Assembly (NCBI RefSeq): GCF_004519335.1
Contig: NZ_SOZD01000010.1
Span: forward strand, 1 to 64,000
Source: Jiella endophytica
GTDB lineage: Bacteria; Pseudomonadota; Alphaproteobacteria; Rhizobiales; Rhizobiaceae
Length of the DNA: 64,000 nt
Direction: 5' to 3'
In this document: positions 1 through 64,000 of the stretch, in pieces
Layout of the letters: every line of letters starts with the position of its first letter
Numbering within the stretch: the stretch's first letter is position 1
Notes under the pieces: model-generated
Told to the model about the DNA's origin: nothing
Databases searched by the model: none
Seen by the model: only the letters and a program-made list of their open reading frames with translations
Program-made: the position numbers and the translations under genes

Positions 1-1
1 G

Positions 2-802
2 ACCGTCGCGGCGCTCGGCGAGGTGACCGGCGGCGTCAACCGGACGGCCGACAATGCCGGCCAGGCCCGCAAGACGGCGGATTCGGCGAAGGTCAAGGCG
101 CAGAAGGGCGGCGAGATCGTTGCCGAGGCGGTCACCGCGATGAATGCCATCGAGGGTTCGTCCCAGCAGATCTCGCAGATCATCGGCGTCATCGACGAGA
201 TCGCCTTCCAGACCAACCTCCTGGCGCTGAATGCCGGCGTCGAGGCGGCACGCGCTGGCGAGGCCGGCAAGGGCTTCGCGGTGGTGGCGCAGGAGGTGCG
301 GGCACTCGCCCAGCGCTCGGCGGAAGCGGCCAAGGAGATCAAGGGCCTGATCACGGCGTCGTCCGAGCAGGTCGGCAGGGGTGTCGAGCTGGTCAGCGCG
401 TCCGGCAAGAGCCTCGATGAGATCCTCGCCGAGGTCGCCGGAATGGCGGAGATCGTCGCGGCGATCGCCGATTCGGCCCGCGAACAGGCGACCAGCCTTC
501 GCGAAGTCTCCGGTGCCGCCGATCAGATGGACAAGGTGACCCAGCAGAACGCCGCGATGGTGGAGGAATCCACTGCCGCCGCGCAGACGCTGCAGGCCGA
601 GACCGACGGCCTTGCCCAGGCGATCGCCCGCTTCACGGTGAAGGGCGCCAAGCCCGCTGCCGTGGCGCCGGCCCGCCCGGCGGCAGTGAAACCCGCCCAG
701 CCGAAGGCCGCCTCAAAGCCGGTTGCGCAGATGCGCAGCACCGGCACCGGCGGCGCCGCCAGGAAGCCGGCCGCCGAGGACCAGAGCTGGGAAGAGTTCT
801 GA
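2..802 (+). CDS. Methyl-accepting chemotaxis protein, C-terminal part
   Basis: The reading frame is open from the left edge, so the N-terminal sensor is outside the window. The visible part holds the cytoplasmic signalling hairpin, with the conserved tip ([20 protein letters not shown]) and flanking heptad helices that bind CheA/CheW. The tail is a flexible Ala/Pro/Lys-rich linker ending in WEEF. Such an acidic/aromatic C-terminal tail is a tether for the adaptation enzymes CheR/CheB in other chemoreceptors. The family is certain; the ligand is unknown. Confidence 0.95.
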
Positions 803-822
803 GCCTCCGGATCAGACCAGAA

Positions 823-862
823 AGCCGGCGGCGAGCGCATCTGCTCGCCGCCGGCTTTTTTT
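823..862 (+). terminator. Intrinsic terminator after the chemoreceptor
   Basis: A perfect 14-bp GC-rich inverted repeat (AGCCGGCGGCGAGC and its complement) with a 6-base loop is followed by a T run. It lies 20 bases after the chemoreceptor stop and before the convergent gene that ends at 916. It should terminate rightward transcription. Confidence 0.9.
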
Positions 863-915
863 GTGCGCCAAAGGCATCATGACCGGACCCGTCGATCGGG
901 CCCTTCGGATCGGCG

Positions 916-1836
916 TCAGTTCGTCGTCGAGGCGGTCGTCGCCGGAGCGTCGGCCGCGCCTGCCTCGGCCTTCTTCTCGCGGCCGTCGAGCATCACCCGG
1001 TTGACGGTGACCTTGTTCGCCTCGTCGCCCTTGCCGCGGACGATCGCATAGATCGTGTCGTCGGTGGAGCGATCCCAGGCGATGCCCTGGCCGCGGCTGC
1101 CGAGCGGCACGGTCGCCTTCCATTCCAGCACCGAGCCGAATTCCGGCAGCTGCATCACGTAGGCTTCAGGCTCGTCGTGGCCGCTGATGTAGAGATTGCC
1201 GTCGGGGCCCCAGGAACCGCCGGAATTCGACATGTCGTCGAAGGTCTCGACGATCGCCTCCGGGAAGGTCCAGGCCTCGACAGGCCGCCATTCCTCGTCG
1301 AAGCGGACGACCTGGGTGTTGTACTTGTTGCCATAGGCGAAGGGGCTCTTGCCGAACACCCGGTTGTAGTTGGCAAAGCCGGCATACCAGGCGCCGTCCG
1401 GTCCCTTGTCGACCCAGGTGAGCGAGCCGATCTGGATGCCGAAGGAATGGCTGTCGAGATGCTCCAGCGTATCGGCATCGAAGATCTCGAGGGACGAGGT
1501 CATCGGCCATTCGGGATAGTTCGAATGGGCGACATAGAGCTTGCCATCGACCACCGAGGCGCTGTCGAAATGCTTGACCGCGCCGCCCTTCGGCCGCTCG
1601 AAAGTCTTCACCAGCTTCTGGGTGGCCTTGTCGTATTTGGCGATGATGCGGTTGTCGATCGCGTAGAAGTATTTCGCGTCGACGCCGACGGCCTGGTTGG
1701 CCTCGGGGATGGTGTAGGTGGCGACGGTTTCCGACTGCATTTCGGCCGGCTTGCCGGCACTGTCTGCGGCGATCGCCGGCAGGACCGCAGAGGCGGCCAG
1801 AAGGGCCCCTGCGAGCGGGGAAAGAATTCGCTGCAT
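916..1836 (-). CDS. Secreted protein of probable beta-propeller fold, function unknown
   Basis: 306 aa. A signal peptide is clear (residues 1-23, cut after AIA). The mature chain has repeated segments of the type DGKLYVAHS, GPDGAWYAGF and GPDGNLYISG, as seen in NHL/SMP-30-like or quinoprotein-like beta-propellers. I do not recognise catalytic residues. A good ribosome binding site (GAGGAG, 6 bases upstream) fixes the start. The tail is low-complexity Ala/Thr. It stands alone, convergent with the chemoreceptor and divergent from the next gene. A periplasmic location is inferred. Confidence 0.75.
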   Translation of the reverse strand: MQRILSPLAGALLAASAVLPAIAADSAGKPAEMQSETVATYTIPEANQAVGVDAKYFYAIDNRIIAKYDKATQKLVKTFERPKGGAVKHFDSASVVDGKLYVAHSNYPEWPMTSSLEIFDADTLEHLDSHSFGIQIGSLTWVDKGPDGAWYAGFANYNRVFGKSPFAYGNKYNTQVVRFDEEWRPVEAWTFPEAIVETFDDMSNSGGSWGPDGNLYISGHDEPEAYVMQLPEFGSVLEWKATVPLGSRGQGIAWDRSTDDTIYAIVRGKGDEANKVTVNRVMLDGREKKAEAGAADAPATTASTTN

Positions 1837-2071
1837 GCTGATCTCCTCGATGAAGGCATGGCCGCGAACCGGCTGGCTGCCGGGCCGCCGTCATGGGCGC
1901 GTCTCGCGCGGCCGGGGCTGACCGGCGATTGCTAACCGTCGCTGATGATCGCCGGATGACAGGCGCTCCTGACGGCGGCCTTCGGGCCGCGTTCGCCATG
2001 CCCGTCGCAATGCCCTAGATGTTCGCCCTCGGGCGCGCCGAGACGAACCGGCGGCCGATGGGAGGAATTGA

Positions 2072-2836
2072 ATGCATCGTCTTGTGAGAACAGCCTTTCT
2101 GGCGACCGCCGCGATCGCGCTCGGCGCCGTGCCGGCGGCTGCGCAGTCGAAGGGCGCCGAAAAGTCCGGCGAGGAGCAGAACCTCGTGCTGCCGCCGGAT
2201 GCCGCGCCGAAGCCGATGTCGCCGGCCGAGACCGAGAGCCCCAGCAAGCCCGCGGCAGCCGGCGGCGAGGCCAGCGATGCCACGGAAAGCGGCGCGCCGC
2301 TCAGCGCCGCCCCTTCCGATGACAGCGGCAAGAGCGACGCTGACAAGAGCAGCACCGGCAAGAGCAGCACCGGCAAGAGCGAAACGGGCACGAGCGACGG
2401 TGCCGAGAGGCCGATGAAGCCCGATGAGAGCTCTGCCAACAATCCGGTCGGTGCGGACGGCCAGCCCCGCAACGCCGTCGGCGACAAGTTCCAGATGCCG
2501 CATCTCACCAAGGAGAATCAGGTGGCGATGATCACCGATCTCTGCGGCATCCAGATCCGCGGCATGTCCCATGGCGCCTGCAGCTGCCTCGCCGACAAGG
2601 CGATGGACGAGCTGTCGCCCAGCCAGCGGGACTATCTGATCGCCAGCGTCGTCGCGCCGCCGACCGCCGACCAGCTTCTGAAGAAGGGGACGGTGACCAA
2701 GGACGACCAGATGACCATCATCACCTTCCTCAATGCCACCTCCGATGCCTGCCGAGCGGACGCCGGGGCTTCCGGTCAGGAGGGTGACGGCCAGATGGAG
2801 AACGGCAAGCCGGGCCAGGAGGGCGGCGACAAATGA
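2072..2836 (+). CDS. Secreted low-complexity protein with a small Cys-containing C-terminal domain
   Basis: 254 aa. The start is supported by GGGAGGAATTG just upstream and by a signal peptide ending AAAQS. Residues 30-130 are a disordered Ser/Lys/Asp/Gly stretch with short repeats of the type STGKS. The C-terminal 110 residues look folded: a Cys at LCGI, then GACSCLAD and DACRA, so up to two disulfides are possible. I recognise no family. It ends 49 bases before the App1-like gene and may be co-transcribed with it. Confidence 0.65.
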   Translation: MHRLVRTAFLATAAIALGAVPAAAQSKGAEKSGEEQNLVLPPDAAPKPMSPAETESPSKPAAAGGEASDATESGAPLSAAPSDDSGKSDADKSSTGKSSTGKSETGTSDGAERPMKPDESSANNPVGADGQPRNAVGDKFQMPHLTKENQVAMITDLCGIQIRGMSHGACSCLADKAMDELSPSQRDYLIASVVAPPTADQLLKKGTVTKDDQMTIITFLNATSDACRADAGASGQEGDGQMENGKPGQEGGDK

Positions 2837-2885
2837 CGGCGGCGCTCACCCCGGCAAAACCGGAACCTCTGGGCCTGGTGGGCCG

Positions 2886-4007
2886 ATGATGCTGAGGCGC
2901 GGCCTGCACCTTGCCGAGGAGGCCTGGGACAGCCTGCGTCTGTCGTTCAAGCGGCGCACCGGCCTGCTCGGCAAGCCGGTGCTCGTTCCCTATCGCGGCC
3001 TGGTGGCGCCGGGCGGGGTGTGGGTGCGCGGCCGGGTCCTGGAAGACCAGGGCGTGACCACCGCGCCCCATTCGGAATCGACCCTCACCAATGTCTGGCT
3101 GACACTGAAACGCTACGAGACCGACGAGATCGGCGGGGCGCGCATCGCCTGGCGGGCGCTCGGAAAGAGCGGCGAGCTGGTTACCGACGGGGAAGGCTAT
3201 TTCGACGCCGTGCTGCCGGTCGAGCCGGCGGACGATGCCGCCCCCTGGTTCCGGGTCGAGCTCGAACTCCTCTCGGCGCCGGTCCACGAGGTCGCGCCGC
3301 TCGCCGCGGAACTCAAGGTCCGCACCGTCTCGCATCAGGCCCGTTTCGGCGTCATCTCCGACATCGACGACACCATCGTGAAGACCGGGGCGACGAATTT
3401 CGTCAAGCACTGGCGCACCGTCGTTGCCAATTCGGCGAAGAGCCGGACCGCCTTTCCCGGCGTCTCGCATCTCTACCGGGCCTTCGCCAGGGACACGGCC
3501 GGCCCGGAGACCAATCCGGTCTTCTACGTCTCCTCCAGCCCGTGGAACCTCTACGACCTCTTCGAGAGCTTCCTTGCGCTTCGCGAGATCCCGCTCGGGC
3601 CGATGCTGCTGAAGGACTTCGGCCTCGACGGCGACAAATGGCTGACCGGCGGCCATGACGATCACAAGCTTACGATGATCGCGCGGATCATGGAGGGCTA
3701 TCCGCGGCTCTCCTTCGTGCTGATCGGCGATTCCGGGCAAAGGGACGCGGCGATCTACGCCGAGGCGGCGCGCCGGCATCCGGGCCGGGTGCTCGCCGTC
3801 CATATCCGCGACGTCACCGACGGGATCTTCGCCGAGGACGCAAAGGCCGGGCTCGATGCCCTCGAGGCGCTGGGCATCCCGGTGACCAGGGGCGAGACGC
3901 TGCGCGAGGCGGCGGCGAGCGCGGAAGCGATGGGGCTGATCGACGCGGCGGACGGCGAATCGGTTCGCCGGGCGATCGCCGACAGGGAGCGCGAGGACGG
4001 CGTTTAG
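2886..4007 (+). CDS. App1-type phosphatidate phosphatase (DUF2183 family)
   Basis: 373 aa. The haloacid-dehalogenase-like catalytic motif DxDxT is present as SDIDDTIVKTGA, followed by the family segments FYVSSSPWNLYDLF and FVLIGDSGQRD. In yeast App1 this domain dephosphorylates phosphatidic acid; the bacterial substrate is not established. The start (ATG ATG pair) is chosen where homology-like sequence begins; upstream in-frame sequence is low-complexity and overlaps the previous gene. The ribosome binding site is weak, so either ATG (2886 or 2889) is possible. Confidence 0.85.
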   Translation: MMLRRGLHLAEEAWDSLRLSFKRRTGLLGKPVLVPYRGLVAPGGVWVRGRVLEDQGVTTAPHSESTLTNVWLTLKRYETDEIGGARIAWRALGKSGELVTDGEGYFDAVLPVEPADDAAPWFRVELELLSAPVHEVAPLAAELKVRTVSHQARFGVISDIDDTIVKTGATNFVKHWRTVVANSAKSRTAFPGVSHLYRAFARDTAGPETNPVFYVSSSPWNLYDLFESFLALREIPLGPMLLKDFGLDGDKWLTGGHDDHKLTMIARIMEGYPRLSFVLIGDSGQRDAAIYAEAARRHPGRVLAVHIRDVTDGIFAEDAKAGLDALEALGIPVTRGETLREAAASAEAMGLIDAADGESVRRAIADREREDGV

Positions 4008-4160
4008 GCCTCTCGGCGCGGCAAAGAATCGCCCTGCGACGATTTCCCCGTCCGCTTCAATCGATTGGTAGCCTTGGCAGGGGGAAAACGGGCCTTCCGT
4101 TTTGCACCGCAAACACTATGGTGCGAACGATTCCAATCAGGCACCGATGGAAAGAAGACG

Positions 4161-4940
4161 ATGGTCGAACTCGCGCTTCCGAAAAACTCGAGGATCACCC
4201 AGGGCAAGGTCTGGGACAAGCCGGAGGGCGCCAAATCGGTCCGCGAGTTCCGGATCTATCGCTGGTCGCCGGACGACGGCAAGAACCCGCGGATGGACAC
4301 CTTCTATGTCGACACGTCGGATTGCGGACCGATGGTGCTCGACGCCCTCCTGTGGATCAAGAACAAGGTCGATTCGACCCTGACGCTGCGCCGCTCCTGC
4401 CGCGAGGGGATCTGCGGCTCCTGTGCCATGAACATCGACGGCTCCAACACGCTCGCCTGCACCAAGGGCATGGACGAGATCGAGGGCGAGGTGTCGATCT
4501 ATCCGTTGCCGCACATGCCGGTCATCAAGGATCTGGTGCCCGACCTCACGGTGCCCTATGCGCAGCTCCGCTCGATCGAGCCGTGGCTGAAGACCGAATC
4601 GCCCGAGCCGGAAAAGGAATGGCGCCAGAGCCACGACGACCGCGAGAAGCTCGACGGCCTCTACGAATGCATCCTCTGCTTCTGCTGCCAGACCTCGTGC
4701 CCGTCATACTGGTGGAACGGCGAGCGCTATCTCGGCCCGGCGGTGCTCCTGCAGGCCTATCGCTGGCTGATCGACTCCCGCGACGAGGCTACCGGCGACC
4801 GGCTCGACGCGCTGGAGGATCCGTTCAAGCTCTATCGCTGCCACACGATCATGAACTGTACCCAGGCCTGTCCGAAGGGGCTGAACCCCGCCAAGGCGAT
4901 CGCCGAGATCAAGAAGATGATGGTCGAGCGGCGGGTGTGA
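4161..4940 (+). CDS. sdhB: Succinate dehydrogenase iron-sulfur subunit
   Basis: 259 aa, normal length. It is the electron-transfer subunit of complex II, between the SdhA flavin and quinone. Plant-type [2Fe-2S] ligands C80, C85, C88 and C100 are present. They are followed by the bacterial-ferredoxin-type clusters in [12 protein letters not shown] and [14 protein letters not shown], giving [4Fe-4S] and [3Fe-4S]. The start is placed at MVELALPK after AAAGAAGA. sdhC, sdhD and sdhA are not adjacent, although in most relatives the four genes form one operon. The last 30 codons are repeated just downstream. Confidence 0.97.
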
Positions 4941-5194
4941 CCGCCCGGGATTCATGATCGTTCGTCCGTCTGGCCGTCCTCGGGGCTTTGCCCCTGCGGT
5001 CGGCCGGGCATGAACTGCACGCAAGGCCTGCCCGAAGGGGCTGAACCCCGCCAAGGCGATCGCCGAGATCAAGAAGATGATGGTCGAGCGGCGGGTTTGA
5101 CCGCCCGGAATTCATGATCGTTCGTCCGTCTGGCCGTCCTCGGGGCTTCGCCTCTGCGGTCGGCCGGGCAGGAACTGCACGCAAAGCCTGCCCC
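4851..5194. repeat. Tandem duplication of the sdhB 3' end (2.16 copies of ~160 bp)
   Basis: Unit 1 (4851-5009) contains the last 30 codons of sdhB, its stop and 69 bases of downstream sequence. Unit 2 (5010-5169) repeats this with a few substitutions and one inserted base, so it is out of frame at its left end, but it still encodes the SdhB C-terminus up to a TGA at 5098. A third copy is cut at about 25 bases (5170-5194). Each unit also holds a short hairpin (CGGGGC-ttt-GCCCC type). The near-identity suggests a recent event. Confidence 0.95.
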
Positions 5195-5200
5195 GACACC

Positions 5201-6604
5201 TCACTCCGCCGAGAGCCGCCTCAGCGCCGCCATCGACGGCAGGAACATCACCGCCACCCCCTTGTAGCGGATGAACGGCCGCAGCGTGATCGACACGGCG
5301 GCCCCATCGGCGGTTTCCGTCACCACCGAGTCCGGCGCGCGGTTCGACCCGCCGGGAAGCCGGCTGCCGGTCAGCCTGTCTTGCCCGGCCCGGCCGGGCT
5401 TCTTTCGATCGAAGACGTCGCTGAAGTCGGTCTGCTGCATCCATCGCAGGATGCTGTAGAGCTGCTCGTTGATCCGAGCGCAGAAGAACAGGCCGAAGAG
5501 GCCGCGGTCCCTGCCGTCGTCCTTACGCCCGGCGAGCGCCTCGCCATAGGAGAAGCCGCGGCGGATCAGCCGCGGCGCGCTCTTTGGAAAGCGCACGTGA
5601 TTGCCGAAGCTCAATGGCTGGTCGCGGCAATAGGCGATGCGGATATGGGAATCGAGCGGGCATCGTGCTCCAGCCTCGTCGTCGCCATAGCCGAAACCGT
5701 CGTCGAGATCCGGCGCCTCGGGCGGCCTGTCCGGATGGCGGACGAGCGGCGAGCCGTCGCGCCAGCGGCCCATCAGCCGTGCCGCCAGCCATTCGCGCGC
5801 ATCGACGCCGGGAACCGCCGGCGCGAGACGGGGCCCATACTCGTCGAGAAACGCCTCGAAGGCCGCGACGTCCTGGCGGATCCAGGTGAGGCAGGCGAAG
5901 GACCCGTCGGTGGCAAAGTCGCGCCACGGCCCCGGCGGGTGCGGCGTCGTCGGATAGTCCTGCGTGCCATGGCCGAGCAGGAATTCGCGAAGGTCGGCCG
6001 CCCCCGCCCGGCCGCTGTCCTGCCAGTCGACATTCGGCGAGGTGATGCCGTCGCGATAGCCGAAATGCAGCCGGCCGCCGGCGGGCATGTAGCCGGACAT
6101 CGCCCGGTCGGCAAAATCCGGCAGCTGAAGTTCGTAAAGACCGGCGGCCGCCGCTTCGCCGCGCAACTCGGCGAGGATGGCGCGCCGGGCCGCCTCGTCG
6201 TCGGCGGCGACATAGACCGCCAGATCGATGTCCGCAGTCCTGAAGCCGGCCCACCAGCCTGCCGGGTCGCTCGGGCCGGTGAAACCGAGCTGATCGGCCA
6301 TTGCGAGGGAGTCCGGCGCCTGTTTCGGGTCGGTGAAGAAACGCTCGAACTGCGCGGCGCCGACCGCCGGATCGAGATCGGCCGACCCGTCCGTCAGGGT
6401 CGCGACGGCCCGCCAACTCAGACAGAGATTGATGACGGGAACGCCCGGAAGCTCCGCCTCATCGCCGGTCGAGACGCGGGGAATGAGCTTGCGCAGGAAA
6501 CCGCGCGCCGGGGCGGCTTCGCCGAGCCGGAACAGCAACACGGCATAGAGCGGCTTTCGCACGCTGCGCGTCAGCAACGCCTGCAGATTGGAGAGCTCCA
6601 CCAT
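5201..6604 (-). CDS. DyP-type heme peroxidase
   Basis: 467 aa. DyP peroxidases oxidise dyes, phenolics or metals with H2O2. Visible signatures: GYRDGITSPNV, matching the GxxDG motif with the distal Asp, and CPLDSHIRIAY followed by APRLIRRGFSYG, which carry the proximal His and the conserved Arg. No signal peptide is seen. The ATG at 6604 is chosen because it follows AAGGACGAGG; the frame is open to 6733. The neighbour upstream on the same strand (6769-7224) is probably co-transcribed. Confidence 0.88.
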   Translation of the reverse strand: MVELSNLQALLTRSVRKPLYAVLLFRLGEAAPARGFLRKLIPRVSTGDEAELPGVPVINLCLSWRAVATLTDGSADLDPAVGAAQFERFFTDPKQAPDSLAMADQLGFTGPSDPAGWWAGFRTADIDLAVYVAADDEAARRAILAELRGEAAAAGLYELQLPDFADRAMSGYMPAGGRLHFGYRDGITSPNVDWQDSGRAGAADLREFLLGHGTQDYPTTPHPPGPWRDFATDGSFACLTWIRQDVAAFEAFLDEYGPRLAPAVPGVDAREWLAARLMGRWRDGSPLVRHPDRPPEAPDLDDGFGYGDDEAGARCPLDSHIRIAYCRDQPLSFGNHVRFPKSAPRLIRRGFSYGEALAGRKDDGRDRGLFGLFFCARINEQLYSILRWMQQTDFSDVFDRKKPGRAGQDRLTGSRLPGGSNRAPDSVVTETADGAAVSITLRPFIRYKGVAVMFLPSMAALRRLSAE

Positions 6605-6768
6605 CGGCCTCGTCCTTGTCGGGAAGCGTTCGGGAAGGGCGGGAGGCTGCACGGCGTGCGATCGGTCGATGCAAGGCCCCGCGGCCACGCGAGCGCCTGG
6701 CGCCACGATGGAAACCGTGCCGCTCCCCGTCATTGCCTCAGTCTTCTGGCGTGCCGCGGGCCGTCGCT

Positions 6769-7224
6769 TTACTCGCCCAGCGCTTCCAGCACCGTCTTCA
6801 CGTCAAGCCCGTCATAGGCCGAGAACAGCCAGCCCGCCGGGCCGCCGTCGAACTCGGTCGAGCCGCTGGTGGAGGTGCCGAGGGAGCGCAGATTGTGGTT
6901 CTTGGAATATTCCCAGAACGCCGCCGTGTCGCTGACGTCCGGCGCGCCCTCCGCAAGTTCGAAGATGGCGGCGAAGATCGGCGTCAGCTCGCGGCGGAAG
7001 AACTCGGTATATTCCTGGTGAGGACCCTCATATTCGGTGATAACCTGGATGTATTTGTTGTCGATCACCACCACGCGGGCGAAGTGAACAATCCGCGACT
7101 TCTTCAGCGCCTCGGCGATCTTCGGCTGGACGTGGTCGGAAAAATTGGCTGCGAGGGCCGCCAGTCGGGCCTGGCTCTCGGCGTCCTGCTTCAGCGGCAG
7201 GGTCATGTTCAAGGCATGCGTCAT
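6769..7224 (-). CDS. Conserved small protein next to the DyP peroxidase, function unknown
   Basis: 151 aa, soluble, no signal peptide. The start is well supported by GGGAGG 7 bases upstream. It contains a ferredoxin-like-looking core (IVHFARVVVIDNKYIQVITEYEG, then FFRRELTPIFAAIFELAEG), a shape also found in DyP and chlorite dismutase half-domains. Relationship to the DyP fold is only my inference. It precedes the peroxidase by 164 bases on the same strand, which suggests a shared role, for example as a partner subunit. Confidence 0.65.
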   Translation of the reverse strand: MTHALNMTLPLKQDAESQARLAALAANFSDHVQPKIAEALKKSRIVHFARVVVIDNKYIQVITEYEGPHQEYTEFFRRELTPIFAAIFELAEGAPDVSDTAAFWEYSKNHNLRSLGTSTSGSTEFDGGPAGWLFSAYDGLDVKTVLEALGE

Positions 7225-7464
7225 TCGTGCCTCCCGTCACATTGGAAGCCGAGGATAGCGGTAAAAGGACTTCGGTAAAAGCGGAATATGCCGTTGCGGA
7301 AAGTATATCGACTATGAAAATTCGTTGCCGATGCTTCGGTTCGACTTTGAAACCTTGTCATGCAGCCGACATCGATCGCGCGTTTCATCCGGCAAGCAGG
7401 GAAACAAGCCTCTCATGCCAAAATGCCGATTGACAGCCATGGCTGAAGCGTGTGGCTTCTACCC

Positions 7465-8244
7465 ATGACGCAAGACGAGCGCATGGCCCCGACGAGCCGC
7501 GACGAGAACCAGAAGCGGCTCGACATTCACAATTCGTCGATCCCGGTCATCTGTCGCTCTTGCGAGGCGCGGCACCGGGGGATCTGCGGTGCGCTGACCT
7601 CCGAGCAGCTCACCCAGGTCAGCCGCCACACGACACGCCAGCAGGTGGCGGCGAACAGCGAGTTCGTTTCCACCGGCGACGACGTCAAGCACTATTCGAA
7701 CGTCCTTGCCGGTGTGGTGAAGCTCACCCGGCTGATGGCCGACGGCCGCCAGCAGATCGTCGGGCTGCAGTTCGCGCCGGACTTCATCGGCCGGCCATTC
7801 CGCGACACCAGCGAGGTCTCGGCCGAGGCCGCGACGAATGTGAAGCTCTGCAGCTTCCCGAAGTCGGTGATGGACGAGATGATCGCTAAGTCGCCGGATC
7901 TCGAGCGGCGTCTCTACAAGCAGGCTCTCGACCAGCTCGACGATGCCCGCGAATGGATCCTGGCGCTCGGCCGCAAGAGCGCGGCGGAGAAGGTGGCGAG
8001 CTTCCTCCTGATGATCGCCGAAAACGTCGATCCCGAAAAGCTCGATCGCGATGCGCCGATCTGCTTCGAACTGCCGCTGAAGCGGGCCGACATCGCCGAC
8101 TTCCTCGGTCTCACCATCGAAACGGTGAGCCGGCAAATCACCAGCCTGCGCAAGGCGGGCATCATCGTCGTCGAGCATAACCGGACGGTCACCGTGCCGG
8201 ACCTCGAGCGCCTCAGGGCGCACGGCGAAATGGACACCGGCTAG
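7465..8244 (+). CDS. Fnr/FnrN-type oxygen-responsive transcriptional regulator
   Basis: 259 aa, Crp/Fnr family. An N-terminal Cys cluster (CRSCEARHRGIC) plus a later Cys in KLCSFPKS match the four ligands of an oxygen-labile [4Fe-4S] cluster in Fnr/FnrN/FnrL. A cyclic-nucleotide-like beta-roll is followed by a long dimer helix and a winged HTH (RADIADFLGLTIETVSRQITSLRKAGII, residues near 205-235). Starts at GTG 7450, ATG 7465 and ATG 7483 are all possible; 7465 is a compromise. I saw no clear Fnr box in its own upstream region. Confidence 0.88.
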   Translation: MTQDERMAPTSRDENQKRLDIHNSSIPVICRSCEARHRGICGALTSEQLTQVSRHTTRQQVAANSEFVSTGDDVKHYSNVLAGVVKLTRLMADGRQQIVGLQFAPDFIGRPFRDTSEVSAEAATNVKLCSFPKSVMDEMIAKSPDLERRLYKQALDQLDDAREWILALGRKSAAEKVASFLLMIAENVDPEKLDRDAPICFELPLKRADIADFLGLTIETVSRQITSLRKAGIIVVEHNRTVTVPDLERLRAHGEMDTG

Positions 8245-8486
8245 GCGTTTTCGCATGTCGCTGCGTCGATGGGTGACCGGGAACTGCAAACCCGCCATTC
8301 GTCCTTTGCGACAGGTCCCCCGGTCCGGCCCCGCCCTCGGGCGCCACGCGATCCTGCTTTCCTGCACCTTCGGCTCATCGCGCGGCTGTGATCGTCGGCG
8401 CCCGCTTCCATGGGCGTTTGGTGTGGCGGCGGTGCCGTGCCGGTGTTATGGCTGGTTCCTTACGTAACGTCATTCAGGAATCGATC

Positions 8487-8816
8487 ATGACCGGGAAGAT
8501 GCTCGCATGCGCCATGGTATTTGCCATGGGCCTGACAGCCACCGCCACCACTGCCGAGGCCTCGGGCTGCGGCTGGTATGCGATCGGCGGCGCCTTCAAG
8601 AGCCGCAACTCCGCCTATAACCAGGCGGGCAATCTCGACGCTTCGGTCTACGATCTCGACGATTCCGACAGCCCCAACGCCGGCAAAGGATTCTACGTCG
8701 TCGCGCTCGGCCCGGTGCGAAAGAGCCAGGCGAACCGGTATCGCCAGGAGTTCCGGCAGAACGGCGTTTCCAGTGCCTATGTGAAGAAGATGTGCTTCTA
8801 CGGCCCGCGGCTATAG
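8487..8816 (+). CDS. Small secreted protein with a SPOR-like segment
   Basis: 109 aa. Signal peptide at residues 1-25 (cut after AEA), supported by AGGAA upstream. The mature 84 residues read like a compact domain: GKGFYVVALGPVRKSQANRY, then FRQNGVSSAYVKKMCFYGPR. This resembles the alternation in SPOR-type peptidoglycan-binding repeats and has two Cys that could pair. The resemblance is weak. No operon partner: the Fnr-type gene ends 242 bases earlier. Confidence 0.65.
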   Translation: MTGKMLACAMVFAMGLTATATTAEASGCGWYAIGGAFKSRNSAYNQAGNLDASVYDLDDSDSPNAGKGFYVVALGPVRKSQANRYRQEFRQNGVSSAYVKKMCFYGPRL

Positions 8817-8839
8817 GCGGTTTGCGGCGCGGACGCCGG

Positions 8840-8867
8840 CGCCCCGCGTGGCGGGGCGGCCATTTTT
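8840..8867 (+). terminator. Intrinsic terminator
   Basis: An 8-bp perfect stem (CGCCCCGC/GCGGGGCG) with a GTG loop is followed at once by GGCCATTTTT. It sits 24 bases after the small secreted gene and before the convergent toxin gene. Confidence 0.8.
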
Positions 8868-8907
8868 GTCGGACGGCTCCGGCAGGGGGTCTTCAACGCC
8901 CCCTAAC

Positions 8908-9198
8908 TCAGCTCGGGAAACCCTCCGGCCATTCGCGCGCGCCATGTATGACTGCCAGGATTTCTGCGGCTTCGCGCTGCCGATAGACAACGATGTAGGG
9001 AGATGCGGAAATCACCAGTTCGCGTGTGCTGGTAACGCGCCCCGGCCGGCCAATCGACGGATTCTTGCCGAGAAGCGTTGTCGTCCGCTCGATGATCCTT
9101 GCCGTCAGGCGGAAGGCGGCGACAGGGTTGGTCTGGGCGATGAAATCCTGGATCTGGTCGAGATCGGCAAGGGCCGGACGCGTCCAGAGTACCGGCAT
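8908..9198 (-). CDS. RelE/ParE-superfamily toxin
   Basis: 96 aa. It has the family order: N-terminal beta strand (PVLWTRPALADLDQI), an amphipathic helix pair (RLTARIIERTTTLL), then GRPGRVTSTRELVISASPYIVVYRQ and a final strand (EILAVIHGAREWP). ParE members poison DNA gyrase and RelE members cut mRNA; residues visible here favour ParE but do not prove it. The start codon overlaps the antitoxin stop (TGATG), so the pair is translationally coupled. Confidence 0.88.
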   Translation of the reverse strand: MPVLWTRPALADLDQIQDFIAQTNPVAAFRLTARIIERTTTLLGKNPSIGRPGRVTSTRELVISASPYIVVYRQREAAEILAVIHGAREWPEGFPS

Positions 9199-9434
9199 CA
9201 GCGGGGCCGGTACTTGTCCAGCACGCGCTCGATGTCTTGCGGAGCGGCGAAGTCGCCGCGGTCGGCCGCAGCAATCCCCGCCTCGACGCGTGCGATGAAG
9301 TGCTCCTGCCACTCGAGCGAATGGCCATGCTCGAGCGCGTCGGCGACGACCTCTGCTGCTAGTCGTCCCGTGCGGGCGGCCAGAGCGTCGACACGCTTCT
9401 TCAGTTCGGCAGAGATCGGGGTAGCGGCTTCCAT
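9198..9434 (-). CDS. ParD-like ribbon-helix-helix antitoxin
   Basis: 78 aa from the internal ATG at 9434. The N-terminus TPISAELKKRVDALAARTGR is a ribbon-helix-helix DNA-binding segment; the C-terminal half is charged and probably wraps the toxin. It precedes the toxin, as in most type II pairs, and should autorepress through its own promoter. An in-frame extension to 9527 is possible but reads as non-coding. Confidence 0.85.
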   Translation of the reverse strand: MEAATPISAELKKRVDALAARTGRLAAEVVADALEHGHSLEWQEHFIARVEAGIAAADRGDFAAPQDIERVLDKYRPR

Positions 9435-9902
9435 GGACTCGAATATGCCATGGGCGAAGGTCCAGCGCCAACATCCTTCGGTATCGCCTTGCAAGCCGGC
9501 AAGTGCCCGACGCGGCCGCGTCTCCAAGGCAGGCTGACGGTGTCACCCATCGCACCCACTGCGTGTTCCGGCATGGGTAGTCCGCGACACATGGACGATT
9601 GGCGCGGCGTCCCGACCGATCAAAAGGGAACGCCGGGGCCCCACTAACCTCGGCCTCGCGGCCAGCCCAGCCCGCCCGTCGCAGCGTCTGGCACGATGCT
9701 TGCTGAGCTCTCGCCGTCGCGGCGGCGGGGGGCGTTGCGAAAGCCGGGGCCGGCTGCCCGCACCCTGATGGGTCCGGCCGGGCGCCAGGCGCAACTCACT
9801 CCCGCCAAGGCAAGGCCTTGCAGCCGCGACGTGGTCCGCCATCGGCAGGCCGCGCCATTTTCGAACGGGCCGCTGCTCGGCCTGCTGTGGAGGAGAAGAC
9901 TG
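9435..9902. other. Long intergenic region upstream of the TRAP transporter
   Basis: 468 bases without a convincing gene. It must hold the leftward promoter of the toxin-antitoxin pair and the rightward promoter of dctP. The only firm element is the sigma-54 promoter at 9688-9705. I could not find a clear upstream palindrome for an enhancer-binding protein. Confidence 0.6.
9688..9705 (+). promoter_or_regulatory. Sigma-54 (RpoN) promoter for dctPQM
   Basis: CTGGCACGATGCTTGCTG matches the -24/-12 consensus TGGCACG-N4-TTGCT at every position, with exactly 12 bases from GG to GC. Transcription would start near 9715, leaving a leader of about 190 bases before dctP. It implies control by an NtrC/DctD-type activator, not present in this window. 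Confidence 0.85.
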
Positions 9903-10916
9903 ATGAAGACCCTGTTGCTCGGAACCGTGTCGATGCTCGCCTTCGGGCTCGCCGCGACCGTGGCCAATGCCGATCCCGCAGGCTGCGATGACGGCGAGAT
10001 GGTGATCAAGTTCAGCCATGTCGTCGCCGCGACCGGCCATCCGAAGGGCGACGCCGCGACGCTGTTCGCCGAGCGCGTCAACAAGGAGATGGAGGGCAAG
10101 GCCTGCATGCAGGTGTTCCCCAACTCCACCCTCTTCGACGACGACAAGGTGATGGAGGCGCTGCTTCTCGGCGACGTCCAGCTGGCCGCGCCGTCGCTGT
10201 CGAAGTTCGAGGCCTATACGCTGAAATACCGGCTGTTCGACCTGCCCTTCCTGTTTCAGGATCTCGACGCCGTCAGCCGCTTCACCCAGTCCGACACCGG
10301 CAAGGGTCTGCTGACCGTGATGGAGGACGTCGGCTATACGGGTCTCGGCTACTGGTCCTCGGGCCTCAAGCAGTTCTCCGCCAACAAGCCGCTGCTCGTG
10401 CCCTCTGACGCCGACGGCCTGAAGTTCCGCATCCAGACCTCCGACGTCGCCGAGGCGATGATCGAGGCGATGGGCGGCTCGGCCCAGAAGCTCGCCTTCA
10501 AGGAGGTCTACGGCGCGCTGCAGACCGGCGTCGTCGACGGCCAGGAGAACACCTGGTCGAACATCTATACCCAGAAGTTCTTCGAGGTGCAGGACGGCGT
10601 CACCGAGACCAACCACCAGCTTCTCGCCTATCTCCTCGTCACCTCCACCGAATGGCTGAACGGTCTCGATCCCGAGATCCGCGACCAGTTCATGAAGATC
10701 GCCGAGGAGGTCACCGTCGAGGCCAACAACGCCGTCGCCGAGACCGAGAAGAAGAACCGCCAGAACATCATCGACGCCGGCGGCGAGGTGCGGGAACTCA
10801 CCCCCGAGCAGCGCAAGCAGTGGGTCGACACGATGAAGCCGGTCTGGGCGAAGTTCACCGACGACATCGGCCAGGAGAACATCGACGCGGCGATGGCGGC
10901 GAACGCCACCAACTGA
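9903..10916 (+). CDS. dctP: TRAP transporter substrate-binding protein, DctP family
   Basis: 337 aa. Periplasmic binding protein that delivers an organic acid to the DctQM permease. Signal peptide at residues 1-23 (cut after ANA). Family segments are present: IKFSHVVAATGHPKGDAA, the central GLKFRIQTSDVAEAMIEAMGG with the Arg that usually clamps a substrate carboxylate, and VDGQENTWSNIYTQKFFEVQ. The start follows GGAGGAGAAGACTG. The sequence is close to C4-dicarboxylate binders, but the substrate cannot be fixed by eye. Confidence 0.93.
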   Translation: MKTLLLGTVSMLAFGLAATVANADPAGCDDGEMVIKFSHVVAATGHPKGDAATLFAERVNKEMEGKACMQVFPNSTLFDDDKVMEALLLGDVQLAAPSLSKFEAYTLKYRLFDLPFLFQDLDAVSRFTQSDTGKGLLTVMEDVGYTGLGYWSSGLKQFSANKPLLVPSDADGLKFRIQTSDVAEAMIEAMGGSAQKLAFKEVYGALQTGVVDGQENTWSNIYTQKFFEVQDGVTETNHQLLAYLLVTSTEWLNGLDPEIRDQFMKIAEEVTVEANNAVAETEKKNRQNIIDAGGEVRELTPEQRKQWVDTMKPVWAKFTDDIGQENIDAAMAANATN

Positions 10917-10924
10917 GCCGTGAA

Positions 10925-10963
10925 GGCGCCCCGGCACGGTGATCGACGCCGTGCCGGGGCGCC
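10925..10963 (+). other. Strong intercistronic stem-loop between dctP and dctQ
   Basis: A perfect 15-bp inverted repeat (GGCGCCCCGGCACGG and complement) with a 9-base loop, starting 8 bases after the dctP stop. There is no T run, so it is not a classic terminator. Such structures often protect the 3' end of binding-protein mRNA or attenuate read-through, so that the soluble component is made in excess. Confidence 0.75.
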
Positions 10964-11077
10964 GACGCGCCTGCCTGTCCCGCGACGCGAGGGGCAGGCG
11001 GCCGCCGATCCCTGCAGAACAGCGCTGCCGGCCGCCGCCCCTCGGGTGCCGTCCGGTTCGACGAGGGGCATCCGATC

Positions 11078-11758
11078 TTGCTGAGCTTTTGGCCGTATCT
11101 CGCGATCCTCGGCCTGATCGCGCTTTTATTCCTTGCCGAACGGCGCTGGCCGGACGGCGTCACGCGGCTCGAGGAGAATTTCCTCGCCATCCTGATGGCG
11201 ACCATCACCCTCGTCTCCTTCGTCCAGGTGATCGCGCGCTACGGCTTCAACACCGGCTGGGGCGGGGCGCTGGAATTCAACCGCATCCTGTTCGCCTGGA
11301 TGATCCTGTTCGGCATGAGCTACGGCATCAAGACCGGCCTGCATCTCGGCGTCGACGCGGCGATCCGGACCTTCCCGAGGCCGCTGTTCAAAGCGGCGGC
11401 GATCTTCGGGGCGCTGGCGACGCTGCTCTATGCGGCGATCCTCTTGTCCTCCGACTGGCTGCAGCTCTTCGGCGCCCACACCTCCGGCGGCGCCGTCTTC
11501 TACTGGCAGCGCTTCTTCAAGATCGGCATCGGCCTCGACGATCTGCGCTATCCCGTCTTCATCCAGGAGGCCTTCGGCGTCCAGGAGCGGGTGCAGCGCT
11601 GGATCGCCTATCTGATGCTGCCCGTCGGCCTCGCGCTACTCGGCTTCCGCTCGATCGAGGCGGTGGTCGCCATCGCCACCGGCCGGCGCGAACTCGTCAT
11701 CGCCGGCCATGAGGCCGAAGACCTCGTTGCGGAAAACAAGGACGTCCTGAAGGACTGA
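11078..11758 (+). CDS. dctQ: TRAP transporter small permease, DctQ family
   Basis: 226 aa, four membrane segments (about residues 3-20, 37-58, 107-130 and 170-195), typical DctQ topology, with the family core EFNRILFAWMILFGMSYGIK. It begins with TTG, preceded by GAGGGGC. It has an insertion between the third and fourth segments and a charged tail, so it is longer than the usual 160-190 aa. The gene ends two bases before dctM. Confidence 0.88.
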   Translation: MLSFWPYLAILGLIALLFLAERRWPDGVTRLEENFLAILMATITLVSFVQVIARYGFNTGWGGALEFNRILFAWMILFGMSYGIKTGLHLGVDAAIRTFPRPLFKAAAIFGALATLLYAAILLSSDWLQLFGAHTSGGAVFYWQRFFKIGIGLDDLRYPVFIQEAFGVQERVQRWIAYLMLPVGLALLGFRSIEAVVAIATGRRELVIAGHEAEDLVAENKDVLKD

Positions 11759-11760
11759 CA

Positions 11761-13386
11761 ATGGAATCCCTCATCCTTCTCATTCTCGTCCTCGGGCTGT
11801 TGTTCCTCGGCGTGCCGGTGGCAATCTCCCTCGGCCTGTCGGCGGTCATCATGATCGCCTTCTTCTCCACCGATTCGATGTCGTCGGTGGCGATCCAGCT
11901 GTTCACTGCGGCGCAGAACTACACGCTTCTCGCCATCCCCTTCTTCGTGCTCGCCTCGGCCTTCATGTCGACCGGCGGCGTCGCCAAGCGGCTGATCGAT
12001 TTCGCCATCGCCGCCGTCGGCCATTTCCGCGGCGGCCTCGCCATGGCCTCGGTGCTGGCCTGCATGCTGTTCGCGGCGCTCTCCGGCTCCTCGCCGGCGA
12101 CCGTCGTTGCCATCGGCACCATCGCCATCGCCGGCATGCGGCGGGTCGGCTATTCGAAGGAGTTCTCCGCCGGGATCATCGCCAATGCCGGCACGCTCGG
12201 CATCCTGATCCCGCCGTCGATCGTCATGGTGGTCTATTCGGCGGCGACCAACGTCTCCGTCGGGCGGATGTTTCTCGCCGGCGTCATTCCCGGTCTTGTC
12301 GCCGGGCTGATGCTGATGGGGGCGATCTACATCGTCGCCCGCTGGAAAGGCCTGCCGGCCGAACCCTGGCGGGGTTTTCTGCCGCTCCTGCGCGACGGCA
12401 AGTCGGCCGGCTTCGGCCTGTTCCTGATCGTCATCATCCTCGGCGGCATCTATGGCGGCGTCTTCACCCCGACGGAAGCCGCCGCTGTCGCGGCGGTCTA
12501 CGCCTTCCTGGTGGCGGTCTTCGTCTATCGCGACATGGGGCCGCTGAAGGGTCGCGCCTGGATCAGGGAAACCGACGCGCCGCGCGCCCGCACGGGCTTT
12601 TCCGCCATCGCCTACGGCGTGTCGTTCTTCGTCGTCGCGCTGATTCTCGTCTATTTCCTCACCGCCGGGCCCGGCGGGAGCTCGACCTATTCGCTCGCCG
12701 AGCGGCTGGTTCTCTGCGGCGTTCCGGCGGTTCTCGTCGCCATCGCCTATGCGCTCTGGCGCGGCGAGGGCGGGGTCAAGGCGCTCGCCGGCACCTTCGG
12801 CGCCGGCCTGCCGATCTTCGGGCGGAATTTCGCGATGATCGGCCTTGCCTTCTTTCCCGCCTGCTTCCACGGCGAGACCCGTAAGGTGCTGGTCGATGCC
12901 TCGAAGACGACGGTGATGCTGATGTTCATCATCGTCAATGCGCTGCTCTTCGCCCATGTTCTGACCTCGGAGCGGATCCCCGACGCGATCACCGCCCTGA
13001 TGCTCGACTACGGCTTCACCTGGTTCACCTTCCTGATCGCGGTGAACGTGCTGCTGCTCATCGGCGGCCAGTTCATGGAGCCGTCGGGGCTGCTGCTGAT
13101 CGTCGCGCCGGTGGTCTTCCCGATCGCCCTCGAACTCGGCGTCGACCCGGTGCATCTCGGAATCATCATGGTGGTCAACATGGAGATCGGCATGATCACC
13201 CCGCCGATCGGGCTGAACCTCTTCGTCACCTCGGGGATCACCGGCATGAGCCTGATCAAGGTGGTGAAGGCGGCGATGCCTTTCGTCGGCGTGCTGTTCC
13301 TGTTCCTGATCCTCGTCACCTACGTGCCCTGGCTCTCCACCTGGCTGCCCTACAGCCTGATGGGACCGGAAACGATGCTGCGGTGA
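11761..13386 (+). CDS. dctM: TRAP transporter large permease, DctM family, with a central insertion
   Basis: 541 aa; ordinary DctM is about 425-430 aa. It carries out sodium-coupled uptake of the substrate released from DctP. N-terminal half (residues 1-258) and C-terminal half (from RKVLVDASKTTVML, about 374) match the family, including ALSGSSPATVVAIGT, GILIPPSIVMVVY and GMITPPIGLN. Residues about 263-372 are extra and contain two or three further hydrophobic segments (AIAYGVSFFVVALILVYFLT, LCGVPAVLVAIAYALW). The frame is intact, so this is an elaboration rather than damage. Confidence 0.92.
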   Translation: MESLILLILVLGLLFLGVPVAISLGLSAVIMIAFFSTDSMSSVAIQLFTAAQNYTLLAIPFFVLASAFMSTGGVAKRLIDFAIAAVGHFRGGLAMASVLACMLFAALSGSSPATVVAIGTIAIAGMRRVGYSKEFSAGIIANAGTLGILIPPSIVMVVYSAATNVSVGRMFLAGVIPGLVAGLMLMGAIYIVARWKGLPAEPWRGFLPLLRDGKSAGFGLFLIVIILGGIYGGVFTPTEAAAVAAVYAFLVAVFVYRDMGPLKGRAWIRETDAPRARTGFSAIAYGVSFFVVALILVYFLTAGPGGSSTYSLAERLVLCGVPAVLVAIAYALWRGEGGVKALAGTFGAGLPIFGRNFAMIGLAFFPACFHGETRKVLVDASKTTVMLMFIIVNALLFAHVLTSERIPDAITALMLDYGFTWFTFLIAVNVLLLIGGQFMEPSGLLLIVAPVVFPIALELGVDPVHLGIIMVVNMEIGMITPPIGLNLFVTSGITGMSLIKVVKAAMPFVGVLFLFLILVTYVPWLSTWLPYSLMGPETMLR

Positions 13387-13444
13387 GAAAAGGGAATCAG
13401 CCTGCGCGGCGAGGCTCCGGGCCGGCGCGTCGGGCCCGGTACGG

Positions 13445-13523
13445 CGTGCATCCATTCGGACGCGCAAGCCGGGCCCCGACGACTTGAATCACCGCCTTGT
13501 GCCCGGTGGAAATCGCTGCCGAT
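13445..13523. repeat. Palindromic intergenic element
   Basis: GTGCATCCATTCGGACGCGC, a GGGCCCCGACGAC spacer, TTGAATCACCGCCTTGTGCC core and GGAAATCGCTGCCGAT. It is the same family as the copy at 22253. It lies between dctM and the end of the GGDEF-EAL gene. Confidence 0.75.
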
Positions 13524-13545
13524 TATCGAGCCGACGGCAGCCGGC

Positions 13546-15948
13546 TCAGGCGGAATGGCACTCGGCAAGGTCGGCAAAGCGGGCCTCGAGCTTGTCGATC
13601 GGCTCCGGCCAGCCGAAGAAATAGCCCTGGGCGAGGGGGATGCCGGTCGCCGCAATCGCCGCGACCTGAGCCTCGTCCTCCAGCCCTTCAGCGACGACGG
13701 TGAAGCCGATCCGGTCGGCGAGATGCTGGACCAGTTCGACGACCGAGCGCGAGGCCTCGTTCTCGCCGACGACGCTGGCGAAGCTGCGGTCGATCTTCAC
13801 CTTGTCGAAGGAGTAGGTCGCCAGATAGCCGATCGAGGCATAGCCGGTGCCGAAATCGTCCAGGGAAAAACGCAGGCCGAGCGAGCGCAGCTCGCGCATC
13901 GTCTCCAGCGTCTGCTCCGGATCGTCGACGAGGACGGATTCGGTGAGTTCCAGCTCCAGCCTTTCGGCCGGGGCGTTCTCTTCCTCGAGGATCTGGCGGA
14001 TCGCCGAGACCAGCCGCCGCGGCTGGCGGAACTGCATCGGCGAGACGTTGACCGACATCGAGACGTCGGCGGGCAGCCGCACGAGATCGCCCGCCGCGCG
14101 CCTCAGGACCCATTCGCCGAGGTCGGAGATCAGGTCGCTGCGCTCGGCGATGGGGATGAACTCGGCCGGCGAGATGCGCCCTTTCACCGGATGGTTCCAG
14201 CGCAGCAGCGCCTCGGCGGAGACGATCCGGCCCGAGGCGATCTCGACGATCGGCTGATAGTGCAGTTCGAACTGCTCGGCCGCCAGGCCCTCGCGCATCT
14301 CGCGCTCGAGTTCGGTGCGGCGGCGGAAGGAGGCGGCCATTTCGGGCTTGAACAGGCTGACCCGGCTCTTGCCCGTCGATTTCGACTCATAGAGCGCGAG
14401 ATCGGCCGCGGTCATCAGCGTTGCGCCGTCGGAGCCGTGGCTCGGGCCGACGGCGGCGCCGATGCTGGCGCTGATCGAGAATTTCCGGTCGCCGATGAGG
14501 ATCGGCGGGGCGAGCGCCTGCATCACCCGCTCGGCGGTCGCAAGGCTCGCACTGGCGTCGGCGGTGGGGATGATCGCAACGAACTCGTCGCCGCCGAAGC
14601 GGGCGAGGAAGTCGGAGATGCGCACCGCCGAACGGATGCGCTCGGCGATCGCCACCAGCACCTTGTCGCCGGTCGCGTGTCCAAGGGTGTCGTTGATCGT
14701 CTTGAAGTCGTCGAGGTCGATATAGAGGATCGCGACCGAGCCGATGCCTTCCTTGAAGCCGGGGCCGATCGAGGCGAGCATGCGGTCGAGTTCGTGGCGG
14801 TTCGACATCCCGGTGAGGGGGTCGGTCCGGGCCATCGTTTCGATCTTCTGCTGGGTCTGCTTGCGCTCGGTGATGTCCTCGGTGACGATCAGCGCGCCGC
14901 TGGCCTCGGTCGGCTCGACATGCAGGAGCAGCGTCTTGCCGTCGGGCGTGGTCAGCTCCCGCGTGGTGGCGAGCTGCTTCTTCAGGGTGCGATGGACGTC
15001 CTGGCGGATCAGCGTCGCGTCGCTGCGCGACAGGCGGCGGCCCCTGACGGCGGATTCCAGCATGCCGTCGAGGCTTTCGTCGCCGGTCTCGAGGTGAACG
15101 CCGTAGAGCTCGCCATGCCGCTCGTTCTGCAATTCCCGCGACAGCGTCTCGTCGAAGCTGACGAGGCCGTGGGTCATCGAGCGCAGCGCGAGATGGGCCT
15201 GGTCGGCATGCTTGCGCGAGGAGGCCTCGTTCTCGCGCGCCTGGGCGGTCGCGTCGGCAAGCGCCCGCAGATTGCGGTTGAGCGAGAGAACGATGACGAA
15301 ATTCGTCATCATGTAGAGCACGATGAACACCGCGATGGTGCGGTAGTAGGGCTGGTTGGAGTGCTCCAGCCCCAGCATCAGCGGCATGCACAGGCAGAGA
15401 ACCTGGACGATCACATATTTCGGCCGGGCGGCATTGCGGGCGACATAGCCCGACGCGAAGGCGACGGCGGCGATGACGTTGAGGATCTGGACGGCGGCGA
15501 TGTCGGTCGCGCCGATCGCCTGGTAGCAGCAGACGCCCTGCAGTATGGCGAACAGGGTGGCGCCGATCTGGAACTCGATCTCCCAGCGACGGACGGCGCG
15601 GTGGTCCTCCTCGTCATGACAGGCGAGGCGGTAGCGCACGATGGTCGCCAGCCGCCCGAGCAGGACGACGATGGACAGCGCGCTGATCGTGTAGAAGGCG
15701 TTGTCGCCGGACCAGAACCAGGAAAACAGCATCACCAGGATGCCGACCGCATTGGAAATGATGATGGAGGCGGGCGAGGAGAACAGCGAGCCGACGAGAA
15801 TGCTCTCGCGCTCGGCCGCAACGCTCCTGCGAGCCTGCGGTCCGGAGGGGCGCGACTCTCGTTCGTCCAGGGCCTTGGAGGCGAGAGGGCTACCGGCTGA
15901 TATCGACACTACTCTTCCGCGTCTGGTGAGCTCCATTCGCCTGACCAT
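13546..15948 (-). CDS. Membrane-bound PAS-GGDEF-EAL cyclic-di-GMP enzyme
   Basis: 800 aa. Six membrane segments (about 60-225) form a MASE-like sensor, then a coiled linker, a PAS-like domain (about 250-365, starting ALRSMTHGLVSFDETL), GGDEF (about 370-535) and EAL (about 545-795). The synthase site RFGGDEF is intact; the phosphodiesterase motifs EALLRW, DDFGTGYASIGYL and the ending AQGYFFG are also intact. It could therefore make or degrade c-di-GMP. ATG 15948 is preferred over an upstream TTG and a later ATG at 15936. It lies 124 bases downstream of the RpfF-like gene, same strand. Confidence 0.92.
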   Translation of the reverse strand: MVRRMELTRRGRVVSISAGSPLASKALDERESRPSGPQARRSVAAERESILVGSLFSSPASIIISNAVGILVMLFSWFWSGDNAFYTISALSIVVLLGRLATIVRYRLACHDEEDHRAVRRWEIEFQIGATLFAILQGVCCYQAIGATDIAAVQILNVIAAVAFASGYVARNAARPKYVIVQVLCLCMPLMLGLEHSNQPYYRTIAVFIVLYMMTNFVIVLSLNRNLRALADATAQARENEASSRKHADQAHLALRSMTHGLVSFDETLSRELQNERHGELYGVHLETGDESLDGMLESAVRGRRLSRSDATLIRQDVHRTLKKQLATTRELTTPDGKTLLLHVEPTEASGALIVTEDITERKQTQQKIETMARTDPLTGMSNRHELDRMLASIGPGFKEGIGSVAILYIDLDDFKTINDTLGHATGDKVLVAIAERIRSAVRISDFLARFGGDEFVAIIPTADASASLATAERVMQALAPPILIGDRKFSISASIGAAVGPSHGSDGATLMTAADLALYESKSTGKSRVSLFKPEMAASFRRRTELEREMREGLAAEQFELHYQPIVEIASGRIVSAEALLRWNHPVKGRISPAEFIPIAERSDLISDLGEWVLRRAAGDLVRLPADVSMSVNVSPMQFRQPRRLVSAIRQILEEENAPAERLELELTESVLVDDPEQTLETMRELRSLGLRFSLDDFGTGYASIGYLATYSFDKVKIDRSFASVVGENEASRSVVELVQHLADRIGFTVVAEGLEDEAQVAAIAATGIPLAQGYFFGWPEPIDKLEARFADLAECHSA

Positions 15949-16071
15949 AAGCAAAAGTTCTTAACGCTTAACTGATCAGCGAAGTTAGCGTTGCGGAAAA
16001 TTCATGAAAATTGGAAGGAAATACGGCGCCCGTCGCAGGCGCCTGCCGAAATCCGCGGCCTGACGGAATTT

Positions 16072-16989
16072 TCAGCCGGCCATGCGGCCGAGCATGCGCT
16101 CCTGTGCCTGGACGATGCGCTGCAGCTTCGTCGTCTCGGCCTCGCTGAGGCACATCATATGATCGACCCAGGCGGCAGCCGCCTCGGCGAGCTCGCTCGC
16201 AAGGTCCGGGCCCATGCGATTGAAGGCCCTGGAGATGGCGATGCGGGCTCTGCGGCTGGCGATCGTGCGCTTGCAGAACTCCCGCACCCACATGGCGCTG
16301 CCGCCGTCGCCGACGACGTCCTCGATGGCGCCGAGGCCGTGGAACTCGTCGGCGGTGAAGCTCTTGCCTGAGAGCAGCACCCGCTCCGCCTCGATCGGGC
16401 CGATCCGCCTTGCGAGGATCGGGGCGGCGGCGATCGGGAAATGGTTATAGTTGATTTCCGGATAGCAGAAGGTCGCCGATTCCTCGGCCACCACCACATG
16501 GCAGGCGCGGGCCGGATCGATGCCGCCGCCGAGCGCCCGGGCATGCACGGCCGCGACGGTGGCGACACGGCCGTCGAGGCCGCTGCTGTTGCCCTCGATC
16601 ACGGCGCAGGCCGCGGCGGCGTAGCGCACGAGGCCCTCGCGATCGCCCCGGCCGATGCAGTCGAGATAATAGTCGAGGTCGCCGCCGAGCGAGAAGGCGG
16701 GGCCCGAGGTGCGATAGGCCAGCACCTCCACCGGCATCTCCTCGCCCTCGGCAAGCATCGTGCGCAGCGCATGCTGAACCCGCAGCACGCTGTCGATCAG
16801 CGGCAGGGTGAAGACCGGCTTCGGCTCGGGATGCATGACCAGCCAGAGCAGCCGGTGCTGCTCCTCATACATCATCTGCAGTTGTGGAAGGGCTCCCGTC
16901 CGATCGGTGATCCGATCGACGACCTGGCTGGCGGAGAGCGCCGCTGCAAGCTTCACGCCGACGCTGTTCGCGATCTGGACCTGCGGCAT
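16072..16989 (-). CDS. RpfF-like crotonase (DSF synthase family)
   Basis: 305 aa. RpfF makes diffusible signal factor, a cis-2-unsaturated fatty acid, from acyl-ACP. Family-specific segments are visible: FSLGGDLDYYLDCIGRGDR, the ALGGGIDPARACHVVVAEE oxyanion region, CYPEINYNHFP, the RRIGPIEAERVLLSGKSFTA helix, and the C-terminal AWVDHMMCLSE with RIVQAQERM. Of the two catalytic glutamates of Xanthomonas RpfF (E141, E161), the second is present (E178) and the first is Asp (D158). It lies between two GGDEF-EAL genes on the same strand. A degradative enoyl-CoA hydratase is less likely. Confidence 0.82.
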   Translation of the reverse strand: MPQVQIANSVGVKLAAALSASQVVDRITDRTGALPQLQMMYEEQHRLLWLVMHPEPKPVFTLPLIDSVLRVQHALRTMLAEGEEMPVEVLAYRTSGPAFSLGGDLDYYLDCIGRGDREGLVRYAAAACAVIEGNSSGLDGRVATVAAVHARALGGGIDPARACHVVVAEESATFCYPEINYNHFPIAAAPILARRIGPIEAERVLLSGKSFTADEFHGLGAIEDVVGDGGSAMWVREFCKRTIASRRARIAISRAFNRMGPDLASELAEAAAAWVDHMMCLSEAETTKLQRIVQAQERMLGRMAG

Positions 16990-17454
16990 CGCTCAAATCT
17001 CCACGCAACCGTTATACGAAGCTTAACCGGGCAACCGCCGTCTGTAAATTTTGATTCTAATAGAGGGTTAACATAGAGGGTTTCGTTAACGTTTTCCTGA
17101 AGGTAGCGCGGCGCCTCCGACGCGATGACGGCCGCTGGTGACGCTGCGGAGACCGATAGGTGGCTGAATGTCCGGGTCAAAAGCGGCAAAGCCGGCAAAT
17201 CTGCCCGTCAAGGTTGGAGCGAAGCCAGAGCCGGCGCCGACGGCCAGTCGCACCCGATCACGGTGGCGCGATCTGCAACCGGAGATGGTTGACCTGTCGG
17301 AGGCGGTCTTGACCCCTCCGCTAGAAAAGCAGGCTAAGGTTGTATCCTTTCCTGCGGGTTCGCGCTGTTCGACCCGCTTCCTTGCTGCCCGTAACCCCGA
17401 TCTACCGCAGCGGCAAGTAATCCGATCGTTGCCGCGGCGGGCCCGGCGGCGGCG
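16990..17454. other. Intergenic region upstream of the RpfF-like gene
   Basis: 465 bases. The part next to the crotonase (16990-17110) is AT-rich (GTTAAC, TTTTGATTCTAATAG) and probably holds its leftward promoter. A 136-codon rightward frame at 17168-17578 overlaps the end of the EAL gene and is not accepted as a gene. Confidence 0.5.
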
Positions 17455-19449
17455 TCAGGCGACCCTGCGCGAGACCGCGGCGGCCCGGGCGCCGTCGCCG
17501 AAACGGTCCGACTTGCGGTGGCCGACGAGGAACGTCTCGACGGTCTCGCTGGCGGGGAGTGGCTTGCCGAAGAAATAACCCTGCAGCTGGTCGCAGCCGA
17601 GGGAAGCGAGGAACTCCGCCTGTTCGGCGGTCTCGACGCCTTCGGTGGTGACCTTCATCTTCATCTGGTGGGCAAGCGAGATGATGGTCGCGACGATCTC
17701 CTTGACGCTCGGCTCGCCGTTTTCCAGCGCCTTCATGAAGGACTGGTCGACCTTCAGCTTGTCGAAGGGGAAGCGCCAGAGATAGCCGAGCGAGGAATAA
17801 CCGGTGCCGAAATCGTCCATATCGATGGAGATGCCGAGTTCCTTCAGGGCGACCAGCTGGTCGAGAATGGCGCTGGAGCGTTCGAGCAGCAGGGATTCGA
17901 CCACCTCGACCTCGAGCCGGCGGCCGTCGATGCCGGCTGAGGCGAGCGCCGAGCGGATGATCTCGACGAGGTCGCCGTCGACGAACTGGACGGCCGAAAG
18001 ATTGACCGAGACGAAGAGCGGCTCCGGCCATTCGGCGATCTGCCGGGTCGCTTCGCGGATGACCCAGGTGCCGAGCGCCTTGATGTAGCCGCGGGCCTCG
18101 GCGATCGGCACGAATTCTGTGGGCGGGATCAGCTCGCCGTTCTCGTCGCGCAGCCGCGCCAGCGCCTCGAAGCCAACGAGCGAGCCGTCCTTGCCCTTCA
18201 CCAGCGGCTGGTAGAACAGCTCGAAGCCGTCGGTCTCGATCGCCCGCTTGATATGCGCCTCGACCTGCCGGCGGCGATGCATCGCCTCGTCCATCTTCGG
18301 TTCGAAGAAGACGAGGGCGTTCTGCTGGTCGCCCTTGTGGTGGAAATGCGCGATCTCGGCGTGCTTGACGAGTTCGGAATGGCTGCGGCCGTGATCGGGC
18401 GCCATGGCGCAGCCGATCGAGATCTTCGGCGAGACCACGTGGTCGTCGAGCTCGATCGGTTCGCCGACGATTTCGGCCAGAAGCTTGGCAAGGGCGACCA
18501 CCTCGGCGCGGTCCTTCACCCGGCGATGGACGACGGCGAAATCGTCCGGGCCGATCCGCGCGACAAGATCGTCCGGGCCGATCGCGTCGGCGATGCGCCG
18601 GGCGACGAGGCGCAGGATCTCGTCGCCTCGGGCCTGGCCGCAGCTGTCGTTGATCTCCGAGAGGTCGTCGAGATCGACGAAAAGATAGGCGACGTCCTCG
18701 CGCGTCGCGCGGATCTTGAACAGCAGCTGGTCGCAGGCCTCCTGCATTCGCCGGCGGTTGAGCAGCTGGGTCAGTGTGTCGTGATCGGCGAGGAAGCGGA
18801 TGCGCGCGTCGGCCTCGGCGATCTTGCGGCGGCGCAGCTGGTAGAGCGCGAAGGGAATGCAGGTCGCGGCGAGGATGATCATCACGATCACCGCATAGGT
18901 TCTTGCGAGGGTCGTCTGGTAGTGATGGCGCTCGGAGATCATGTCGGCGACGACGGAAAGGAATCCGATCGCCCGACCCTCCCGGATCAGCGGCATGATC
19001 ACCGACGGGTTGCTCTCGCCATCGTCATAGACGATCTGCCAGAAGCCCGGCTGCGAGACCACCGACGGGGCGAGCTTGTCGCCGGTCGAGACGCCGCCCG
19101 GCCGGTCCCTCAGCAGCCATTCGTAGCGCTCCGAACGGGAGCGGAAGACCTCGTTGCCGTTCCGGTCGAAAATGGCATAGCCATTGATGTTGGAGAGGTC
19201 GGCGACCCTGCGCAGTACTTCCTCGGCGTCGGGATCGCGGGCGATCCCCGTCAACAGGGCGTCGACGGCGCCTTGCGGGCCGAGCAGGAGGTCGGCGAAA
19301 TTCTGCCCGCGGTTCTTCATCTCCGCTTCGACGAGCCTGCCGACAGCGTCGTTGCCGATCGCAAGAATGCTCACCGCGACGAAGCCGATAATGGCCCCCG
19401 CCCCGAGAAGATTCGTCCAGAAAAACCGCTTCGACAGGATGGAGATCAT
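17455..19449 (-). CDS. Membrane GGDEF-EAL protein, degenerate GGDEF, probable c-di-GMP phosphodiesterase
   Basis: 664 aa. Two membrane segments (about 12-34 and 185-205) enclose a periplasmic sensor of about 150 residues containing INGYAIFDRNGNEVF, a Cache/PAS-like signature. The cytoplasmic GGDEF site reads RIGPDDF instead of GGDEF, so synthase activity is probably lost. The EAL domain keeps FEALARL, NLSAVQF, DMDDFGTGYSSLGYL and LQGYFFGKPL, so phosphodiesterase activity is expected. It lies upstream of the RpfF-like gene on the same strand. Confidence 0.92.
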   Translation of the reverse strand: MISILSKRFFWTNLLGAGAIIGFVAVSILAIGNDAVGRLVEAEMKNRGQNFADLLLGPQGAVDALLTGIARDPDAEEVLRRVADLSNINGYAIFDRNGNEVFRSRSERYEWLLRDRPGGVSTGDKLAPSVVSQPGFWQIVYDDGESNPSVIMPLIREGRAIGFLSVVADMISERHHYQTTLARTYAVIVMIILAATCIPFALYQLRRRKIAEADARIRFLADHDTLTQLLNRRRMQEACDQLLFKIRATREDVAYLFVDLDDLSEINDSCGQARGDEILRLVARRIADAIGPDDLVARIGPDDFAVVHRRVKDRAEVVALAKLLAEIVGEPIELDDHVVSPKISIGCAMAPDHGRSHSELVKHAEIAHFHHKGDQQNALVFFEPKMDEAMHRRRQVEAHIKRAIETDGFELFYQPLVKGKDGSLVGFEALARLRDENGELIPPTEFVPIAEARGYIKALGTWVIREATRQIAEWPEPLFVSVNLSAVQFVDGDLVEIIRSALASAGIDGRRLEVEVVESLLLERSSAILDQLVALKELGISIDMDDFGTGYSSLGYLWRFPFDKLKVDQSFMKALENGEPSVKEIVATIISLAHQMKMKVTTEGVETAEQAEFLASLGCDQLQGYFFGKPLPASETVETFLVGHRKSDRFGDGARAAAVSRRVA

Positions 19450-19636
19450 CGACCCTTACGCTCTCCTCGCAAGGAGCCTGACCGGGAGAGGTAAATTTTT
19501 CGGTGATCTGCAGGTTATAAAATCAGCTTTTTTTATCGCGCGTCTGCGTCGGGCTTCGTCGGGCAGCCCAATTCGCCCTTGAAACATCTTGCCGGCGACA
19601 CGGAACAAGATGTCTCGCCGCGCCCATCCTCCGCCT

Positions 19637-21094
19637 TCAGCCTTTCACCTTGCCGTAGGCGTCGAGGGCGCGTTGACGGGCCTCGCCATGATCGACCACG
19701 GGCTTCGGATAGGTGTCGCCAAGCGTCACGCCGGCCTTTTCGAGCACGCCGTCCTCGGCCTCCCAGGGAGCATGGATGGCCTTTGCCGGAAGGTCCTTCA
19801 GCTCCGGCACGAAGCTGCGGATGTAGTCGCCTTTGGGGTCGAACCTTTCGCTCTGGGTGATCGGGTTGAAAACGCGGAAATAGGGCTGGGCGTCGGCGCC
19901 CGAGCCGCCTATCCACTGCCACTGGCTGGTGTTGGAGGCGATGTCTCCGTCGACCAGCGTGTCCCAGAACCAGCTCTCGCCCTTGCGCCAGTCGATCAGC
20001 AGGTCCTTGGTCAGGAAGGAGCCGACGATCATCCTCACGCGGTTGTGCATCCACCCGGTCTGCCAGAGCTGGCGCATGCCGGCATCGACGATCGGATAGC
20101 CGGTCAGGCCCTTCTGCCAGGCCGTCAGATCCTTGTTCGAGCTGCGCCAGGGAAAGGCGTCGAAGCGACTGTTGAAATTGTCGCTTTCGAGCCGGCCGAA
20201 ATTGTAGAGGAGATGATAGTTGAAGTCGCGCCAGACGAGTTCCTGGTGGAAAGTCCGGATCGCCTTTTCGGGGATCGTCTTGCGGCGCGCGGCATAAGCG
20301 CTCGCCATGTGCCAGGCACGATAGGGCGAGATCTCGCCCCATCTCAGATAAGGCGACAGCCGCGAGGTCTCGTCGGCGAAGGGTCTTTCGCGGCCCTCGT
20401 GGTAGCTCGCCAGAAGCTCGTCGCAGAAATGCTCGAGCCGCTCCTGGGCGGCCGCTTCCCCCGGCGTCCAGAAATCGGCGATCCCGCCCGCCCAGTCCGG
20501 CTTCGTCGGCAAAAGATCCCAGTCGCCGAGCTTGTCCGACTTCGGGAACGTCTCCGGCTGCTTCAAGCCCTTCGGCGGGTCGATCGGGTCGCGCATGCCG
20601 GAAGAGGAAACGTTCTTCCAGAACGGCGTATAGACCTTGTAGTAGCCGCCGGTCTTGGTCTCGACCTCGTCCGGATCGTGCAGGATGTTGGCGGTGAACC
20701 GCTCGACGGCGACGTGCTTGCCGAGCGCTTCCTCGACCGCGTCGTCGACCTTGCGCGATGCCGGGTCGTAGCGGCGGTTGACGAACAGCGCGGTCGCCCC
20801 GACCGCCTCGACGACGTCGAGCACCGCATCCTTCGCCTTGCCCCTTCGCAGCGTCAGGCCGGAGCCCTTGCCGCGCAGTGCGCCGGAAAAGGCTTCCAGC
20901 GAATGGTGCAGCCACCATTTATGGGCGCCGCCGAGGCCGCGCACGTCCTTCGATTCCTCGTCGAGGACATAGAGCGGAACGACCGGCCGGCCGGTTTCGG
21001 CCGCATGGGCAAGAGCGGGATTGTCGTCGAGCCGCAGATCGTCGCGAAGCCAGACGACGATAGGCCCCTCGGCGGTGTCTGCCCGTTTCGCCAT
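19637..21094 (-). CDS. phrB: Deoxyribodipyrimidine photolyase
   Basis: 485 aa. Light-driven repair of cyclobutane pyrimidine dimers. An N-terminal Rossmann antenna domain ([16 protein letters not shown]) and a C-terminal FAD domain ([70 protein letters not shown]) are intact, including the Trp residues of the electron relay. Start ATG at 21094 follows GGGAG; the frame is open further upstream but over the divergent gene. Class I CPD type is most likely. Confidence 0.95.
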
Positions 21095-21292
21095 GCGGAT
21101 GGTTCTCCCTGCCAAAGGGAGCGTAACTGCCGGCAGGCCGGGCGGTTGCGCTATGAACTGCGACGAAACCGCCACGTCTGCAGATCGGCAACGGCCGTTC
21201 ACGATATGGAGACAATTCGTCACGAAGGGACCCCCTCCCGCTGCTGGCCCGCCATCGCCTATCTTTCGCCCATACAAGCCAAGGAGGCACCG

Positions 21293-22240
21293 ATGACACT
21301 TGCACTCACAGGCATCCACCACCTCACCGCCATCACCGCGGACGCGCCGGGCAATCTCGATTTCTACAAGCGCGTGCTCGGGCTGCGGCTGGTGAAGAAG
21401 ACAGTCAACCAGGACGACACGTCGGCGTATCACCTGTTCTATGCCGACGGCCTCGCCTCGCCGGGCACCGACGTCACCTTCTTCGACTGGCCGGCGCCGC
21501 GCGAGCGCCGCGGCACCCATTCGATCGCCCGCACCGGGCTTCGCGTTTCCGGCCGCGCCAGCCTCGACTACTGGGCGGCAAGGCTTGCCGAACATGGCGT
21601 GTCGTCGGGCGAAATCCGCAGCCTCGACGGTCGCGACAGCCTCGACTTCGAAGATCCCGAGGGCCAGCGGCTGCGGCTGGTCGACGACGGCGGCAGGGGC
21701 GAGGCCAATCCGTGGGACGCCAGCACCGTCCCGGCCGAGCACCAGATCCGCGGCCTCGGGCTGATCGTCCTGTCGGTGCCCGATCTCGCGCCGACCGAGG
21801 CGCTGCTCACCCGCGTGATGAACATGCGCGAAGCGCGGCGATACGAGGAAGCGGGCGCGACGGTGCATGTCTTCGAGATGGGCGAGGGCGGCCCGGCGGC
21901 CGAACTGCATGTCGCCGTCGAGCCGCATCTTGCCCCGGCGGGCCAAGGCGCCGGCGGCGTTCATCACGTCGCCTTCCGGACCAACGATAACACCGAGCTC
22001 AGCGCATGGGCGGAGCGGGTGAAGGAGTTCCGGGTGCCGTCGAGCGGCGAGGTCGAGCGCTACTACTTCCGCTCGCTCTATTTCCGCGAGCCGAACGGCA
22101 TCCTGTTCGAGATCGCCACCGACGGGCCGGGCTTCGCCGTCGACGAGCCTCTGGAAAGCCTCGGCGAGAGCCTGTCGCTGCCGCCCTTCCTCGAAGGCAG
22201 GCGCGCTGCGATCGAGGCCAATCTGAAGCCGCTCGTCTGA
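21293..22240 (+). CDS. Ring-cleaving dioxygenase / glyoxalase family protein (MhqO-like)
   Basis: 315 aa, two vicinal-oxygen-chelate modules. Metal ligands are suggested by GIHHLTAIT (N-term His), [11 protein letters not shown] (His of the second half) and [14 protein letters not shown] (Glu). In Bacillus the MhqO family takes part in hydroquinone/quinone detoxification. AAGGAGGCACCG gives a strong start. The next gene, an esterase of MhqD type, lies 247 bases downstream in the same direction, a pairing also seen in Bacillus mhqNOP/mhqD loci. Confidence 0.88.
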
Positions 22241-22252
22241 TCTTCAGAGCGC

Positions 22253-22340
22253 CGTGCGTCCGAATGGACGCACAAAGGACGCTCTGAGTTATTGAATCAC
22301 CGCGTCGTGCTTTCCGAAAATCGATTCTGATTTTCGGGCC
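22253..22340. repeat. Dispersed palindromic intergenic element, full copy
   Basis: Starts with the palindromic box GTGCGTCCGAATGGACGCAC, then an ATTGAATCACCGCGTCGTGC core, then a second dyad TTCCGAAAATCGATTCTGAT/TTTCGG. The same modules occur at 13445, 25254, 32057 and partly elsewhere in the window, always between genes. Confidence 0.8.
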
Positions 22341-22487
22341 AATACTGTAGCCGTTGCCTGCAGTTCTCTCCCGAGCCGCAGGCAACGGCGCAGGACGCTC
22401 CGCCGATGACCGCGAGCAGGGGCAATGTTCCCCATCCTCGGCAGGTCAGTGCCGCAATCCTCCTCGTTTGAAGAAGGGACACCCCCG

Positions 22488-23138
22488 ATGCCCAGCATTT
22501 CCGCGAGCGGGCCGCTCGCCGCGAGCCGCCTGCTTCTTGCCGGCAGCGATCCGAAGGAAGCGCGGCTCGCGGTGGTCGCGATCCATGGCCGCGGCGCCTC
22601 GGGCGCCGATATCATCGGCCTTGCCGACGCCTTCGGTCTCGACGATGTCTTCTATGTCGCGCCCGATGCACCGGGCGGCGCCTGGTATCCGAACCGCTTC
22701 ACCGAACCGCTCGAGGCCAACGAGCCCTATCTGACGAAGGCGCTGGGGCGCATCGACGAAATTCTCGCGCTTCTGAAGGGCGAGGGCTTCGGGCCGGAGC
22801 GGGTCGTCCTTGCCGGCTTTTCCCAGGGCGCCTGCCTGTCGCTGGAATATCTCGCCCGCAACGCCGGCAGCGTTGCCGGCGTCCTCGGCTTTTCGGGAGG
22901 GCTGATCGGGCCGGATGCGGCAAACCGGCCGGAGACGGCGAGCCTTGCCGGCACGAAGGTGTTCATGGGCTGCAGCCGCGGCGACCCGTTCATTCCGGCG
23001 CTGCGGGTCATGGAGACCGAGCGCCATCTCGCCGACCGGGGCGCCGAGGTGGAAACCGTGCTCTATCCGGAGCCCGGCCACTCGATCAATGCTGACGAGA
23101 TCGGCCGGGCGGTCAGGTTGCTGACGTCGGTCGGCTAG
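22488..23138 (+). CDS. Alpha/beta-hydrolase, phospholipase/carboxylesterase family (MhqD-like)
   Basis: 216 aa. The alpha/beta-hydrolase catalytic triad is visible: nucleophile Ser in AGFSQGACLSLEY, Asp in SRGDPFIP, and His in PEPGHSINADE; AIHGRGASGADI supplies the oxyanion region. Start after GAAGAAGGGA. Likely hydrolyses small esters. Together with the preceding dioxygenase it suggests a quinone or aromatic-stress module; this is inferred from context only. Confidence 0.87.
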   Translation: MPSISASGPLAASRLLLAGSDPKEARLAVVAIHGRGASGADIIGLADAFGLDDVFYVAPDAPGGAWYPNRFTEPLEANEPYLTKALGRIDEILALLKGEGFGPERVVLAGFSQGACLSLEYLARNAGSVAGVLGFSGGLIGPDAANRPETASLAGTKVFMGCSRGDPFIPALRVMETERHLADRGAEVETVLYPEPGHSINADEIGRAVRLLTSVG

Positions 23139-23239
23139 AGCACGCGACCCGATTCCCGAACCGGGCTTGATGCTCTCGTTTTTTGTTTACGCATCGGATT
23201 TTCCGAAAACCGGCATCCACTTTTTCGGTCCGATGCTCC
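23136..23239. repeat. Palindromic intergenic element (RIME-like)
   Basis: Begins immediately after the esterase stop. It contains GAGCACGCGACCCGATTCCC, a GATGCTCTCG boundary box, TTTACGCATCGGATTTTCCG and the inverted boundary CGGTCCGATGCTC. Boundary boxes and the TTTTCCGAAAACCGG dyad are typical of rhizobial intergenic mosaic elements. It fills the space before the HTH-less PAS gene. Confidence 0.75.
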
Positions 23240-23253
23240 AACCGAACGATATC

Positions 23254-24186
23254 TCAGCCGGTATGGCGGCGGACGAAAGCCGCCGTCTCCGACGGCCGGA
23301 AGATCGCCAGGACATGATTGGTCTCGGCAAGTTCGGGAACGAACTGCCGGCGCCAGTCCGGCGAGCCCGCCCGGCGGAGCGTCACCGCCAGGGGCTCGGA
23401 GCCTCGCAGCCCTTCGAGAGCGATGCGGGCGGAGGTGCGGCGGCCGGCGAGCAGCCGCCCGACCGCGACCTCCAGGGCCTGGAGGTCGTCGCGGCTGGCA
23501 AGGGCGAGGCGCCCGGCCGGCTTGCCTGTCTCGCTTTGGCCGGTGCGGAAATAGCGGGCGGCGTGGAGCAGATCTTCGGCAGCGACATTCGCCGCCTCGA
23601 TGTTCAATTCACGGTCGAGGAGCATCACCGGCGCACGGACGGCATCCCAGGCGGCGTCGATCGTCTCGCGGCTCGGCTGGTCCGGACTGCCGGTGGCATG
23701 GGAAACCAGGAAGGCGTCGACGAGGTCGTCGGCGAAGCGCCGCAGCAGCGTCAGCACTGCCGGCGTCATCGCCTCGCGCCGCTCCGGCGGGAGGGCGATG
23801 GTCAGCGACCAGCTCTGCTGGGCGCGGTCGTGCAACACCAGGCCGGCGCCGGCGGTCTCGCCCTCGAACATCAGGTCCGGCCGGGTCTCGTCACCATCGA
23901 CGCCGAGACGGAAGATCGTCCCGGGCTCGAGGGACGGATGACAGGCGTCGTCCTGCCAGCCGCTGTCGGAAAAGCGCAGCCGGGTTCGGTTGGCGACGGA
24001 AAGGGCGCGGTGAAGCTTCAGGCCCCGCCTGGCGACATCGCGATCGATGCGGCGAAGTTGTGGTGAGGCGCCGGGCAGGATCCGCTCGATCGCGCTCAGC
24101 AGCTTGGGCCAGGAAGACGGGCATAAGGAGGCTTGGCCAACACGCTCGCGAACGAGGTCCAGCCGACCGGGAAACTGGAGTAACAT
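23254..24186 (-). CDS. PAS-containing protein resembling a LuxR-type regulator without its HTH
   Basis: 310 aa. N-terminal helix-rich segment with WPKLLSAIERILPGAS, a middle GAF-like region (residues about 95-160), and a PAS-like domain (about 180-300: AVRAPVMLLDRELNIEAANVAAEDLL). This layout matches many rhizobial LuxR-family proteins, which continue with a C-terminal HTH of about 60 residues. Here the chain stops right after the PAS domain and an intergenic repeat follows. It may be a truncated regulator or a stand-alone sensor. No signal peptide. Confidence 0.65.
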   Translation of the reverse strand: MLLQFPGRLDLVRERVGQASLCPSSWPKLLSAIERILPGASPQLRRIDRDVARRGLKLHRALSVANRTRLRFSDSGWQDDACHPSLEPGTIFRLGVDGDETRPDLMFEGETAGAGLVLHDRAQQSWSLTIALPPERREAMTPAVLTLLRRFADDLVDAFLVSHATGSPDQPSRETIDAAWDAVRAPVMLLDRELNIEAANVAAEDLLHAARYFRTGQSETGKPAGRLALASRDDLQALEVAVGRLLAGRRTSARIALEGLRGSEPLAVTLRRAGSPDWRRQFVPELAETNHVLAIFRPSETAAFVRRHTG

Positions 24187-24965
24187 TGAAGCATGCCGTT
24201 TCTAAGCCCCGTAGCATGATCACACCGTCGGTCGAAAATTACAAGACCGTAACATCAGCGGCGTGAATTTGCCGGGCCGGGGTGATAATTCATTCAGTCT
24301 TAGCAAAATACGGTTGCAATATAAAATTTTTACGCAATGGCGGGCCAGGCCGGATGCCGTAAGGCGAACATTGCGTCAGGTGGGACGGGACCTTTCCGCA
24401 TCGGCACCGTCGACGCGTCAAACCGCGACCGCCAAATGCGCCGGAATCCGGTAAAAATCGGGAGGACGGTCAGGCGAGGCATCGTTTGGGGCGAGTGGCC
24501 ATCGGCCGGTTCGCCGGCGGGACCGATCGGTGCAACGGACGCGCTGCCGCGCGGGCCGGACCGAATGTAACGCGTCTCCGCATCGCCTTTTCGGAAAATC
24601 GCTACCGATTTTCGCACCGATGCCTGGGGCCGAGAACAACGATTGCGAGCGGCGGTGGCAAAGCGTCGTCGGGAGACGAGCGGAACAATCCGACAGTCCG
24701 CGACATGCTACCCGACACCCTGAACCGTTAAGATTTGATGAAAGTGGCGCTACCCCTGACATGCGCCATTTGCACGTCTGATGTGCAGAACGATGCACTT
24801 CTTTTATGCATTGATGCCGAATATATGAGCGTCACGAGAACGAACCGTCCCCGCCGAGGCGGCCACGGTTCAGGCTTCGCATCGTTGAAAACCGAAGAAT
24901 TGAGTTCTTCAGGAGCCCTGCGCCCGTGACGGCGCCCGCGCTCCTTGGCGTGGAGGAGTTGTTCC
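24187..24965. other. 779-base intergenic region
   Basis: No gene that I can support. It is AT-richer than its surroundings. It contains a partial palindromic element at 24569-24623 and, before the DUF1127 gene, a cluster of TGCAC/GTGCA half-sites (24772-24800) that could be an operator. Short open frames here have no ribosome binding site or recognisable product. Confidence 0.5.
24569..24623. repeat. Partial palindromic intergenic element
   Basis: GCATCG then CTTTTCGGAAAATCGCTACCGATTTTCG and CACCGATGC: a dyad flanked by inverted GCATCG boxes, the same module as in the element at 23136-23239. Confidence 0.65.
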
Positions 24966-25115
24966 ATGTTTCGTCACTTCGCAGACCGCATCAAGTCCAT
25001 GCGCAGCGTTCGCAGCGACATCCGCCAGCTGCAGCTGATGGGCGACCGCGAACTCGCCGATATCGGCGTCATGCGTGCCGACATCGAGCGCGCCGTTCGC
25101 TTCGGCCGCCGCTGA
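24966..25115 (+). CDS. DUF1127 small protein
   Basis: 49 aa, Arg-rich. It matches the DUF1127 pattern: an N-terminal amphipathic helix (MFRHFADRIKSMRSV) followed by LQLMGDRELADIGVMRADIERAVRFGR. Strong ribosome binding site GGAGGAG 6 bases before the ATG. Members in Agrobacterium and Rhodobacter affect phosphate/carbon metabolism and small-RNA turnover. Followed by a hairpin terminator. Confidence 0.92.
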   Translation: MFRHFADRIKSMRSVRSDIRQLQLMGDRELADIGVMRADIERAVRFGRR

Positions 25116-25177
25116 AACAGATTGCGGGCCGGCAAGGTCCGCTGCATCGAAGTAGAGCGCCAGAACGGGCGCTCGTT

Positions 25178-25216
25178 CAAAAGCGCCTGCCCCCGACCGG
25201 GAGCGGGCGCTTTTTC
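25178..25216 (+). terminator. Intrinsic terminator after DUF1127
   Basis: AAAAGCGCCTGCCCCCG pairs, with G-U allowances, with CGGGAGCGGGCGCTTTTT over a short loop, and the stem runs into a T tract. It lies about 60 bases after the DUF1127 stop. Confidence 0.75.
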
Positions 25217-25253
25217 GTTTCAGGCGGCGATGCCGGAAAGGACCCGCAGAGCC

Positions 25254-25338
25254 TCGCGCCCGATCGGACGCGCCAGGACCGCCAAGCCATTGAATCTGCG
25301 CATTGTGCTTGCGGAAAATCTGTTCCGAGCCGGGCCGA
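25254..25338. repeat. Palindromic intergenic element
   Basis: Same order of modules as at 22253: a GCGCCCGATCGGACGCGC palindrome, ATTGAATCTGCGCATTGTGC core, then GCGGAAAATCTGTTCCG. It lies between the DUF1127 terminator and the CRP-like site. Confidence 0.7.
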
Positions 25339-25383
25339 ATGTCGTCGCTCGCCGATCCTCCGGCGGGCGCATCGGCGACGGGG

Positions 25384-25399
25384 TGTGACCGGGGTCACA
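25384..25399. promoter_or_regulatory. Perfect CRP-type palindrome
   Basis: TGTGACCGGGGTCACA is a perfect inverted repeat and matches the CRP consensus TGTGA-N6-TCACA. It is 100 bases upstream of the membrane methyltransferase-like gene and in the region where a promoter is expected. The binding protein is not known. Confidence 0.6.
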
Positions 25400-25499
25400 G
25401 CGATCATCAGCCAGACTTTGGTATGGCCTGCCTTGCCCCGATCGGGGCCGCGGTGCATCAGACGCCGATCGCCCACAACCCGACGTTCCGGACATCCTC

Positions 25500-26018
25500 A
25501 TGCTGCTCGCCGCCTTCTTCGTCATCGCCGTCGCCATCCGCCTTGCCTCGGTGGTGATTTCCAAGCGCCACGAGGCAGCGCTGCGGGCCGATGGCGCCGT
25601 CGAGGTCGGCGCCGGCGTCTCGAGGCTGATGGCGGCGGCGCATGTCGCCTTCATGCTCGCCGGCGGGCTCGAGGCCTGGCTGCGCCAGCCGGTTCCGGAT
25701 GCCGTCTCGGTGGTCGGTCTGGCGATCTACGCCTTCGGCATCGTGATGCTGTTCGTGGTGATCAGGCTTCTCGGCCGGTTCTGGACGGTGAAGGTGATGA
25801 TCGCCCGCGACCACGCCCTCGTCACCCACAAGCTGTTCCGGGCGGTGCGCCATCCGAACTATTTTCTCAACATCCTGCCGGAGCTCGTCGGCTACGCGCT
25901 GGTGCTGCATGCCTTCTGGACGCTGGCCATCGGCCTGCCCCTCTATCTCGTCGTGATGTGGCTGCGCATCCGCCAGGAGGAGCGGGCGATGCGCGAGCGT
26001 TTCGCCGCCTATGCGTGA
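25500..26018 (+). CDS. Isoprenylcysteine carboxyl methyltransferase-like membrane protein
   Basis: 172 aa with four to five membrane segments (about 2-18, 40-58, 70-92, 120-150). The C-terminal signature VRHPNYFLNILPELVGYAL and RIRQEERAMRERFAAY matches the ICMT/phospholipid methyltransferase group: RHPxY and a C-terminal E..L...G..Y. The bacterial substrate is unknown. The start at 25500 gives the expected first membrane segment but has no strong ribosome binding site. Confidence 0.8.
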   Translation: MLLAAFFVIAVAIRLASVVISKRHEAALRADGAVEVGAGVSRLMAAAHVAFMLAGGLEAWLRQPVPDAVSVVGLAIYAFGIVMLFVVIRLLGRFWTVKVMIARDHALVTHKLFRAVRHPNYFLNILPELVGYALVLHAFWTLAIGLPLYLVVMWLRIRQEERAMRERFAAYA

Positions 26019-26033
26019 GGCGGTGGCGAGCGC

Positions 26034-26513
26034 CTACCGCACCGGGCCGAGCCTCGCCCCGGTGGCGCTGCGAAGCTGCAGCGGCACCACTTCGAAGACA
26101 TGGTTGGGCGAGCCTGCCGCCGCCCATACCGTGGCGTAGCGGAAGAGATCCTCGTCCATATAGACGCTGATGTCCGCCGTCGCGCCCAACGGGGCGACAC
26201 CGCCGATGGCAAAGCCGGTCGCCTCGCGCACGAAGGCGGCGTCCGGCCGCTCAAGCGTTTCGCCGAGGGAACCGGCCATGATCGTCTCCTCGACCTGGTT
26301 GGCCCCGGAGACGAGCAGCAGGTAAGGCTTGCCGCTGTCCTTGCCGCGAAACACCAGCGACTTGACGATCTGGCCGACCTCGGCGCCGACAGCCTCCGCG
26401 GCTTCCTTCGCCGAGCGGGCGGACTTCTCGGTCCTGACGATCTTCACCTTCAGGCCCTTGGCCGCGGCGGCATCGGCAACGCGCTGGACCGCGGGGGGAT
26501 GGGTTTCGGTCAC
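26034..26513 (-). CDS. YbaK/aminoacyl-tRNA deacylase-domain protein
   Basis: 159 aa, single YbaK/EbsC domain. It has the family core: AEVGQIVKSLVFRGK with the conserved Lys, LLLVSGANQVEE, and REATGFAIGGVAPLG with the substrate-pocket GxxPxG turn. Homologues remove misacylated amino acids from tRNA in trans (Cys or Ala from tRNA-Pro). Convergent with the preceding gene, 15 bases apart. Confidence 0.88.
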   Translation of the reverse strand: MTETHPPAVQRVADAAAAKGLKVKIVRTEKSARSAKEAAEAVGAEVGQIVKSLVFRGKDSGKPYLLLVSGANQVEETIMAGSLGETLERPDAAFVREATGFAIGGVAPLGATADISVYMDEDLFRYATVWAAAGSPNHVFEVVPLQLRSATGARLGPVR

Positions 26514-26611
26514 GAGTGCGTCTCCCTTGGCGTTCGTCGAGCGATGGTCCGGCAGACAGCGTGCAGAGATCGTGTCGCCACGACGAGAGGTTCCCGTCTT
26601 GGTCGATCATT

Positions 26612-26656
26612 CCCTCGCCCTTCGAGGCTCGCTTCGCTCGCACCTCAGGATGAGGG
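26612..26656 (-). repeat. REP-like element, inverted copy
   Basis: On the minus strand it reads CCCTCATCCTGAGGTGCGAG, a short hairpin, then CCTCGAAGGGCGAGGG. This is the common alphaproteobacterial repeat that begins CTCATCCTGAGG and ends in CGAAGG-type sequence. It pairs with the copy at 26779. Confidence 0.85.
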
Positions 26657-26778
26657 AATGAGGGTATCGGCGAAGTCTGCCTTCTAAGAAAGAAAGAAGC
26701 CGAACTTCCGTCAGGCCTCACGCCCAAGCGACTGGCGCAGCCATGGCACGCCGCATCCGAGTGGCAACGCAGGCCAGC

Positions 26779-26836
26779 CCCCTCATCCTGAGGTGCGACC
26801 CTGAGCTTGTCGAAGGGTCGCCTCGAAGGGCGAGGG
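26779..26836 (+). repeat. REP-like element, direct copy
   Basis: CCCTCATCCTGAGGTGCGAC, then CTTGTCGAAGGGTCGCCTCG and AAGGGCGAGGG. It is the opposite orientation of the copy at 26612, so the two form a large potential cruciform of about 225 bases. Confidence 0.85.
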
Positions 26837-26991
26837 CCCACAACGACGTCGGCCGCTCTGAAATTCATGATCACAATGGCAGTCGACGACATCGAAACGC
26901 ACTGCAAGGCGGCGGTAAAGCCAACTCAAATGTCGTCGCCGCGGCGAGCATCACCCTGTGAGACGATGCTCCCCAGCGGCCCCGCCAAACC

Positions 26992-28251
26992 TTACGTATT
27001 CATCGAATCGAAGAAGTCGGCGTTGGTCTTGGTCTGCTTGAGCTTGTCGTTGAGGAACTCGATGGCGTCGGTCGTGCCCATCGGCGAGAGGATCCGGCGC
27101 AGCACGAAGATCTTCTGCAGCTCCTGGCGCGGGACGAGGAGGTCCTCCTTGCGGGTGCCGGACTTGAGGATGTCCATCGCCGGATAGGTGCGCTTGTCGG
27201 CGACCTTGCGGTCGAGCACGATCTCGGAGTTGCCGGTGCCCTTGAACTCCTCGAAGATCACTTCGTCCATGCGCGAGCCGGTGTCGATCAGCGCCGTCGC
27301 GATGATGGTCAGCGAGCCGCCTTCCTCGATGTTGCGGGCGGCGCCGAAGAAGCGCTTGGGGCGCTGCAGGGCGTTGGCGTCGACACCGCCGGTCAGCACC
27401 TTGCCCGAAGAGGGAACGGTGGTGTTGTAGGCCCGGCCGAGGCGGGTGATGGAATCGAGCAGGATGACGACGTCACGGCCGTGCTCGACGAGGCGCTTGG
27501 CCTTCTCGATCACCATTTCGGCGACCTGAACGTGGCGGCTCGCCGGCTCGTCGAAGGTCGAGGAGACAACCTCGCCGCGCACCGAGCGCTGCATGTCGGT
27601 GACTTCCTCCGGCCGCTCGTCGATCAAGAGCACGATGAGGTAGCACTCGGGATGGTTGGCGGTGATCGAATGGGCGATGTTCTGCAGGAGCACCGTCTTG
27701 CCGGTGCGCGGCGGCGCGACGATCAGCGCGCGCTGGCCCTTGCCGAGCGGCGCGACGAGATCGATGACGCGGGCCGACAGATCCTTCTTCGAGGTCGGAT
27801 CCTCGAGCTCCATGCGGAAGCGCTCGTTGGGATAGAGCGGCGTCAGATTGTCGAAGTGGCTCTTGTAGCGGATCTTCTCGGGATCGTCGAAATTGATCGT
27901 GTTGACCTTGAGGAGGGCGAAGTAACGCTCGCCTTCCTTGGGTGAACGGATCGGGCCCTCGACGGTGTCGCCGGTCTTCAGCTGGAATTTGCGGATCTGC
28001 GAGGGCGAGACGTAGATGTCGTCGGGGCCGGGCAGATAGTTGGCTTCCGGCGAGCGCAGGAAGGCGAAGCCGTCCTGGAGGATCTCGACGACGCCCTCGC
28101 CGATGATCTCGACTTCCTGGGACGCCAACTGTTTCAAAATGGCGAAAAGCAGCTCCTGCTTGCGCAGGACGGAGGCATTCTCGACACCGTTCTCCTCGGC
28201 GAATGCGATGAGTTCCGGTGCGCTCTTGTTCTTCAGATCCTGAAGTTTCAT
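26992..28251 (-). CDS. rho: Transcription termination factor Rho
   Basis: 419 aa, the same size as E. coli Rho. RNA-dependent ATPase that ends transcription. N-terminal Rho_N helix bundle ([20 protein letters not shown]), OB-fold RNA site ([21 protein letters not shown]), Walker [21 protein letters not shown], Walker [11 protein letters not shown], and the Q/R loops are all present. The start is set at MKLQDLKN by family alignment. There is no Shine-Dalgarno before it (the sequence is C-rich), which may reflect translational control. Confidence 0.97.
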
Positions 28252-28652
28252 TAGGGGGACTGATGCTCTTTGACTGTCGGTCCGATCCGGTATCGTGGTC
28301 GGGCGGACGAGGCGGGTGGGAAGAGAAAAACGCTGAAGCCGAACGCGAAAGGTTCGGCGCATGGTGCGTGTCGGTCGTGAAACCGGCCCGGCCTTGGGAA
28401 GGCGGGAACTTTCCGGCAGATATAGCGACGCCGAACGGGCCGCGCAAGAGGCATGGCAGCCCGGTGGCGGCAATTTTCACAACTTCAGGAGGTTTTCTTG
28501 AAAAGCGTCGGCGAACCGCCTGCCTCAAGATTGGCGGTGCGGCCGGGCCGATTCTGAGATTCGATCACTGAGAGCGTCCCTCATGCGTCCATTCGGACGC
28601 ACGGTGCTTCCAAGAAGCCGCCGCCCCGGGCGTGCCGGGACGGCGGCGGGTC
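28252..28652. other. rho leader / gluconate permease 3' region
   Basis: About 400 bases. The part next to rho should be its 5' leader; rho genes are often autoregulated there. 28582-28609 holds a half copy of the palindromic repeat (TGCGTCCATTCGGACGCA), and 28613-28650 holds the terminator of gntP. Confidence 0.55.
28613..28650 (-). terminator. Terminator after the gluconate permease
   Basis: On the minus strand CCCGCCGCCGTCCCGG pairs with CCGGGGCGGCGGC over a 4-base loop, followed by TTCTT. It begins just after the permease stop. The U tract is short and broken, so efficiency is uncertain. Confidence 0.6.
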
Positions 28653-30041
28653 TCAGCCGCCGGTGGCGATGAAGATGAGGCAGGCGAGGCCGAAGCCGAT
28701 GACGCCGATCAGCGTTTCCATCACCGTCCAGGTCTTCAGCGTGGTCTTGACGTCCATGTCCATGAAGCGCCCGACCAGCCAGAAGCCGGAATCGTTGACG
28801 TGGCTGAGGGCCAGCGAGCCCGAGGCGAGCGCCACGACGATGGCGGCGAGGGGAAAACCGCTGATTCCCTCGGAGGCGATCGCCGGCTGGATCAGCCCGG
28901 CCGAGGTGATCAGAGCGACGGTCGCCGACCCTTGCGCGACGCGCAGGGCGAGAGCGATCACGAAGCCCGAGACGATCAGCGGCAGGCCGACATCCGACAG
29001 AGTGGAGGCCAGGGCGTCGCCGATGCCGGTCGCCTTGAGGACGCCGCCGAACATGCCGCCGGCACCGGTGATCAGGATGATGGCGCAGACCGGCGCGAGG
29101 GAGGAATCGAGCAGGCTCTCGACCCGCAGCTTGTCGAGACCGCGGCGAATGCCGAGGACGTAGCTCGCGACGAGGACGGCGATGAGGAGGGCGATCGGCG
29201 TCGCGCAGATGGCCCTGAGGAACTTGAACCAGCCGGCGTCGCCATTGACCATGCCGGCGGCCCGGGCGGCGTCGAGACCGGTATTGACGAAGATGATCGC
29301 TAGCGGCAGCAGCAGGAGCAGGATCACCGTCGAGGGCTTCGGCGGCTCGGCCATGTCCTCCTCCCGCTCGCCGCCGGAGAGGAAGTCCGGCACCTTCAGG
29401 ACGAATTTCGACCCCGACCAGACGCCGTAGAGATAGCCGGCGAGGAACCAGGTCGGGATCGCGACGATCAGGCCGACGATGGTGAGGATGCCGATGTCGG
29501 CGCCGAGCAGTTCGGCGCTGGCGACGGGGCCGGGATGCGGCGGCACGAAGGCGTGCATGCAGGAGAACGCGCCGGCGACCGGCAGGCCGTAGCGCAGGAC
29601 GCCGCCGCCGAGGCGCCGCGCCACCGAGAAGACGATCGGCAGCATGACGACGAGGCCGGCGTCGAAGAAGATCGGAAAGCCGAAGATCAGCGCGGCGACG
29701 CCGAGGGCAAGCGGTGCACGCTCCTCGCCGAACTTCGCGATCAGCGCATCGGAGAGTGTCTGGGCGCCGCCCGAAACCTCGACGAGGCGGCCGAGCATCG
29801 CGCCAAAGCCGACGAGCAGCGCGACGCTCGCCAGCGTCGAGCCGAACCCCTTGGTCAGGACATCGAGCACGTCGCCCGAGGGCAGGCCGGCGACGAAGGC
29901 GGTCGCCAGGCTGACGAGCACCAGCGCGATGAAGGCATGGACCCGGAACTGGATGATGAGGACGAGGAGGAGCACGATGGCTCCCGCGGCGATCGCAAGG
30001 AGCGAGCCGGCTCCGAGCGTTTGATGAAATCCCTCCGGCAC
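28653..30041 (-). CDS. gntP: GntP-family gluconate:H+ symporter
   Basis: About 462 aa with 12-14 hydrophobic segments. Typical GntP motifs: LVGFGAMLGRLVEVSGGAQ, FGFPIFFDAGLVVMLPIVF, AFVPPHPGPVASAE, ITGAGGMFGGVLKATGIGD and SHVNDSGFWLVGRF. It imports gluconate or a related sugar acid. GTG at 30041 is preferred, because GGAG lies 8 bases upstream; a GTG at 30050 is too close to it. The gluconokinase gene is just upstream on the same strand (gap about 80 bases), so the pair is probably one operon. Confidence 0.92.
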   Translation of the reverse strand: MPEGFHQTLGAGSLLAIAAGAIVLLLVLIIQFRVHAFIALVLVSLATAFVAGLPSGDVLDVLTKGFGSTLASVALLVGFGAMLGRLVEVSGGAQTLSDALIAKFGEERAPLALGVAALIFGFPIFFDAGLVVMLPIVFSVARRLGGGVLRYGLPVAGAFSCMHAFVPPHPGPVASAELLGADIGILTIVGLIVAIPTWFLAGYLYGVWSGSKFVLKVPDFLSGGEREEDMAEPPKPSTVILLLLLPLAIIFVNTGLDAARAAGMVNGDAGWFKFLRAICATPIALLIAVLVASYVLGIRRGLDKLRVESLLDSSLAPVCAIILITGAGGMFGGVLKATGIGDALASTLSDVGLPLIVSGFVIALALRVAQGSATVALITSAGLIQPAIASEGISGFPLAAIVVALASGSLALSHVNDSGFWLVGRFMDMDVKTTLKTWTVMETLIGVIGFGLACLIFIATGG

Positions 30042-30122
30042 GCGGCACACTCCATTTGGTTGGGATCGACGACTGCGGAGATCGCTGCCACCGATCGGCC
30101 GGCGGCGGCGATCAGGGTGGGG

Positions 30123-30656
30123 TCAGGGGCGAAGGCCGAGCTGGCCGAGAATGCCGCGCACCACCTCCTCCGGCGTTGCATCGACGGAGACGGTGACGCC
30201 GTCCTCGTCGCTTGCCAGCGGCTGCAGGTCGGAAAATTGCGACTGCAGCAGCGATTTCGGCATGAAATGGCCCCGTCGGTGCTCGAGTCGGCTGGCGACG
30301 AGCTCGGGGTCGGCCTTCAGCGCGACGAAGCGGACGCGCGCGCCCGCCTGACGCAGGATATCGCGATAACTCCGCTTCAGCGCCGAACAGGTGAGGACGG
30401 TCGAGACGCCGCTTTCCGCCTCGCGGGAAATCCAGTCGCGGATCGCGGCAAGCCAGGGCGCACGATCGTCGTCGTTCAGCGCGACGCCGCTGGTCATCTT
30501 GTCGATATTGGCTTTCGGATGGAACTCGTCGGCTTCGGCGAAGGGCCAGCCGAGACGCGCTGCGATCAGCTCCGCCGTCGTCGACTTGCCGACGCCGGAA
30601 GGACCCATGATGATCAGGGCCGTCGGTCTTGCGGCGTCGTCCATCGGCATCTCCAT
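30123..30656 (-). CDS. gntK: Gluconokinase
   Basis: 177 aa, normal size for the GntK/IdnK family. Phosphorylates gluconate to 6-phosphogluconate. Walker A IIMGPSGVGKSTTAELIA, the gluconate-binding ADEFHPKANIDKMTSGVALND, and CSALKRSYRDILR with FVALKADPELV and RRGHFMPKSLLQSQF are all present. Two or three ATGs are clustered at the start (30656, 30644). It is placed first, followed by gntP. I did not recognise a GntR operator. Confidence 0.95.
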   Translation of the reverse strand: MEMPMDDAARPTALIIMGPSGVGKSTTAELIAARLGWPFAEADEFHPKANIDKMTSGVALNDDDRAPWLAAIRDWISREAESGVSTVLTCSALKRSYRDILRQAGARVRFVALKADPELVASRLEHRRGHFMPKSLLQSQFSDLQPLASDEDGVTVSVDATPEEVVRGILGQLGLRP

Positions 30657-30855
30657 CCCCTGCCTCGCCGGCTTCGCGCCGATCGAATCGGGAGATGAAT
30701 ATAAGGGCAGGATGCTGAATGGAAATGCAGTTACAGATGGAATGTCGAAGACATTGCAGCCGGATGACCAAACTGGAGCAAGTTCATCGGCTTGTCACAA
30801 CGGGCTGCAGGCGCCGTGCGGCTGTTGCCGTGACGGCGCCTGTGTGAGGGCGGCG

Positions 30856-31371
30856 TCAGGCCGATTGCCGCAGACCCGGGAGCATGCGCTTCAGTGCCGG
30901 CGAGCGGAACCAGAAATGCTGGGCGAGCGCGCCGACGATGTGCAGGCCGATCAGGGCGAGCAGCGGGTTCCAGAGGAAGGCGTGGTAGCCGGCGAGGTCG
31001 TCATTGCCGGTGAACCAGGCGGCAAGGCCGAGGACCGGCATGACCAGCAGCACTGTGTAGAGCAGGAAATGCGTGACCCGCGCCAGGAGGCTTGCCCATT
31101 TCGGCTCCTGCGCGTCATGGGGCGGCCGGCCGTGGGTGTAGCGATCGATCAGGCGCAGCGCCGCCGCGACGAGGACCAGCGTGCCGAGGACGATATGGCC
31201 GTAGCCGAGGACGGCCGTCGTCGTCCCGATGCTGCCGCCTTCGAGGGTCGCGTCCCAGAAATCGGCCATATACTCGCCCTCGATCCACTGGCAGAGGACG
31301 AGAACGACGATCGTCCAGTGCAGGAAGACATTGAGCCTGCTCCAGGCGGCAGGGCGCGGGGTGTTCGACAT
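30856..31371 (-). CDS. Cytochrome b561 family protein
   Basis: 171 aa, four membrane helices. Heme-ligand histidines lie in VFLHWTIVVLV (helix 1), GYGHIVLGTLVL (helix 2), THFLLYTVLLV (helix 3) and IGLHIVGALAQHFWF (helix 4). These small b561 proteins carry electrons from membrane quinol, sometimes to superoxide. GGAG-N6-ATG fixes the start. A CTATACG operator lies 71 bases upstream. Confidence 0.92.
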   Translation of the reverse strand: MSNTPRPAAWSRLNVFLHWTIVVLVLCQWIEGEYMADFWDATLEGGSIGTTTAVLGYGHIVLGTLVLVAAALRLIDRYTHGRPPHDAQEPKWASLLARVTHFLLYTVLLVMPVLGLAAWFTGNDDLAGYHAFLWNPLLALIGLHIVGALAQHFWFRSPALKRMLPGLRQSA

Positions 31372-31441
31372 CGAGGGCTCCGGCGGCGTTTCACGGTCGC
31401 CGCCTTTCTGCGCCCCGGCCCATGCCGCGCCATTGCTGCGA

Positions 31442-31457
31442 CTATACGGTTGCGTAA
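31442..31457 (-). promoter_or_regulatory. Operator copy 1 (cytochrome b561)
   Basis: CTATACGGTTGCGTAA on the plus strand; read toward the gene it is TTACGCAACCGTATAG. Same motif as at 32709, 33778, 36551 and 47456. The TATAG end could serve as a -10 element. Confidence 0.7.
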
Positions 31458-31483
31458 GCCCGATGCGGAGATCCGATGAGCTG

Positions 31484-31526
31484 AAGCGTCCTTCGCGCGT
31501 CCAACGGAACGCGCGGCGCTCTAAAG
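31484..31526. repeat. Partial palindromic intergenic element
   Basis: GCGCGTCCAACGGAACGCGC flanked by GAAGCGTCCTT and GGCGCTCTAAAG, the boundary half of the dispersed element. It reaches the stop of the EamA gene. Confidence 0.6.
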
Positions 31527-31952
31527 GCTGACCAGCCAGGCGCCGAGCGCGATGAGGGCGATGCCGAGCCAGTTCGCCGGCGCCAGCTTCTCGCCCAGGA
31601 AGGCGACGCCGAAGACGGCGACGAGAACCACCGACAGCTTGTCGATCGGCGCGACCCTGGCGGCGTCGCCGAGTTTCAGGGCGCGGAAGTAGCACAGCCA
31701 CGAGGCGCCGGTCGCAAGGCCGGACAGCGCGAGGAAGACCAGCGAGCGGGCCGGCAGCGAGGCCGGCGAGCGCCACTGCCTGGTCAGCGCGACGATGACG
31801 GCGAGCAATGCCACGACGACGAGGGTGCGCAGAAGCGTCGCGAGGTCGGAGGGAACGTCCGACACGCCGACCTTGGCGAGGATCGCCGTCAATGCGGCGA
31901 AGGCGGCGGCAAGCAGCGCCCAGAACTGCCAGCTGGCGATCAAGCCTGTCAT
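31521..31952 (-). CDS. Single-domain EamA/DMT-family transporter
   Basis: 143 aa, five membrane helices, one EamA module instead of the usual two. Characteristic ends: WQFWALLAAAFAALTAILAKVG at the start and VAPIDKLSVVLVAVFGVAFLGEKLAPANWLGIALIALGAWLV at the end. Such half-size members work as dimers. Start follows AGGAACGAC. Substrate unknown. It sits between the b561 and PepSY genes but has no CTATACG operator of its own. Confidence 0.88.
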   Translation of the reverse strand: MTGLIASWQFWALLAAAFAALTAILAKVGVSDVPSDLATLLRTLVVVALLAVIVALTRQWRSPASLPARSLVFLALSGLATGASWLCYFRALKLGDAARVAPIDKLSVVLVAVFGVAFLGEKLAPANWLGIALIALGAWLVSL

Positions 31953-32056
31953 GTCGTTCCTGTTTTCCCGGTCGATGGGAGCGATGCGGATTCACTATCG
32001 CAAAGATCGCCGGCGCGCAGCCTTCCCGACCAAGAGCGCCAATGGCGGGCTTCGTG

Positions 32057-32153
32057 CGACGCGTGTTCGATCCGACGCGCCGAGAACGCTCCGAAAGCTC
32101 GAACCCGCACCTCAGCCGGCCCGGAAATCGATGCCGATTTCCGGGCCGGTGCT
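32057..32153. repeat. Palindromic intergenic element, full copy
   Basis: GTTCGATCCGACGCGC box, GAACGCTCCGAAAGCTC spacer, then a long dyad GGCCCGGAAATCGATGCCGA/TTTCCGGGCC. It fills the space between the EamA promoter region and the end of the PepSY gene. Confidence 0.7.
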
Positions 32154-32233
32154 GCCGCCGACAGACGGGCTTTTCCTGTCGGCAGAGACGTCTTCCCGCG
32201 AAACGACGCGAAGCCGGCGAGGCAAGCGAGAGG

Positions 32234-32626
32234 TCAGTCGGCGTCGTCGCCCTCTTCGGAGTCGTCTGCCGTCTTGTCCATTTTGTCCTTGGACTCGTCC
32301 GAGGCGTTCTGGTCGATCTTGCCCGACTGGGTGTCGACCATCACGGTCTTCACCGATCCGTCGGCCTGGCTGAGCTCGATCTCCCAGGCATTGTCGCCCT
32401 TCTCGTCGGAGATCGCTGCGTCGAACGCCTTGCCGCCCACCGTCTGCTCGGCCTTGGCGACGGCGTCGGCGAGGGTGATTTTCGCCGCCGTGACCTTCTG
32501 CATTTCGGCCTGGTCGGTTTCGCCTCGATTGGTCTCCGCGGCGAGCGCGGAACCGCCGGCGGCAAGGGCGGCGAGGGCGCCGAGGGTTGCGATCGTCAGA
32601 CGGGATGTATGGGTCCTGGTCTTCAT
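32234..32626 (-). CDS. Small periplasmic PepSY-domain protein
   Basis: 130 aa. Signal peptide 1-29 (cut after ALA), then one PepSY domain: KITLADAVAKAEQTVGGKAF, WEIELSQADGSVKTVMVDTQSGKI. The tail is very acidic (DSEEGDDAD). PepSY proteins are common in envelope-stress regulons and are thought to act as inhibitors or metal-binding modules. AGGAAG upstream supports the start. An operator copy lies 83 bases upstream. Confidence 0.9.
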   Translation of the reverse strand: MKTRTHTSRLTIATLGALAALAAGGSALAAETNRGETDQAEMQKVTAAKITLADAVAKAEQTVGGKAFDAAISDEKGDNAWEIELSQADGSVKTVMVDTQSGKIDQNASDESKDKMDKTADDSEEGDDAD

Positions 32627-32708
32627 CTTCGAGCTTCCTTGTTGAGAGCCACCGGTTTCGGGCTCGGGTGAAAGATGGAGGCTGAAGATGACCGCCAAAG
32701 CTCCGGTA

Positions 32709-32724
32709 CTATACGGATGATCAT
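32709..32724 (-). promoter_or_regulatory. Operator copy 2 (PepSY gene)
   Basis: CTATACGGATGATCAT; toward the gene ATGATCATCCGTATAG. The CGTATAG half is identical to the other copies; the distal half is the most divergent of the five. Confidence 0.6.
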
Positions 32725-32852
32725 AGGGGGCAAGCTGCGGAGATGACGATGCAAACCGCCATCCGCGTGAATGCGCGGACGGCGGTCGGGCAGGTGGGGC
32801 GTGGCGGTCGGACGAGCGCTGCCGGCGGCTTCGACCCGTCCGGCGCGGCCGC

Positions 32853-33653
32853 TCAGTTCGCGCTTGCGGCTGTCTCAATCCTGTCCTTCTTCGTCACCGA
32901 CAGATACGCCACCATGGCGGCGATCACGGCAAGGAAGGCGACGCTCGTTCCGGTCGTCCCGAGACCGAGCCCGCCATTGTTCGTCGGCTGCGAGAGGAGG
33001 TCGCCGATCGATGCGCCGAAGGGGCGGGTGAGGATGTAGGCGATCCAGAAGGTGAGCACCGCGTCGGCACCGGCCTTGTAGGCCGCGTAGACGGCGGCGA
33101 TGAACGTTCCGAACATCAGGGCCGAGATCAGATAGCCGAGGCCGAACTGTTCGGAGACGAGGTCGCCCGCCGCGGTGCCCAGAGCGAAGGTGAAAAGGAT
33201 CGCCGCCCAGTAGAAGAGCTCGCGCCGGCGCGTGGTGATCGAATGGATCGAGAGCGTCCGCTCGTTGGCGTACCAGGCGACGAAGGTGACGGCGAGGGCG
33301 GCCGCAAAGACGATCGTCGTCGTCAGAAGGCTGATGCCGAGGTCGTCGGCCATGTAGTCGGAGACGAGGGTACCGACGACCGAGACGAAGACGACGACCA
33401 GCCAGTAGCTGACCGGGACATATTCGCGCAGCCGCAGCTGAAACGCCAGAAAGGCGGCCAGAAGAAGCGCCATGATCGCCGACGTCGCGACGAGGCCGAA
33501 GCCGAGATTGAAGATCAGGAAGTCTGCCGCCGTCTCGCCGACGGTCGTCGCCATGATCTTGATCACCCAGAAGGCGAGGGTGATCTGCGGCACCTTGTTG
33601 AGCAGCTCTTCGGACAGAGCCGATCGTTCCGAGGTCGATTGCGTGAGGGTCAT
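32853..33653 (-). CDS. COG4705-type integral membrane protein, function unknown
   Basis: 266 aa, seven to eight membrane segments in two similar halves: KIMATTVGETAADFLIFNLGFG and ILFTFALGTAAGDLVSEQFGLGY. The repeated T(V/A)GxxxxD motif inside helices is characteristic of this uncharacterised family and could bind a cation. Starts at ATG 33653. Operator copy 3 lies 125 bases upstream. Confidence 0.85.
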   Translation of the reverse strand: MTLTQSTSERSALSEELLNKVPQITLAFWVIKIMATTVGETAADFLIFNLGFGLVATSAIMALLLAAFLAFQLRLREYVPVSYWLVVVFVSVVGTLVSDYMADDLGISLLTTTIVFAAALAVTFVAWYANERTLSIHSITTRRRELFYWAAILFTFALGTAAGDLVSEQFGLGYLISALMFGTFIAAVYAAYKAGADAVLTFWIAYILTRPFGASIGDLLSQPTNNGGLGLGTTGTSVAFLAVIAAMVAYLSVTKKDRIETAASAN

Positions 33654-33777
33654 CTGACTGATCCGGTTGATTGCGGGGGCATGACGCAGGCGAGCGCCGC
33701 CGGCCGAGGTCGCGCGGGCATGCGCCGGCTTGCACGGACAGTCGTAGGAACGGGGTGTTGAGGGCGTCTGTCGCCGG

Positions 33778-33793
33778 CTATACGCTTCGGTAA
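33778..33793 (-). promoter_or_regulatory. Operator copy 3 (COG4705-type gene)
   Basis: CTATACGCTTCGGTAA; toward the gene TTACCGAAGCGTATAG. It lies 11 bases beyond the histidine kinase stop, so it is between two same-strand transcription units and must serve the COG4705-type gene. Confidence 0.7.
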
Positions 33794-33803
33794 GTTGCAG
33801 CCG

Positions 33804-35207
33804 TCACGGCCGATGATCGGCGATCGGCAGGGCGACGCGAACCTTGAGGCCCGGCTCGTTGTCGAGGGCGCAAGCGGTGCCGCCGTGGAGCTCGGCAATG
33901 GCGGCGACGAGGGCGAGGCCGAGGCCGTTGCCGGGGGTCGTGCGGCTCTGGTCGCGGCGGTAGAGCCGGCGGAAGATCTTTTCCCGTTCGGCTTCCGGCA
34001 CACCCGGACCGTCGTCGCCGACGTCGAGGAAAGCGAGCGGCCCGTCGCGGCGCAGGGTGATCTCGATCCGCCCCGGCGCCGGCACGTGGTTGATGGCGTT
34101 CTCGATCAGATTGGCGAGGAGCTGGGTCAGAAGCTCCTCGTCGCCCTCGACGGTCAGCGGCTCAAGCCGTTCGGCGACGAGACGGTGGCCGGCATCCTCG
34201 GCGACGCCGGCATAGATCTCGGCGGTCTTCTCGACGATCGCCGCGAGATCGATCTGGCAAAAGCGCGAGCGCCGCGTGCCGGCCTCGATCTGGGCGATCC
34301 GCAGAAGCGCGTGGAAGGTCTCGATCGCCGCGTCGCTCTCGTCGATCGCCGCATCGAGCCCGGCCTCGTATTCGGCCAGCGATCGCGGCCTGCGGCGCAG
34401 GGCGTCGAGCCGCTGCCTGAGGCGGGCGAGCGGCGTCCTCAGATCGTGGGCAATGTCGGTCGAGACCTGCCGCAGGCTCTCGACCAGCGTCTCGATGCGG
34501 GTCAGCATGGCATTGATGTCGGCCGCCAGCCGGTCGAGCTCGTCGCCCCGCCGCGAGACCGGCAGGCGCAGATCGAACCGGCCTTCGACGATCTGCCGGG
34601 TGGTGAGGGCGATCTCGTCGACCCGGCGCGTCGGCCCGCGGGAGATCAGGAAGCCGCCGACCAGCGCCAGGATCGCCAGTGCCAGGACGCCGATCCACAT
34701 GGCCGAGAGGATGATCTCCTGGGTCTCGTCGAGAATGTGCGAATTGCGCCCGAGCATCACCCGATAGGGGCCGACCGTCTCGCCGAGGGCGAGGAAGATC
34801 ACCTCGTGGTCCTCGTTGTCGGCGGCGGCGGCGCGCAGATCCGGCGCCGCATCGGTCGTCTCGTGCGGCAGCTTGCGCTGCTGCCAGCCGGACTGCCAGA
34901 GCGTTGCCGGGACATTGCCGGCGTGCCGCCCGCCCGCCTGGTCGAGGACGAGGACGAAGCGGTCCTCGGAGGCCGATTCGGCGAGTTCGGACATGGTTTC
35001 GTCCAGACCCTCCTCTCCTCCCTTGTCGAGGGTCTGGCGGAGCTCTCCCATATCGGCCTTTATCGAGGATCTGAGGGCATCCGCCATTTCGGCCGAGGCG
35101 ATGACGTAGATCGTCCCCAGGATGGCGAGAACGGAAAACACGAAGAAGCCGGTGTAGATCAGCGCCACCCGGAAGGAGATCGACCGGAATTCCTCTGGCC
35201 AGATCAT
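33804..35207 (-). CDS. Sensor histidine kinase
   Basis: 467 aa. Two membrane segments (about 12-36 and 166-188) frame a periplasmic sensor of about 130 residues, then HAMP, HisKA with phospho-acceptor H254 in STDIAHDLRTPLARL, and HATPase with LANLIENAINHV, DDGPGVP and GNGLGLALV. Classic EnvZ/QseC-like layout. Its ATG directly follows the response regulator stop, so the two are translationally coupled. Predicted to phosphorylate that regulator. Confidence 0.95.
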   Translation of the reverse strand: MIWPEEFRSISFRVALIYTGFFVFSVLAILGTIYVIASAEMADALRSSIKADMGELRQTLDKGGEEGLDETMSELAESASEDRFVLVLDQAGGRHAGNVPATLWQSGWQQRKLPHETTDAAPDLRAAAADNEDHEVIFLALGETVGPYRVMLGRNSHILDETQEIILSAMWIGVLALAILALVGGFLISRGPTRRVDEIALTTRQIVEGRFDLRLPVSRRGDELDRLAADINAMLTRIETLVESLRQVSTDIAHDLRTPLARLRQRLDALRRRPRSLAEYEAGLDAAIDESDAAIETFHALLRIAQIEAGTRRSRFCQIDLAAIVEKTAEIYAGVAEDAGHRLVAERLEPLTVEGDEELLTQLLANLIENAINHVPAPGRIEITLRRDGPLAFLDVGDDGPGVPEAEREKIFRRLYRRDQSRTTPGNGLGLALVAAIAELHGGTACALDNEPGLKVRVALPIADHRP

Positions 35208-35885
35208 TCAGGCCGGCGCGTTCAGAACGTAGCCCGCGCCACGGATGGTGCGGATCATCTCGGCGGAAAACGGCCGGTCGACCTTGGCCCGCAGCCGGCT
35301 GACATGGGTCTCGACGACGTTGGTCTTCGGGTCGAAATGAAAGTCCCACACCCGCTCGAGCAGCATCGTGCGGGTCAGCACCCGGCCGCGATTGCGCATC
35401 ATGTATTCGAGCAGGCGGAACTCGCGCGGCTGCAGCTCGATCTCCCGACCCTCCCGCCGCACCGTCCGGGCGATCAGGTTCATCTCCAGATCGCCGACCT
35501 TCAGGACGGTTTCCTCGCGGCGCAGCGGCGAGCGCCTGGCGAGGGCGTTGAGCCGCGCCATCAGTTCGGAAAAGGCGAAAGGCTTGACCAGATAGTCGTC
35601 GGCGCCCGCCTCGAGGCCTTCTACTCGGTCGTCGAGACCGGAGACGGCGGTGAGGAAGATGACCGGCGTATCGCGGCCGGACGAGCGCAGCGCCCGGATG
35701 ATCGACAGCCCGTCGAGGCCGGGCAGCATGCGGTCGGCGACGACGACGTCGTAGTCGCGGGTGCAGGCGAGTTCGAGCCCCGTCGGTCCGAAGGCGGCGT
35801 GGTCGGGGTCGTGACCTTCCTCCTTCAGCCCGCCGACGATGTAGTCGGCGGTCGAGACATCGTCCTCGATGACGAGCACCTTCAT
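35208..35885 (-). CDS. OmpR/PhoB-family response regulator
   Basis: 225 aa. Receiver domain with acidic D8/D9, phospho-acceptor D51 (VVVADRMLPGLDG), Thr in FLTAVSG and Lys in YLVKPF. C-terminal winged helix (REFRLLEYMMRNRGRVLTRTMLLERVW, ETHVSRLRAKVDRPF, IRTIRGAGYVL). It starts inside the phosphatase stop (ATGA overlap). As the only OmpR-type regulator here, it is the best candidate to bind the CTATACG operators. Confidence 0.96.
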   Translation of the reverse strand: MKVLVIEDDVSTADYIVGGLKEEGHDPDHAAFGPTGLELACTRDYDVVVADRMLPGLDGLSIIRALRSSGRDTPVIFLTAVSGLDDRVEGLEAGADDYLVKPFAFSELMARLNALARRSPLRREETVLKVGDLEMNLIARTVRREGREIELQPREFRLLEYMMRNRGRVLTRTMLLERVWDFHFDPKTNVVETHVSRLRAKVDRPFSAEMIRTIRGAGYVLNAPA

Positions 35886-36487
35886 TGCCGGCCGTTTTCT
35901 CCCGCGACACTCTCGAGACTCTCGCGCGACGCGTTCTCCTGATCGACGAAACGCGCGAAGGCCCGATCCATAGCGCCGGTTCGGCTCGTCAGCCAGGGAA
36001 AATGACCATAGGCAAAGGAAAGCTGGCCGCTCGCGGCCTCGGCGGGGCGCCCGGCAAGGGCATATTCGTAGATCGCGCTGGCGAGCCCCGAGCGGTCGGC
36101 GCCGCCCTTGCAGTGGATCAGCAGCGGCTTCGGCGCGTCGCGGATGGCGGCCTCGATCTCCCGCATCTTCGCCATCGAGGGCTCGCGGTTGGCCGAGATG
36201 CCGATGGAGGTGCTGATCACCCCGTGCTCGGCAGCGACGGCCTCTTCGCCGCGATACCATTCCTCGTCCGGATGGGCGCCCCGCAGGTTGAGGATCGAGC
36301 GGATGCCGTTCGCCTCGATCAGCTGCCGGAGCTGGCCCGGAGCGAGCTGGCCGGAGCGGTAGACGACGCCCGGCTCGACGGCGTGGATATTGCCGGTATA
36401 GGCGAGATAGCCCGCATAGGCTCCGGCCGGGGTGATCAGGAGCCCGGCGGCGAAGAGGGCATTGCGAAGAAATTTGGGAATGTGCAT
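35882..36487 (-). CDS. Membrane-anchored tyrosine/dual-specificity phosphatase-like protein
   Basis: 201 aa from the ATG at 36487. An N-terminal hydrophobic segment (residues 8-29) acts as a signal anchor, so the catalytic domain probably faces the periplasm. The PTP loop is LLIHCKGGADRSGL, with C126 and R132 in the CX5R signature; a general-acid Asp could be D74 (HPDEEW). An upstream ATG at 36532 would leave only 18 bases to the operator, so 36487 is preferred. First gene of the phosphatase-regulator-kinase operon (ATGA overlap). Confidence 0.85.
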   Translation of the reverse strand: MHIPKFLRNALFAAGLLITPAGAYAGYLAYTGNIHAVEPGVVYRSGQLAPGQLRQLIEANGIRSILNLRGAHPDEEWYRGEEAVAAEHGVISTSIGISANREPSMAKMREIEAAIRDAPKPLLIHCKGGADRSGLASAIYEYALAGRPAEAASGQLSFAYGHFPWLTSRTGAMDRAFARFVDQENASRESLESVAGENGRQ

Positions 36488-36550
36488 CGGCGTGTCCGGG
36501 GAAGTGATCCCCGGAACTACCGCCCCATGCATGCCGGCCGATTTCGGCTT

Positions 36551-36566
36551 CTATACGGATCCGTAA
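36551..36566 (-). promoter_or_regulatory. Operator copy 4 (phosphatase-regulator-kinase operon)
   Basis: CTATACGGATCCGTAA; toward the gene TTACGGATCCGTATAG, the most symmetrical copy with an inner TACGGATCCGTA palindrome. It lies 64 bases before the phosphatase start, suggesting autoregulation. Confidence 0.72.
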
Positions 36567-36627
36567 TGTCGCCGGATGCAAGGCTCGAGCACTTCTCGCC
36601 TGCGCCGGAGCCCTGATGCGAGCGTCT

Positions 36628-39348
<2,721 letters not shown>

Positions 39349-39630
39349 GAAAGGGGTCCTTCCCACTAATTCTCTGCGAGGCGACGAGGTCGATCGAACG
39401 TCGGCTGCCGCCGCCGTTCCGGTCGATCGTGGCGTTGTCGGGAGCCTGCAATCTCAGCGGAAGGCGGCTGGACTTTCGGTTGGCGCGAGAGATAAGAGGG
39501 GGCAAATCCGATGTCAACGGCGGCAGGACGCCCCGTTGCGGGCGGCGGCCGAAGCGGCCCCGAAGGGAGCGGCATGCCGAACGTCGGTACCATCCGTTTC
39601 GTCAGAAGTCTTCTGGAAGGAATTCACTCG

Positions 39631-40515
39631 ATGCCAAGAAACCTCAGCGTCCTGCTGGCGGCAGGCGCCTTCGTCGCCGTCGCCCATGGTGCCCTGGCCG
39701 CCGACGGCGACGTGATCGCCACCATCGGCAAGAACAAGGTGACCGAAGCCGAGCTGAAGGCCGCCGAAGCCGAGCTCGGTCCGCAGTTCCAGTCGATGCC
39801 GGAAGAGCGTCGCCGCTTCGCGGTCCTTTCGGCCCTCATCGACATCAAGGCCCTCGCCGCCGAGGCCGAGAAGGCCAAGCTGCAGGACGATCCGAAAGTG
39901 AAGGCGCAGCTCGAATTCGAGCGCGACCGCACCCTGCACAACGCCTATTTCGCCAAGAACGCCGTCAGCGGCGTCACCGATGCCGAGCTCAAGGCCCGCT
40001 ACGACAAGGAAATCAAGGCGATGCCCCCCCGCAAGGAGGTGCATGCCCGGCATATCCTGGTGAAGACCAAGGAAGAGGCCGAGGCGGCCATCAAGGAGCT
40101 CGACGGCGGCGCCGACTTCGAGACCGTCGCCAAGGAGAAGTCCACCGGCCCTTCCGGCCCGGACGGTGGCGATCTCGGCTTCTTCGGCCCCGGTCAGATG
40201 GTCCCGGCTTTCGAAAAGGCCGCCTTCGCGCTGAAGCCCGGCGAATACACCAAGGAGCCGGTGCAGACGCAGTTCGGCTGGCACGTCATCCAGTCGGTGG
40301 AGACCCGCGACGCGCCGCCGCCGGAGTTCGACCAGGTCAAGGATCAGCTCCGCCAGCTCGTGCTGCGCGAGAAGTACATGGCGATGGTCGGCAAGGCGCG
40401 GCAGAGCCTCGGCATCGACTATGTCGACCCGAAGATGAAGGCGCAGGTGGAATCGATCGAGAAAGAGATCGAGAGCGGCACCCCGGCTGCCGCGACCGGC
40501 AAACCCGCCAACTGA
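39631..40515 (+). CDS. Secreted parvulin-type peptidyl-prolyl isomerase
   Basis: 294 aa. Signal peptide 1-23 (cut after ALA), an N-terminal chaperone-like helical region, then a PpiC rotamase domain (about 135-225: [48 protein letters not shown]), and a C-terminal helix. It probably assists folding of exported proteins; divergent from secA, a common rhizobial arrangement. GGAAGG lies upstream of the ATG. Confidence 0.95.
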
Positions 40516-40588
40516 CGCAAAGCCTTGGCCGGTGAGGGCGCGGCGGGTCTTGCCGCCGGCCCTCAGGCCGCTTCGAGGAAGCCAAGCG

Positions 40589-41830
40589 ATGCCCCATGCC
40601 GTTTCGCCGCTCGCGCCGACCAGCCTTGCCGAACTGCCCGAAATCGCGGGCCTTCGCATCGCCACCGCCGAGGCGGGCATCAAGTACAGGAACCGCACCG
40701 ACCTGATGATGATGGTGTTCGACGCGGGGACGACCGTCGCCGGCGTCTTCACCCGGTCGAAATGCCCCTCGGCACCGGTGGATTTCTGCCGGGCCAACCT
40801 TGCCGGCGGCAAGGCGCGGGCGCTGGTCGTCAATTCCGGCAATGCCAATGCCTTCACCGGCCAGCGCGGCCGCGAGGCGACCGCAATGACCGCGGAGGTC
40901 GCGGCGAAGGCCGCGGCTTGCGCGCCGAGCGAGATCTTCCTCGCCTCGACCGGGGTGATCGGCGAGCCGCTCGATGCCGGCCGCTTCTCCCATCTCCTCG
41001 ACGGCCTCGCCAAGGCTGCCGAAGGTGATCGCTGGCGCGCCGCCGCCGAGGCGATCATGACCACCGACACCTATCCGAAGGTCGCGACCCGGACGGTCGA
41101 GATCGCCGGCGTGGCGGTGACGATCAACGGCATCGCCAAGGGCGCCGGCATGATCGCGCCTGACATGGCGACGATGCTCTCCTTTCTTGCCACCGATGCG
41201 CCGATCGCCGCGACCGCCCTGCAGGCGATGCTGCGGCAGGCGGTCGAGCCGAGCTTCAACTCGGTCACCGTCGACAGCGACACCTCGACCTCCGACACGC
41301 TGCTGCTCTTTGCCACCGGCGCTGCCTCCGGGCGGGGCGCTCCGGCGATCGAAGATGCCGGCGACCCGCGGCTCGAGGGCTTCCGCGCGGCGCTCGGCGA
41401 TCTCCTTCTCGACCTTGCCCGCCAGGTCGCCCGCGACGGCGAGGGCGCGCGCAAGGAGATCCAGGTAACGGTCGAGGGCGCGGCGAGCGACCAGGCGGCC
41501 AAGCGCATCGCCCTGTCGATCGCCAATTCGCCGCTGGTCAAGACCGCCGTCGCCGGCGAGGACGCCAATTGGGGCCGCGTCGTCATGGCCGTCGGCAAGG
41601 CCGGCGAGGAGGCCGACCGCGACCGGCTGGCGATCCATTTCGGCGAGATCCGCGTCGCCGTCGACGGCGAGCGCGACCCGGACTATTCGGAGGCCGCGGC
41701 CTCAGAGGTGATGCGCCGCGCCGAGATCCCGATCCGGGTCGAGCTCGGCCTCGGCACCGGCCGCTGGACGGTCTACAGCTGCGATCTCACCAAGGAGTAT
41801 GTCGCGATCAATGGCGATTACCGAAGCTGA
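40589..41830 (+). CDS. argJ: Glutamate N-acetyltransferase / amino-acid acetyltransferase
   Basis: 413 aa. Bifunctional ornithine acetyltransferase of the cyclic arginine pathway. The self-cleavage site is visible in [16 protein letters not shown]: cleavage before T195 makes the alpha and beta chains, and that Thr becomes the nucleophile. Also [19 protein letters not shown] and the C-terminal [11 protein letters not shown]. Start after GAGGAAGCC. The 3' end overlaps the next gene by 32 bases. Confidence 0.97.
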
Positions 41831-42599
41831 GAAGATGCGCCAGTTCGCCGTCGTCCGCCGGCTGGAAGCCGCCGGCTTCCGGGCCTGGCCGGCAACGACG
41901 ACCGCCTTCGACGGGACCTGGGCCGTGCGGCTGACCCGGTCGTTTCCGGCCAAGCGGCTGAATTCGATCAATCCGCTCGATCCCTCCGACACCACCGACA
42001 TTGCCGCAAGGCTGGCGCGGGCCCGCAAGACCTTCGCCGAGGCCGGGCGGACGGTGATCGTGCGCCAGTCGCCGCTCGCCCCGCCGGAACTCGTCGCCCA
42101 TCTCGACGAGGAGGGCTGGGAGCGCTTCGGCGAATCGATCGTCATGACGGTCGAACTGGCGAAGCTCGACTTTTCCGGCTGCATCGACCGGATCCCGCTG
42201 CGTGATACCGCCCGCTATCTCGATGCGAGCCTCTCCGTCCACGGCCGCCCGGCATCGATGCGCTCCGGCCTCGGCGAGATCCTCTCTGCGATCCGGCCGC
42301 CCTGCGGCATGTTCGTGCGAGAGAGCGAGGCCGGCCGGCCGGTGGCGGTCGCCCTGGCGATCCAGGACAACGACCTTGCGGGCCTGCTCGACGTGGCGGT
42401 GGCGCCGGAATGCCAGCGCCAGGGCATCGGCCGCGAACTGGTGCTGACCGCCCTGCGCTATTCCCTGCACAAGGGGGCCAAGACCGGCTGGGTGCAGGTC
42501 GAGGCCGACAATGCGGCGGGCTTCGCCCTTTACGGCCGGCTCGGCTTTGCCGAGGCCTATCGCTACGTCTACCGGGCGCCGCCGGGAGAACGGCCGTGA
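41799..42599 (+). CDS. GNAT-family N-acetyltransferase
   Basis: 266 aa. N-terminal half resembles a degenerate GNAT fold; the C-terminal half has the acetyl-CoA motif [24 protein letters not shown], then [29 protein letters not shown]. The target is unknown. ATG 41799 directly follows AAGGAGT; ATG 41811 is an alternative with more natural spacing. Coupled to argJ upstream and to mutT downstream (GTGA overlap). Confidence 0.9.
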
Positions 42600-43024
42600 G
42601 CGGCAGCGAGGCGAAGCGGCTTCTCCTCGTCGTCGCCTGCGCCCTGCTCGATGCCGATGGCCGGGTGCTGATCGCCCAGCGGCCGGAGGGCAAGTCGCTC
42701 GCCGGGCTCTGGGAGTTTCCGGGCGGCAAGGTCGAGCCGGGGGAATCGCCCGAGGCTGCGCTGATCCGCGAGCTTGCCGAGGAACTCGGCGTCGTGACCC
42801 AGCAAGCCTGCCTCGCTCCGCTGACCTTCGCCAGCCACGCCTATGACGATTTCCACCTTCTGATGCCGCTCTTCGTCTGCCGGAGATATGAGGGCTCGCC
42901 GGCATCGCGCGAGGGCCAGGCGCTGAAATGGGTGCGGGCCGGGGCGTTGCGGGACTATCCGATGCCGCCGGCCGACGCGCCGCTGATCGCCCATCTCGTC
43001 GATCTTCTCGGCCCGAGGAGCTGA
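42596..43024 (+). CDS. mutT: MutT-type Nudix hydrolase (8-oxo-dGTP diphosphatase)
   Basis: 142 aa. Removes oxidised dGTP from the nucleotide pool. The Nudix box is complete: GGKVEPGESPEAALIRELAEELGV, within the segment after GLWEFP. GTG start overlaps the stop of the GNAT gene (GTGA), with GGGAGAA upstream. The order argJ-GNAT-mutT is common in Rhizobiales. Confidence 0.93.
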   Translation: MSGSEAKRLLLVVACALLDADGRVLIAQRPEGKSLAGLWEFPGGKVEPGESPEAALIRELAEELGVVTQQACLAPLTFASHAYDDFHLLMPLFVCRRYEGSPASREGQALKWVRAGALRDYPMPPADAPLIAHLVDLLGPRS

Positions 43025-43206
43025 ATCCTCTGGGTTTCTCGCCGGAAGCCGGCCGGAATACTTCGGCACCCTGCCGAAATCGCTTCGCCGGACGTTACGG
43101 AATGAAAACCATCTCTTGCCTTCGTCTTAACCGATCGTTTGCCCCTTAAGCACTTGTTCAGGCTTTGCCGGCAGTGTCTCGAGACGCGGGATCTGGAGAC
43201 GGCGAG

Positions 43207-43530
43207 ATGAACGAGGGCGAGGGCCTGCGAGAGGCGGAAGTCTACGACGGCAGCCTGCCGGCACGCTTCAAGCCGGCACCCGGCGGCCTGCTTCTGCGCG
43301 GCACCGTTCTCGTTGCCGGCGCGCTCGTCGCTCTGGCGATGGTCATCGTCCCGCTCGTCGACCGCAGCGGCAGCACGCAGCTCGCCTCCGGCGGCCCGGA
43401 TCTCGACATGATGTTCACCGGCTCGATCGACGCTCCCCGCCAGTATGTCATCCGCCGCAGCGTCCTGCAGGCGCCCGGCAGCCCGCCCTGCATCCTGTTT
43501 GCCGACGGCGCCAGCCGCGGAGGCTGCTGA
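43207..43530 (+). CDS. Small single-pass membrane protein upstream of a Flp pilin
   Basis: 107 aa. One hydrophobic segment (about 31-52: LRGTVLVAGALVALAMVIVPLV) preceded by a charged cytoplasmic stretch and followed by about 55 residues that end in a Cys-containing tail (PPCILFADGASRGGC). Start after TGGAGACGGCG. Its stop overlaps the pilin ATG (TGATG), so the two are coupled. Family unknown. Confidence 0.65.
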   Translation: MNEGEGLREAEVYDGSLPARFKPAPGGLLLRGTVLVAGALVALAMVIVPLVDRSGSTQLASGGPDLDMMFTGSIDAPRQYVIRRSVLQAPGSPPCILFADGASRGGC

Positions 43531-43733
43531 TGGGTGGTCCTCGCCTCTCAGCAGCGGGCCGGCAAAGTCGCCTGGGGCGCTTCGCCGGTTGCGAGAGCGG
43601 CGGTACGGCGATCGAATACACCCTCGTCTGTGCCTTCATGGCCGTCGCGCTGATCGCGGCACTCGAATTGCTGCACGATCCGCTGATCACTCTTCTCACC
43701 GACGTCGCGGGGATGATGCAGGTGCCGGGCTAA
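43530..43733 (+). CDS. Flp-family type IVb pilin
   Basis: 67 aa. The prepilin signature is RFAGCESGGTAIEYTLVCAFMAVALIAAL: Gly before the cleavage position, the conserved Glu/Tyr (IEY) and the hydrophobic helix, as in Flp pilins. No tad/cpa assembly genes lie nearby, so it would depend on machinery elsewhere. Confidence 0.85.
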   Translation: MGGPRLSAAGRQSRLGRFAGCESGGTAIEYTLVCAFMAVALIAALELLHDPLITLLTDVAGMMQVPG

Positions 43734-43778
43734 GGCCCGAGACAGGCTTCCCCCGATCCCTGCAAGCGGTTCCGCCGG

Positions 43779-44678
43779 TCAGGAGAGATCCTCCGACCGG
43801 TCCTTCAGCGCTGCCGCAAGGCTCGTCTTGCCACTGCCCGGCCTCAGCGGCTTCTGCTGGCTCTCATGCGGCGACCATCCCGACAGATAGATGACGTCGA
43901 AGCTCGCCCGGATGCGCCCGTCGGGATCGGCGAAGCGCTCGGCATAGATCTCCGCGGCCCGCAGGAAGAAGCGGCGGGTCGCCGGGCGGCGCGAGCGCTC
44001 GGTCAGGACATTGGCCGCTCCCATCGCCCGAAGGTCGCGGGCGAGCGCGAAGAGATTGTCGTAGCGCACGGTCAGCCGGTCGAAATCTGTGACGGGAAGC
44101 GCAAAGCCGCTGCGCTGGAGCAGCGCCCCCGCTTCGCGAATCTCGGTGAACGGGCCGACCCGCGGCGAGACGCCACCGAAGACCTCGCTTTCGGCGTGAA
44201 GCAGCGCCGTGCGCAACTCGTTCAGCGTCTCGCCGCCGAGAAAGGCGGCGAGGAACAGCCCGTCCGGCCGCAGCGCCCGGCGGAGCTGGGCGAGCATTCC
44301 CGGCACGTCGTTGACAAACTGCATCGACAGGGCCGAGACGACGAGATCGACGCTGTCGGGGGCGAGCGGCAGGAACTCCTCGTCCGCCACCACGGCGAGC
44401 GGCTCGTCCTTCAGGAGAAACGCCAGCCGCTCGATCCGGACGACCCGGTCGCAATGGCCGCCCGCCCGCATATACGCCGCCATCTCGCCGAAGAAGCCGC
44501 CAAGGTCCACCGCCACCTCGAAGCGCCGCTCGACGACGGCGAGGCGCTCGGAAAGCTCGGCGGCGACGGCCTTCATCAGGAAGCCGGCGCCCTCGTCCCG
44601 CTCGCCTTGAAGCCAGCGCCGGCGCTGGCGGTCGAGGAGGTCGCGGTCGAAGGGGGCGGGGGAGATTGGTTCGGACAT
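43779..44678 (-). CDS. SAM-dependent methyltransferase fold protein, NDUFAF5/BioC-like
   Basis: 299 aa. SAM-binding motif I (EVAVDLGGFFGEMAAYM) has GG-F-G instead of the typical GxGxG; VVSALSMQFVNDVPGML and RALRPDGLFLAAFLGGETLNELR match the NDUFAF5/BioC group. Mitochondrial NDUFAF5 hydroxylates an Arg of complex I, so the true reaction may not be methylation. The start at 44678 opens with MSEPISPAPFDRDLL, typical for alphaproteobacterial members. Divergent from comF. Confidence 0.85.
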   Translation of the reverse strand: MSEPISPAPFDRDLLDRQRRRWLQGERDEGAGFLMKAVAAELSERLAVVERRFEVAVDLGGFFGEMAAYMRAGGHCDRVVRIERLAFLLKDEPLAVVADEEFLPLAPDSVDLVVSALSMQFVNDVPGMLAQLRRALRPDGLFLAAFLGGETLNELRTALLHAESEVFGGVSPRVGPFTEIREAGALLQRSGFALPVTDFDRLTVRYDNLFALARDLRAMGAANVLTERSRRPATRRFFLRAAEIYAERFADPDGRIRASFDVIYLSGWSPHESQQKPLRPGSGKTSLAAALKDRSEDLS

Positions 44679-44832
44679 CAGCTTGTGTTCGCTCGAAGCG
44701 TCTTTCGTCTTGACGGGGGTAGCTGTCTGCAGGTGGAATGCCGTCAAGGCAAGGTCGGGAGGAAACGTGGCCGGAGACGGTGGCCACGCCGGCCGGCGAT
44801 GGGCCGGCTGCCATGCCTGTGGACCCCAGACG

Positions 44833-45600
44833 ATGCACCTGTTCAAGCGCGGCAGGGCCGCCATCACCAACTCGCTCGGGCGACTGCTGTTTCCGGCGGT
44901 CTGCGCCGGATGCCAGAGCGCGGTGACGCGGGCGGGCAGCGTCTGCCCGGAATGCTGGACGAAGCTGCGCTTCATCGAGCGGCCCTATTGCGAGGTGCTC
45001 GGCCTGCCGTTCTCCTACGATCTCGGCCGGGGCTTTCTGTCCGCCGAGGCGATCGCCGAGCCGCCGCCATTCGGCCGGCTGCGGGCCGCCGTTCTCTATC
45101 AGGACCTCGCCGCCCAGCTGGTCACCGCGCTGAAATACGGCGACCGGACCGACCTCGTGCCGCTGATGGCCGGCTGGATGCGCCGGGCCGGCGACGAGCT
45201 TCTCGGCGAGACCGAGGTGATCGTGCCGGTGCCGCTGCATGCCGGGCGGCTGTGGCGCCGCCGCTTCAACCAGTCGGCCGAGCTCGGGCGGCACATCGCC
45301 CGCCATTCCGGCCTCAGCTTCGCACCGCTGGCCCTGAAGCGCGTCAAGGCGACGCGCACCCAGGTTGGCCTCGGCCAGAAGCAGCGCCAGGACAACATGC
45401 GCGGCGCCTTCCGGGTGGTCGACCCGCGGCGCTTCGAGATCGAGGGCCGGCGGGTGCTCCTGATCGACGACGTCTATACGACCGGGGCAACCGCGGCGAG
45501 CGCGACGCGGGCGCTGAAGCGCGGCGGCGCCCTTGACGTCGACGTCCTCGTCTTCGCCAGAGTCGCCGCCGGCGCCGCACTTGCGACCGGTCCCGGGTAA
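44833..45600 (+). CDS. ComF-family phosphoribosyltransferase-like protein
   Basis: 255 aa. N-terminal zinc-ribbon cysteines (CAGCQ and CPEC), then a type I phosphoribosyltransferase domain with PVPLHAGRLWRRRFNQSAEL and the PRPP loop VLLIDDVYTTGATAAS. ComF proteins aid DNA uptake in naturally competent bacteria; the biochemical role elsewhere is unknown. Start at MHLFKRG, no strong ribosome binding site. Confidence 0.92.
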   Translation: MHLFKRGRAAITNSLGRLLFPAVCAGCQSAVTRAGSVCPECWTKLRFIERPYCEVLGLPFSYDLGRGFLSAEAIAEPPPFGRLRAAVLYQDLAAQLVTALKYGDRTDLVPLMAGWMRRAGDELLGETEVIVPVPLHAGRLWRRRFNQSAELGRHIARHSGLSFAPLALKRVKATRTQVGLGQKQRQDNMRGAFRVVDPRRFEIEGRRVLLIDDVYTTGATAASATRALKRGGALDVDVLVFARVAAGAALATGPG

Positions 45601-45645
45601 GGCCATATCGTTGACGACGAATTCGTGACGAGGATGGTGAGGTCC

Positions 45646-45903
45646 ATGGCCGATGTGACGATCTACACGCGGCAGTTCTGCGGTTTCTGCTCGCGGGCAA
45701 AGCAGCTTCTGGAAAAGAAGGGCGTCGCCTATGAGGAGAAGGACGCCACCTCCTCGCCCGAACTGCGCGCCGAAATGCGCGAACGGGCGAATGGCGGCTC
45801 GACCTTCCCGCAGATCTTCGTCGGCGAGACCCATGTCGGCGGCTGCGACGAACTCTATGCCCTCGACCGGGCCGGCAAGCTCGATCCGCTGCTGGCCGCC
45901 TGA
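45646..45903 (+). CDS. grxC: Glutaredoxin 3
   Basis: 85 aa. Glutathione-dependent disulfide reductase. The active site is CGFC (residues 12-15) instead of the usual CPYC; TFPQIFV (cis-Pro) and GGCDEL bind glutathione. GAGGATGGTGAGG lies upstream of the start. Conserved order with comF and the nitrilase. Confidence 0.95.
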   Translation: MADVTIYTRQFCGFCSRAKQLLEKKGVAYEEKDATSSPELRAEMRERANGGSTFPQIFVGETHVGGCDELYALDRAGKLDPLLAA

Positions 45904-45930
45904 CATCCTGGCCGATCCGGAGAGCCGCTC

Positions 45931-46824
45931 TTGACCAAGTTTCGCGCCGCCGTCCTGCAGATGCGCTCCGGCACCGAGCCGGAGAGAAACGTCGCGGCCT
46001 TTTCGGCGCTGGTCGAAAAGGCCGTCGTGGCGGGCGCAGACTACGTCCAGTCGCCGGAAATGACCGGTATGGTGGAGCGCGACAAGGCCAGCCTCATGGC
46101 GCGGCTGCGACCGGAGGCCGCCGACCCGCTGCTCGCCGAGGCGGCGCGGCTCGCCGCGACACACCGGATCCATGTCCATGTCGGCTCGACGGCGGTGCCG
46201 CTGGAAGACGGGCGCGTTGCCAACCGCGCCTTCCTGTTCGGGCCGGACGGCGGAAAGCTCGCCAGCTACGACAAGATCCACATGTTCGACGTCGATCTCG
46301 ACAATGGCGAGAGCTGGCGCGAATCGCGCACCTACCGCCCGGGAGAGAACGCCGTGACGGCCGATCTCGACTTTAAGGGCGGACCGGCGAGGCTCGGCTT
46401 TGCCGTCTGCTACGACATGCGCTTTCCGCATCTCTTCCGGGAAGAGGCGCTGGCCGGCGCGGAGATCCTCACCTCGCCCGCCGCCTTCACCCGGCAGACC
46501 GGCGAGGCGCACTGGCATGTTCTCCTCAGGGCGCGGGCGATCGAGAACGGCGCCTTCGTGATTGCCGCCGCGCAGGGTGGCCTGCACGAGGACCGGCGGG
46601 AGACCTTTGGCCATTCGCTGATCGTCGATCCCTGGGGCCGGGTGATCGCGGAGGTCGATGGCAACGAGCCGGGCATCGCGGTCGCCGAGATCGACACCGC
46701 CGCCGTCGCTGATGCACGGGCAAAGATCCCGAACCTTGTGAATGCCAGGCCCTTCGCTGTTCCGGGAGCAGCCGGGGGTAGCGGCGAGACGATCCGCGTC
46801 ACCGGCGCGCTGGCGGCCGAGTAA
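45931..46824 (+). CDS. Carbon-nitrogen hydrolase, Nit1/deaminated-glutathione amidase type
   Basis: 297 aa. Nitrilase-superfamily Glu-Lys-Cys triad: Glu in YVQSPEMTG, Lys in SYDKIHMFDVD, Cys in FAVCYDMRFPHLF. The last two segments are typical of Nit1, which repairs deaminated glutathione, and this fits the position next to glutaredoxin. TTG start after GGAGAGCC. The stop overlaps the next ATG (TAATG). Confidence 0.92.
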   Translation: MTKFRAAVLQMRSGTEPERNVAAFSALVEKAVVAGADYVQSPEMTGMVERDKASLMARLRPEAADPLLAEAARLAATHRIHVHVGSTAVPLEDGRVANRAFLFGPDGGKLASYDKIHMFDVDLDNGESWRESRTYRPGENAVTADLDFKGGPARLGFAVCYDMRFPHLFREEALAGAEILTSPAAFTRQTGEAHWHVLLRARAIENGAFVIAAAQGGLHEDRRETFGHSLIVDPWGRVIAEVDGNEPGIAVAEIDTAAVADARAKIPNLVNARPFAVPGAAGGSGETIRVTGALAAE

Positions 46825-47381
46825 TGATTCATTTCCAGCTCCGCTGCCGACCGTCCGGCCATGGCTTCGACGGCTGGTTCCGCTCCAGCGCCGACTTCGA
46901 GCGGCAGGCCGAGGCCGGTCTCGTCGAGTGTCCGGTCTGCCGGTCGGGCGAGGTCGAAAAGGCGCTGATGCGCCCGGCGATCGCAAAGGGTGACGCGGGC
47001 TCCATGGCAGCGGCGATGGAACGGGCGTCCGGCATGGCCGCCCCGGAGGCTGCCGGGCCGTCCGGCGAGGCGCAGGCGGGTCCCGGCGGCGCAGTGGTTC
47101 CGGCCGGGCCGGCGGCATCGCCGCAGACCCTCGCCAATTTCGCGCCGACCCATCCCGAAGTGGCGAAGGCCTTTGCCGCCCTGCAGGCGATTTCGCGCAA
47201 GGTGCGCGCCGAGGCCGACTATGTCGGGCCGAAATTCGCCGAGGAGGCGCGGCGCATCCACTATGGCGAGAGCGAAGCCCGGCAGATCTTCGGCGAAGCG
47301 TCCAAGCAGGACGTCGAGGGGCTGAAGGAAGAGGGGATCACCGCATTGCCGCTGATGCCGCTGCCGGAAGACGGCCAATAG
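46824..47381 (+). CDS. DUF1178 family protein
   Basis: 185 aa. N-terminal zinc-ribbon-like part (MIHFQLRCRPSGHGFDGWFRSSADFERQ, then LVECPVC), a Gly/Ala/Pro-rich linker, and a C-terminal helical part ending GEASKQDVEGLKEEGITALPLMPLPED. This is the standard DUF1178 architecture, function unknown. Coupled to the nitrilase gene by one-base overlap. Confidence 0.93.
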   Translation: MIHFQLRCRPSGHGFDGWFRSSADFERQAEAGLVECPVCRSGEVEKALMRPAIAKGDAGSMAAAMERASGMAAPEAAGPSGEAQAGPGGAVVPAGPAASPQTLANFAPTHPEVAKAFAALQAISRKVRAEADYVGPKFAEEARRIHYGESEARQIFGEASKQDVEGLKEEGITALPLMPLPEDGQ

Positions 47382-47455
47382 GCGCCTAAAGGCTCGCCCG
47401 CGAGCGAGGGGATCACGATGACCGAGGGCTGAGCCGGCCCTCCGGCGCCCGACCT

Positions 47456-47471
47456 ATACGAAACCGTATAG
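47456..47471 (+). promoter_or_regulatory. Operator copy 5 (dedA)
   Basis: ATACGAAACCGTATAG on the strand of dedA; with two more bases it is the perfect dyad CTATACG-AAAC-CGTATAG. It lies about 150 bases before the dedA start and 11 kb from the two-component operon. Confidence 0.68.
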
Positions 47472-47619
47472 CGGACGGGTGATCCGGCGGGCGCATCGCT
47501 GCGTTATGGGATCCGGAGGGGCATCGCCTCGAGCCATTTCGCATCGGCACGGCCGGAGGAAACACCGGTTTCGCTCCACGCCGCGACAGAGCCTTTTTGC
47601 AGTCACCGGACCCATCTGC

Positions 47620-48318
47620 ATGTCATCCATCATCGCCACCGTCTCCGAATGGCTCGTCGCCGTCATTTCCGCGCTCGGACTGCCGGGGATCGTTCTCCTG
47701 ATGGCGCTGGAATCGGCCTGCCTGCCGATCCCGTCAGAAATCGTCATGCCATTTGCCGGCTATCTCGTCTCGACCGGACGCTTCGACCTGATCTCGGTCG
47801 CTCTGGCAGGGGCGATCGGCTGCAATCTCGGTTCGTGGGCCGCCTATGCCGTCGGCGCCAGGGGCGGCCGTCGGCTGGTCGAAAGACTGAGCCGGCGCTC
47901 GGTCTTCGGCTCGCGCGAACTCGCCCTGTCGGAGCGGTTCTTCGCGCGCTACGGCGCCTCGGCGACCTTCTTCTCGCGCATGCTGCCGGTGGTCCGCACC
48001 TTCATCGCGCTGCCGGCCGGCATGGCGCGGATGCCGCAGCTGCAGTTCCACCTCTACACCTTTGTCGGCTCGTTCATCTGGTGCCTCGGCCTTGCCTGGA
48101 TCGGGCAGCTTCTCGGCAGACACTGGAGCGACAGCCCGGCGCTGCACAGCGCCTTCCACGTCGCCGACGGTCTGATCGTCGTCGCGCTTCTGGCGGCAGG
48201 CCTGTGGTACTGGCGCTCCCGGCGGCGGCCGGCCACGGCCGAGGTGCCGGGCGACGTCGGAACGCCAGGCCGCGAGCCGCAATGCGGCGGAAGCGGGACA
48301 TCGGATCGCACGGCCTGA
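47620..48318 (+). CDS. DedA-family membrane protein
   Basis: 232 aa with five or six hydrophobic segments. DedA motifs: ESACLPIPSEIVMPFAGYLV (re-entrant helix with conserved Glu), GCNLGSWAAYAVGARGGRR, and FFSRMLPVVRTFIALPAGMARM (the FxRxxPxxRxxxxxxAG motif). Homologues are lipid flippases or scramblases and affect antimicrobial peptide resistance. The start MSSIIATVSEW is chosen by family length. Confidence 0.92.
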   Translation: MSSIIATVSEWLVAVISALGLPGIVLLMALESACLPIPSEIVMPFAGYLVSTGRFDLISVALAGAIGCNLGSWAAYAVGARGGRRLVERLSRRSVFGSRELALSERFFARYGASATFFSRMLPVVRTFIALPAGMARMPQLQFHLYTFVGSFIWCLGLAWIGQLLGRHWSDSPALHSAFHVADGLIVVALLAAGLWYWRSRRRPATAEVPGDVGTPGREPQCGGSGTSDRTA

Positions 48319-48417
48319 CTGCGCGCGAAGACCCCGCGCCGGCGTAACAGGCCGCCGCGGGGGTGATTGCGTGACGGGCAGAGGCCTCGGCCCGCTGACC
48401 CGGACATTGGCTCGCCG

Positions 48418-49632
48418 TCAGTCGCCGTCGCGCTGGTCGGACACGGCGTCGGCCGAGACAGGCGCAGCCGCATTGCCCCAGCTGTTGCGCACATAGGTCA
48501 AGACGTCGGCGATCTGGTCGTCATTCAGCCGCCAGGCGAAGGAGGGCATGGCGGGCGTCGTCGGCCGATCCTTCGTGTGCGGCCCCTGCGCGCCGGCAAG
48601 GACGACGTTGACGAGGGTCGAGGGATCGTCCTGCTGAACCGCCGCGCTTGCCGCGAGAGCCGGGAAAAGATGCTCCGCGCCCTTGCCGTCGAGGCCGTGG
48701 CAGGCCGAGCAGTTGACCCGGTAGAGCTCGTCGCCGCCGGTCATGCGGGCGTCGTCGGCGGCGAGCGGCTTCGGCGCATTCGAGCGGCTGTCGCTCTTGA
48801 CGCTGAGGAGATAGGTGGCGATCGCCTGAAGGTCCTCGTCCTTCATCAGCGAGGTCGAATCCTGGATCGCCTCGACCATCGGCCCGGCCGCGATGGCATG
48901 GCCGTTCGAGCCGGTCTTCAGATAGGCGACGATGTCCTCCTTCGACCAGTCGCCGAGGCCGACCGCCTTCTCGCCGGTGATGTTCGGCGCGAACCATCCC
49001 TGCAGAGTCGCGCCCTGAAGCGCCGCGTCGGTCTCGTCGGCGCCGAGCATCGTCTTCGGCGTGTGGCAGGTACCGCAATGGCCCGGGCCCTGAACGAGAT
49101 AGGCGCCGCGGTTCCATTCCGCCGACTGCTTCGGATCCGCCTCGAAGGGTTTCGGATCGAAGTTGACGAGGTTCCAGCCACGCATCACGAAGCGCTGGTT
49201 GAACGGGAAGGGGAGCTGGTTGGCCTCCACCGCGTCGTGGACCGGCGGCACCGTCTGGAGATAGGTCCAGAGATCGTCGATATCCTCGTCCGGCATGAGG
49301 TGATAAGCAGGATAGGGCATCGCCGGATAGAGGTGCTTGCCGTCCTTGCCGACGCCGTTCTTCAGGGCGTCGCGGAACTCCGCCTTGGTCCAGTCGCCGA
49401 TGCCGGTTTCGCTGTCGGGGGTGATGTTCGGCGGAACCAGCGTGCCGAAGGGCGTCGCCAGCGGCTCGCCGCCGGCGAAAAGCGCGCCGCCGGGTTTGGT
49501 GTGGCAGGCCATGCAGTCACCGAGAACCGCCTGGTAGCGGCCTTTCTCGATCCTGAAGGACTGCAGCTCGGCGGCGCCCGCCGCGCTCGTCAGTGCCGTC
49601 GCCGCCAAAGCGAGAGTGAGAAGCGTTTTCAT
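48418..49632 (-). CDS. Membrane-bound dehydrogenase cytochrome c subunit, three hemes
   Basis: 404 aa. Signal peptide 1-20. Three CxxCH heme sites (CMACH, CGTCH, CSACH) in three cytochrome c domains, as in the gluconate/sorbitol/alcohol dehydrogenase cytochrome subunit, which passes electrons to ubiquinone. Each domain supplies a distal Met candidate, for example PAMPYPAYHLM and AMPSFAWRL. Starts inside the GMC stop (TGATG overlap), so it is the last gene of the three-subunit operon. Confidence 0.93.
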   Translation of the reverse strand: MKTLLTLALAATALTSAAGAAELQSFRIEKGRYQAVLGDCMACHTKPGGALFAGGEPLATPFGTLVPPNITPDSETGIGDWTKAEFRDALKNGVGKDGKHLYPAMPYPAYHLMPDEDIDDLWTYLQTVPPVHDAVEANQLPFPFNQRFVMRGWNLVNFDPKPFEADPKQSAEWNRGAYLVQGPGHCGTCHTPKTMLGADETDAALQGATLQGWFAPNITGEKAVGLGDWSKEDIVAYLKTGSNGHAIAAGPMVEAIQDSTSLMKDEDLQAIATYLLSVKSDSRSNAPKPLAADDARMTGGDELYRVNCSACHGLDGKGAEHLFPALAASAAVQQDDPSTLVNVVLAGAQGPHTKDRPTTPAMPSFAWRLNDDQIADVLTYVRNSWGNAAAPVSADAVSDQRDGD

Positions 49633-51395
49633 CAGCCGACGAGCCCCCGTCCCGGATTGCGCAGATATTGTTCGCGGATCGCGTCGGCGGCCCAGTAGGC
49701 GAGGGCACCGACGGTTCCGGTGGGGTTCTTGCCGGCGTTCTGCGGGAAGGCCGAGGCGCCGACGACGAAGACGTTGGGAACGTCCCAGCTCTGCAGATAC
49801 CGGTTGAGCGCGCTTCGCTTCGGATCCGAGCCCATGATCGCGCCGCCGGTATTGTGGGTGCTCTGGTAGGGCACCGAGTTCCAGCTCTTGTCGCGGCGGC
49901 TTTCGACGACATGGGTGCCGTTCATCGCCTCGGCGATCTCGCGCGCCCGGTCCGACAGGTAGTGCGACATGCGGATGTCGTTGTCCGGGAAGTCGAAGGT
50001 GACCCGCAGCAGCGGGGCGCCGTAGCGGTCCGTATAGGTCGGGTCGAGCGACAGATAGTTGCCGCGCGCCGCGTAGCTCGAGCCCTGGACGCCGAAGGAG
50101 AGGGTCGACTGATAGGCCTTCGCCGTCGCCTTCTTCCAGGCCGAGCCCCATTTCGGCGTCCCCGGCGGAACCGGCCGGTGCTGAATCGGCCGGCCGCTGG
50201 TCGGCACGCAGTTGATGCCGCCGCCGCCGACGAAGTCGACGCTGCCGTGATCGAAGGAATCGCCGTTGAAGTCGTCGACCGTCTGGCCGATCGCCCCGGC
50301 GGCGATGAACGGGTTGAAGGTCTTGTCGTCGAAGAAGACCGTGACGCCGGAATTGGTCTGGTAGCAGTAGTTGCGGCCCGTCACGCCCTCACCGGTCGCC
50401 GGGTCGTAAGGGGTGCCGATGCCGGAGAGCAGCATCATCCGGACATTGTGCAGCGCATAGGCGCAGACCAGCACGAGCTCGGCCGGCTGGAAGAATTCGC
50501 GGCCGGAGGTGTCGACATAGGTGACGCCGCGGGCGGTCTTGCCGTCCTTCGACAGCTCGATCTTGCGCACGTCGCTGTTGGTCCTGAGCTCGAAATTCGG
50601 CTTGCGCATCAACACGGGCAAGACGCAGGTCTGCGGGCTCGACTTCGAATAGTTGGCGCAGCCGAAGCGTTCGCAGAATCCGCAATAGGAGCACTGGCCC
50701 ATCGCGACGCCGAGCGGATTGACGTAGCTCTGCGACAGATTGGCGGCCGGCGTCGGGAAGGGATGATAGCCGACCGAGCGGGCGGCGTCGGCAAACAGCG
50801 CCGGGCCGTAGGGCATACGGTTCGGCGGCAGCGGATAGTCGCGCGAGCGCGGCGATTCGAAGGGGTTGCCGCCGTCCTCGATGCGGCCGTCGATATTGCC
50901 CGCCTTGCCGGAAATGCCGGCGAGCTGCTCGAAGCGGTCGTAGGAGGCTTCCATCTCACGGCCGGTGACGCCCCAGTCCTCGACCTGCAGCTCGGAGAGG
51001 CGCTCGGCGCCGTAGCGGCCGGTCAGATGGCTCTTCAGCTCGAAGTCGCTGTCGTAGAACCGCCAGGTCTGGCCGTTCCAGTGGACGCCGGCGCCGCCGA
51101 CGCCGTTGCCCGGAAGGAAGGAGCCGTAGCGGCGCATCGGCAGGGCCGTCTCGGCGGCCGTGTTGCGCATCGTCATGGCTTCGTTGCTGGCATGCAGGAA
51201 GAGGTCCTTGCGGATCGCGAAGCGAAGCTCGTCCTGCATGTAGCCGATGTTGAAGTCGGTGGCGGTGTCGCGCCAGGGGCCGCGCTCGATGGCGACGATG
51301 TCGAGGCCCTCGTCGGCGAGCTCGTTGGCAAGGATCGATCCGGTCCAGCCGAAACCGATTATGACGACGTCTTTTTTCGGAAGAATGGTGCTCAT
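49632..51395 (-). CDS. GMC-family flavoprotein dehydrogenase, large subunit (gluconate 2-dehydrogenase type)
   Basis: 587 aa. FAD-binding Rossmann motif VVIIGFGWTGSILANELADEG (GxGxxG), and the C-terminal NTGGAIMGSDPKRSALNRYLQ with the catalytic His-Asn region NVFVVGASAFPQNAGKNPTGTV. A Cys cluster (CSYCGFCERFGC) matches the 3Fe-4S site reported in fructose/sorbitol-type GMC large subunits. It has no signal peptide and is expected to be co-exported with the Tat small subunit. Oxidises gluconate or a polyol in the periplasm. Confidence 0.93.
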   Translation of the reverse strand: MSTILPKKDVVIIGFGWTGSILANELADEGLDIVAIERGPWRDTATDFNIGYMQDELRFAIRKDLFLHASNEAMTMRNTAAETALPMRRYGSFLPGNGVGGAGVHWNGQTWRFYDSDFELKSHLTGRYGAERLSELQVEDWGVTGREMEASYDRFEQLAGISGKAGNIDGRIEDGGNPFESPRSRDYPLPPNRMPYGPALFADAARSVGYHPFPTPAANLSQSYVNPLGVAMGQCSYCGFCERFGCANYSKSSPQTCVLPVLMRKPNFELRTNSDVRKIELSKDGKTARGVTYVDTSGREFFQPAELVLVCAYALHNVRMMLLSGIGTPYDPATGEGVTGRNYCYQTNSGVTVFFDDKTFNPFIAAGAIGQTVDDFNGDSFDHGSVDFVGGGGINCVPTSGRPIQHRPVPPGTPKWGSAWKKATAKAYQSTLSFGVQGSSYAARGNYLSLDPTYTDRYGAPLLRVTFDFPDNDIRMSHYLSDRAREIAEAMNGTHVVESRRDKSWNSVPYQSTHNTGGAIMGSDPKRSALNRYLQSWDVPNVFVVGASAFPQNAGKNPTGTVGALAYWAADAIREQYLRNPGRGLVG

Positions 51396-51399
51396 CGGT

Positions 51400-52128
51400 T
51401 CAACCCGCCTGCTGTTCGACGATGTTGCCGAGAATGGAGACCGGCCCGCGCGGATACGGCTTGTCGTGCTGATCGACCCAGTCGCGATAGTCGTATCTCG
51501 CGCCGGGAAAGCCGATCATCTTCCAGGAGGCCATGTCGCGGTTGCCGCCATGGACGGGATCGCCGAAGAAGCCCTCCATGGTGTTTTCGAGGACGAGGGC
51601 GAAGAACTGGCTCGCCTCGACCTTGCCGGCGAGGGTCAGCTTGCCGCTCTCGAGGTCGGTGAGGACGGCGTCCTGCTGATCGGCGGAGAGCGTCTCGAAG
51701 CGCGCGCCCAGCTTGTCGTTCACCGCCTTGTCGAAGGCGGCGAGCCCGGCCCGGTAGCGACCGGAGGGCGTGAGCGAGCCCTGATACCCTTGCGTCTTCA
51801 GCCCTTCCTGGAAGGGCCCCTGCATATAGGCCCGCGCCGCGCCGCCGAAGGGCCCGGCGAGCTGGCGGTCGAGAAAGACGACGCAGCCGGCGTCGCGGCC
51901 ACCGACGGACAGGTCGTCGGCCGGGATCAGCCGGTCGACGATCGCTTCCATCAGCACGACCTCGCGGGGATTGAAGAAGTGCCAGCCGCCCGGCGTCACC
52001 GGCGTCGGCGGCTCGCCGGCGAAAGCGGTCCAGGGCAGTCGCCCGGAAATGCTGCGGGCCGACGCGGAGCCGGCCGCAAGCGCGACCAACCCGACGGCTG
52101 TCGTGGTCAGGAATGCGCGACGATTCAT
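51400..52128 (-). CDS. Gluconate 2-dehydrogenase subunit 3 family protein
   Basis: 242 aa. Twin-arginine signal: MNRRAFLTTTAVGLVALAAG. The mature part has PREVVLMEAIVDRLIPADD and MEGFFGDPVHGGNRDMASWKMIGFPG, diagnostic for the small subunit that chaperones and carries the GMC subunit across the membrane by Tat. First gene of the operon; the gap to the GMC gene is 4 bases. Confidence 0.93.
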   Translation of the reverse strand: MNRRAFLTTTAVGLVALAAGSASARSISGRLPWTAFAGEPPTPVTPGGWHFFNPREVVLMEAIVDRLIPADDLSVGGRDAGCVVFLDRQLAGPFGGAARAYMQGPFQEGLKTQGYQGSLTPSGRYRAGLAAFDKAVNDKLGARFETLSADQQDAVLTDLESGKLTLAGKVEASQFFALVLENTMEGFFGDPVHGGNRDMASWKMIGFPGARYDYRDWVDQHDKPYPRGPVSILGNIVEQQAG

Positions 52129-52577
52129 GGGATCACTCAACCGGTGGAATGGCGGACCTGCCGTCATACCGCCCGGCCCTCAAAGCTCGGACAGAAGACT
52201 GGTCGCACCCTCCCAGAGCGGCCGGGAGACCTAGAAACTGTCTAAGTCATGCCGGGGACCTAGCGCTGGAAATACGTTATGTCCATCATACCAAAAGTTG
52301 ATTTTCTGAAAGTCACAATGGAAAGTCAGGCATTTTCAGCCCTATCGCAGACGGTGGTCTGGAACAGAGACGTTTTGTTCGCAATAAGGTATACGTTGTG
52401 TAGCGCGGTGTTTTGCCGGAAATGGGTGGCCATTCCCGTCCTTCGCTGCAGGCAAGGCCGCGCTGGCCATGCCGCAAACGGCCGTTTCGCCGCGCGACCG
52501 GCGCTTGCGCCAATGCCGCGCCTTGCAACGTCCTGCGTGTCACCGGGCCGCAGCCGAGGCGGCGCGCAGAGGGTGCC
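52129..52577. other. Promoter region of the dehydrogenase operon
   Basis: 449 bases between the small subunit (leftward) and the YggS stop. The stretch 52240-52420 is clearly AT-richer than its surroundings and should contain the operon promoter. I could not place a confident -35/-10 pair or operator. Confidence 0.5.
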
Positions 52578-53255
52578 TCAGCCGGTGTTGCGGGTGCCGA
52601 AGATCGCCGAGCCCACCCGCACCGAGGTCGCGCCCATCTCGACGGCGATCTCGAAATCGGCGCTCATGCCCATGGAGAGTTTTTCGACTGCCGATTCGCC
52701 GGCTAATTTCCTGAGGAGGGCGAAATGCGGGCCGGGATTTTCCTCCGCCGGCGGAATGCACATCAGCCCCTCGATCGCCAGGCCGTGCTCTTTCCGGCAA
52801 CGCTCGACGAAGGCGACGGCATCGGCCGGCAGCACCCCAGCCTTCTGGGGCTCCTCGCCGGTGTTCACCTGCACATAGAGCCGCGGCCTGCGCGACTGCT
52901 TCGCCATTTCCTTGGCGAGCTCGCGGGCGATCTTTTCCCGGTCGACCGTCTCGATGACGTCGAACAGCGCCACCGCCTCGCCGGCCTTGTTGGACTGGAG
53001 CGGGCCGATCAGCCGCAATTCGATGTGGGCAAAGCGCTCCTTCAGCGCCGGCCACTTGGCCTTCGCCTCCTGCACCTTGTTTTCGCCGAACACCCGCTGC
53101 CCGGCTGCGATCACCGGCAGGATCGCCGTTTCGCCATGGGTCTTCGATACCGCGACGAGGGTCACCGCCCCGGCTGCGCGGCCGGCGGTCTTTTCCGCCG
53201 CCGCGATCTTCCGCCTGACTTCCTGATAGCCGCCCGGTCCGTCTTCGCTCGTCAT
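52578..53255 (-). CDS. YggS/PLPBP family PLP homeostasis protein
   Basis: 225 aa. Alanine-racemase-like TIM barrel that binds pyridoxal phosphate and keeps its pool balanced. PLP Lys in LVAVSKTHGETAI, FGENKVQEAKAKW, HIELRLIGPLQSNK, LYVQVNTGEEPQKAG and LSMGMSADFEIAVEMGATSVRVGSAIFG are all typical. The start at MTSEDGPG follows AGAGAGACC. Confidence 0.95.
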   Translation of the reverse strand: MTSEDGPGGYQEVRRKIAAAEKTAGRAAGAVTLVAVSKTHGETAILPVIAAGQRVFGENKVQEAKAKWPALKERFAHIELRLIGPLQSNKAGEAVALFDVIETVDREKIARELAKEMAKQSRRPRLYVQVNTGEEPQKAGVLPADAVAFVERCRKEHGLAIEGLMCIPPAEENPGPHFALLRKLAGESAVEKLSMGMSADFEIAVEMGATSVRVGSAIFGTRNTG

Positions 53256-53531
53256 CGGTCTCTCTGTTTCAGTGTCAAGGCAAGGAAATTGCGAATCGAC
53301 CTCCACGCCACTTCGCCGACCTCCTGGGAAATCGCCGCCTTGCCTCTAACATGGTGCAGCGGCGCAGTCGCCGCAGCCCGGCCGCCGCCGAAACGTGAAT
53401 TTCGCAACGGGAACAGGCCTTCCGCCGGGTTAAGAAAATCTGAAGGATAAAATAGCGGCAGCCTCTTGCACTGCCCAAAAGTGCGCCCCATACTCTCATT
53501 CGTGTTCAACGAAGCGAAAGGAGGTGATCCA

Positions 53532-53609
53532 ATGTCGAGTGATTGTCTGAAGCCGGTTGGGTCTATGATTCTCGGTGGTTCGACGGAGCAGCCTCCTCGC
53601 TTCGCCTGA
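53532..53609 (+). CDS. 25-aa small ORF in the structured RNA
   Basis: It encodes MSSDCLKPVGSMILGGSTEQ plus five residues, with an ideal Shine-Dalgarno 7 bases before the ATG. The ORF ends inside the stem that also contains the anti-SD sequence. It could be a small protein, or a leader whose translation refolds the RNA. Confidence 0.5.
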   Translation: MSSDCLKPVGSMILGGSTEQPPRFA

Positions 53610-53665
53610 GAATCGCAGATGCCGTATCGCGGTCTCTGACGACCGCCGGCTGACGCCTATCACGG

Positions 53666-53699
53666 GGCCGCTTTCCTCTAAGAAGGAGAGCGGCCTTTT
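53666..53699 (+). terminator. Intrinsic terminator of the structured RNA
   Basis: GGCCGCTTTCCTC pairs with GAAGGAGAGCGGCC across a short loop, followed by TTTTGATTTT. Strong Rho-independent terminator. Confidence 0.88.
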
Positions 53700-53785
53700 G
53701 ATTTTCGGCCACAAGGCGATCCGGGGTTTCGCTCCGCCGGCCGGGTCCGGCTCGAACCTTCCATCAAATGACGGCCGAAAACGGA

Positions 53786-53814
53786 AAGGCCCGTCGCGGG
53801 CGGCGACGGGCCTT
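53786..53814. terminator. Bidirectional hairpin after the PRC-barrel gene
   Basis: 12-bp perfect stem AAGGCCCGTCGC/GCGACGGGCCTT with a 5-base loop. On the minus strand it is followed by TCCGTTTTC, 34 bases after the PRC-barrel stop. It probably terminates that gene. Confidence 0.7.
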
Positions 53815-53848
53815 CGTTAGTGCTGTTCCCTCTCAGGAACGCGCTGCC

Positions 53849-54766
53849 TCAGTTTGACGAGCCGGAGCCCTCGGTCGCAGGCTGCGCGGCATCGCCGGAA
53901 GCCGGCTCGCTCGAAGCGGCGTCGTCGGAGCCCTCATCCTCGGGCTCGCCATAGGCCGGCGCCTTTTCGAGCTGGTCACGCGACACGTTGAGGACGATGC
54001 GATCCGGCAGGTTGTCCTCGCCGACCACCGGATCTTCCGGCTCGGCCGGGGCCGGGGCAGCGCCGCCACCGGCGGTGTCGCCCGCCATGCCGGTACCGCC
54101 GGCCGTACCGCCCGCAGGCGCAGTGGCGCCGCCGGCCGTACCGCCTGCCATGCCGGTTCCGCCTGCGCCGGACGCGGCGCTCGCGGCAGCATTGGCCTCT
54201 TCCTCGGTCTTCAGCCCTTCCGTCTTGCCCGGGCCGAATTCGAGGGCGCTCATCGAGACCGCGACGTCCTTCTCGCCGATGCCGAGGAAGCCGCCGACGC
54301 CCACCAGCACGGCCATCACCTTGCCGTCCTCGGAGACGAGCACGTCGGTGATTTCGCCGATGCTCTCACCCTGCGTATCGTAGACGTCCTTGCCTTCGAG
54401 ATCCGTGGCGCGCCAGGCACCGTTCGGCGGGACGGTCACGAAGGGGCCGCTGTCCTCCGTCGCGGCCATGTCGGTCGACTTGGCAGCATCGCCCTCGGCG
54501 GGCTTCGCCATATCGCTCGACTTGGCAGCGTCGCCTTCAGCGGGCTTCGCCATGTCGCTGTCGGCAGGCTTGTCGGCGCTGCCGGTATCGGCGCCCATCG
54601 AGCCGGAATCGTTCGCCGGCGGCGTCGTGCCGCTATCTGCAGGGGCAGCGCTGTCCGCGGCCGGGGGCGGGGTGTCGCCCGCGGGCTGGTTGGCATTGTC
54701 CTGCGCGTAAGCTCCGAAAGGCAGAGCGACAGTCGCAAAAAGCGCGATGATGGTTGACTTGCGCAT
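53849..54766 (-). CDS. Secreted PRC-barrel domain protein with low-complexity arms
   Basis: 305 aa. Signal peptide 1-21 (cut after AYA). A single PRC-barrel (about residues 110-185: WRATDLEGKDVYDTQGESIG, EITDVLVSEDGKVMAVLVGVGGFLGIGEKDVAV). The arms are repetitive: DMAKPAEGDAAKS twice on the N side, and GGTGMAGGTAGGATAPAGG on the C side. Common periplasmic protein in Rhizobiales, function unknown, possibly tied to envelope stress. The Gly-Ala repeats are prone to length variation. Confidence 0.88.
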   Translation of the reverse strand: MRKSTIIALFATVALPFGAYAQDNANQPAGDTPPPAADSAAPADSGTTPPANDSGSMGADTGSADKPADSDMAKPAEGDAAKSSDMAKPAEGDAAKSTDMAATEDSGPFVTVPPNGAWRATDLEGKDVYDTQGESIGEITDVLVSEDGKVMAVLVGVGGFLGIGEKDVAVSMSALEFGPGKTEGLKTEEEANAAASAASGAGGTGMAGGTAGGATAPAGGTAGGTGMAGDTAGGGAAPAPAEPEDPVVGEDNLPDRIVLNVSRDQLEKAPAYGEPEDEGSDDAASSEPASGDAAQPATEGSGSSN

Positions 54767-54840
54767 TGTTTCGATCTCCCGATTGTCAGTCGGTCGATAA
54801 ATTTTCCGGATGGCCGGGTCGTTCCCTCACGGATTATAAT

Positions 54841-55110
54841 TTATTCTTGCAACCATTCTGCAATCAAGTCGAACAACCGATCCGGCGGACTTGCAATCGC
54901 CGCTTTCGCAGCTGCGGAAAGCCATTCACTTCGCTGACGAAGTTTCGGGTTGCAGCGCAGAATCTCAAGTTGTGCGCGTCTGGTGTCGCATTCGCGCTCG
55001 GCGATCACGAAACGGCCCCGTGGCGCGCCCGCGACGGCGGCGTCGGCAGCAAGGTGACAGGCCTGCCGACCGCAAGCCGGGACGCGAAAAGGGAGCGAGC
55101 GGTGCGTCAA
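54841..55110 (-). CDS. Possible small hypothetical protein
   Basis: An 89-codon frame fills the gap between the PRC-barrel and metallo-hydrolase genes. The C-terminal half (RQRSEWLSAAAKAAIASPPDRLFDLIAEWLQE) has a helical, gene-like pattern; the start would be TTG without a good ribosome binding site. Could be a short gene or a decayed remnant. Confidence 0.3.
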   Translation of the reverse strand: MTHRSLPFRVPACGRQACHLAADAAVAGAPRGRFVIAERECDTRRAQLEILRCNPKLRQRSEWLSAAAKAAIASPPDRLFDLIAEWLQE

Positions 55111-55142
55111 TTCAGCAGAAGGCTAGTCGTCCCCGGCCCGGC

Positions 55143-55958
55143 TCAGACGTCCTCGCCCTGCTCGAGCCAGGCGATGTGCCGCTCCACCGACCGTTTGAGC
55201 ACACTGCGCCCATCCGCCTTGACGACGCGGCCCCAGAAGGCCCCGTAGATCGCCTCGAAGGCGAGACCGTCGACAGCCGACGCGATGCGCCGCACCGCCG
55301 TTTCGCCGAGCGGAATGTAGTTCGGATAGCTGCGCATGAAGCCGAGCCAGTCGCAGCCCGGCGTCACCTGCCAGATGTCGCCGCAAAGGACCGCGCCGCC
55401 GGGATGAAGCCGGTCCGACAGATGCAGCACCGTACCACCGGCAAAATGCCCGCCGCAGCGGATCAGCGTCGCGCCGGGGAGGATCTCCAGCCGCTCCCCC
55501 TCCCAGGGCCGGACGTGCTCTCCCGGCCGCATCACCCATTGCCGATCCCTTTCGTGGATATGGACCGGCACGCCGAAGGCCAAGGACCACTCCGCCATCG
55601 TCGAATAGTAATGCGGATGGGAGATCGCGATCGCCGCAAGCCCGCCGAGACCGTGGATGACGTTGCCGAGTGCCCGGTCGACGAGCGGGATCATGTCCCA
55701 CAGGATGTTCCCCTCCGCCGTCCTGACCAGAAGCGCCCGCTGGCCGATGGCGAAGGCCGGCGTCATGCCGAGGCCGAGAACCTCGCCGTCATGGGCGACG
55801 ACGGCGCGGTGACCGGCCCGCATCGCTTCGAATGTCGTCCAGCGCTGGCCGGAGGGCGGCACGTACTGGCGCTCGTCCCGGCAGATCGGGCAGGCCGGCG
55901 GCGGGGTTTCAGCGGGCGGAAACTGCGTTCCGCAGGCGGTGCAGAGAAAGCTTGTCAT
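55143..55958 (-). CDS. Rubredoxin-like zinc ribbon fused to a metallo-beta-lactamase-fold hydrolase
   Basis: 271 aa. Residues 6-27 form a CxxC...CxxC knuckle (CTACG, CPICR). The rest is a metallo-beta-lactamase fold: AIAISHPHYYSTMAEWS at the position of HxHxDH, GGHFAGGTVLH for the next His, and AVLCGDIWQV for the bridging Asp. The D-H half of the first motif is missing (HPHYYS), so metal binding must differ. Function unknown. Confidence 0.82.
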   Translation of the reverse strand: MTSFLCTACGTQFPPAETPPPACPICRDERQYVPPSGQRWTTFEAMRAGHRAVVAHDGEVLGLGMTPAFAIGQRALLVRTAEGNILWDMIPLVDRALGNVIHGLGGLAAIAISHPHYYSTMAEWSLAFGVPVHIHERDRQWVMRPGEHVRPWEGERLEILPGATLIRCGGHFAGGTVLHLSDRLHPGGAVLCGDIWQVTPGCDWLGFMRSYPNYIPLGETAVRRIASAVDGLAFEAIYGAFWGRVVKADGRSVLKRSVERHIAWLEQGEDV

Positions 55959-56113
55959 GGCGCTTCACCGTGTGCGGACCAATGCCGCTCGAGGGATCGT
56001 CAGTCTGGCATGGCAACCCTGACCAGAAAAGCCGCAACCGCGCCGATCGCTCCTGCCTGAGCCGGCAATTTCCCGCGTGACAGGCGGATGGCGTTCTGGC
56101 ATCGGTCGATCCC

Positions 56114-56506
56114 ATGCGGAGCCTGCGAGTGTTACTGTCTGACAGGGGAACGGCGGGCGCCATCGCGGCTCTGGCTGCAATCCTCCTGTTGTTCCAGGCG
56201 ATCGCCGGCAACGCAGCCGAGGTCGCGCGCGCCACCGGCAACGGCGGCATCGTCCTCTGTTCAGCGGCGGCGGCCGTCGATCAGACCGGCAGCGACCAGG
56301 GCAAGCGCGGCACAGCGCTCTGTTCGGAATGCTGCGCGGTCTGTCATCTCACCCATTCGCTGGCCCTCCTGCCGCCCGACATGCCGCACGGTGCGCCGCC
56401 GCGCCTTGCCGCAAGGCCGATCGCCCGGCCGGAGGCGCGCGCCCCGCCGCTGCACACGCTGCGCAACCGCAACGCCCCCACCCGCGGCCCGCCGATCTTT
56501 TCCTGA
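56114..56506 (+). CDS. Small secreted Cys-rich protein (DUF2946-like)
   Basis: 130 aa. A signal peptide or single membrane helix (about 14-35), then GIVLCSAAAAVDQTG and a Cys cluster LCSECCAVCHLTH, then a Pro/Arg-rich tail. Layout and position before a PepSY transmembrane protein match DUF2946-type proteins in copper or iron loci. Metal binding by the cluster is inferred. Confidence 0.65.
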   Translation: MRSLRVLLSDRGTAGAIAALAAILLLFQAIAGNAAEVARATGNGGIVLCSAAAAVDQTGSDQGKRGTALCSECCAVCHLTHSLALLPPDMPHGAPPRLAARPIARPEARAPPLHTLRNRNAPTRGPPIFS

Positions 56507-56574
56507 CCCATGAACGCCCCGCCCGGCCGCGCCGGTGCGGGGACGCACATCATCCTTCTGTCAGGAACAGCTTC

Positions 56575-57960
56575 ATGTCCGAGACCACTTTCGAGCGGAC
56601 GAACGACGGCGTTGCCGCGCGTTCCGCCACCGATCTTTATCGCGCCGTCTGGCGCTGGCACTTCTATGCGGGCCTCTTCGTCCTGCCCTTCCTGATCCTT
56701 CTGGCGACCACCGGCGGGATCTATCTCTTCCACGACGATCTCGACCGGCTGCTGCAGCCGGACCTGAAACAGGTCGAGGCGGTGGCCGGCGCTACGCCGG
56801 TCGCGCCATCGGCGATGGTCTCGGCAGCGCTCGACAGCGTTCCGGGCCAGGCGGTGAAGTTCACCGATCCCGCGACGCCGGACACCTCGGCCGAGATCAC
56901 CGTTACCACCCCCGGCGGCGAGACGCGCGCCGTCTATGTGAACCCTTACACCGCCGAAGTGCTCGGCGACCTGCCGGACCGCGGGACGGTGATGTGGACA
57001 CTCCGCCATATCCACAGCCTGAAGATCCTCGGGCCTTACGCCGAATCCCTCGTAGAGATCGCCGCCGGCTGGGCCATCCTCCTCGTCGGCACCGGCATCT
57101 TTCTCTGGTGGCCGCGAAACCGGAGGAGGGGCCAGGCCGGCGGTGTCCTGACGGTGCGCGGCGCCCCGCGCAATCGGCTGTTCTGGCGCGACACCCACGC
57201 CGTCACCGGCATCTTCGTTGGCATCTTCATCCTGTTCCTGGCGGTCACCGGCATGCCCTGGTCGGGCGTCTGGGGCGCCAAGGTCAACGAATGGGCGAAC
57301 GGCACGAACTTCGGCTATCCGGCGGGGGTCTATGTCGGGGTGCCGATGTCGGACGCCAGGCTTGCGGATACCGGCGAGACCGCTTGGTCGCTCGAACAGG
57401 CGAAACTGCCGGAATCCTCGGCGCCCTCGGCCGGGGCGAAGGCGCAGCCGATCGGCATCGACCGGGCGATGGCGATCGTCGACGGCCTCGGCCTTGCCCG
57501 CGGTTTCGCGCTGGCCCTGCCGACGACGCCGACCGGCGTCTATTCGGCGAGCGTCTATCCGGACGACCTTTCGAGGCAGCGGATCGCCCATCTCGACCAG
57601 TATAGCGGCAAGGTGCTGGTCGACATGAGCTTTGCCGACTACGGCCCTGCCGCCAAGGCGATGGAGTGGGGCATCAACACCCATATGGGCCAGGAATATG
57701 GCCTCATGAACAAGCTGGTGCTCGCCGCCGCCTGCGTCGCCATGGTGCTGCTCGCCGTCTCGGCGGCGGTGATGTGGTGGAAACGCCGGCCGAAGGGTTC
57801 GCTCGGCGTGCCACCGCTGCCAGAAGACCGGCGGGCGTTTCGCGGCCTGATCGCCATCCTCATCGTCGGCGGCATCGTCTATCCGCTGGTCGGCTTGTCG
57901 CTGATCGTCATGCTGGCGCTGGACTTTGCCGTCGTCCGGCTGGGGCGGCAGCCCGTCTGA
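56575..57960 (+). CDS. PepSY-associated transmembrane protein (PiuB-like)
   Basis: 461 aa. Four main membrane segments (about 28-50, 158-180, 213-235, 385-408) plus a C-terminal one, and two PepSY-like periplasmic domains (about 60-125 and 300-365). Signature WRWHFYAGLFVLPFLILLATTGGIYLF at the N-terminus, and HIHSLKILGPYAESLVEIAAGWA. The family is linked to siderophore or metal uptake, perhaps as a ferric reductase using the conserved His residues. AGGAACAG precedes the start. Confidence 0.9.
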   Translation: MSETTFERTNDGVAARSATDLYRAVWRWHFYAGLFVLPFLILLATTGGIYLFHDDLDRLLQPDLKQVEAVAGATPVAPSAMVSAALDSVPGQAVKFTDPATPDTSAEITVTTPGGETRAVYVNPYTAEVLGDLPDRGTVMWTLRHIHSLKILGPYAESLVEIAAGWAILLVGTGIFLWWPRNRRRGQAGGVLTVRGAPRNRLFWRDTHAVTGIFVGIFILFLAVTGMPWSGVWGAKVNEWANGTNFGYPAGVYVGVPMSDARLADTGETAWSLEQAKLPESSAPSAGAKAQPIGIDRAMAIVDGLGLARGFALALPTTPTGVYSASVYPDDLSRQRIAHLDQYSGKVLVDMSFADYGPAAKAMEWGINTHMGQEYGLMNKLVLAAACVAMVLLAVSAAVMWWKRRPKGSLGVPPLPEDRRAFRGLIAILIVGGIVYPLVGLSLIVMLALDFAVVRLGRQPV

Positions 57961-58121
57961 TGCATGAACGTTCCGGGCCAGCAGGAACAACCTGCCGGTC
58001 TCACCGGGACGCATGAATTGTCCCGCAACGCCACTTTCCGCCCGGAAGACGGGCGGCATTTCGCGTTGGCCGGGCGGCGCTGCCCGCCAGTCACGCCGTG
58101 CCGCACCTTGCGGCCGGTGGA

Positions 58122-59396
58122 TCAGCGATAGAGATCGCGCCGTGTCGGCGGCAGGCCGCTCGGGCCTTTCGAGCGCTTCGAGGCGAGCGTCTGGTAGATC
58201 AGCAGGCCGCCGCGCTCGAAGCCGAGCGAGACGCCGGCAAGATAGAGCAGCCACAGCCGCGCCCGCTCCTCGCCGGCGATCGCCGCCGCCTCGTCCATCC
58301 GGGCGAGCAGCCGGTCGTGCCAGAGCCGGCAGGTGCGGGCATAGTGCTCGCGCCAGTTCTCGACGTCGTGGACCTCGAAGCGGTGCTTTTCCAGAAACTG
58401 CGCCGAATGGCCGATATGGTCGAGTTCGGCGCCGGGGAAGATGTAGCGGATGATTGCCGCATATTCCTTCGTCCCTTTCCGGAACTTCGCGTCGGTCTCC
58501 TTGGCCGGCCTTGTGATGGCATGGTGTAGGTAGAGGCCGTTCGGGCGCAAGAGCTTGCGCACCGCCTTGAAATAGGGGTCGTGCTTCTCCCAGCCGACAT
58601 GTTCGAACATGCCGATCGAGGCGACCTTGTCGAACTGGCCGGTGAGCTCCTCGAAGGGTTTGAGCTCGACCGAGACCCGGTCCTCGAGACCCTTTTCGGC
58701 GATGCGCTCTCGGGCGAGTTCGAACTGCGCCTGGCTGAGCGTCACGCCATGGCCGGTGACGCCGTAATTCTCCGCTGCGTGGATCAAAAGCGCGCCCCAG
58801 CCGCAGCCGATGTCGAGGAAGCGCTCGCCCGGCTGAAGGCGCAGCTTGCGGCAGATCATGTCGAGCTTGTCGACCTGAGCCTTGTCGATGTCGTCGTGCC
58901 AGCCGTCGAAATAGCCGCAGGAATAGAGCATCCGGGAATCGAGGAAGAGGCGGTAGAAGTCGTTGGAGACGTCGTAGTGGAACTGGATCGCCTGTTTCGA
59001 CGAGCCGCTGGCGGTCGCATCCTCGCCCGAGGTCGGGCCAGCTGCCTTCGCCTTGCGAGACAGCCCGTAGAGCGAGGGCAGAGCGGCGGCGATCTTGAGC
59101 TTGTCCACCCGTTTCATCGCCGCCTTGGTGCGGATGTCGGGTCGGGCCCTGGCAAGATCGAAGATGGTGCCGTGCTCGATGTCGACTGCCTTGGACATCC
59201 ACAGGCCCACGGCGGTGGCGATGTTCGGGCTGACGGCGAGCCGGGCGATGGCGGCGGGATCGTTGAGGGCGAGCACCGGGCCGTCCGTCGCCGGGCCGAG
59301 CCATTCACCGTTCCACAGCCTTATGGCGATCTTCGGCTCCAGGGCGGCGACCACGTGGCGAACGATATCCGCCAGCTTTTCCTCGCCAGTCGCCAT
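58122..59396 (-). CDS. cfa: Cyclopropane-fatty-acyl-phospholipid synthase family methyltransferase
   Basis: 424 aa. N-terminal lipid-binding region, then SAM fold: QFHYDVSNDFYRLFLDSRMLYSCGYF, motif I FLDIGCGWGALLIHAAENYG, TLSQAQFELARERI, SIGMFEHVGWEKHDPYFKAV and YIFPGAELDHIGH. It adds a methylene bridge to unsaturated acyl chains of membrane phospholipids. GGAG 9 bases upstream supports ATG 59396. Confidence 0.94.
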   Translation of the reverse strand: MATGEEKLADIVRHVVAALEPKIAIRLWNGEWLGPATDGPVLALNDPAAIARLAVSPNIATAVGLWMSKAVDIEHGTIFDLARARPDIRTKAAMKRVDKLKIAAALPSLYGLSRKAKAAGPTSGEDATASGSSKQAIQFHYDVSNDFYRLFLDSRMLYSCGYFDGWHDDIDKAQVDKLDMICRKLRLQPGERFLDIGCGWGALLIHAAENYGVTGHGVTLSQAQFELARERIAEKGLEDRVSVELKPFEELTGQFDKVASIGMFEHVGWEKHDPYFKAVRKLLRPNGLYLHHAITRPAKETDAKFRKGTKEYAAIIRYIFPGAELDHIGHSAQFLEKHRFEVHDVENWREHYARTCRLWHDRLLARMDEAAAIAGEERARLWLLYLAGVSLGFERGGLLIYQTLASKRSKGPSGLPPTRRDLYR

Positions 59397-59569
59397 CCGA
59401 TGCACTCCGATTGTCCATGAAACTCTGCGGCTTTGCCGTGGCTTAGCCCGGAGGCGGCGGCGGCGCAATTGCGCGCAGCGGTCGCGCTTCGTGCGTGCTG
59501 CCGGCGTGACCACAACGGGATGCCAGTCGCCCGGCAGCCAATCATGGACCCGTCGACATCGACTCGCGA

Positions 59570-60091
59570 TTATCGTGCGCCCAGTGGCTCCCTCTTGTAC
59601 TCGGTCAGATAGCACTCGGGGTCGAAATTCTGCCTGTCGAACGGCGCAGAGATCGTGACAGATCCGGGCGAAATGCCGGCAACGACGATGAGATCCTCAC
59701 CCTTATCATTGAAGAATTCGAGACCGCACTCCGCCTGGAAGTCCGGCCTCTCGTCAACGAGAACCTGCACTTTTGCAATGATGAACGGCGCGATCTGGGC
59801 GCCGACCCATTCAAACGTCGTTCCTGCACGTTCCTGGGGGTTGCTGACCAATCGAATGCAGAGAACTCCCACCTCCTCCCAGCCACCGGCGTTGACCGGA
59901 TCGGACCAGAATTCCAATGCCATTTCGTTGTCGAGGCTCAACTGAAACAACCATGCCATTTTGAATGATTGCTCGAATGGCATCCAGAATCCCGCAATAT
60001 GCCTACCCGCCAGCACCGACGAAAGGGTCTGCTCTGCAAAGTCCTGCAGGACGATCGAATGCTGATTTTCCATTTCAGTGTTGTCGCTCAT
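59570..60091 (-). CDS. Orphan protein 2 of a low-GC gene pair
   Basis: 173 aa, soluble. No recognised family. Contains WMPFEQSFKMAWLFQLSLDN, EFWSDPVNAGGWEEVGVL and GAQIAPFIIAKVQVLVDERP, and is rich in aromatic and acidic residues, like many immunity proteins. GC content is visibly lower than neighbours. Its ATG overlaps the stop of the upstream gene (ATGA). Confidence 0.6.
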   Translation of the reverse strand: MSDNTEMENQHSIVLQDFAEQTLSSVLAGRHIAGFWMPFEQSFKMAWLFQLSLDNEMALEFWSDPVNAGGWEEVGVLCIRLVSNPQERAGTTFEWVGAQIAPFIIAKVQVLVDERPDFQAECGLEFFNDKGEDLIVVAGISPGSVTISAPFDRQNFDPECYLTEYKREPLGAR

Positions 60092-60675
60092 TCCAAGCGG
60101 CCGAGATCCGCAAGCCACGGCTCGTTGCTCGGGCCATGACGCCATCCGTAAAATACGCTGTACCCAATATATAAATTATCGGGTGCGAATACATGAAACA
60201 TATCATCCTGATAGTCGGAAGCGCAAAGGAAATCGACTCGAATATTTTCTTCGCATAGCACAGATATATCGTATTTCGATATTTGCTCTATTCGCTCGAC
60301 ACCCCCAATGGATACCTGGTTGAATCTTTCGTTAATTTCGCCGGCATTGTCGACCGGGCTCATGCTCCCTAGTATTATTTTCTCACCTTTGACGACGCGC
60401 CAAGCGGCGGAAAATGTTCCGACTTCCCAATTGGCGTAGAATTGACTTGGTTCACTGCGGATAGGATGCGAGGATAGCTCCCCAAAACCGATACTCATAC
60501 TTCTATCGTTTCCAGCTCTCTTGCGGCTGCAACGATGACCGGCCAGGTCGCCGAGTAATTCTTGGATATTTCTGTCGATGACCATCATATAGGTTCCGTG
60601 AACTCGAATCGTTGAAGGGCTGTTCTGTGATGTTTGCACGGACGAGTTGATAACGTCCGCGGACAGGATCGTCAT
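60088..60675 (-). CDS. Orphan protein 1 of a low-GC gene pair
   Basis: 195 aa, soluble, unrecognised. It uses many AT-rich codons (ATA, TTA, AAT, AGA) that are rare elsewhere in the window, a sign of recent transfer. Segments such as FLCASDYQDDMFHVFAPDNLY and YIGYSVFYGWRHGPSNEPW suggest a compact beta-rich domain. Starts are uncertain: ATG at 60675, or later at MMVIDRNIQELL. Confidence 0.6.
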   Translation of the reverse strand: MTILSADVINSSVQTSQNSPSTIRVHGTYMMVIDRNIQELLGDLAGHRCSRKRAGNDRSMSIGFGELSSHPIRSEPSQFYANWEVGTFSAAWRVVKGEKIILGSMSPVDNAGEINERFNQVSIGGVERIEQISKYDISVLCEENIRVDFLCASDYQDDMFHVFAPDNLYIGYSVFYGWRHGPSNEPWLADLGRLE

Positions 60676-60774
60676 GAAATTTCGGCAATGGTGATGGCAG
60701 GGGCGGGGAAGCCTCTATGTTGCGATGCACAATGGCTGCGAGCTCGCGGCCGGACACATCGAAAGGACGCCGCC

Positions 60775-61341
60775 ATGCGCCTGCCCCTGATCGCCCCTGC
60801 CGATCTCACCGACGAGCAGAAGCCGCTCTATTCCGACATGAAAGCCGGTATCTCCAGCAACTTCAATGATTTCGAGGCGGTGCGCGAGGACGGCGCGCTG
60901 ATGGGCCCCTGGAACCCCTGGCTGCACGAGCCGAAGATCGGCGGCGCCATCTGGAACCTCACCAAGGCGATGTCGATGGAGGCGACCCTGCCCGACAACG
61001 CGCGCCAGATCGCCATCCTCGTCACCGGCGCGCATTTCGACGCCGCCTACGAGATCTACGCCCATGTGGCGGTCGCCGAGAGGGAGGGCATGACCGACGA
61101 GCGGCTCTCCACCCTCGTTGCCGGGGTCAAGCCGACGGGGCTCGCCGGCGAGGAGGAGGTCGCCTACGACGTCGCCTGGGCTCTGCTCAATGGCGGCGTG
61201 CTGCCGCGGCCGACCTACGACATGGCGGTGAAGACCTTCGGCCAGCACGGCGCCAACGAGCTGATCTATCTCGTCGGCCTCTATTGCCTGGTCTCGGTGA
61301 CGCTCAACGGCTTCAACGTGCCGGTTCCGGAAAAGGAATAG
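60775..61341 (+). CDS. Carboxymuconolactone decarboxylase-family protein
   Basis: 188 aa, AhpD/CMD-like helical fold. LPDNARQIAILVTGAHFDAAYEIYAHVAVAEREGM covers the family core, with His/Glu at the active-site positions and no CxxC, so it is not a peroxidase of AhpD type. GAAAGGACG precedes the start. Substrate unknown. Convergent with phzF. Confidence 0.88.
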   Translation: MRLPLIAPADLTDEQKPLYSDMKAGISSNFNDFEAVREDGALMGPWNPWLHEPKIGGAIWNLTKAMSMEATLPDNARQIAILVTGAHFDAAYEIYAHVAVAEREGMTDERLSTLVAGVKPTGLAGEEEVAYDVAWALLNGGVLPRPTYDMAVKTFGQHGANELIYLVGLYCLVSVTLNGFNVPVPEKE

Positions 61342-61347
61342 GCCGGC

Positions 61348-62160
61348 TCAGGCCGGCACGGTGATCTTGCCGCTCATGTAAAGGACGGCCTGGCCGGCGA
61401 CGACCACCGTGTCGCCCTCGAGCCGGCAGCGCAGGTCGCCGCCCCGCGCCGAGACCTGTCTGGCGACGAACTCTTGCCTGCCGAGACGGCCCGCCCAATA
61501 GGGCACCAGCGAGCAGTGGGCCGAGCCGGTCACCGGATCCTCGTCGATCCCTGCCTTCGGGGCGAACATGCGGGAAACGAAGTCGACCGACAGCCCCGGC
61601 GCCGTCGCGACGATGTTCAGCGGCGGCAGATCGGCGATCGCCCGGAAGTCCGGCTCAAGGCCCATGACGTCCGCCTCGTCGGCATAGACCGCGAGCCAGG
61701 AGGTGTCGCCGGGCGTCGCGAATTCCACCACTTCGTCCGGCCGCCGGCCGAGCGCCGCGGCCACCGGCTCGATCGGCCCGGCGCCGTTTTCCGGCCGGCG
61801 CGGAAAGCGCATCTCGAACCATCCGCCGGCATTCCGCGTCACCGTGAGGTCGCCGACCATCCGGGTCCGGAAGGTGAGGGTCTCGGCCGTTGTGGAAAGG
61901 ATCTCGATGAGCACGAAGGCGGTCGCCAGTGTCGCATGGCCGCAGAGCGGCACCTCGATCTTCGGGGTGAACCAGCGCAGCTCCCAGGTCGCCTCGCCCG
62001 CGGAGACGAGGAAGGCGGTCTCGGAGAGATTGTTCTCCGCCGCAATCGCCAGCATCGTCGCCTCGTCGAGCCATTCCTCCAGCGGCACGACCGCGGCGGG
62101 GTTGCCGGCAAACAGCCGGTCCGTGAAGGCATCGACCTGATGGATCGCAAGGGTCTTCAT
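61348..62160 (-). CDS. PhzF-family isomerase/epimerase-like protein
   Basis: 270 aa, two-domain diaminopimelate-epimerase-like fold. N-terminal QVDAFTDRLFAGNPAAVVPL, catalytic Glu in NNLSETAFLV, the RWFTPKIEVPLCGHATLATAFV loop, and DEDPVTGSAHCSLVPYWA are hallmarks of the PhzF family. Housekeeping members have unknown substrates. GGGGA lies upstream of ATG 62160. Confidence 0.93.
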   Translation of the reverse strand: MKTLAIHQVDAFTDRLFAGNPAAVVPLEEWLDEATMLAIAAENNLSETAFLVSAGEATWELRWFTPKIEVPLCGHATLATAFVLIEILSTTAETLTFRTRMVGDLTVTRNAGGWFEMRFPRRPENGAGPIEPVAAALGRRPDEVVEFATPGDTSWLAVYADEADVMGLEPDFRAIADLPPLNIVATAPGLSVDFVSRMFAPKAGIDEDPVTGSAHCSLVPYWAGRLGRQEFVARQVSARGGDLRCRLEGDTVVVAGQAVLYMSGKITVPA

Positions 62161-62522
62161 GGTCATTCCCCAAATCTCCTTCGCATTGCAGTGACCGAGG
62201 TGAAGCCTTTCTCCCGCAAAGGCCACCGGATTCTTGTGACCGATGCAAATCGGCGCCCACTGCAGACTTGCGTCCGAGAGCGTTCGACATCGCTGCTCGG
62301 CGCATCGGATGTGCCATGACCTTTGGCGGCGGCGAAATCATCCGGGGAGATCGCTCGTCTTTCGGCCTCATGGCGTGCCGCGGTCCGTTCGGCTGCGTCC
62401 TCCGTTGCCGACCAGTGCGGCAACGGCGGCACATGCCGTCCGGCAAGGGAGGATCAGGCGCTCCGAAGGGGTGCCAAGACGGGCTCGCTCGCCTATGTTC
62501 GGCGAGGAAAGGAGCGGGTGCC

Positions 62523-63707
62523 ATGGCCGAGAACAATCCAGGAAAGAGCAGCGGCCACGTCCATCGCCAAGACGGCGACGACGCCCACGAGCATTCCGCC
62601 CCCGGCCATTCGCACCACGATCACCCGGCCGAGGACCATTCAGGTCACGCCCATGGCGGCGGGCACGACCATCATGGCCACGATCATCAAGGGCACCACC
62701 ACCACGCCCCCACCGTCTCGCAGGGCAACGAGCGGGCGGTCCTCATGGGGTTCGTGCTGACCTTCGGCTTCATGATCGCCGAGGCGGTCGGCGGCATCCT
62801 GTCCGGATCGCTCGCCCTCGTCGCCGATGCCGGCCACATGCTGACGGATTCGGCGGCGCTCGCCCTTGCCTGGGCCGGCTTCTATTTCGGCCGTCGCCAG
62901 TCGGACCAGCGGCGCACCTTCGGCTATATGCGCTTCGAGATCCTCGCCGGCTTCGTCAATGCCGTGGCGCTGATCCTGCTCGTCGTCTGGGTGGCCTACG
63001 AGGCGGCGATGCGGCTGATCACGCCGGACGAGGTGCTGGCCGGCCCGATGCTGGTGATCGCCGTCATCGGCCTTCTCGTCAATGTCGGCGTCTTCTTCAT
63101 GTTGCGGCAGGGCGATCAGGATCACGTCAATATCCGCGGCGCCCTCCTGCATGTCATCGGCGACCTGCTCGGCTCGGTGGCGGCCATCGTCGCCGCGGTG
63201 GCGATCTACTTCACCGGCTGGACCCCCATCGATCCGATCCTGTCGGTGCTGCTCTCGGCGATCATCCTGAAAAGCGCCTGGGTGCTTTTGACCAACACCC
63301 TCAACGTCCTGATGGAGGGAACGCCGGGAGGCATGGTGCCGGAAGATCTCGTCGAGACGCTGCTCGAGGAGGTCGACGGCCTCGCGGCCGTCGAACATGT
63401 CCATCTCTGGTCGATCACCTCCGGCCAGCCGCTGGCGACGATGGACGTGCGGCTGAAGGACGGCGCCGAGCCACGTGCGGTGGTGGCGGCGGTGAAATCG
63501 CGGCTGTCATCGCGTTTCGGCATCGACCATTCGACGATCGAGATCGATTTCGGCGGGCCGCCGGCCGTCTGTCCGCTGGACGAGAGGAAGCGGAACGGCG
63601 ACACTTGCGACGAGGAGACGGGACGACGCCATCGTGCCGTGGCGCCCGCAACCGAGACGGCGCAATTTTCGGCGGACACCAGCTCACCTCTCGCTGCGGG
63701 GTTGTAG
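62523..63707 (+). CDS. Cation diffusion facilitator, zinc-type exporter
   Basis: 394 aa. A His/Asp-rich N-terminal loop (residues 10-62, more than fifteen His) buffers metal. Six membrane helices with the two zinc-site motifs: HMLTD in helix II and HVIGD in helix V. A cytoplasmic C-terminal domain (VEHVHLWSITSGQPLATMDV) is followed by an extra Cys-containing tail of about 50 residues. Most like ZitB/CzcD, exporting Zn2+, perhaps Co2+ or Cd2+. GGAAAGGAG precedes the ATG. Confidence 0.94.
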   Translation: MAENNPGKSSGHVHRQDGDDAHEHSAPGHSHHDHPAEDHSGHAHGGGHDHHGHDHQGHHHHAPTVSQGNERAVLMGFVLTFGFMIAEAVGGILSGSLALVADAGHMLTDSAALALAWAGFYFGRRQSDQRRTFGYMRFEILAGFVNAVALILLVVWVAYEAAMRLITPDEVLAGPMLVIAVIGLLVNVGVFFMLRQGDQDHVNIRGALLHVIGDLLGSVAAIVAAVAIYFTGWTPIDPILSVLLSAIILKSAWVLLTNTLNVLMEGTPGGMVPEDLVETLLEEVDGLAAVEHVHLWSITSGQPLATMDVRLKDGAEPRAVVAAVKSRLSSRFGIDHSTIEIDFGGPPAVCPLDERKRNGDTCDEETGRRHRAVAPATETAQFSADTSSPLAAGL

Positions 63708-63802
63708 GGGCGAAATCGGCGAAACAGCCGACCGGACGGGGGATAGACGTGGTCGACAGACTTAAAATTGCGCCGGCTGCGAAAATTTTTTGCAATCTGC
63801 TC

Positions 63803-63833
63803 TTGACCTTCCAGTGGGTGGAGGGGTGATAGA
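63803..63833 (+). promoter_or_regulatory. MerR-type metal-responsive promoter
   Basis: TTGACC, a 19-base spacer, then GATAGA. The long spacer contains the dyad ACCTTCCA-gtggg-TGGAGGGGT. The over-long spacer with this dyad is the hallmark of promoters untwisted by MerR, CueR or ZntR. It faces right, out of the window. Confidence 0.65.
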
Positions 63834-64000
63834 TGCACAAAAGTGAGATATCCCGTCGCGACCCTGTCACTCGGCCGGACCTGGCATTTTGCCGGACCCG
63901 GGCGGGGCAGCGACGCTGTGTTCCGATGAAATTCGCAGGCGCTCTGGCGCCAGGACACCGCCGGCCTCACGGGCCGCGGTAGGGGACGATCGTCGCGCGG
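63834..64000. other. Right edge, no gene seen
   Basis: 167 bases after the MerR-type promoter. The only ATG in a suitable position (63927) gives a frame of about 19 codons. It may be the leader of a metal-resistance gene that starts beyond the window. Confidence 0.4.

Follow-up and report, generated by a model that had tools for sequence, protein, structure and literature searches.

A cell-envelope regulon of five promoters in Jiella endophytica very probably answers to a sensor-regulator pair. The window analysed here is the whole stretch of 64,000 nucleotides (contig NZ_SOZD01000010.1), and all coordinates refer to it. From comparative sequence analysis, it is highly probable that five palindromic sites in the window are the operators of the OmpR-type response regulator encoded at 35208..35885 (minus strand). 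This regulator would activate its own operon together with the genes for a DUF347 protein, a small PepSY protein, a cytochrome b561 and DedA, in a response that protects or remodels the envelope. The operator and the regulon appear to be new, and the kind of system is already known. The analysis proposes which regulator acts on five promoters of largely uncharacterised envelope genes (DUF347, small PepSY protein, b561, DedA), through which DNA site and probably in what way, and joins them into one response.

Candidate Operators and Their Genes

The candidate regulon includes genes for a cytochrome b561 family protein (30856..31371, minus strand; PF01292), a small PepSY protein (32234..32626, minus strand; PF03413) and a DUF347 (COG4705-type) membrane protein (32853..33653, minus strand; PF03988). 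DUF347 is only proposed as a metal transporter (PMC4531530). An operon on the same strand starts with a DSP/tyrosine-phosphatase-like protein (35882..36487, start chosen; PF13350, PF22741 and PF22784 above cut-off), followed by the regulator proposed to bind the sites (best family cztR_silR_copR, below cut-off) and a sensor histidine kinase (33804..35207; best family cztS_silS_copS, below cut-off). The fifth promoter precedes the gene for a DedA (VTT domain) protein (47620..48318, plus strand), which reaches 130 bits on the UptA model, below the cut-off of 250.

The five sequences reported by the first-pass annotation were found as given, at 31442, 32709, 33778, 36551 and 47454-47471. It had described a 16-base palindrome; the shared palindrome stands, and an 18-bp form, CTATACS-N4-SGTATAG, fits better than the shorter one. 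In this form, the operators are CTTACGCAACCGTATAGT before b561 (31441..31458, minus strand, 70 bases 5' of the chosen start codon), TATGATCATCCGTATAGT before PepSY (32708..32725, minus strand, 82 bases), CTTACCGAAGCGTATAGC before DUF347 (33777..33794, minus strand, 124 bases), ATTACGGATCCGTATAGA before the phosphatase-regulator-kinase operon (36550..36567, minus strand, 63 bases from the chosen phosphatase start) and CTATACGAAACCGTATAG, the most symmetric copy, before dedA (47454..47471, plus strand, 148 bases). These recomputed distances lie close to those originally claimed (64-150 bases; 71 for b561). Autoregulation of the phosphatase-regulator-kinase operon through its own operator would follow from this arrangement. 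The PepSY site consists of one good half and one degenerate half; scored on the operator alone it reaches 11.7, and the other four reach 21.8-30.1. It is still the fourth-best match in the window when the downstream module is scored too, and it has a counterpart before PepSY in a congener.

The suggested check for the motif upstream of orthologues found the site before b561 in 12 other genomes, before PepSY (counterparts in G005 and G223), before DUF347 (G155, G168 and G223) and at dedA (G002, G005 and G008). Between species, the 18-mer stays while its flanks diverge. The genes behind this site in relatives are eptA, PAP2, a DedA-PAP2 fusion, dedA, DUF347 and PepSY, a target list more suggestive of an envelope regulon like those of ColRS and PmrAB than of metal efflux. 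Across 46 sites, the GTATAG half is better conserved, and the other half reads TAC followed mostly by C or G. These sites were hand-picked, one orientation each, from weight-matrix matches near the regulator cluster or dedA. Once the first profile had been made, the orientation of six regulator-promoter sites (G031, G074, G111, G134, G231 and G250) was switched towards the divergent eptA, and a weaker match in G001 (12.2) was omitted. A match in G008 (C34:155829) lies within open frames and was not counted. Because the first weight matrix included this genome's sites, the search was blind for the downstream part but not for the operator.

A Promoter-Like Module Downstream of the Candidate Operators

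Most sites have a promoter-like module behind them at a fixed spacing; in the window this is true of four of the five. Its positions G23, A26 and A50 are conserved in 43, 38 and 37 of the 46 sites, respectively. The fixed spacing suggests activation from about -52. Putative -10 elements, placed by this spacing, lie on the minus strand at 31405..31410 for b561 (positions 49-54 after the operator start), 32672..32677 for PepSY, 33741..33746 for DUF347 and 36514..36519 for the phosphatase-regulator-kinase operon. The putative -10 of dedA (47505..47510, plus strand) is the weakest of the five and departs by two bases from the register of the others (p 0.455 for the module in register; 0.0024 with shifts of up to 3 allowed). 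Transcription starts are predicted near 31398, 32665, 33734, 36507 and 47515. One promoter-module model took in congeners with orthologous promoters; the ranking model described below (24 sites) was built on other genera only.

The same module bears on an unlikely alternative, in which the box overlaps the promoter, TATAG itself is the -10 and the regulator represses. GTATAG, the more conserved of the two halves, does look like a -10, but the next base after TATAG varies freely (T in 25 of 46 sites) where a -10 would want T, and a separate A/TA-rich position follows 49-50 bases further on at fixed spacing; on these grounds, TATAG was discarded as a -10 box. AgrR likewise has the promoter-proximal half better conserved, and it activates (PMC7380067). 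Activation from an upstream operator is the reading retained here.

Linkage of the Candidate Operator to the Regulator

The exact site occurs in nine of the 12 genomes with a regulator at least 71% identical and in eight of the 235 others (247 family genomes; Fisher 6e-10), an identity line that was drawn after the matches were seen. When all genomes with a regulator at E<=1e-90 are taken, the counts are 10/31 against 7/216 (2.5e-6). All 19 exact matches in the nine genomes share a contig with the regulator and fall within about 13 kb. A family-wide backward-pattern control gave 36 matches, more than the 27 of the real pattern, with none in the 12 genomes. Among 18 genomes with an ortholog, 16 have a site in the promoter of the regulator's operon or in the region shared with divergent eptA. 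No site was seen at the regulator promoter of G001, nor in the 12 kb seen of G035 (regulator 83%). Related palindromes also stand upstream of many of the more distant regulator homologues, in most cases some 45-90 bp ahead of the homologue's gene, in a scan that covered 250 bp before each regulator gene with a score favouring ATTAC-type halves (L034 and L185 are one locus).

The operators might instead belong to another DNA-binding protein, for example the paralogous regulator at G000:C24, so that nearness to the two-component system would be mere linkage. This is quite improbable. One genome, G008, speaks for it, having the dedA site and the paralogue without the regulator. However, the paralogue (56-59% identical) is present in nine of ten genus genomes whether or not they have sites, and it has another recognition helix. 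The stretch around it carries no site (best operator score 2.8), and among the genes compared the clusters share no DNA-binding protein other than the regulator. The stretch around a DSP paralogue, G000:C11, likewise has no operator (best score 8.8), and both paralogues were discarded, their scores being below 13.5, the threshold of a search in relatives. The first-pass annotation had tied the regulator at 35208 to the sites and to an envelope/redox response. Comparative linkage supports the first part and the targets fit the envelope; for redox, b561 is the one gene that points that way.

Specificity of the Palindrome

With at most one mismatch allowed, the 5.25 Mb genome contains four copies of the full palindrome WTACSNANSCGTATAG (b561, DUF347/COG4705, the phosphatase-regulator-kinase operon and dedA). 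The claim that the sites are found only at these genes is correct for the fuller palindrome and too broad for the half-site CTATACGG, because further copies of the latter, at 10334 and 50030, both sit inside long open frames; CTATACGG alone was discarded as a regulon marker. It occurs six times in the window, where shuffles predict 0.14. A genome-wide scan with WTACSNNNNSGTATA returned seven matches, namely the four promoter places (dedA on both strands) and two in long open frames, against two for the backward-pattern control. A genus-wide search with one mismatch gave 34 matches, no excess over the 40 of its control, and this count was discarded as evidence. A model trained on 24 sites from other genera only ranked the DSP, b561, DUF347 and PepSY sites first to fourth in the window and the two strands of the dedA site fifth and sixth, so that the five sites come out on top. 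Chance recurrence, or a dispersed repeat of no regulatory meaning, can draw on the half-sites within genes, the genus-wide count and the single exact match in each of eight of 235 genomes lacking a close ortholog (four in open frames >400 codons), but its probability is negligible: the other-genera model and the genome co-occurrence statistics contradict it, and the orthologous positions and the linkage to the regulator speak against it.

Proposed Mechanism and Significance

From the computed features (site conservation, co-occurrence, spacing at four of five sites and the relatives' target list), we infer binding, dimer, activation, signal and physiology. A CopR/CusR-like regulator of the OmpR family, probably dimeric when bound, would recognise an inverted repeat in which 4 bp separate two 6-bp half-sites. 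Once activated by the kinase, it would sit some 52 bp upstream of the transcription start, recruiting RNA polymerase to promoters whose -35 is weak and non-canonical, namely those of its own operon, DUF347, PepSY, b561 and dedA. The regulon would most likely protect or remodel the envelope (lipid A, undecaprenyl-phosphate chemistry) under metal or cationic stress, like ColRS and PmrAB.

A more tentative proposal, somewhat short of an even chance, concerns its history. A CopR-class regulator, normally a copper/silver/zinc switch, may have been rewired, in this lineage of Alphaproteobacteria, to run a regulon like those of ColRS and PmrAB that remodels lipid A and undecaprenyl-phosphate (eptA, PAP2, DedA-PAP2, dedA, DUF347, PepSY, b561), with half-sites and recognition helix drifting together. 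In most Jiella-like species, the regulon may have outlived the loss of eptA, leaving b561, DUF347, PepSY and dedA. The natural series from ATTACA-type to TATACS-type operators in one regulator family makes the link between recognition helix and operator testable. The findings also suggest that some Alphaproteobacteria place lipid A modification under a CopR-like system and not under a PmrA-like one.

Comparison With Known Systems

A literature search found nothing joining three of cytochrome b561, PepSY, response regulator and DUF347, and the titles and opening abstract lines listed showed no comparable system in Alphaproteobacteria. The best family of the regulator is the CopR-like one, at a score below cut-off (251.6 bits on NCBIfam TIGR01387, CopR/CusR/AgrR; cut-off 279.2). 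Its kinase likewise stays below the cut-off of its own best family (204.6 bits on TIGR01386; cut-off 292.55), and the kinase's nearest solved chain is HprS. The AgrR box, ATKACANNNNTGTMAT, is a 6-4-6 inverted repeat (PMC7380067), and the box described here, which also stands at the regulator's own promoter, has this geometry with drifted half-sites. The AgrR, CopR and CusR reports describe an inverted repeat within 16 bp (6-4-6 in AgrR), a better-conserved promoter-proximal half, type II activation, a poor -35 and autoregulation (PMC7380067; PMC11195947), likenesses of which activation and autoregulation are predicted here. In contrast, the half-sites here are TTACS/TATACS and SGTATAG, not ATTACA/TGTAAT, and the targets found include no copper, silver or czc efflux gene, with no cus, cop or czc gene seen at the sites. 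In Caulobacter crescentus, also an alphaproteobacterium, UzcRS regulates envelope genes too, and its 18-bp site, palindromic in part, lies 43 or 53 bp upstream of the start. Its motif CATTAC-N6-TTAA and 57 binding regions (PMC8963506) differ from the GTATAG half-sites and five linked promoters here; the second half, GTATAG, does not match that motif.

The regulator scores far lower on the PmrA model NF007928 (166.1 bits; cut-off 330) than on the CopR model, and, unlike ColRS and PmrAB systems, this genome has no EptA match with the query used. ColRS has eptA and lpxE under its control and responds to zinc; a Glu-X-X-Glu motif is present in its sensor (PMC8306577). Possible likenesses to ColRS/RaxRH and PmrAB are the relatives' sites before eptA and PAP2 genes and a motif in the sensors: [DE]xx[DE] is present in 15 of 16 aligned (of 18; G001, a match broken into two frames, and G250 were omitted), strict ExxE in eight of 16, and ELAE in the kinase described here.

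Putative operator sites in the window and genome

The five sites that the first-pass annotation had placed before b561, PepSY, DUF347, the phosphatase-regulator-kinase (DSP-RR-HK) operon and dedA lie where it put them, 63 to 148 bases upstream of start codons. CTATACGG has six copies in the window where 0.14 would be expected, and two of them (10334 and 50030) fall within long open frames. Specificity rises with the full palindrome: allowing at most one mismatch, WTACSNANSCGTATAG matches at four places in the 5.25 Mb genome, against 2 for the control. The four matches lie at b561, DUF347, the DSP-RR-HK operon and dedA. A looser form adds two matches across the genome, both within long open frames. 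The PepSY site matches in one half only; TATAATCATCCGTATAG lies upstream of PepSY in the congener G005, and a full site does so in the relative G223.

Association of the sites with the regulator

The OmpR-type regulator (35208-35885) was found at 88-100% in eight of the ten genus genomes compared, and not in G006 or G008. Across the family, it is present in 31 of 247 genomes at E<=1e-90, and in 12 of those 31 at 71% or more. The exact site was found in 9 of these 12 versus 8 of the other 235 (Fisher 6e-10), with the 71% line set after the matches were known; for all 31, the counts are 10/31 versus 7/216 (2.5e-6). The nine genomes have 19 exact matches, each on the contig that carries the regulator and no more than about 13 kb away; the other eight have a single match apiece. 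A backward-read control pattern gave no matches in the 12 genomes and 36 in the 235. Because control matches outnumber the real total of 27, the evidence lies in the association and not in the total. At least one operator was present in the cluster in 17 of 18 distinct ortholog genomes; in 16 it lies at the promoter of the regulator's operon or in the stretch that this promoter shares with eptA.

This independent comparative evidence supports the regulator-site link of the proposed regulon; its "redox" label is unproven. The five sites are supported as putative operators of the regulator at 35208, with binding predicted. Against the link, G035 carries the regulator and no site was seen in the 12 kb examined. 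Also against it, G008 lacks the regulator and has kept a dedA-type site (L155, 2579-2596) far from the start, 442 bp before dedA, with one base changed in the proximal half (GTATGG in place of GTATAG); this operator is probably orphaned or in decay.

The genome holding the window also encodes a paralog of the regulator (59%), with a kinase and a different recognition helix (NVIDVHIS), at G000:C24:196144-196812 (L189, L256); the operator was not found in the surrounding stretch. Similar paralogs (56-59%) occur in nine of ten genus genomes. In G001, the only operator precedes b561-eptA. Its kinase match (L186/L255) is broken, the two parts lying in different frames, and the operator at its regulator promoter has been lost; the two-component system there may be decaying.

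A conserved promoter-like module

Forty-six sites were drawn from 18 genomes, 17 of which carry the regulator, G008 being the exception: 10 at RR/DSP, 6 at eptA/RR, 13 at b561, 5 at DUF347, 3 at PepSY, 5 at dedA, 2 at PAP2 and 2 at VTT-PAP2. The 18-mer is conserved, unlike its flanks, where conservation is poor. Downstream, counting from the first operator base, G23 occurs in 43/46, A26 in 38/46 and A50 in 37/46, with TA at positions 49-50 in 22. The G23/A26 and A50 regions may be read as a weak -35-like element and a -10, which would place the operator centre near -52. In most promoters, a conserved GGCMAT-like patch covers positions 22-27, about one helical turn past the palindrome. It may serve as an unusual -35 or as an additional in-phase half-site of the sort described for AgrR.

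With a model of the downstream part only, built on other genomes' sites (congeners included), DSP (6e-5), b561 (1e-5), PepSY (1.9e-4) and DUF347 (8.4e-4) stand out. The dedA module gave no signal in the same register (0.455); letting it slide by as many as 3 positions brought the value to 0.0024 (best +2). When a composite model was built from 24 sites outside the genus, it still ranked DSP, b561, DUF347 and PepSY highest in the window, with dedA next on both strands (12.5 and 9.8; next window score, 7.5). A sigma-70 consensus scan found no excess (2 versus 1.1 in shuffles), which fits activator-dependent promoters without proving them.

Encoded proteins and the proposed regulon in relatives

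Pfam calls identified b561, PepSY, DUF347, a HAMP histidine kinase (33804-35207), the OmpR-type regulator, a DSP-type phosphatase and a VTT (DedA) protein. The top families were cztR_silR_copR for the regulator (251.6, under the cut-off of 279.2) and cztS_silS_copS for the kinase (204.6, under 292.55); by these scores, both are near the heavy-metal subfamilies and outside them. A 143-residue single-domain EamA protein is encoded between PepSY and b561 (31521-31952); its gene has no site of its own, and several relatives keep it beside b561 or the kinase.

In six relatives (G031, G074, G111, G134, G231 and G250), an EptA homologue is encoded divergently from the regulator, with the site in between; the G134 homologue reaches 551.7 bits on the NF028537 model (phosphoethanolamine--lipid A transferase; cut-off 500). 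In G168, G223 and G001, eptA lies downstream of b561 on the same strand. Sites precede PAP2 and VTT-PAP2 genes in G168 and G223, the latter also having sites at dedA, b561, two DUF347 genes, PepSY and the DSP operon. An EptA search of the ten genus genomes gave a strong match in G001 only, a weak one in G009 and none in the genome holding the window. The DedA match of G002 (L157, C10:6122-6787) contains one in-frame TAG.

Comparison with known systems

The target list in relatives is similar to that of ColRS/RaxRH, for which an excerpt of PMC8306577 gives eptA and lpxE as targets and zinc as the signal, and resembles mcr neighbourhoods with pap2 (PMC10285318, in part). Passages of other papers describe DUF347 in Frankia as a proposed metal transporter, lead-induced together with an undecaprenyl phosphatase (PMC4531530), and uranium binding by the PepSY protein UipA (PMC8963506). 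The likeliest input would be metal or cationic envelope stress.

Among 97 regulator homologues, palindromes of the CopR/AgrR-like kind reached threshold in 21/29 with a Cop/Cus-type helix, 8/21 with the ETH helix of the window regulator's clade, 1/24 with an IDVH helix and 3/23 with other helices (random segments, 7.3%). The scan covered the 250 bp before each regulator gene, so operators upstream of the phosphatase gene fall outside it. The AgrR site is given in part of PMC7380067 as ATKACANNNNTGTMAT (6-4-6), and the P. aeruginosa CopR consensus as CTGACAn5GTAAT (PMC7380067, PMC11195947, excerpts). The P. aeruginosa PA7 homologue (L085) has ATTACGATGCTGTCAG, whose opposite strand matches this consensus. 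The window operator is related to the CopR-type box and has drifted from it. Its predicted centre near -52 would be slightly further upstream than the -43.5 stated for AgrR in the same excerpt (PMC7380067), and at a similar distance to UzcR sites, placed 43 or 53 bp upstream of the start in a passage of PMC8963506. Systems of this kind are already known, and here the operator sequence and its proposed regulon represent a new variant.
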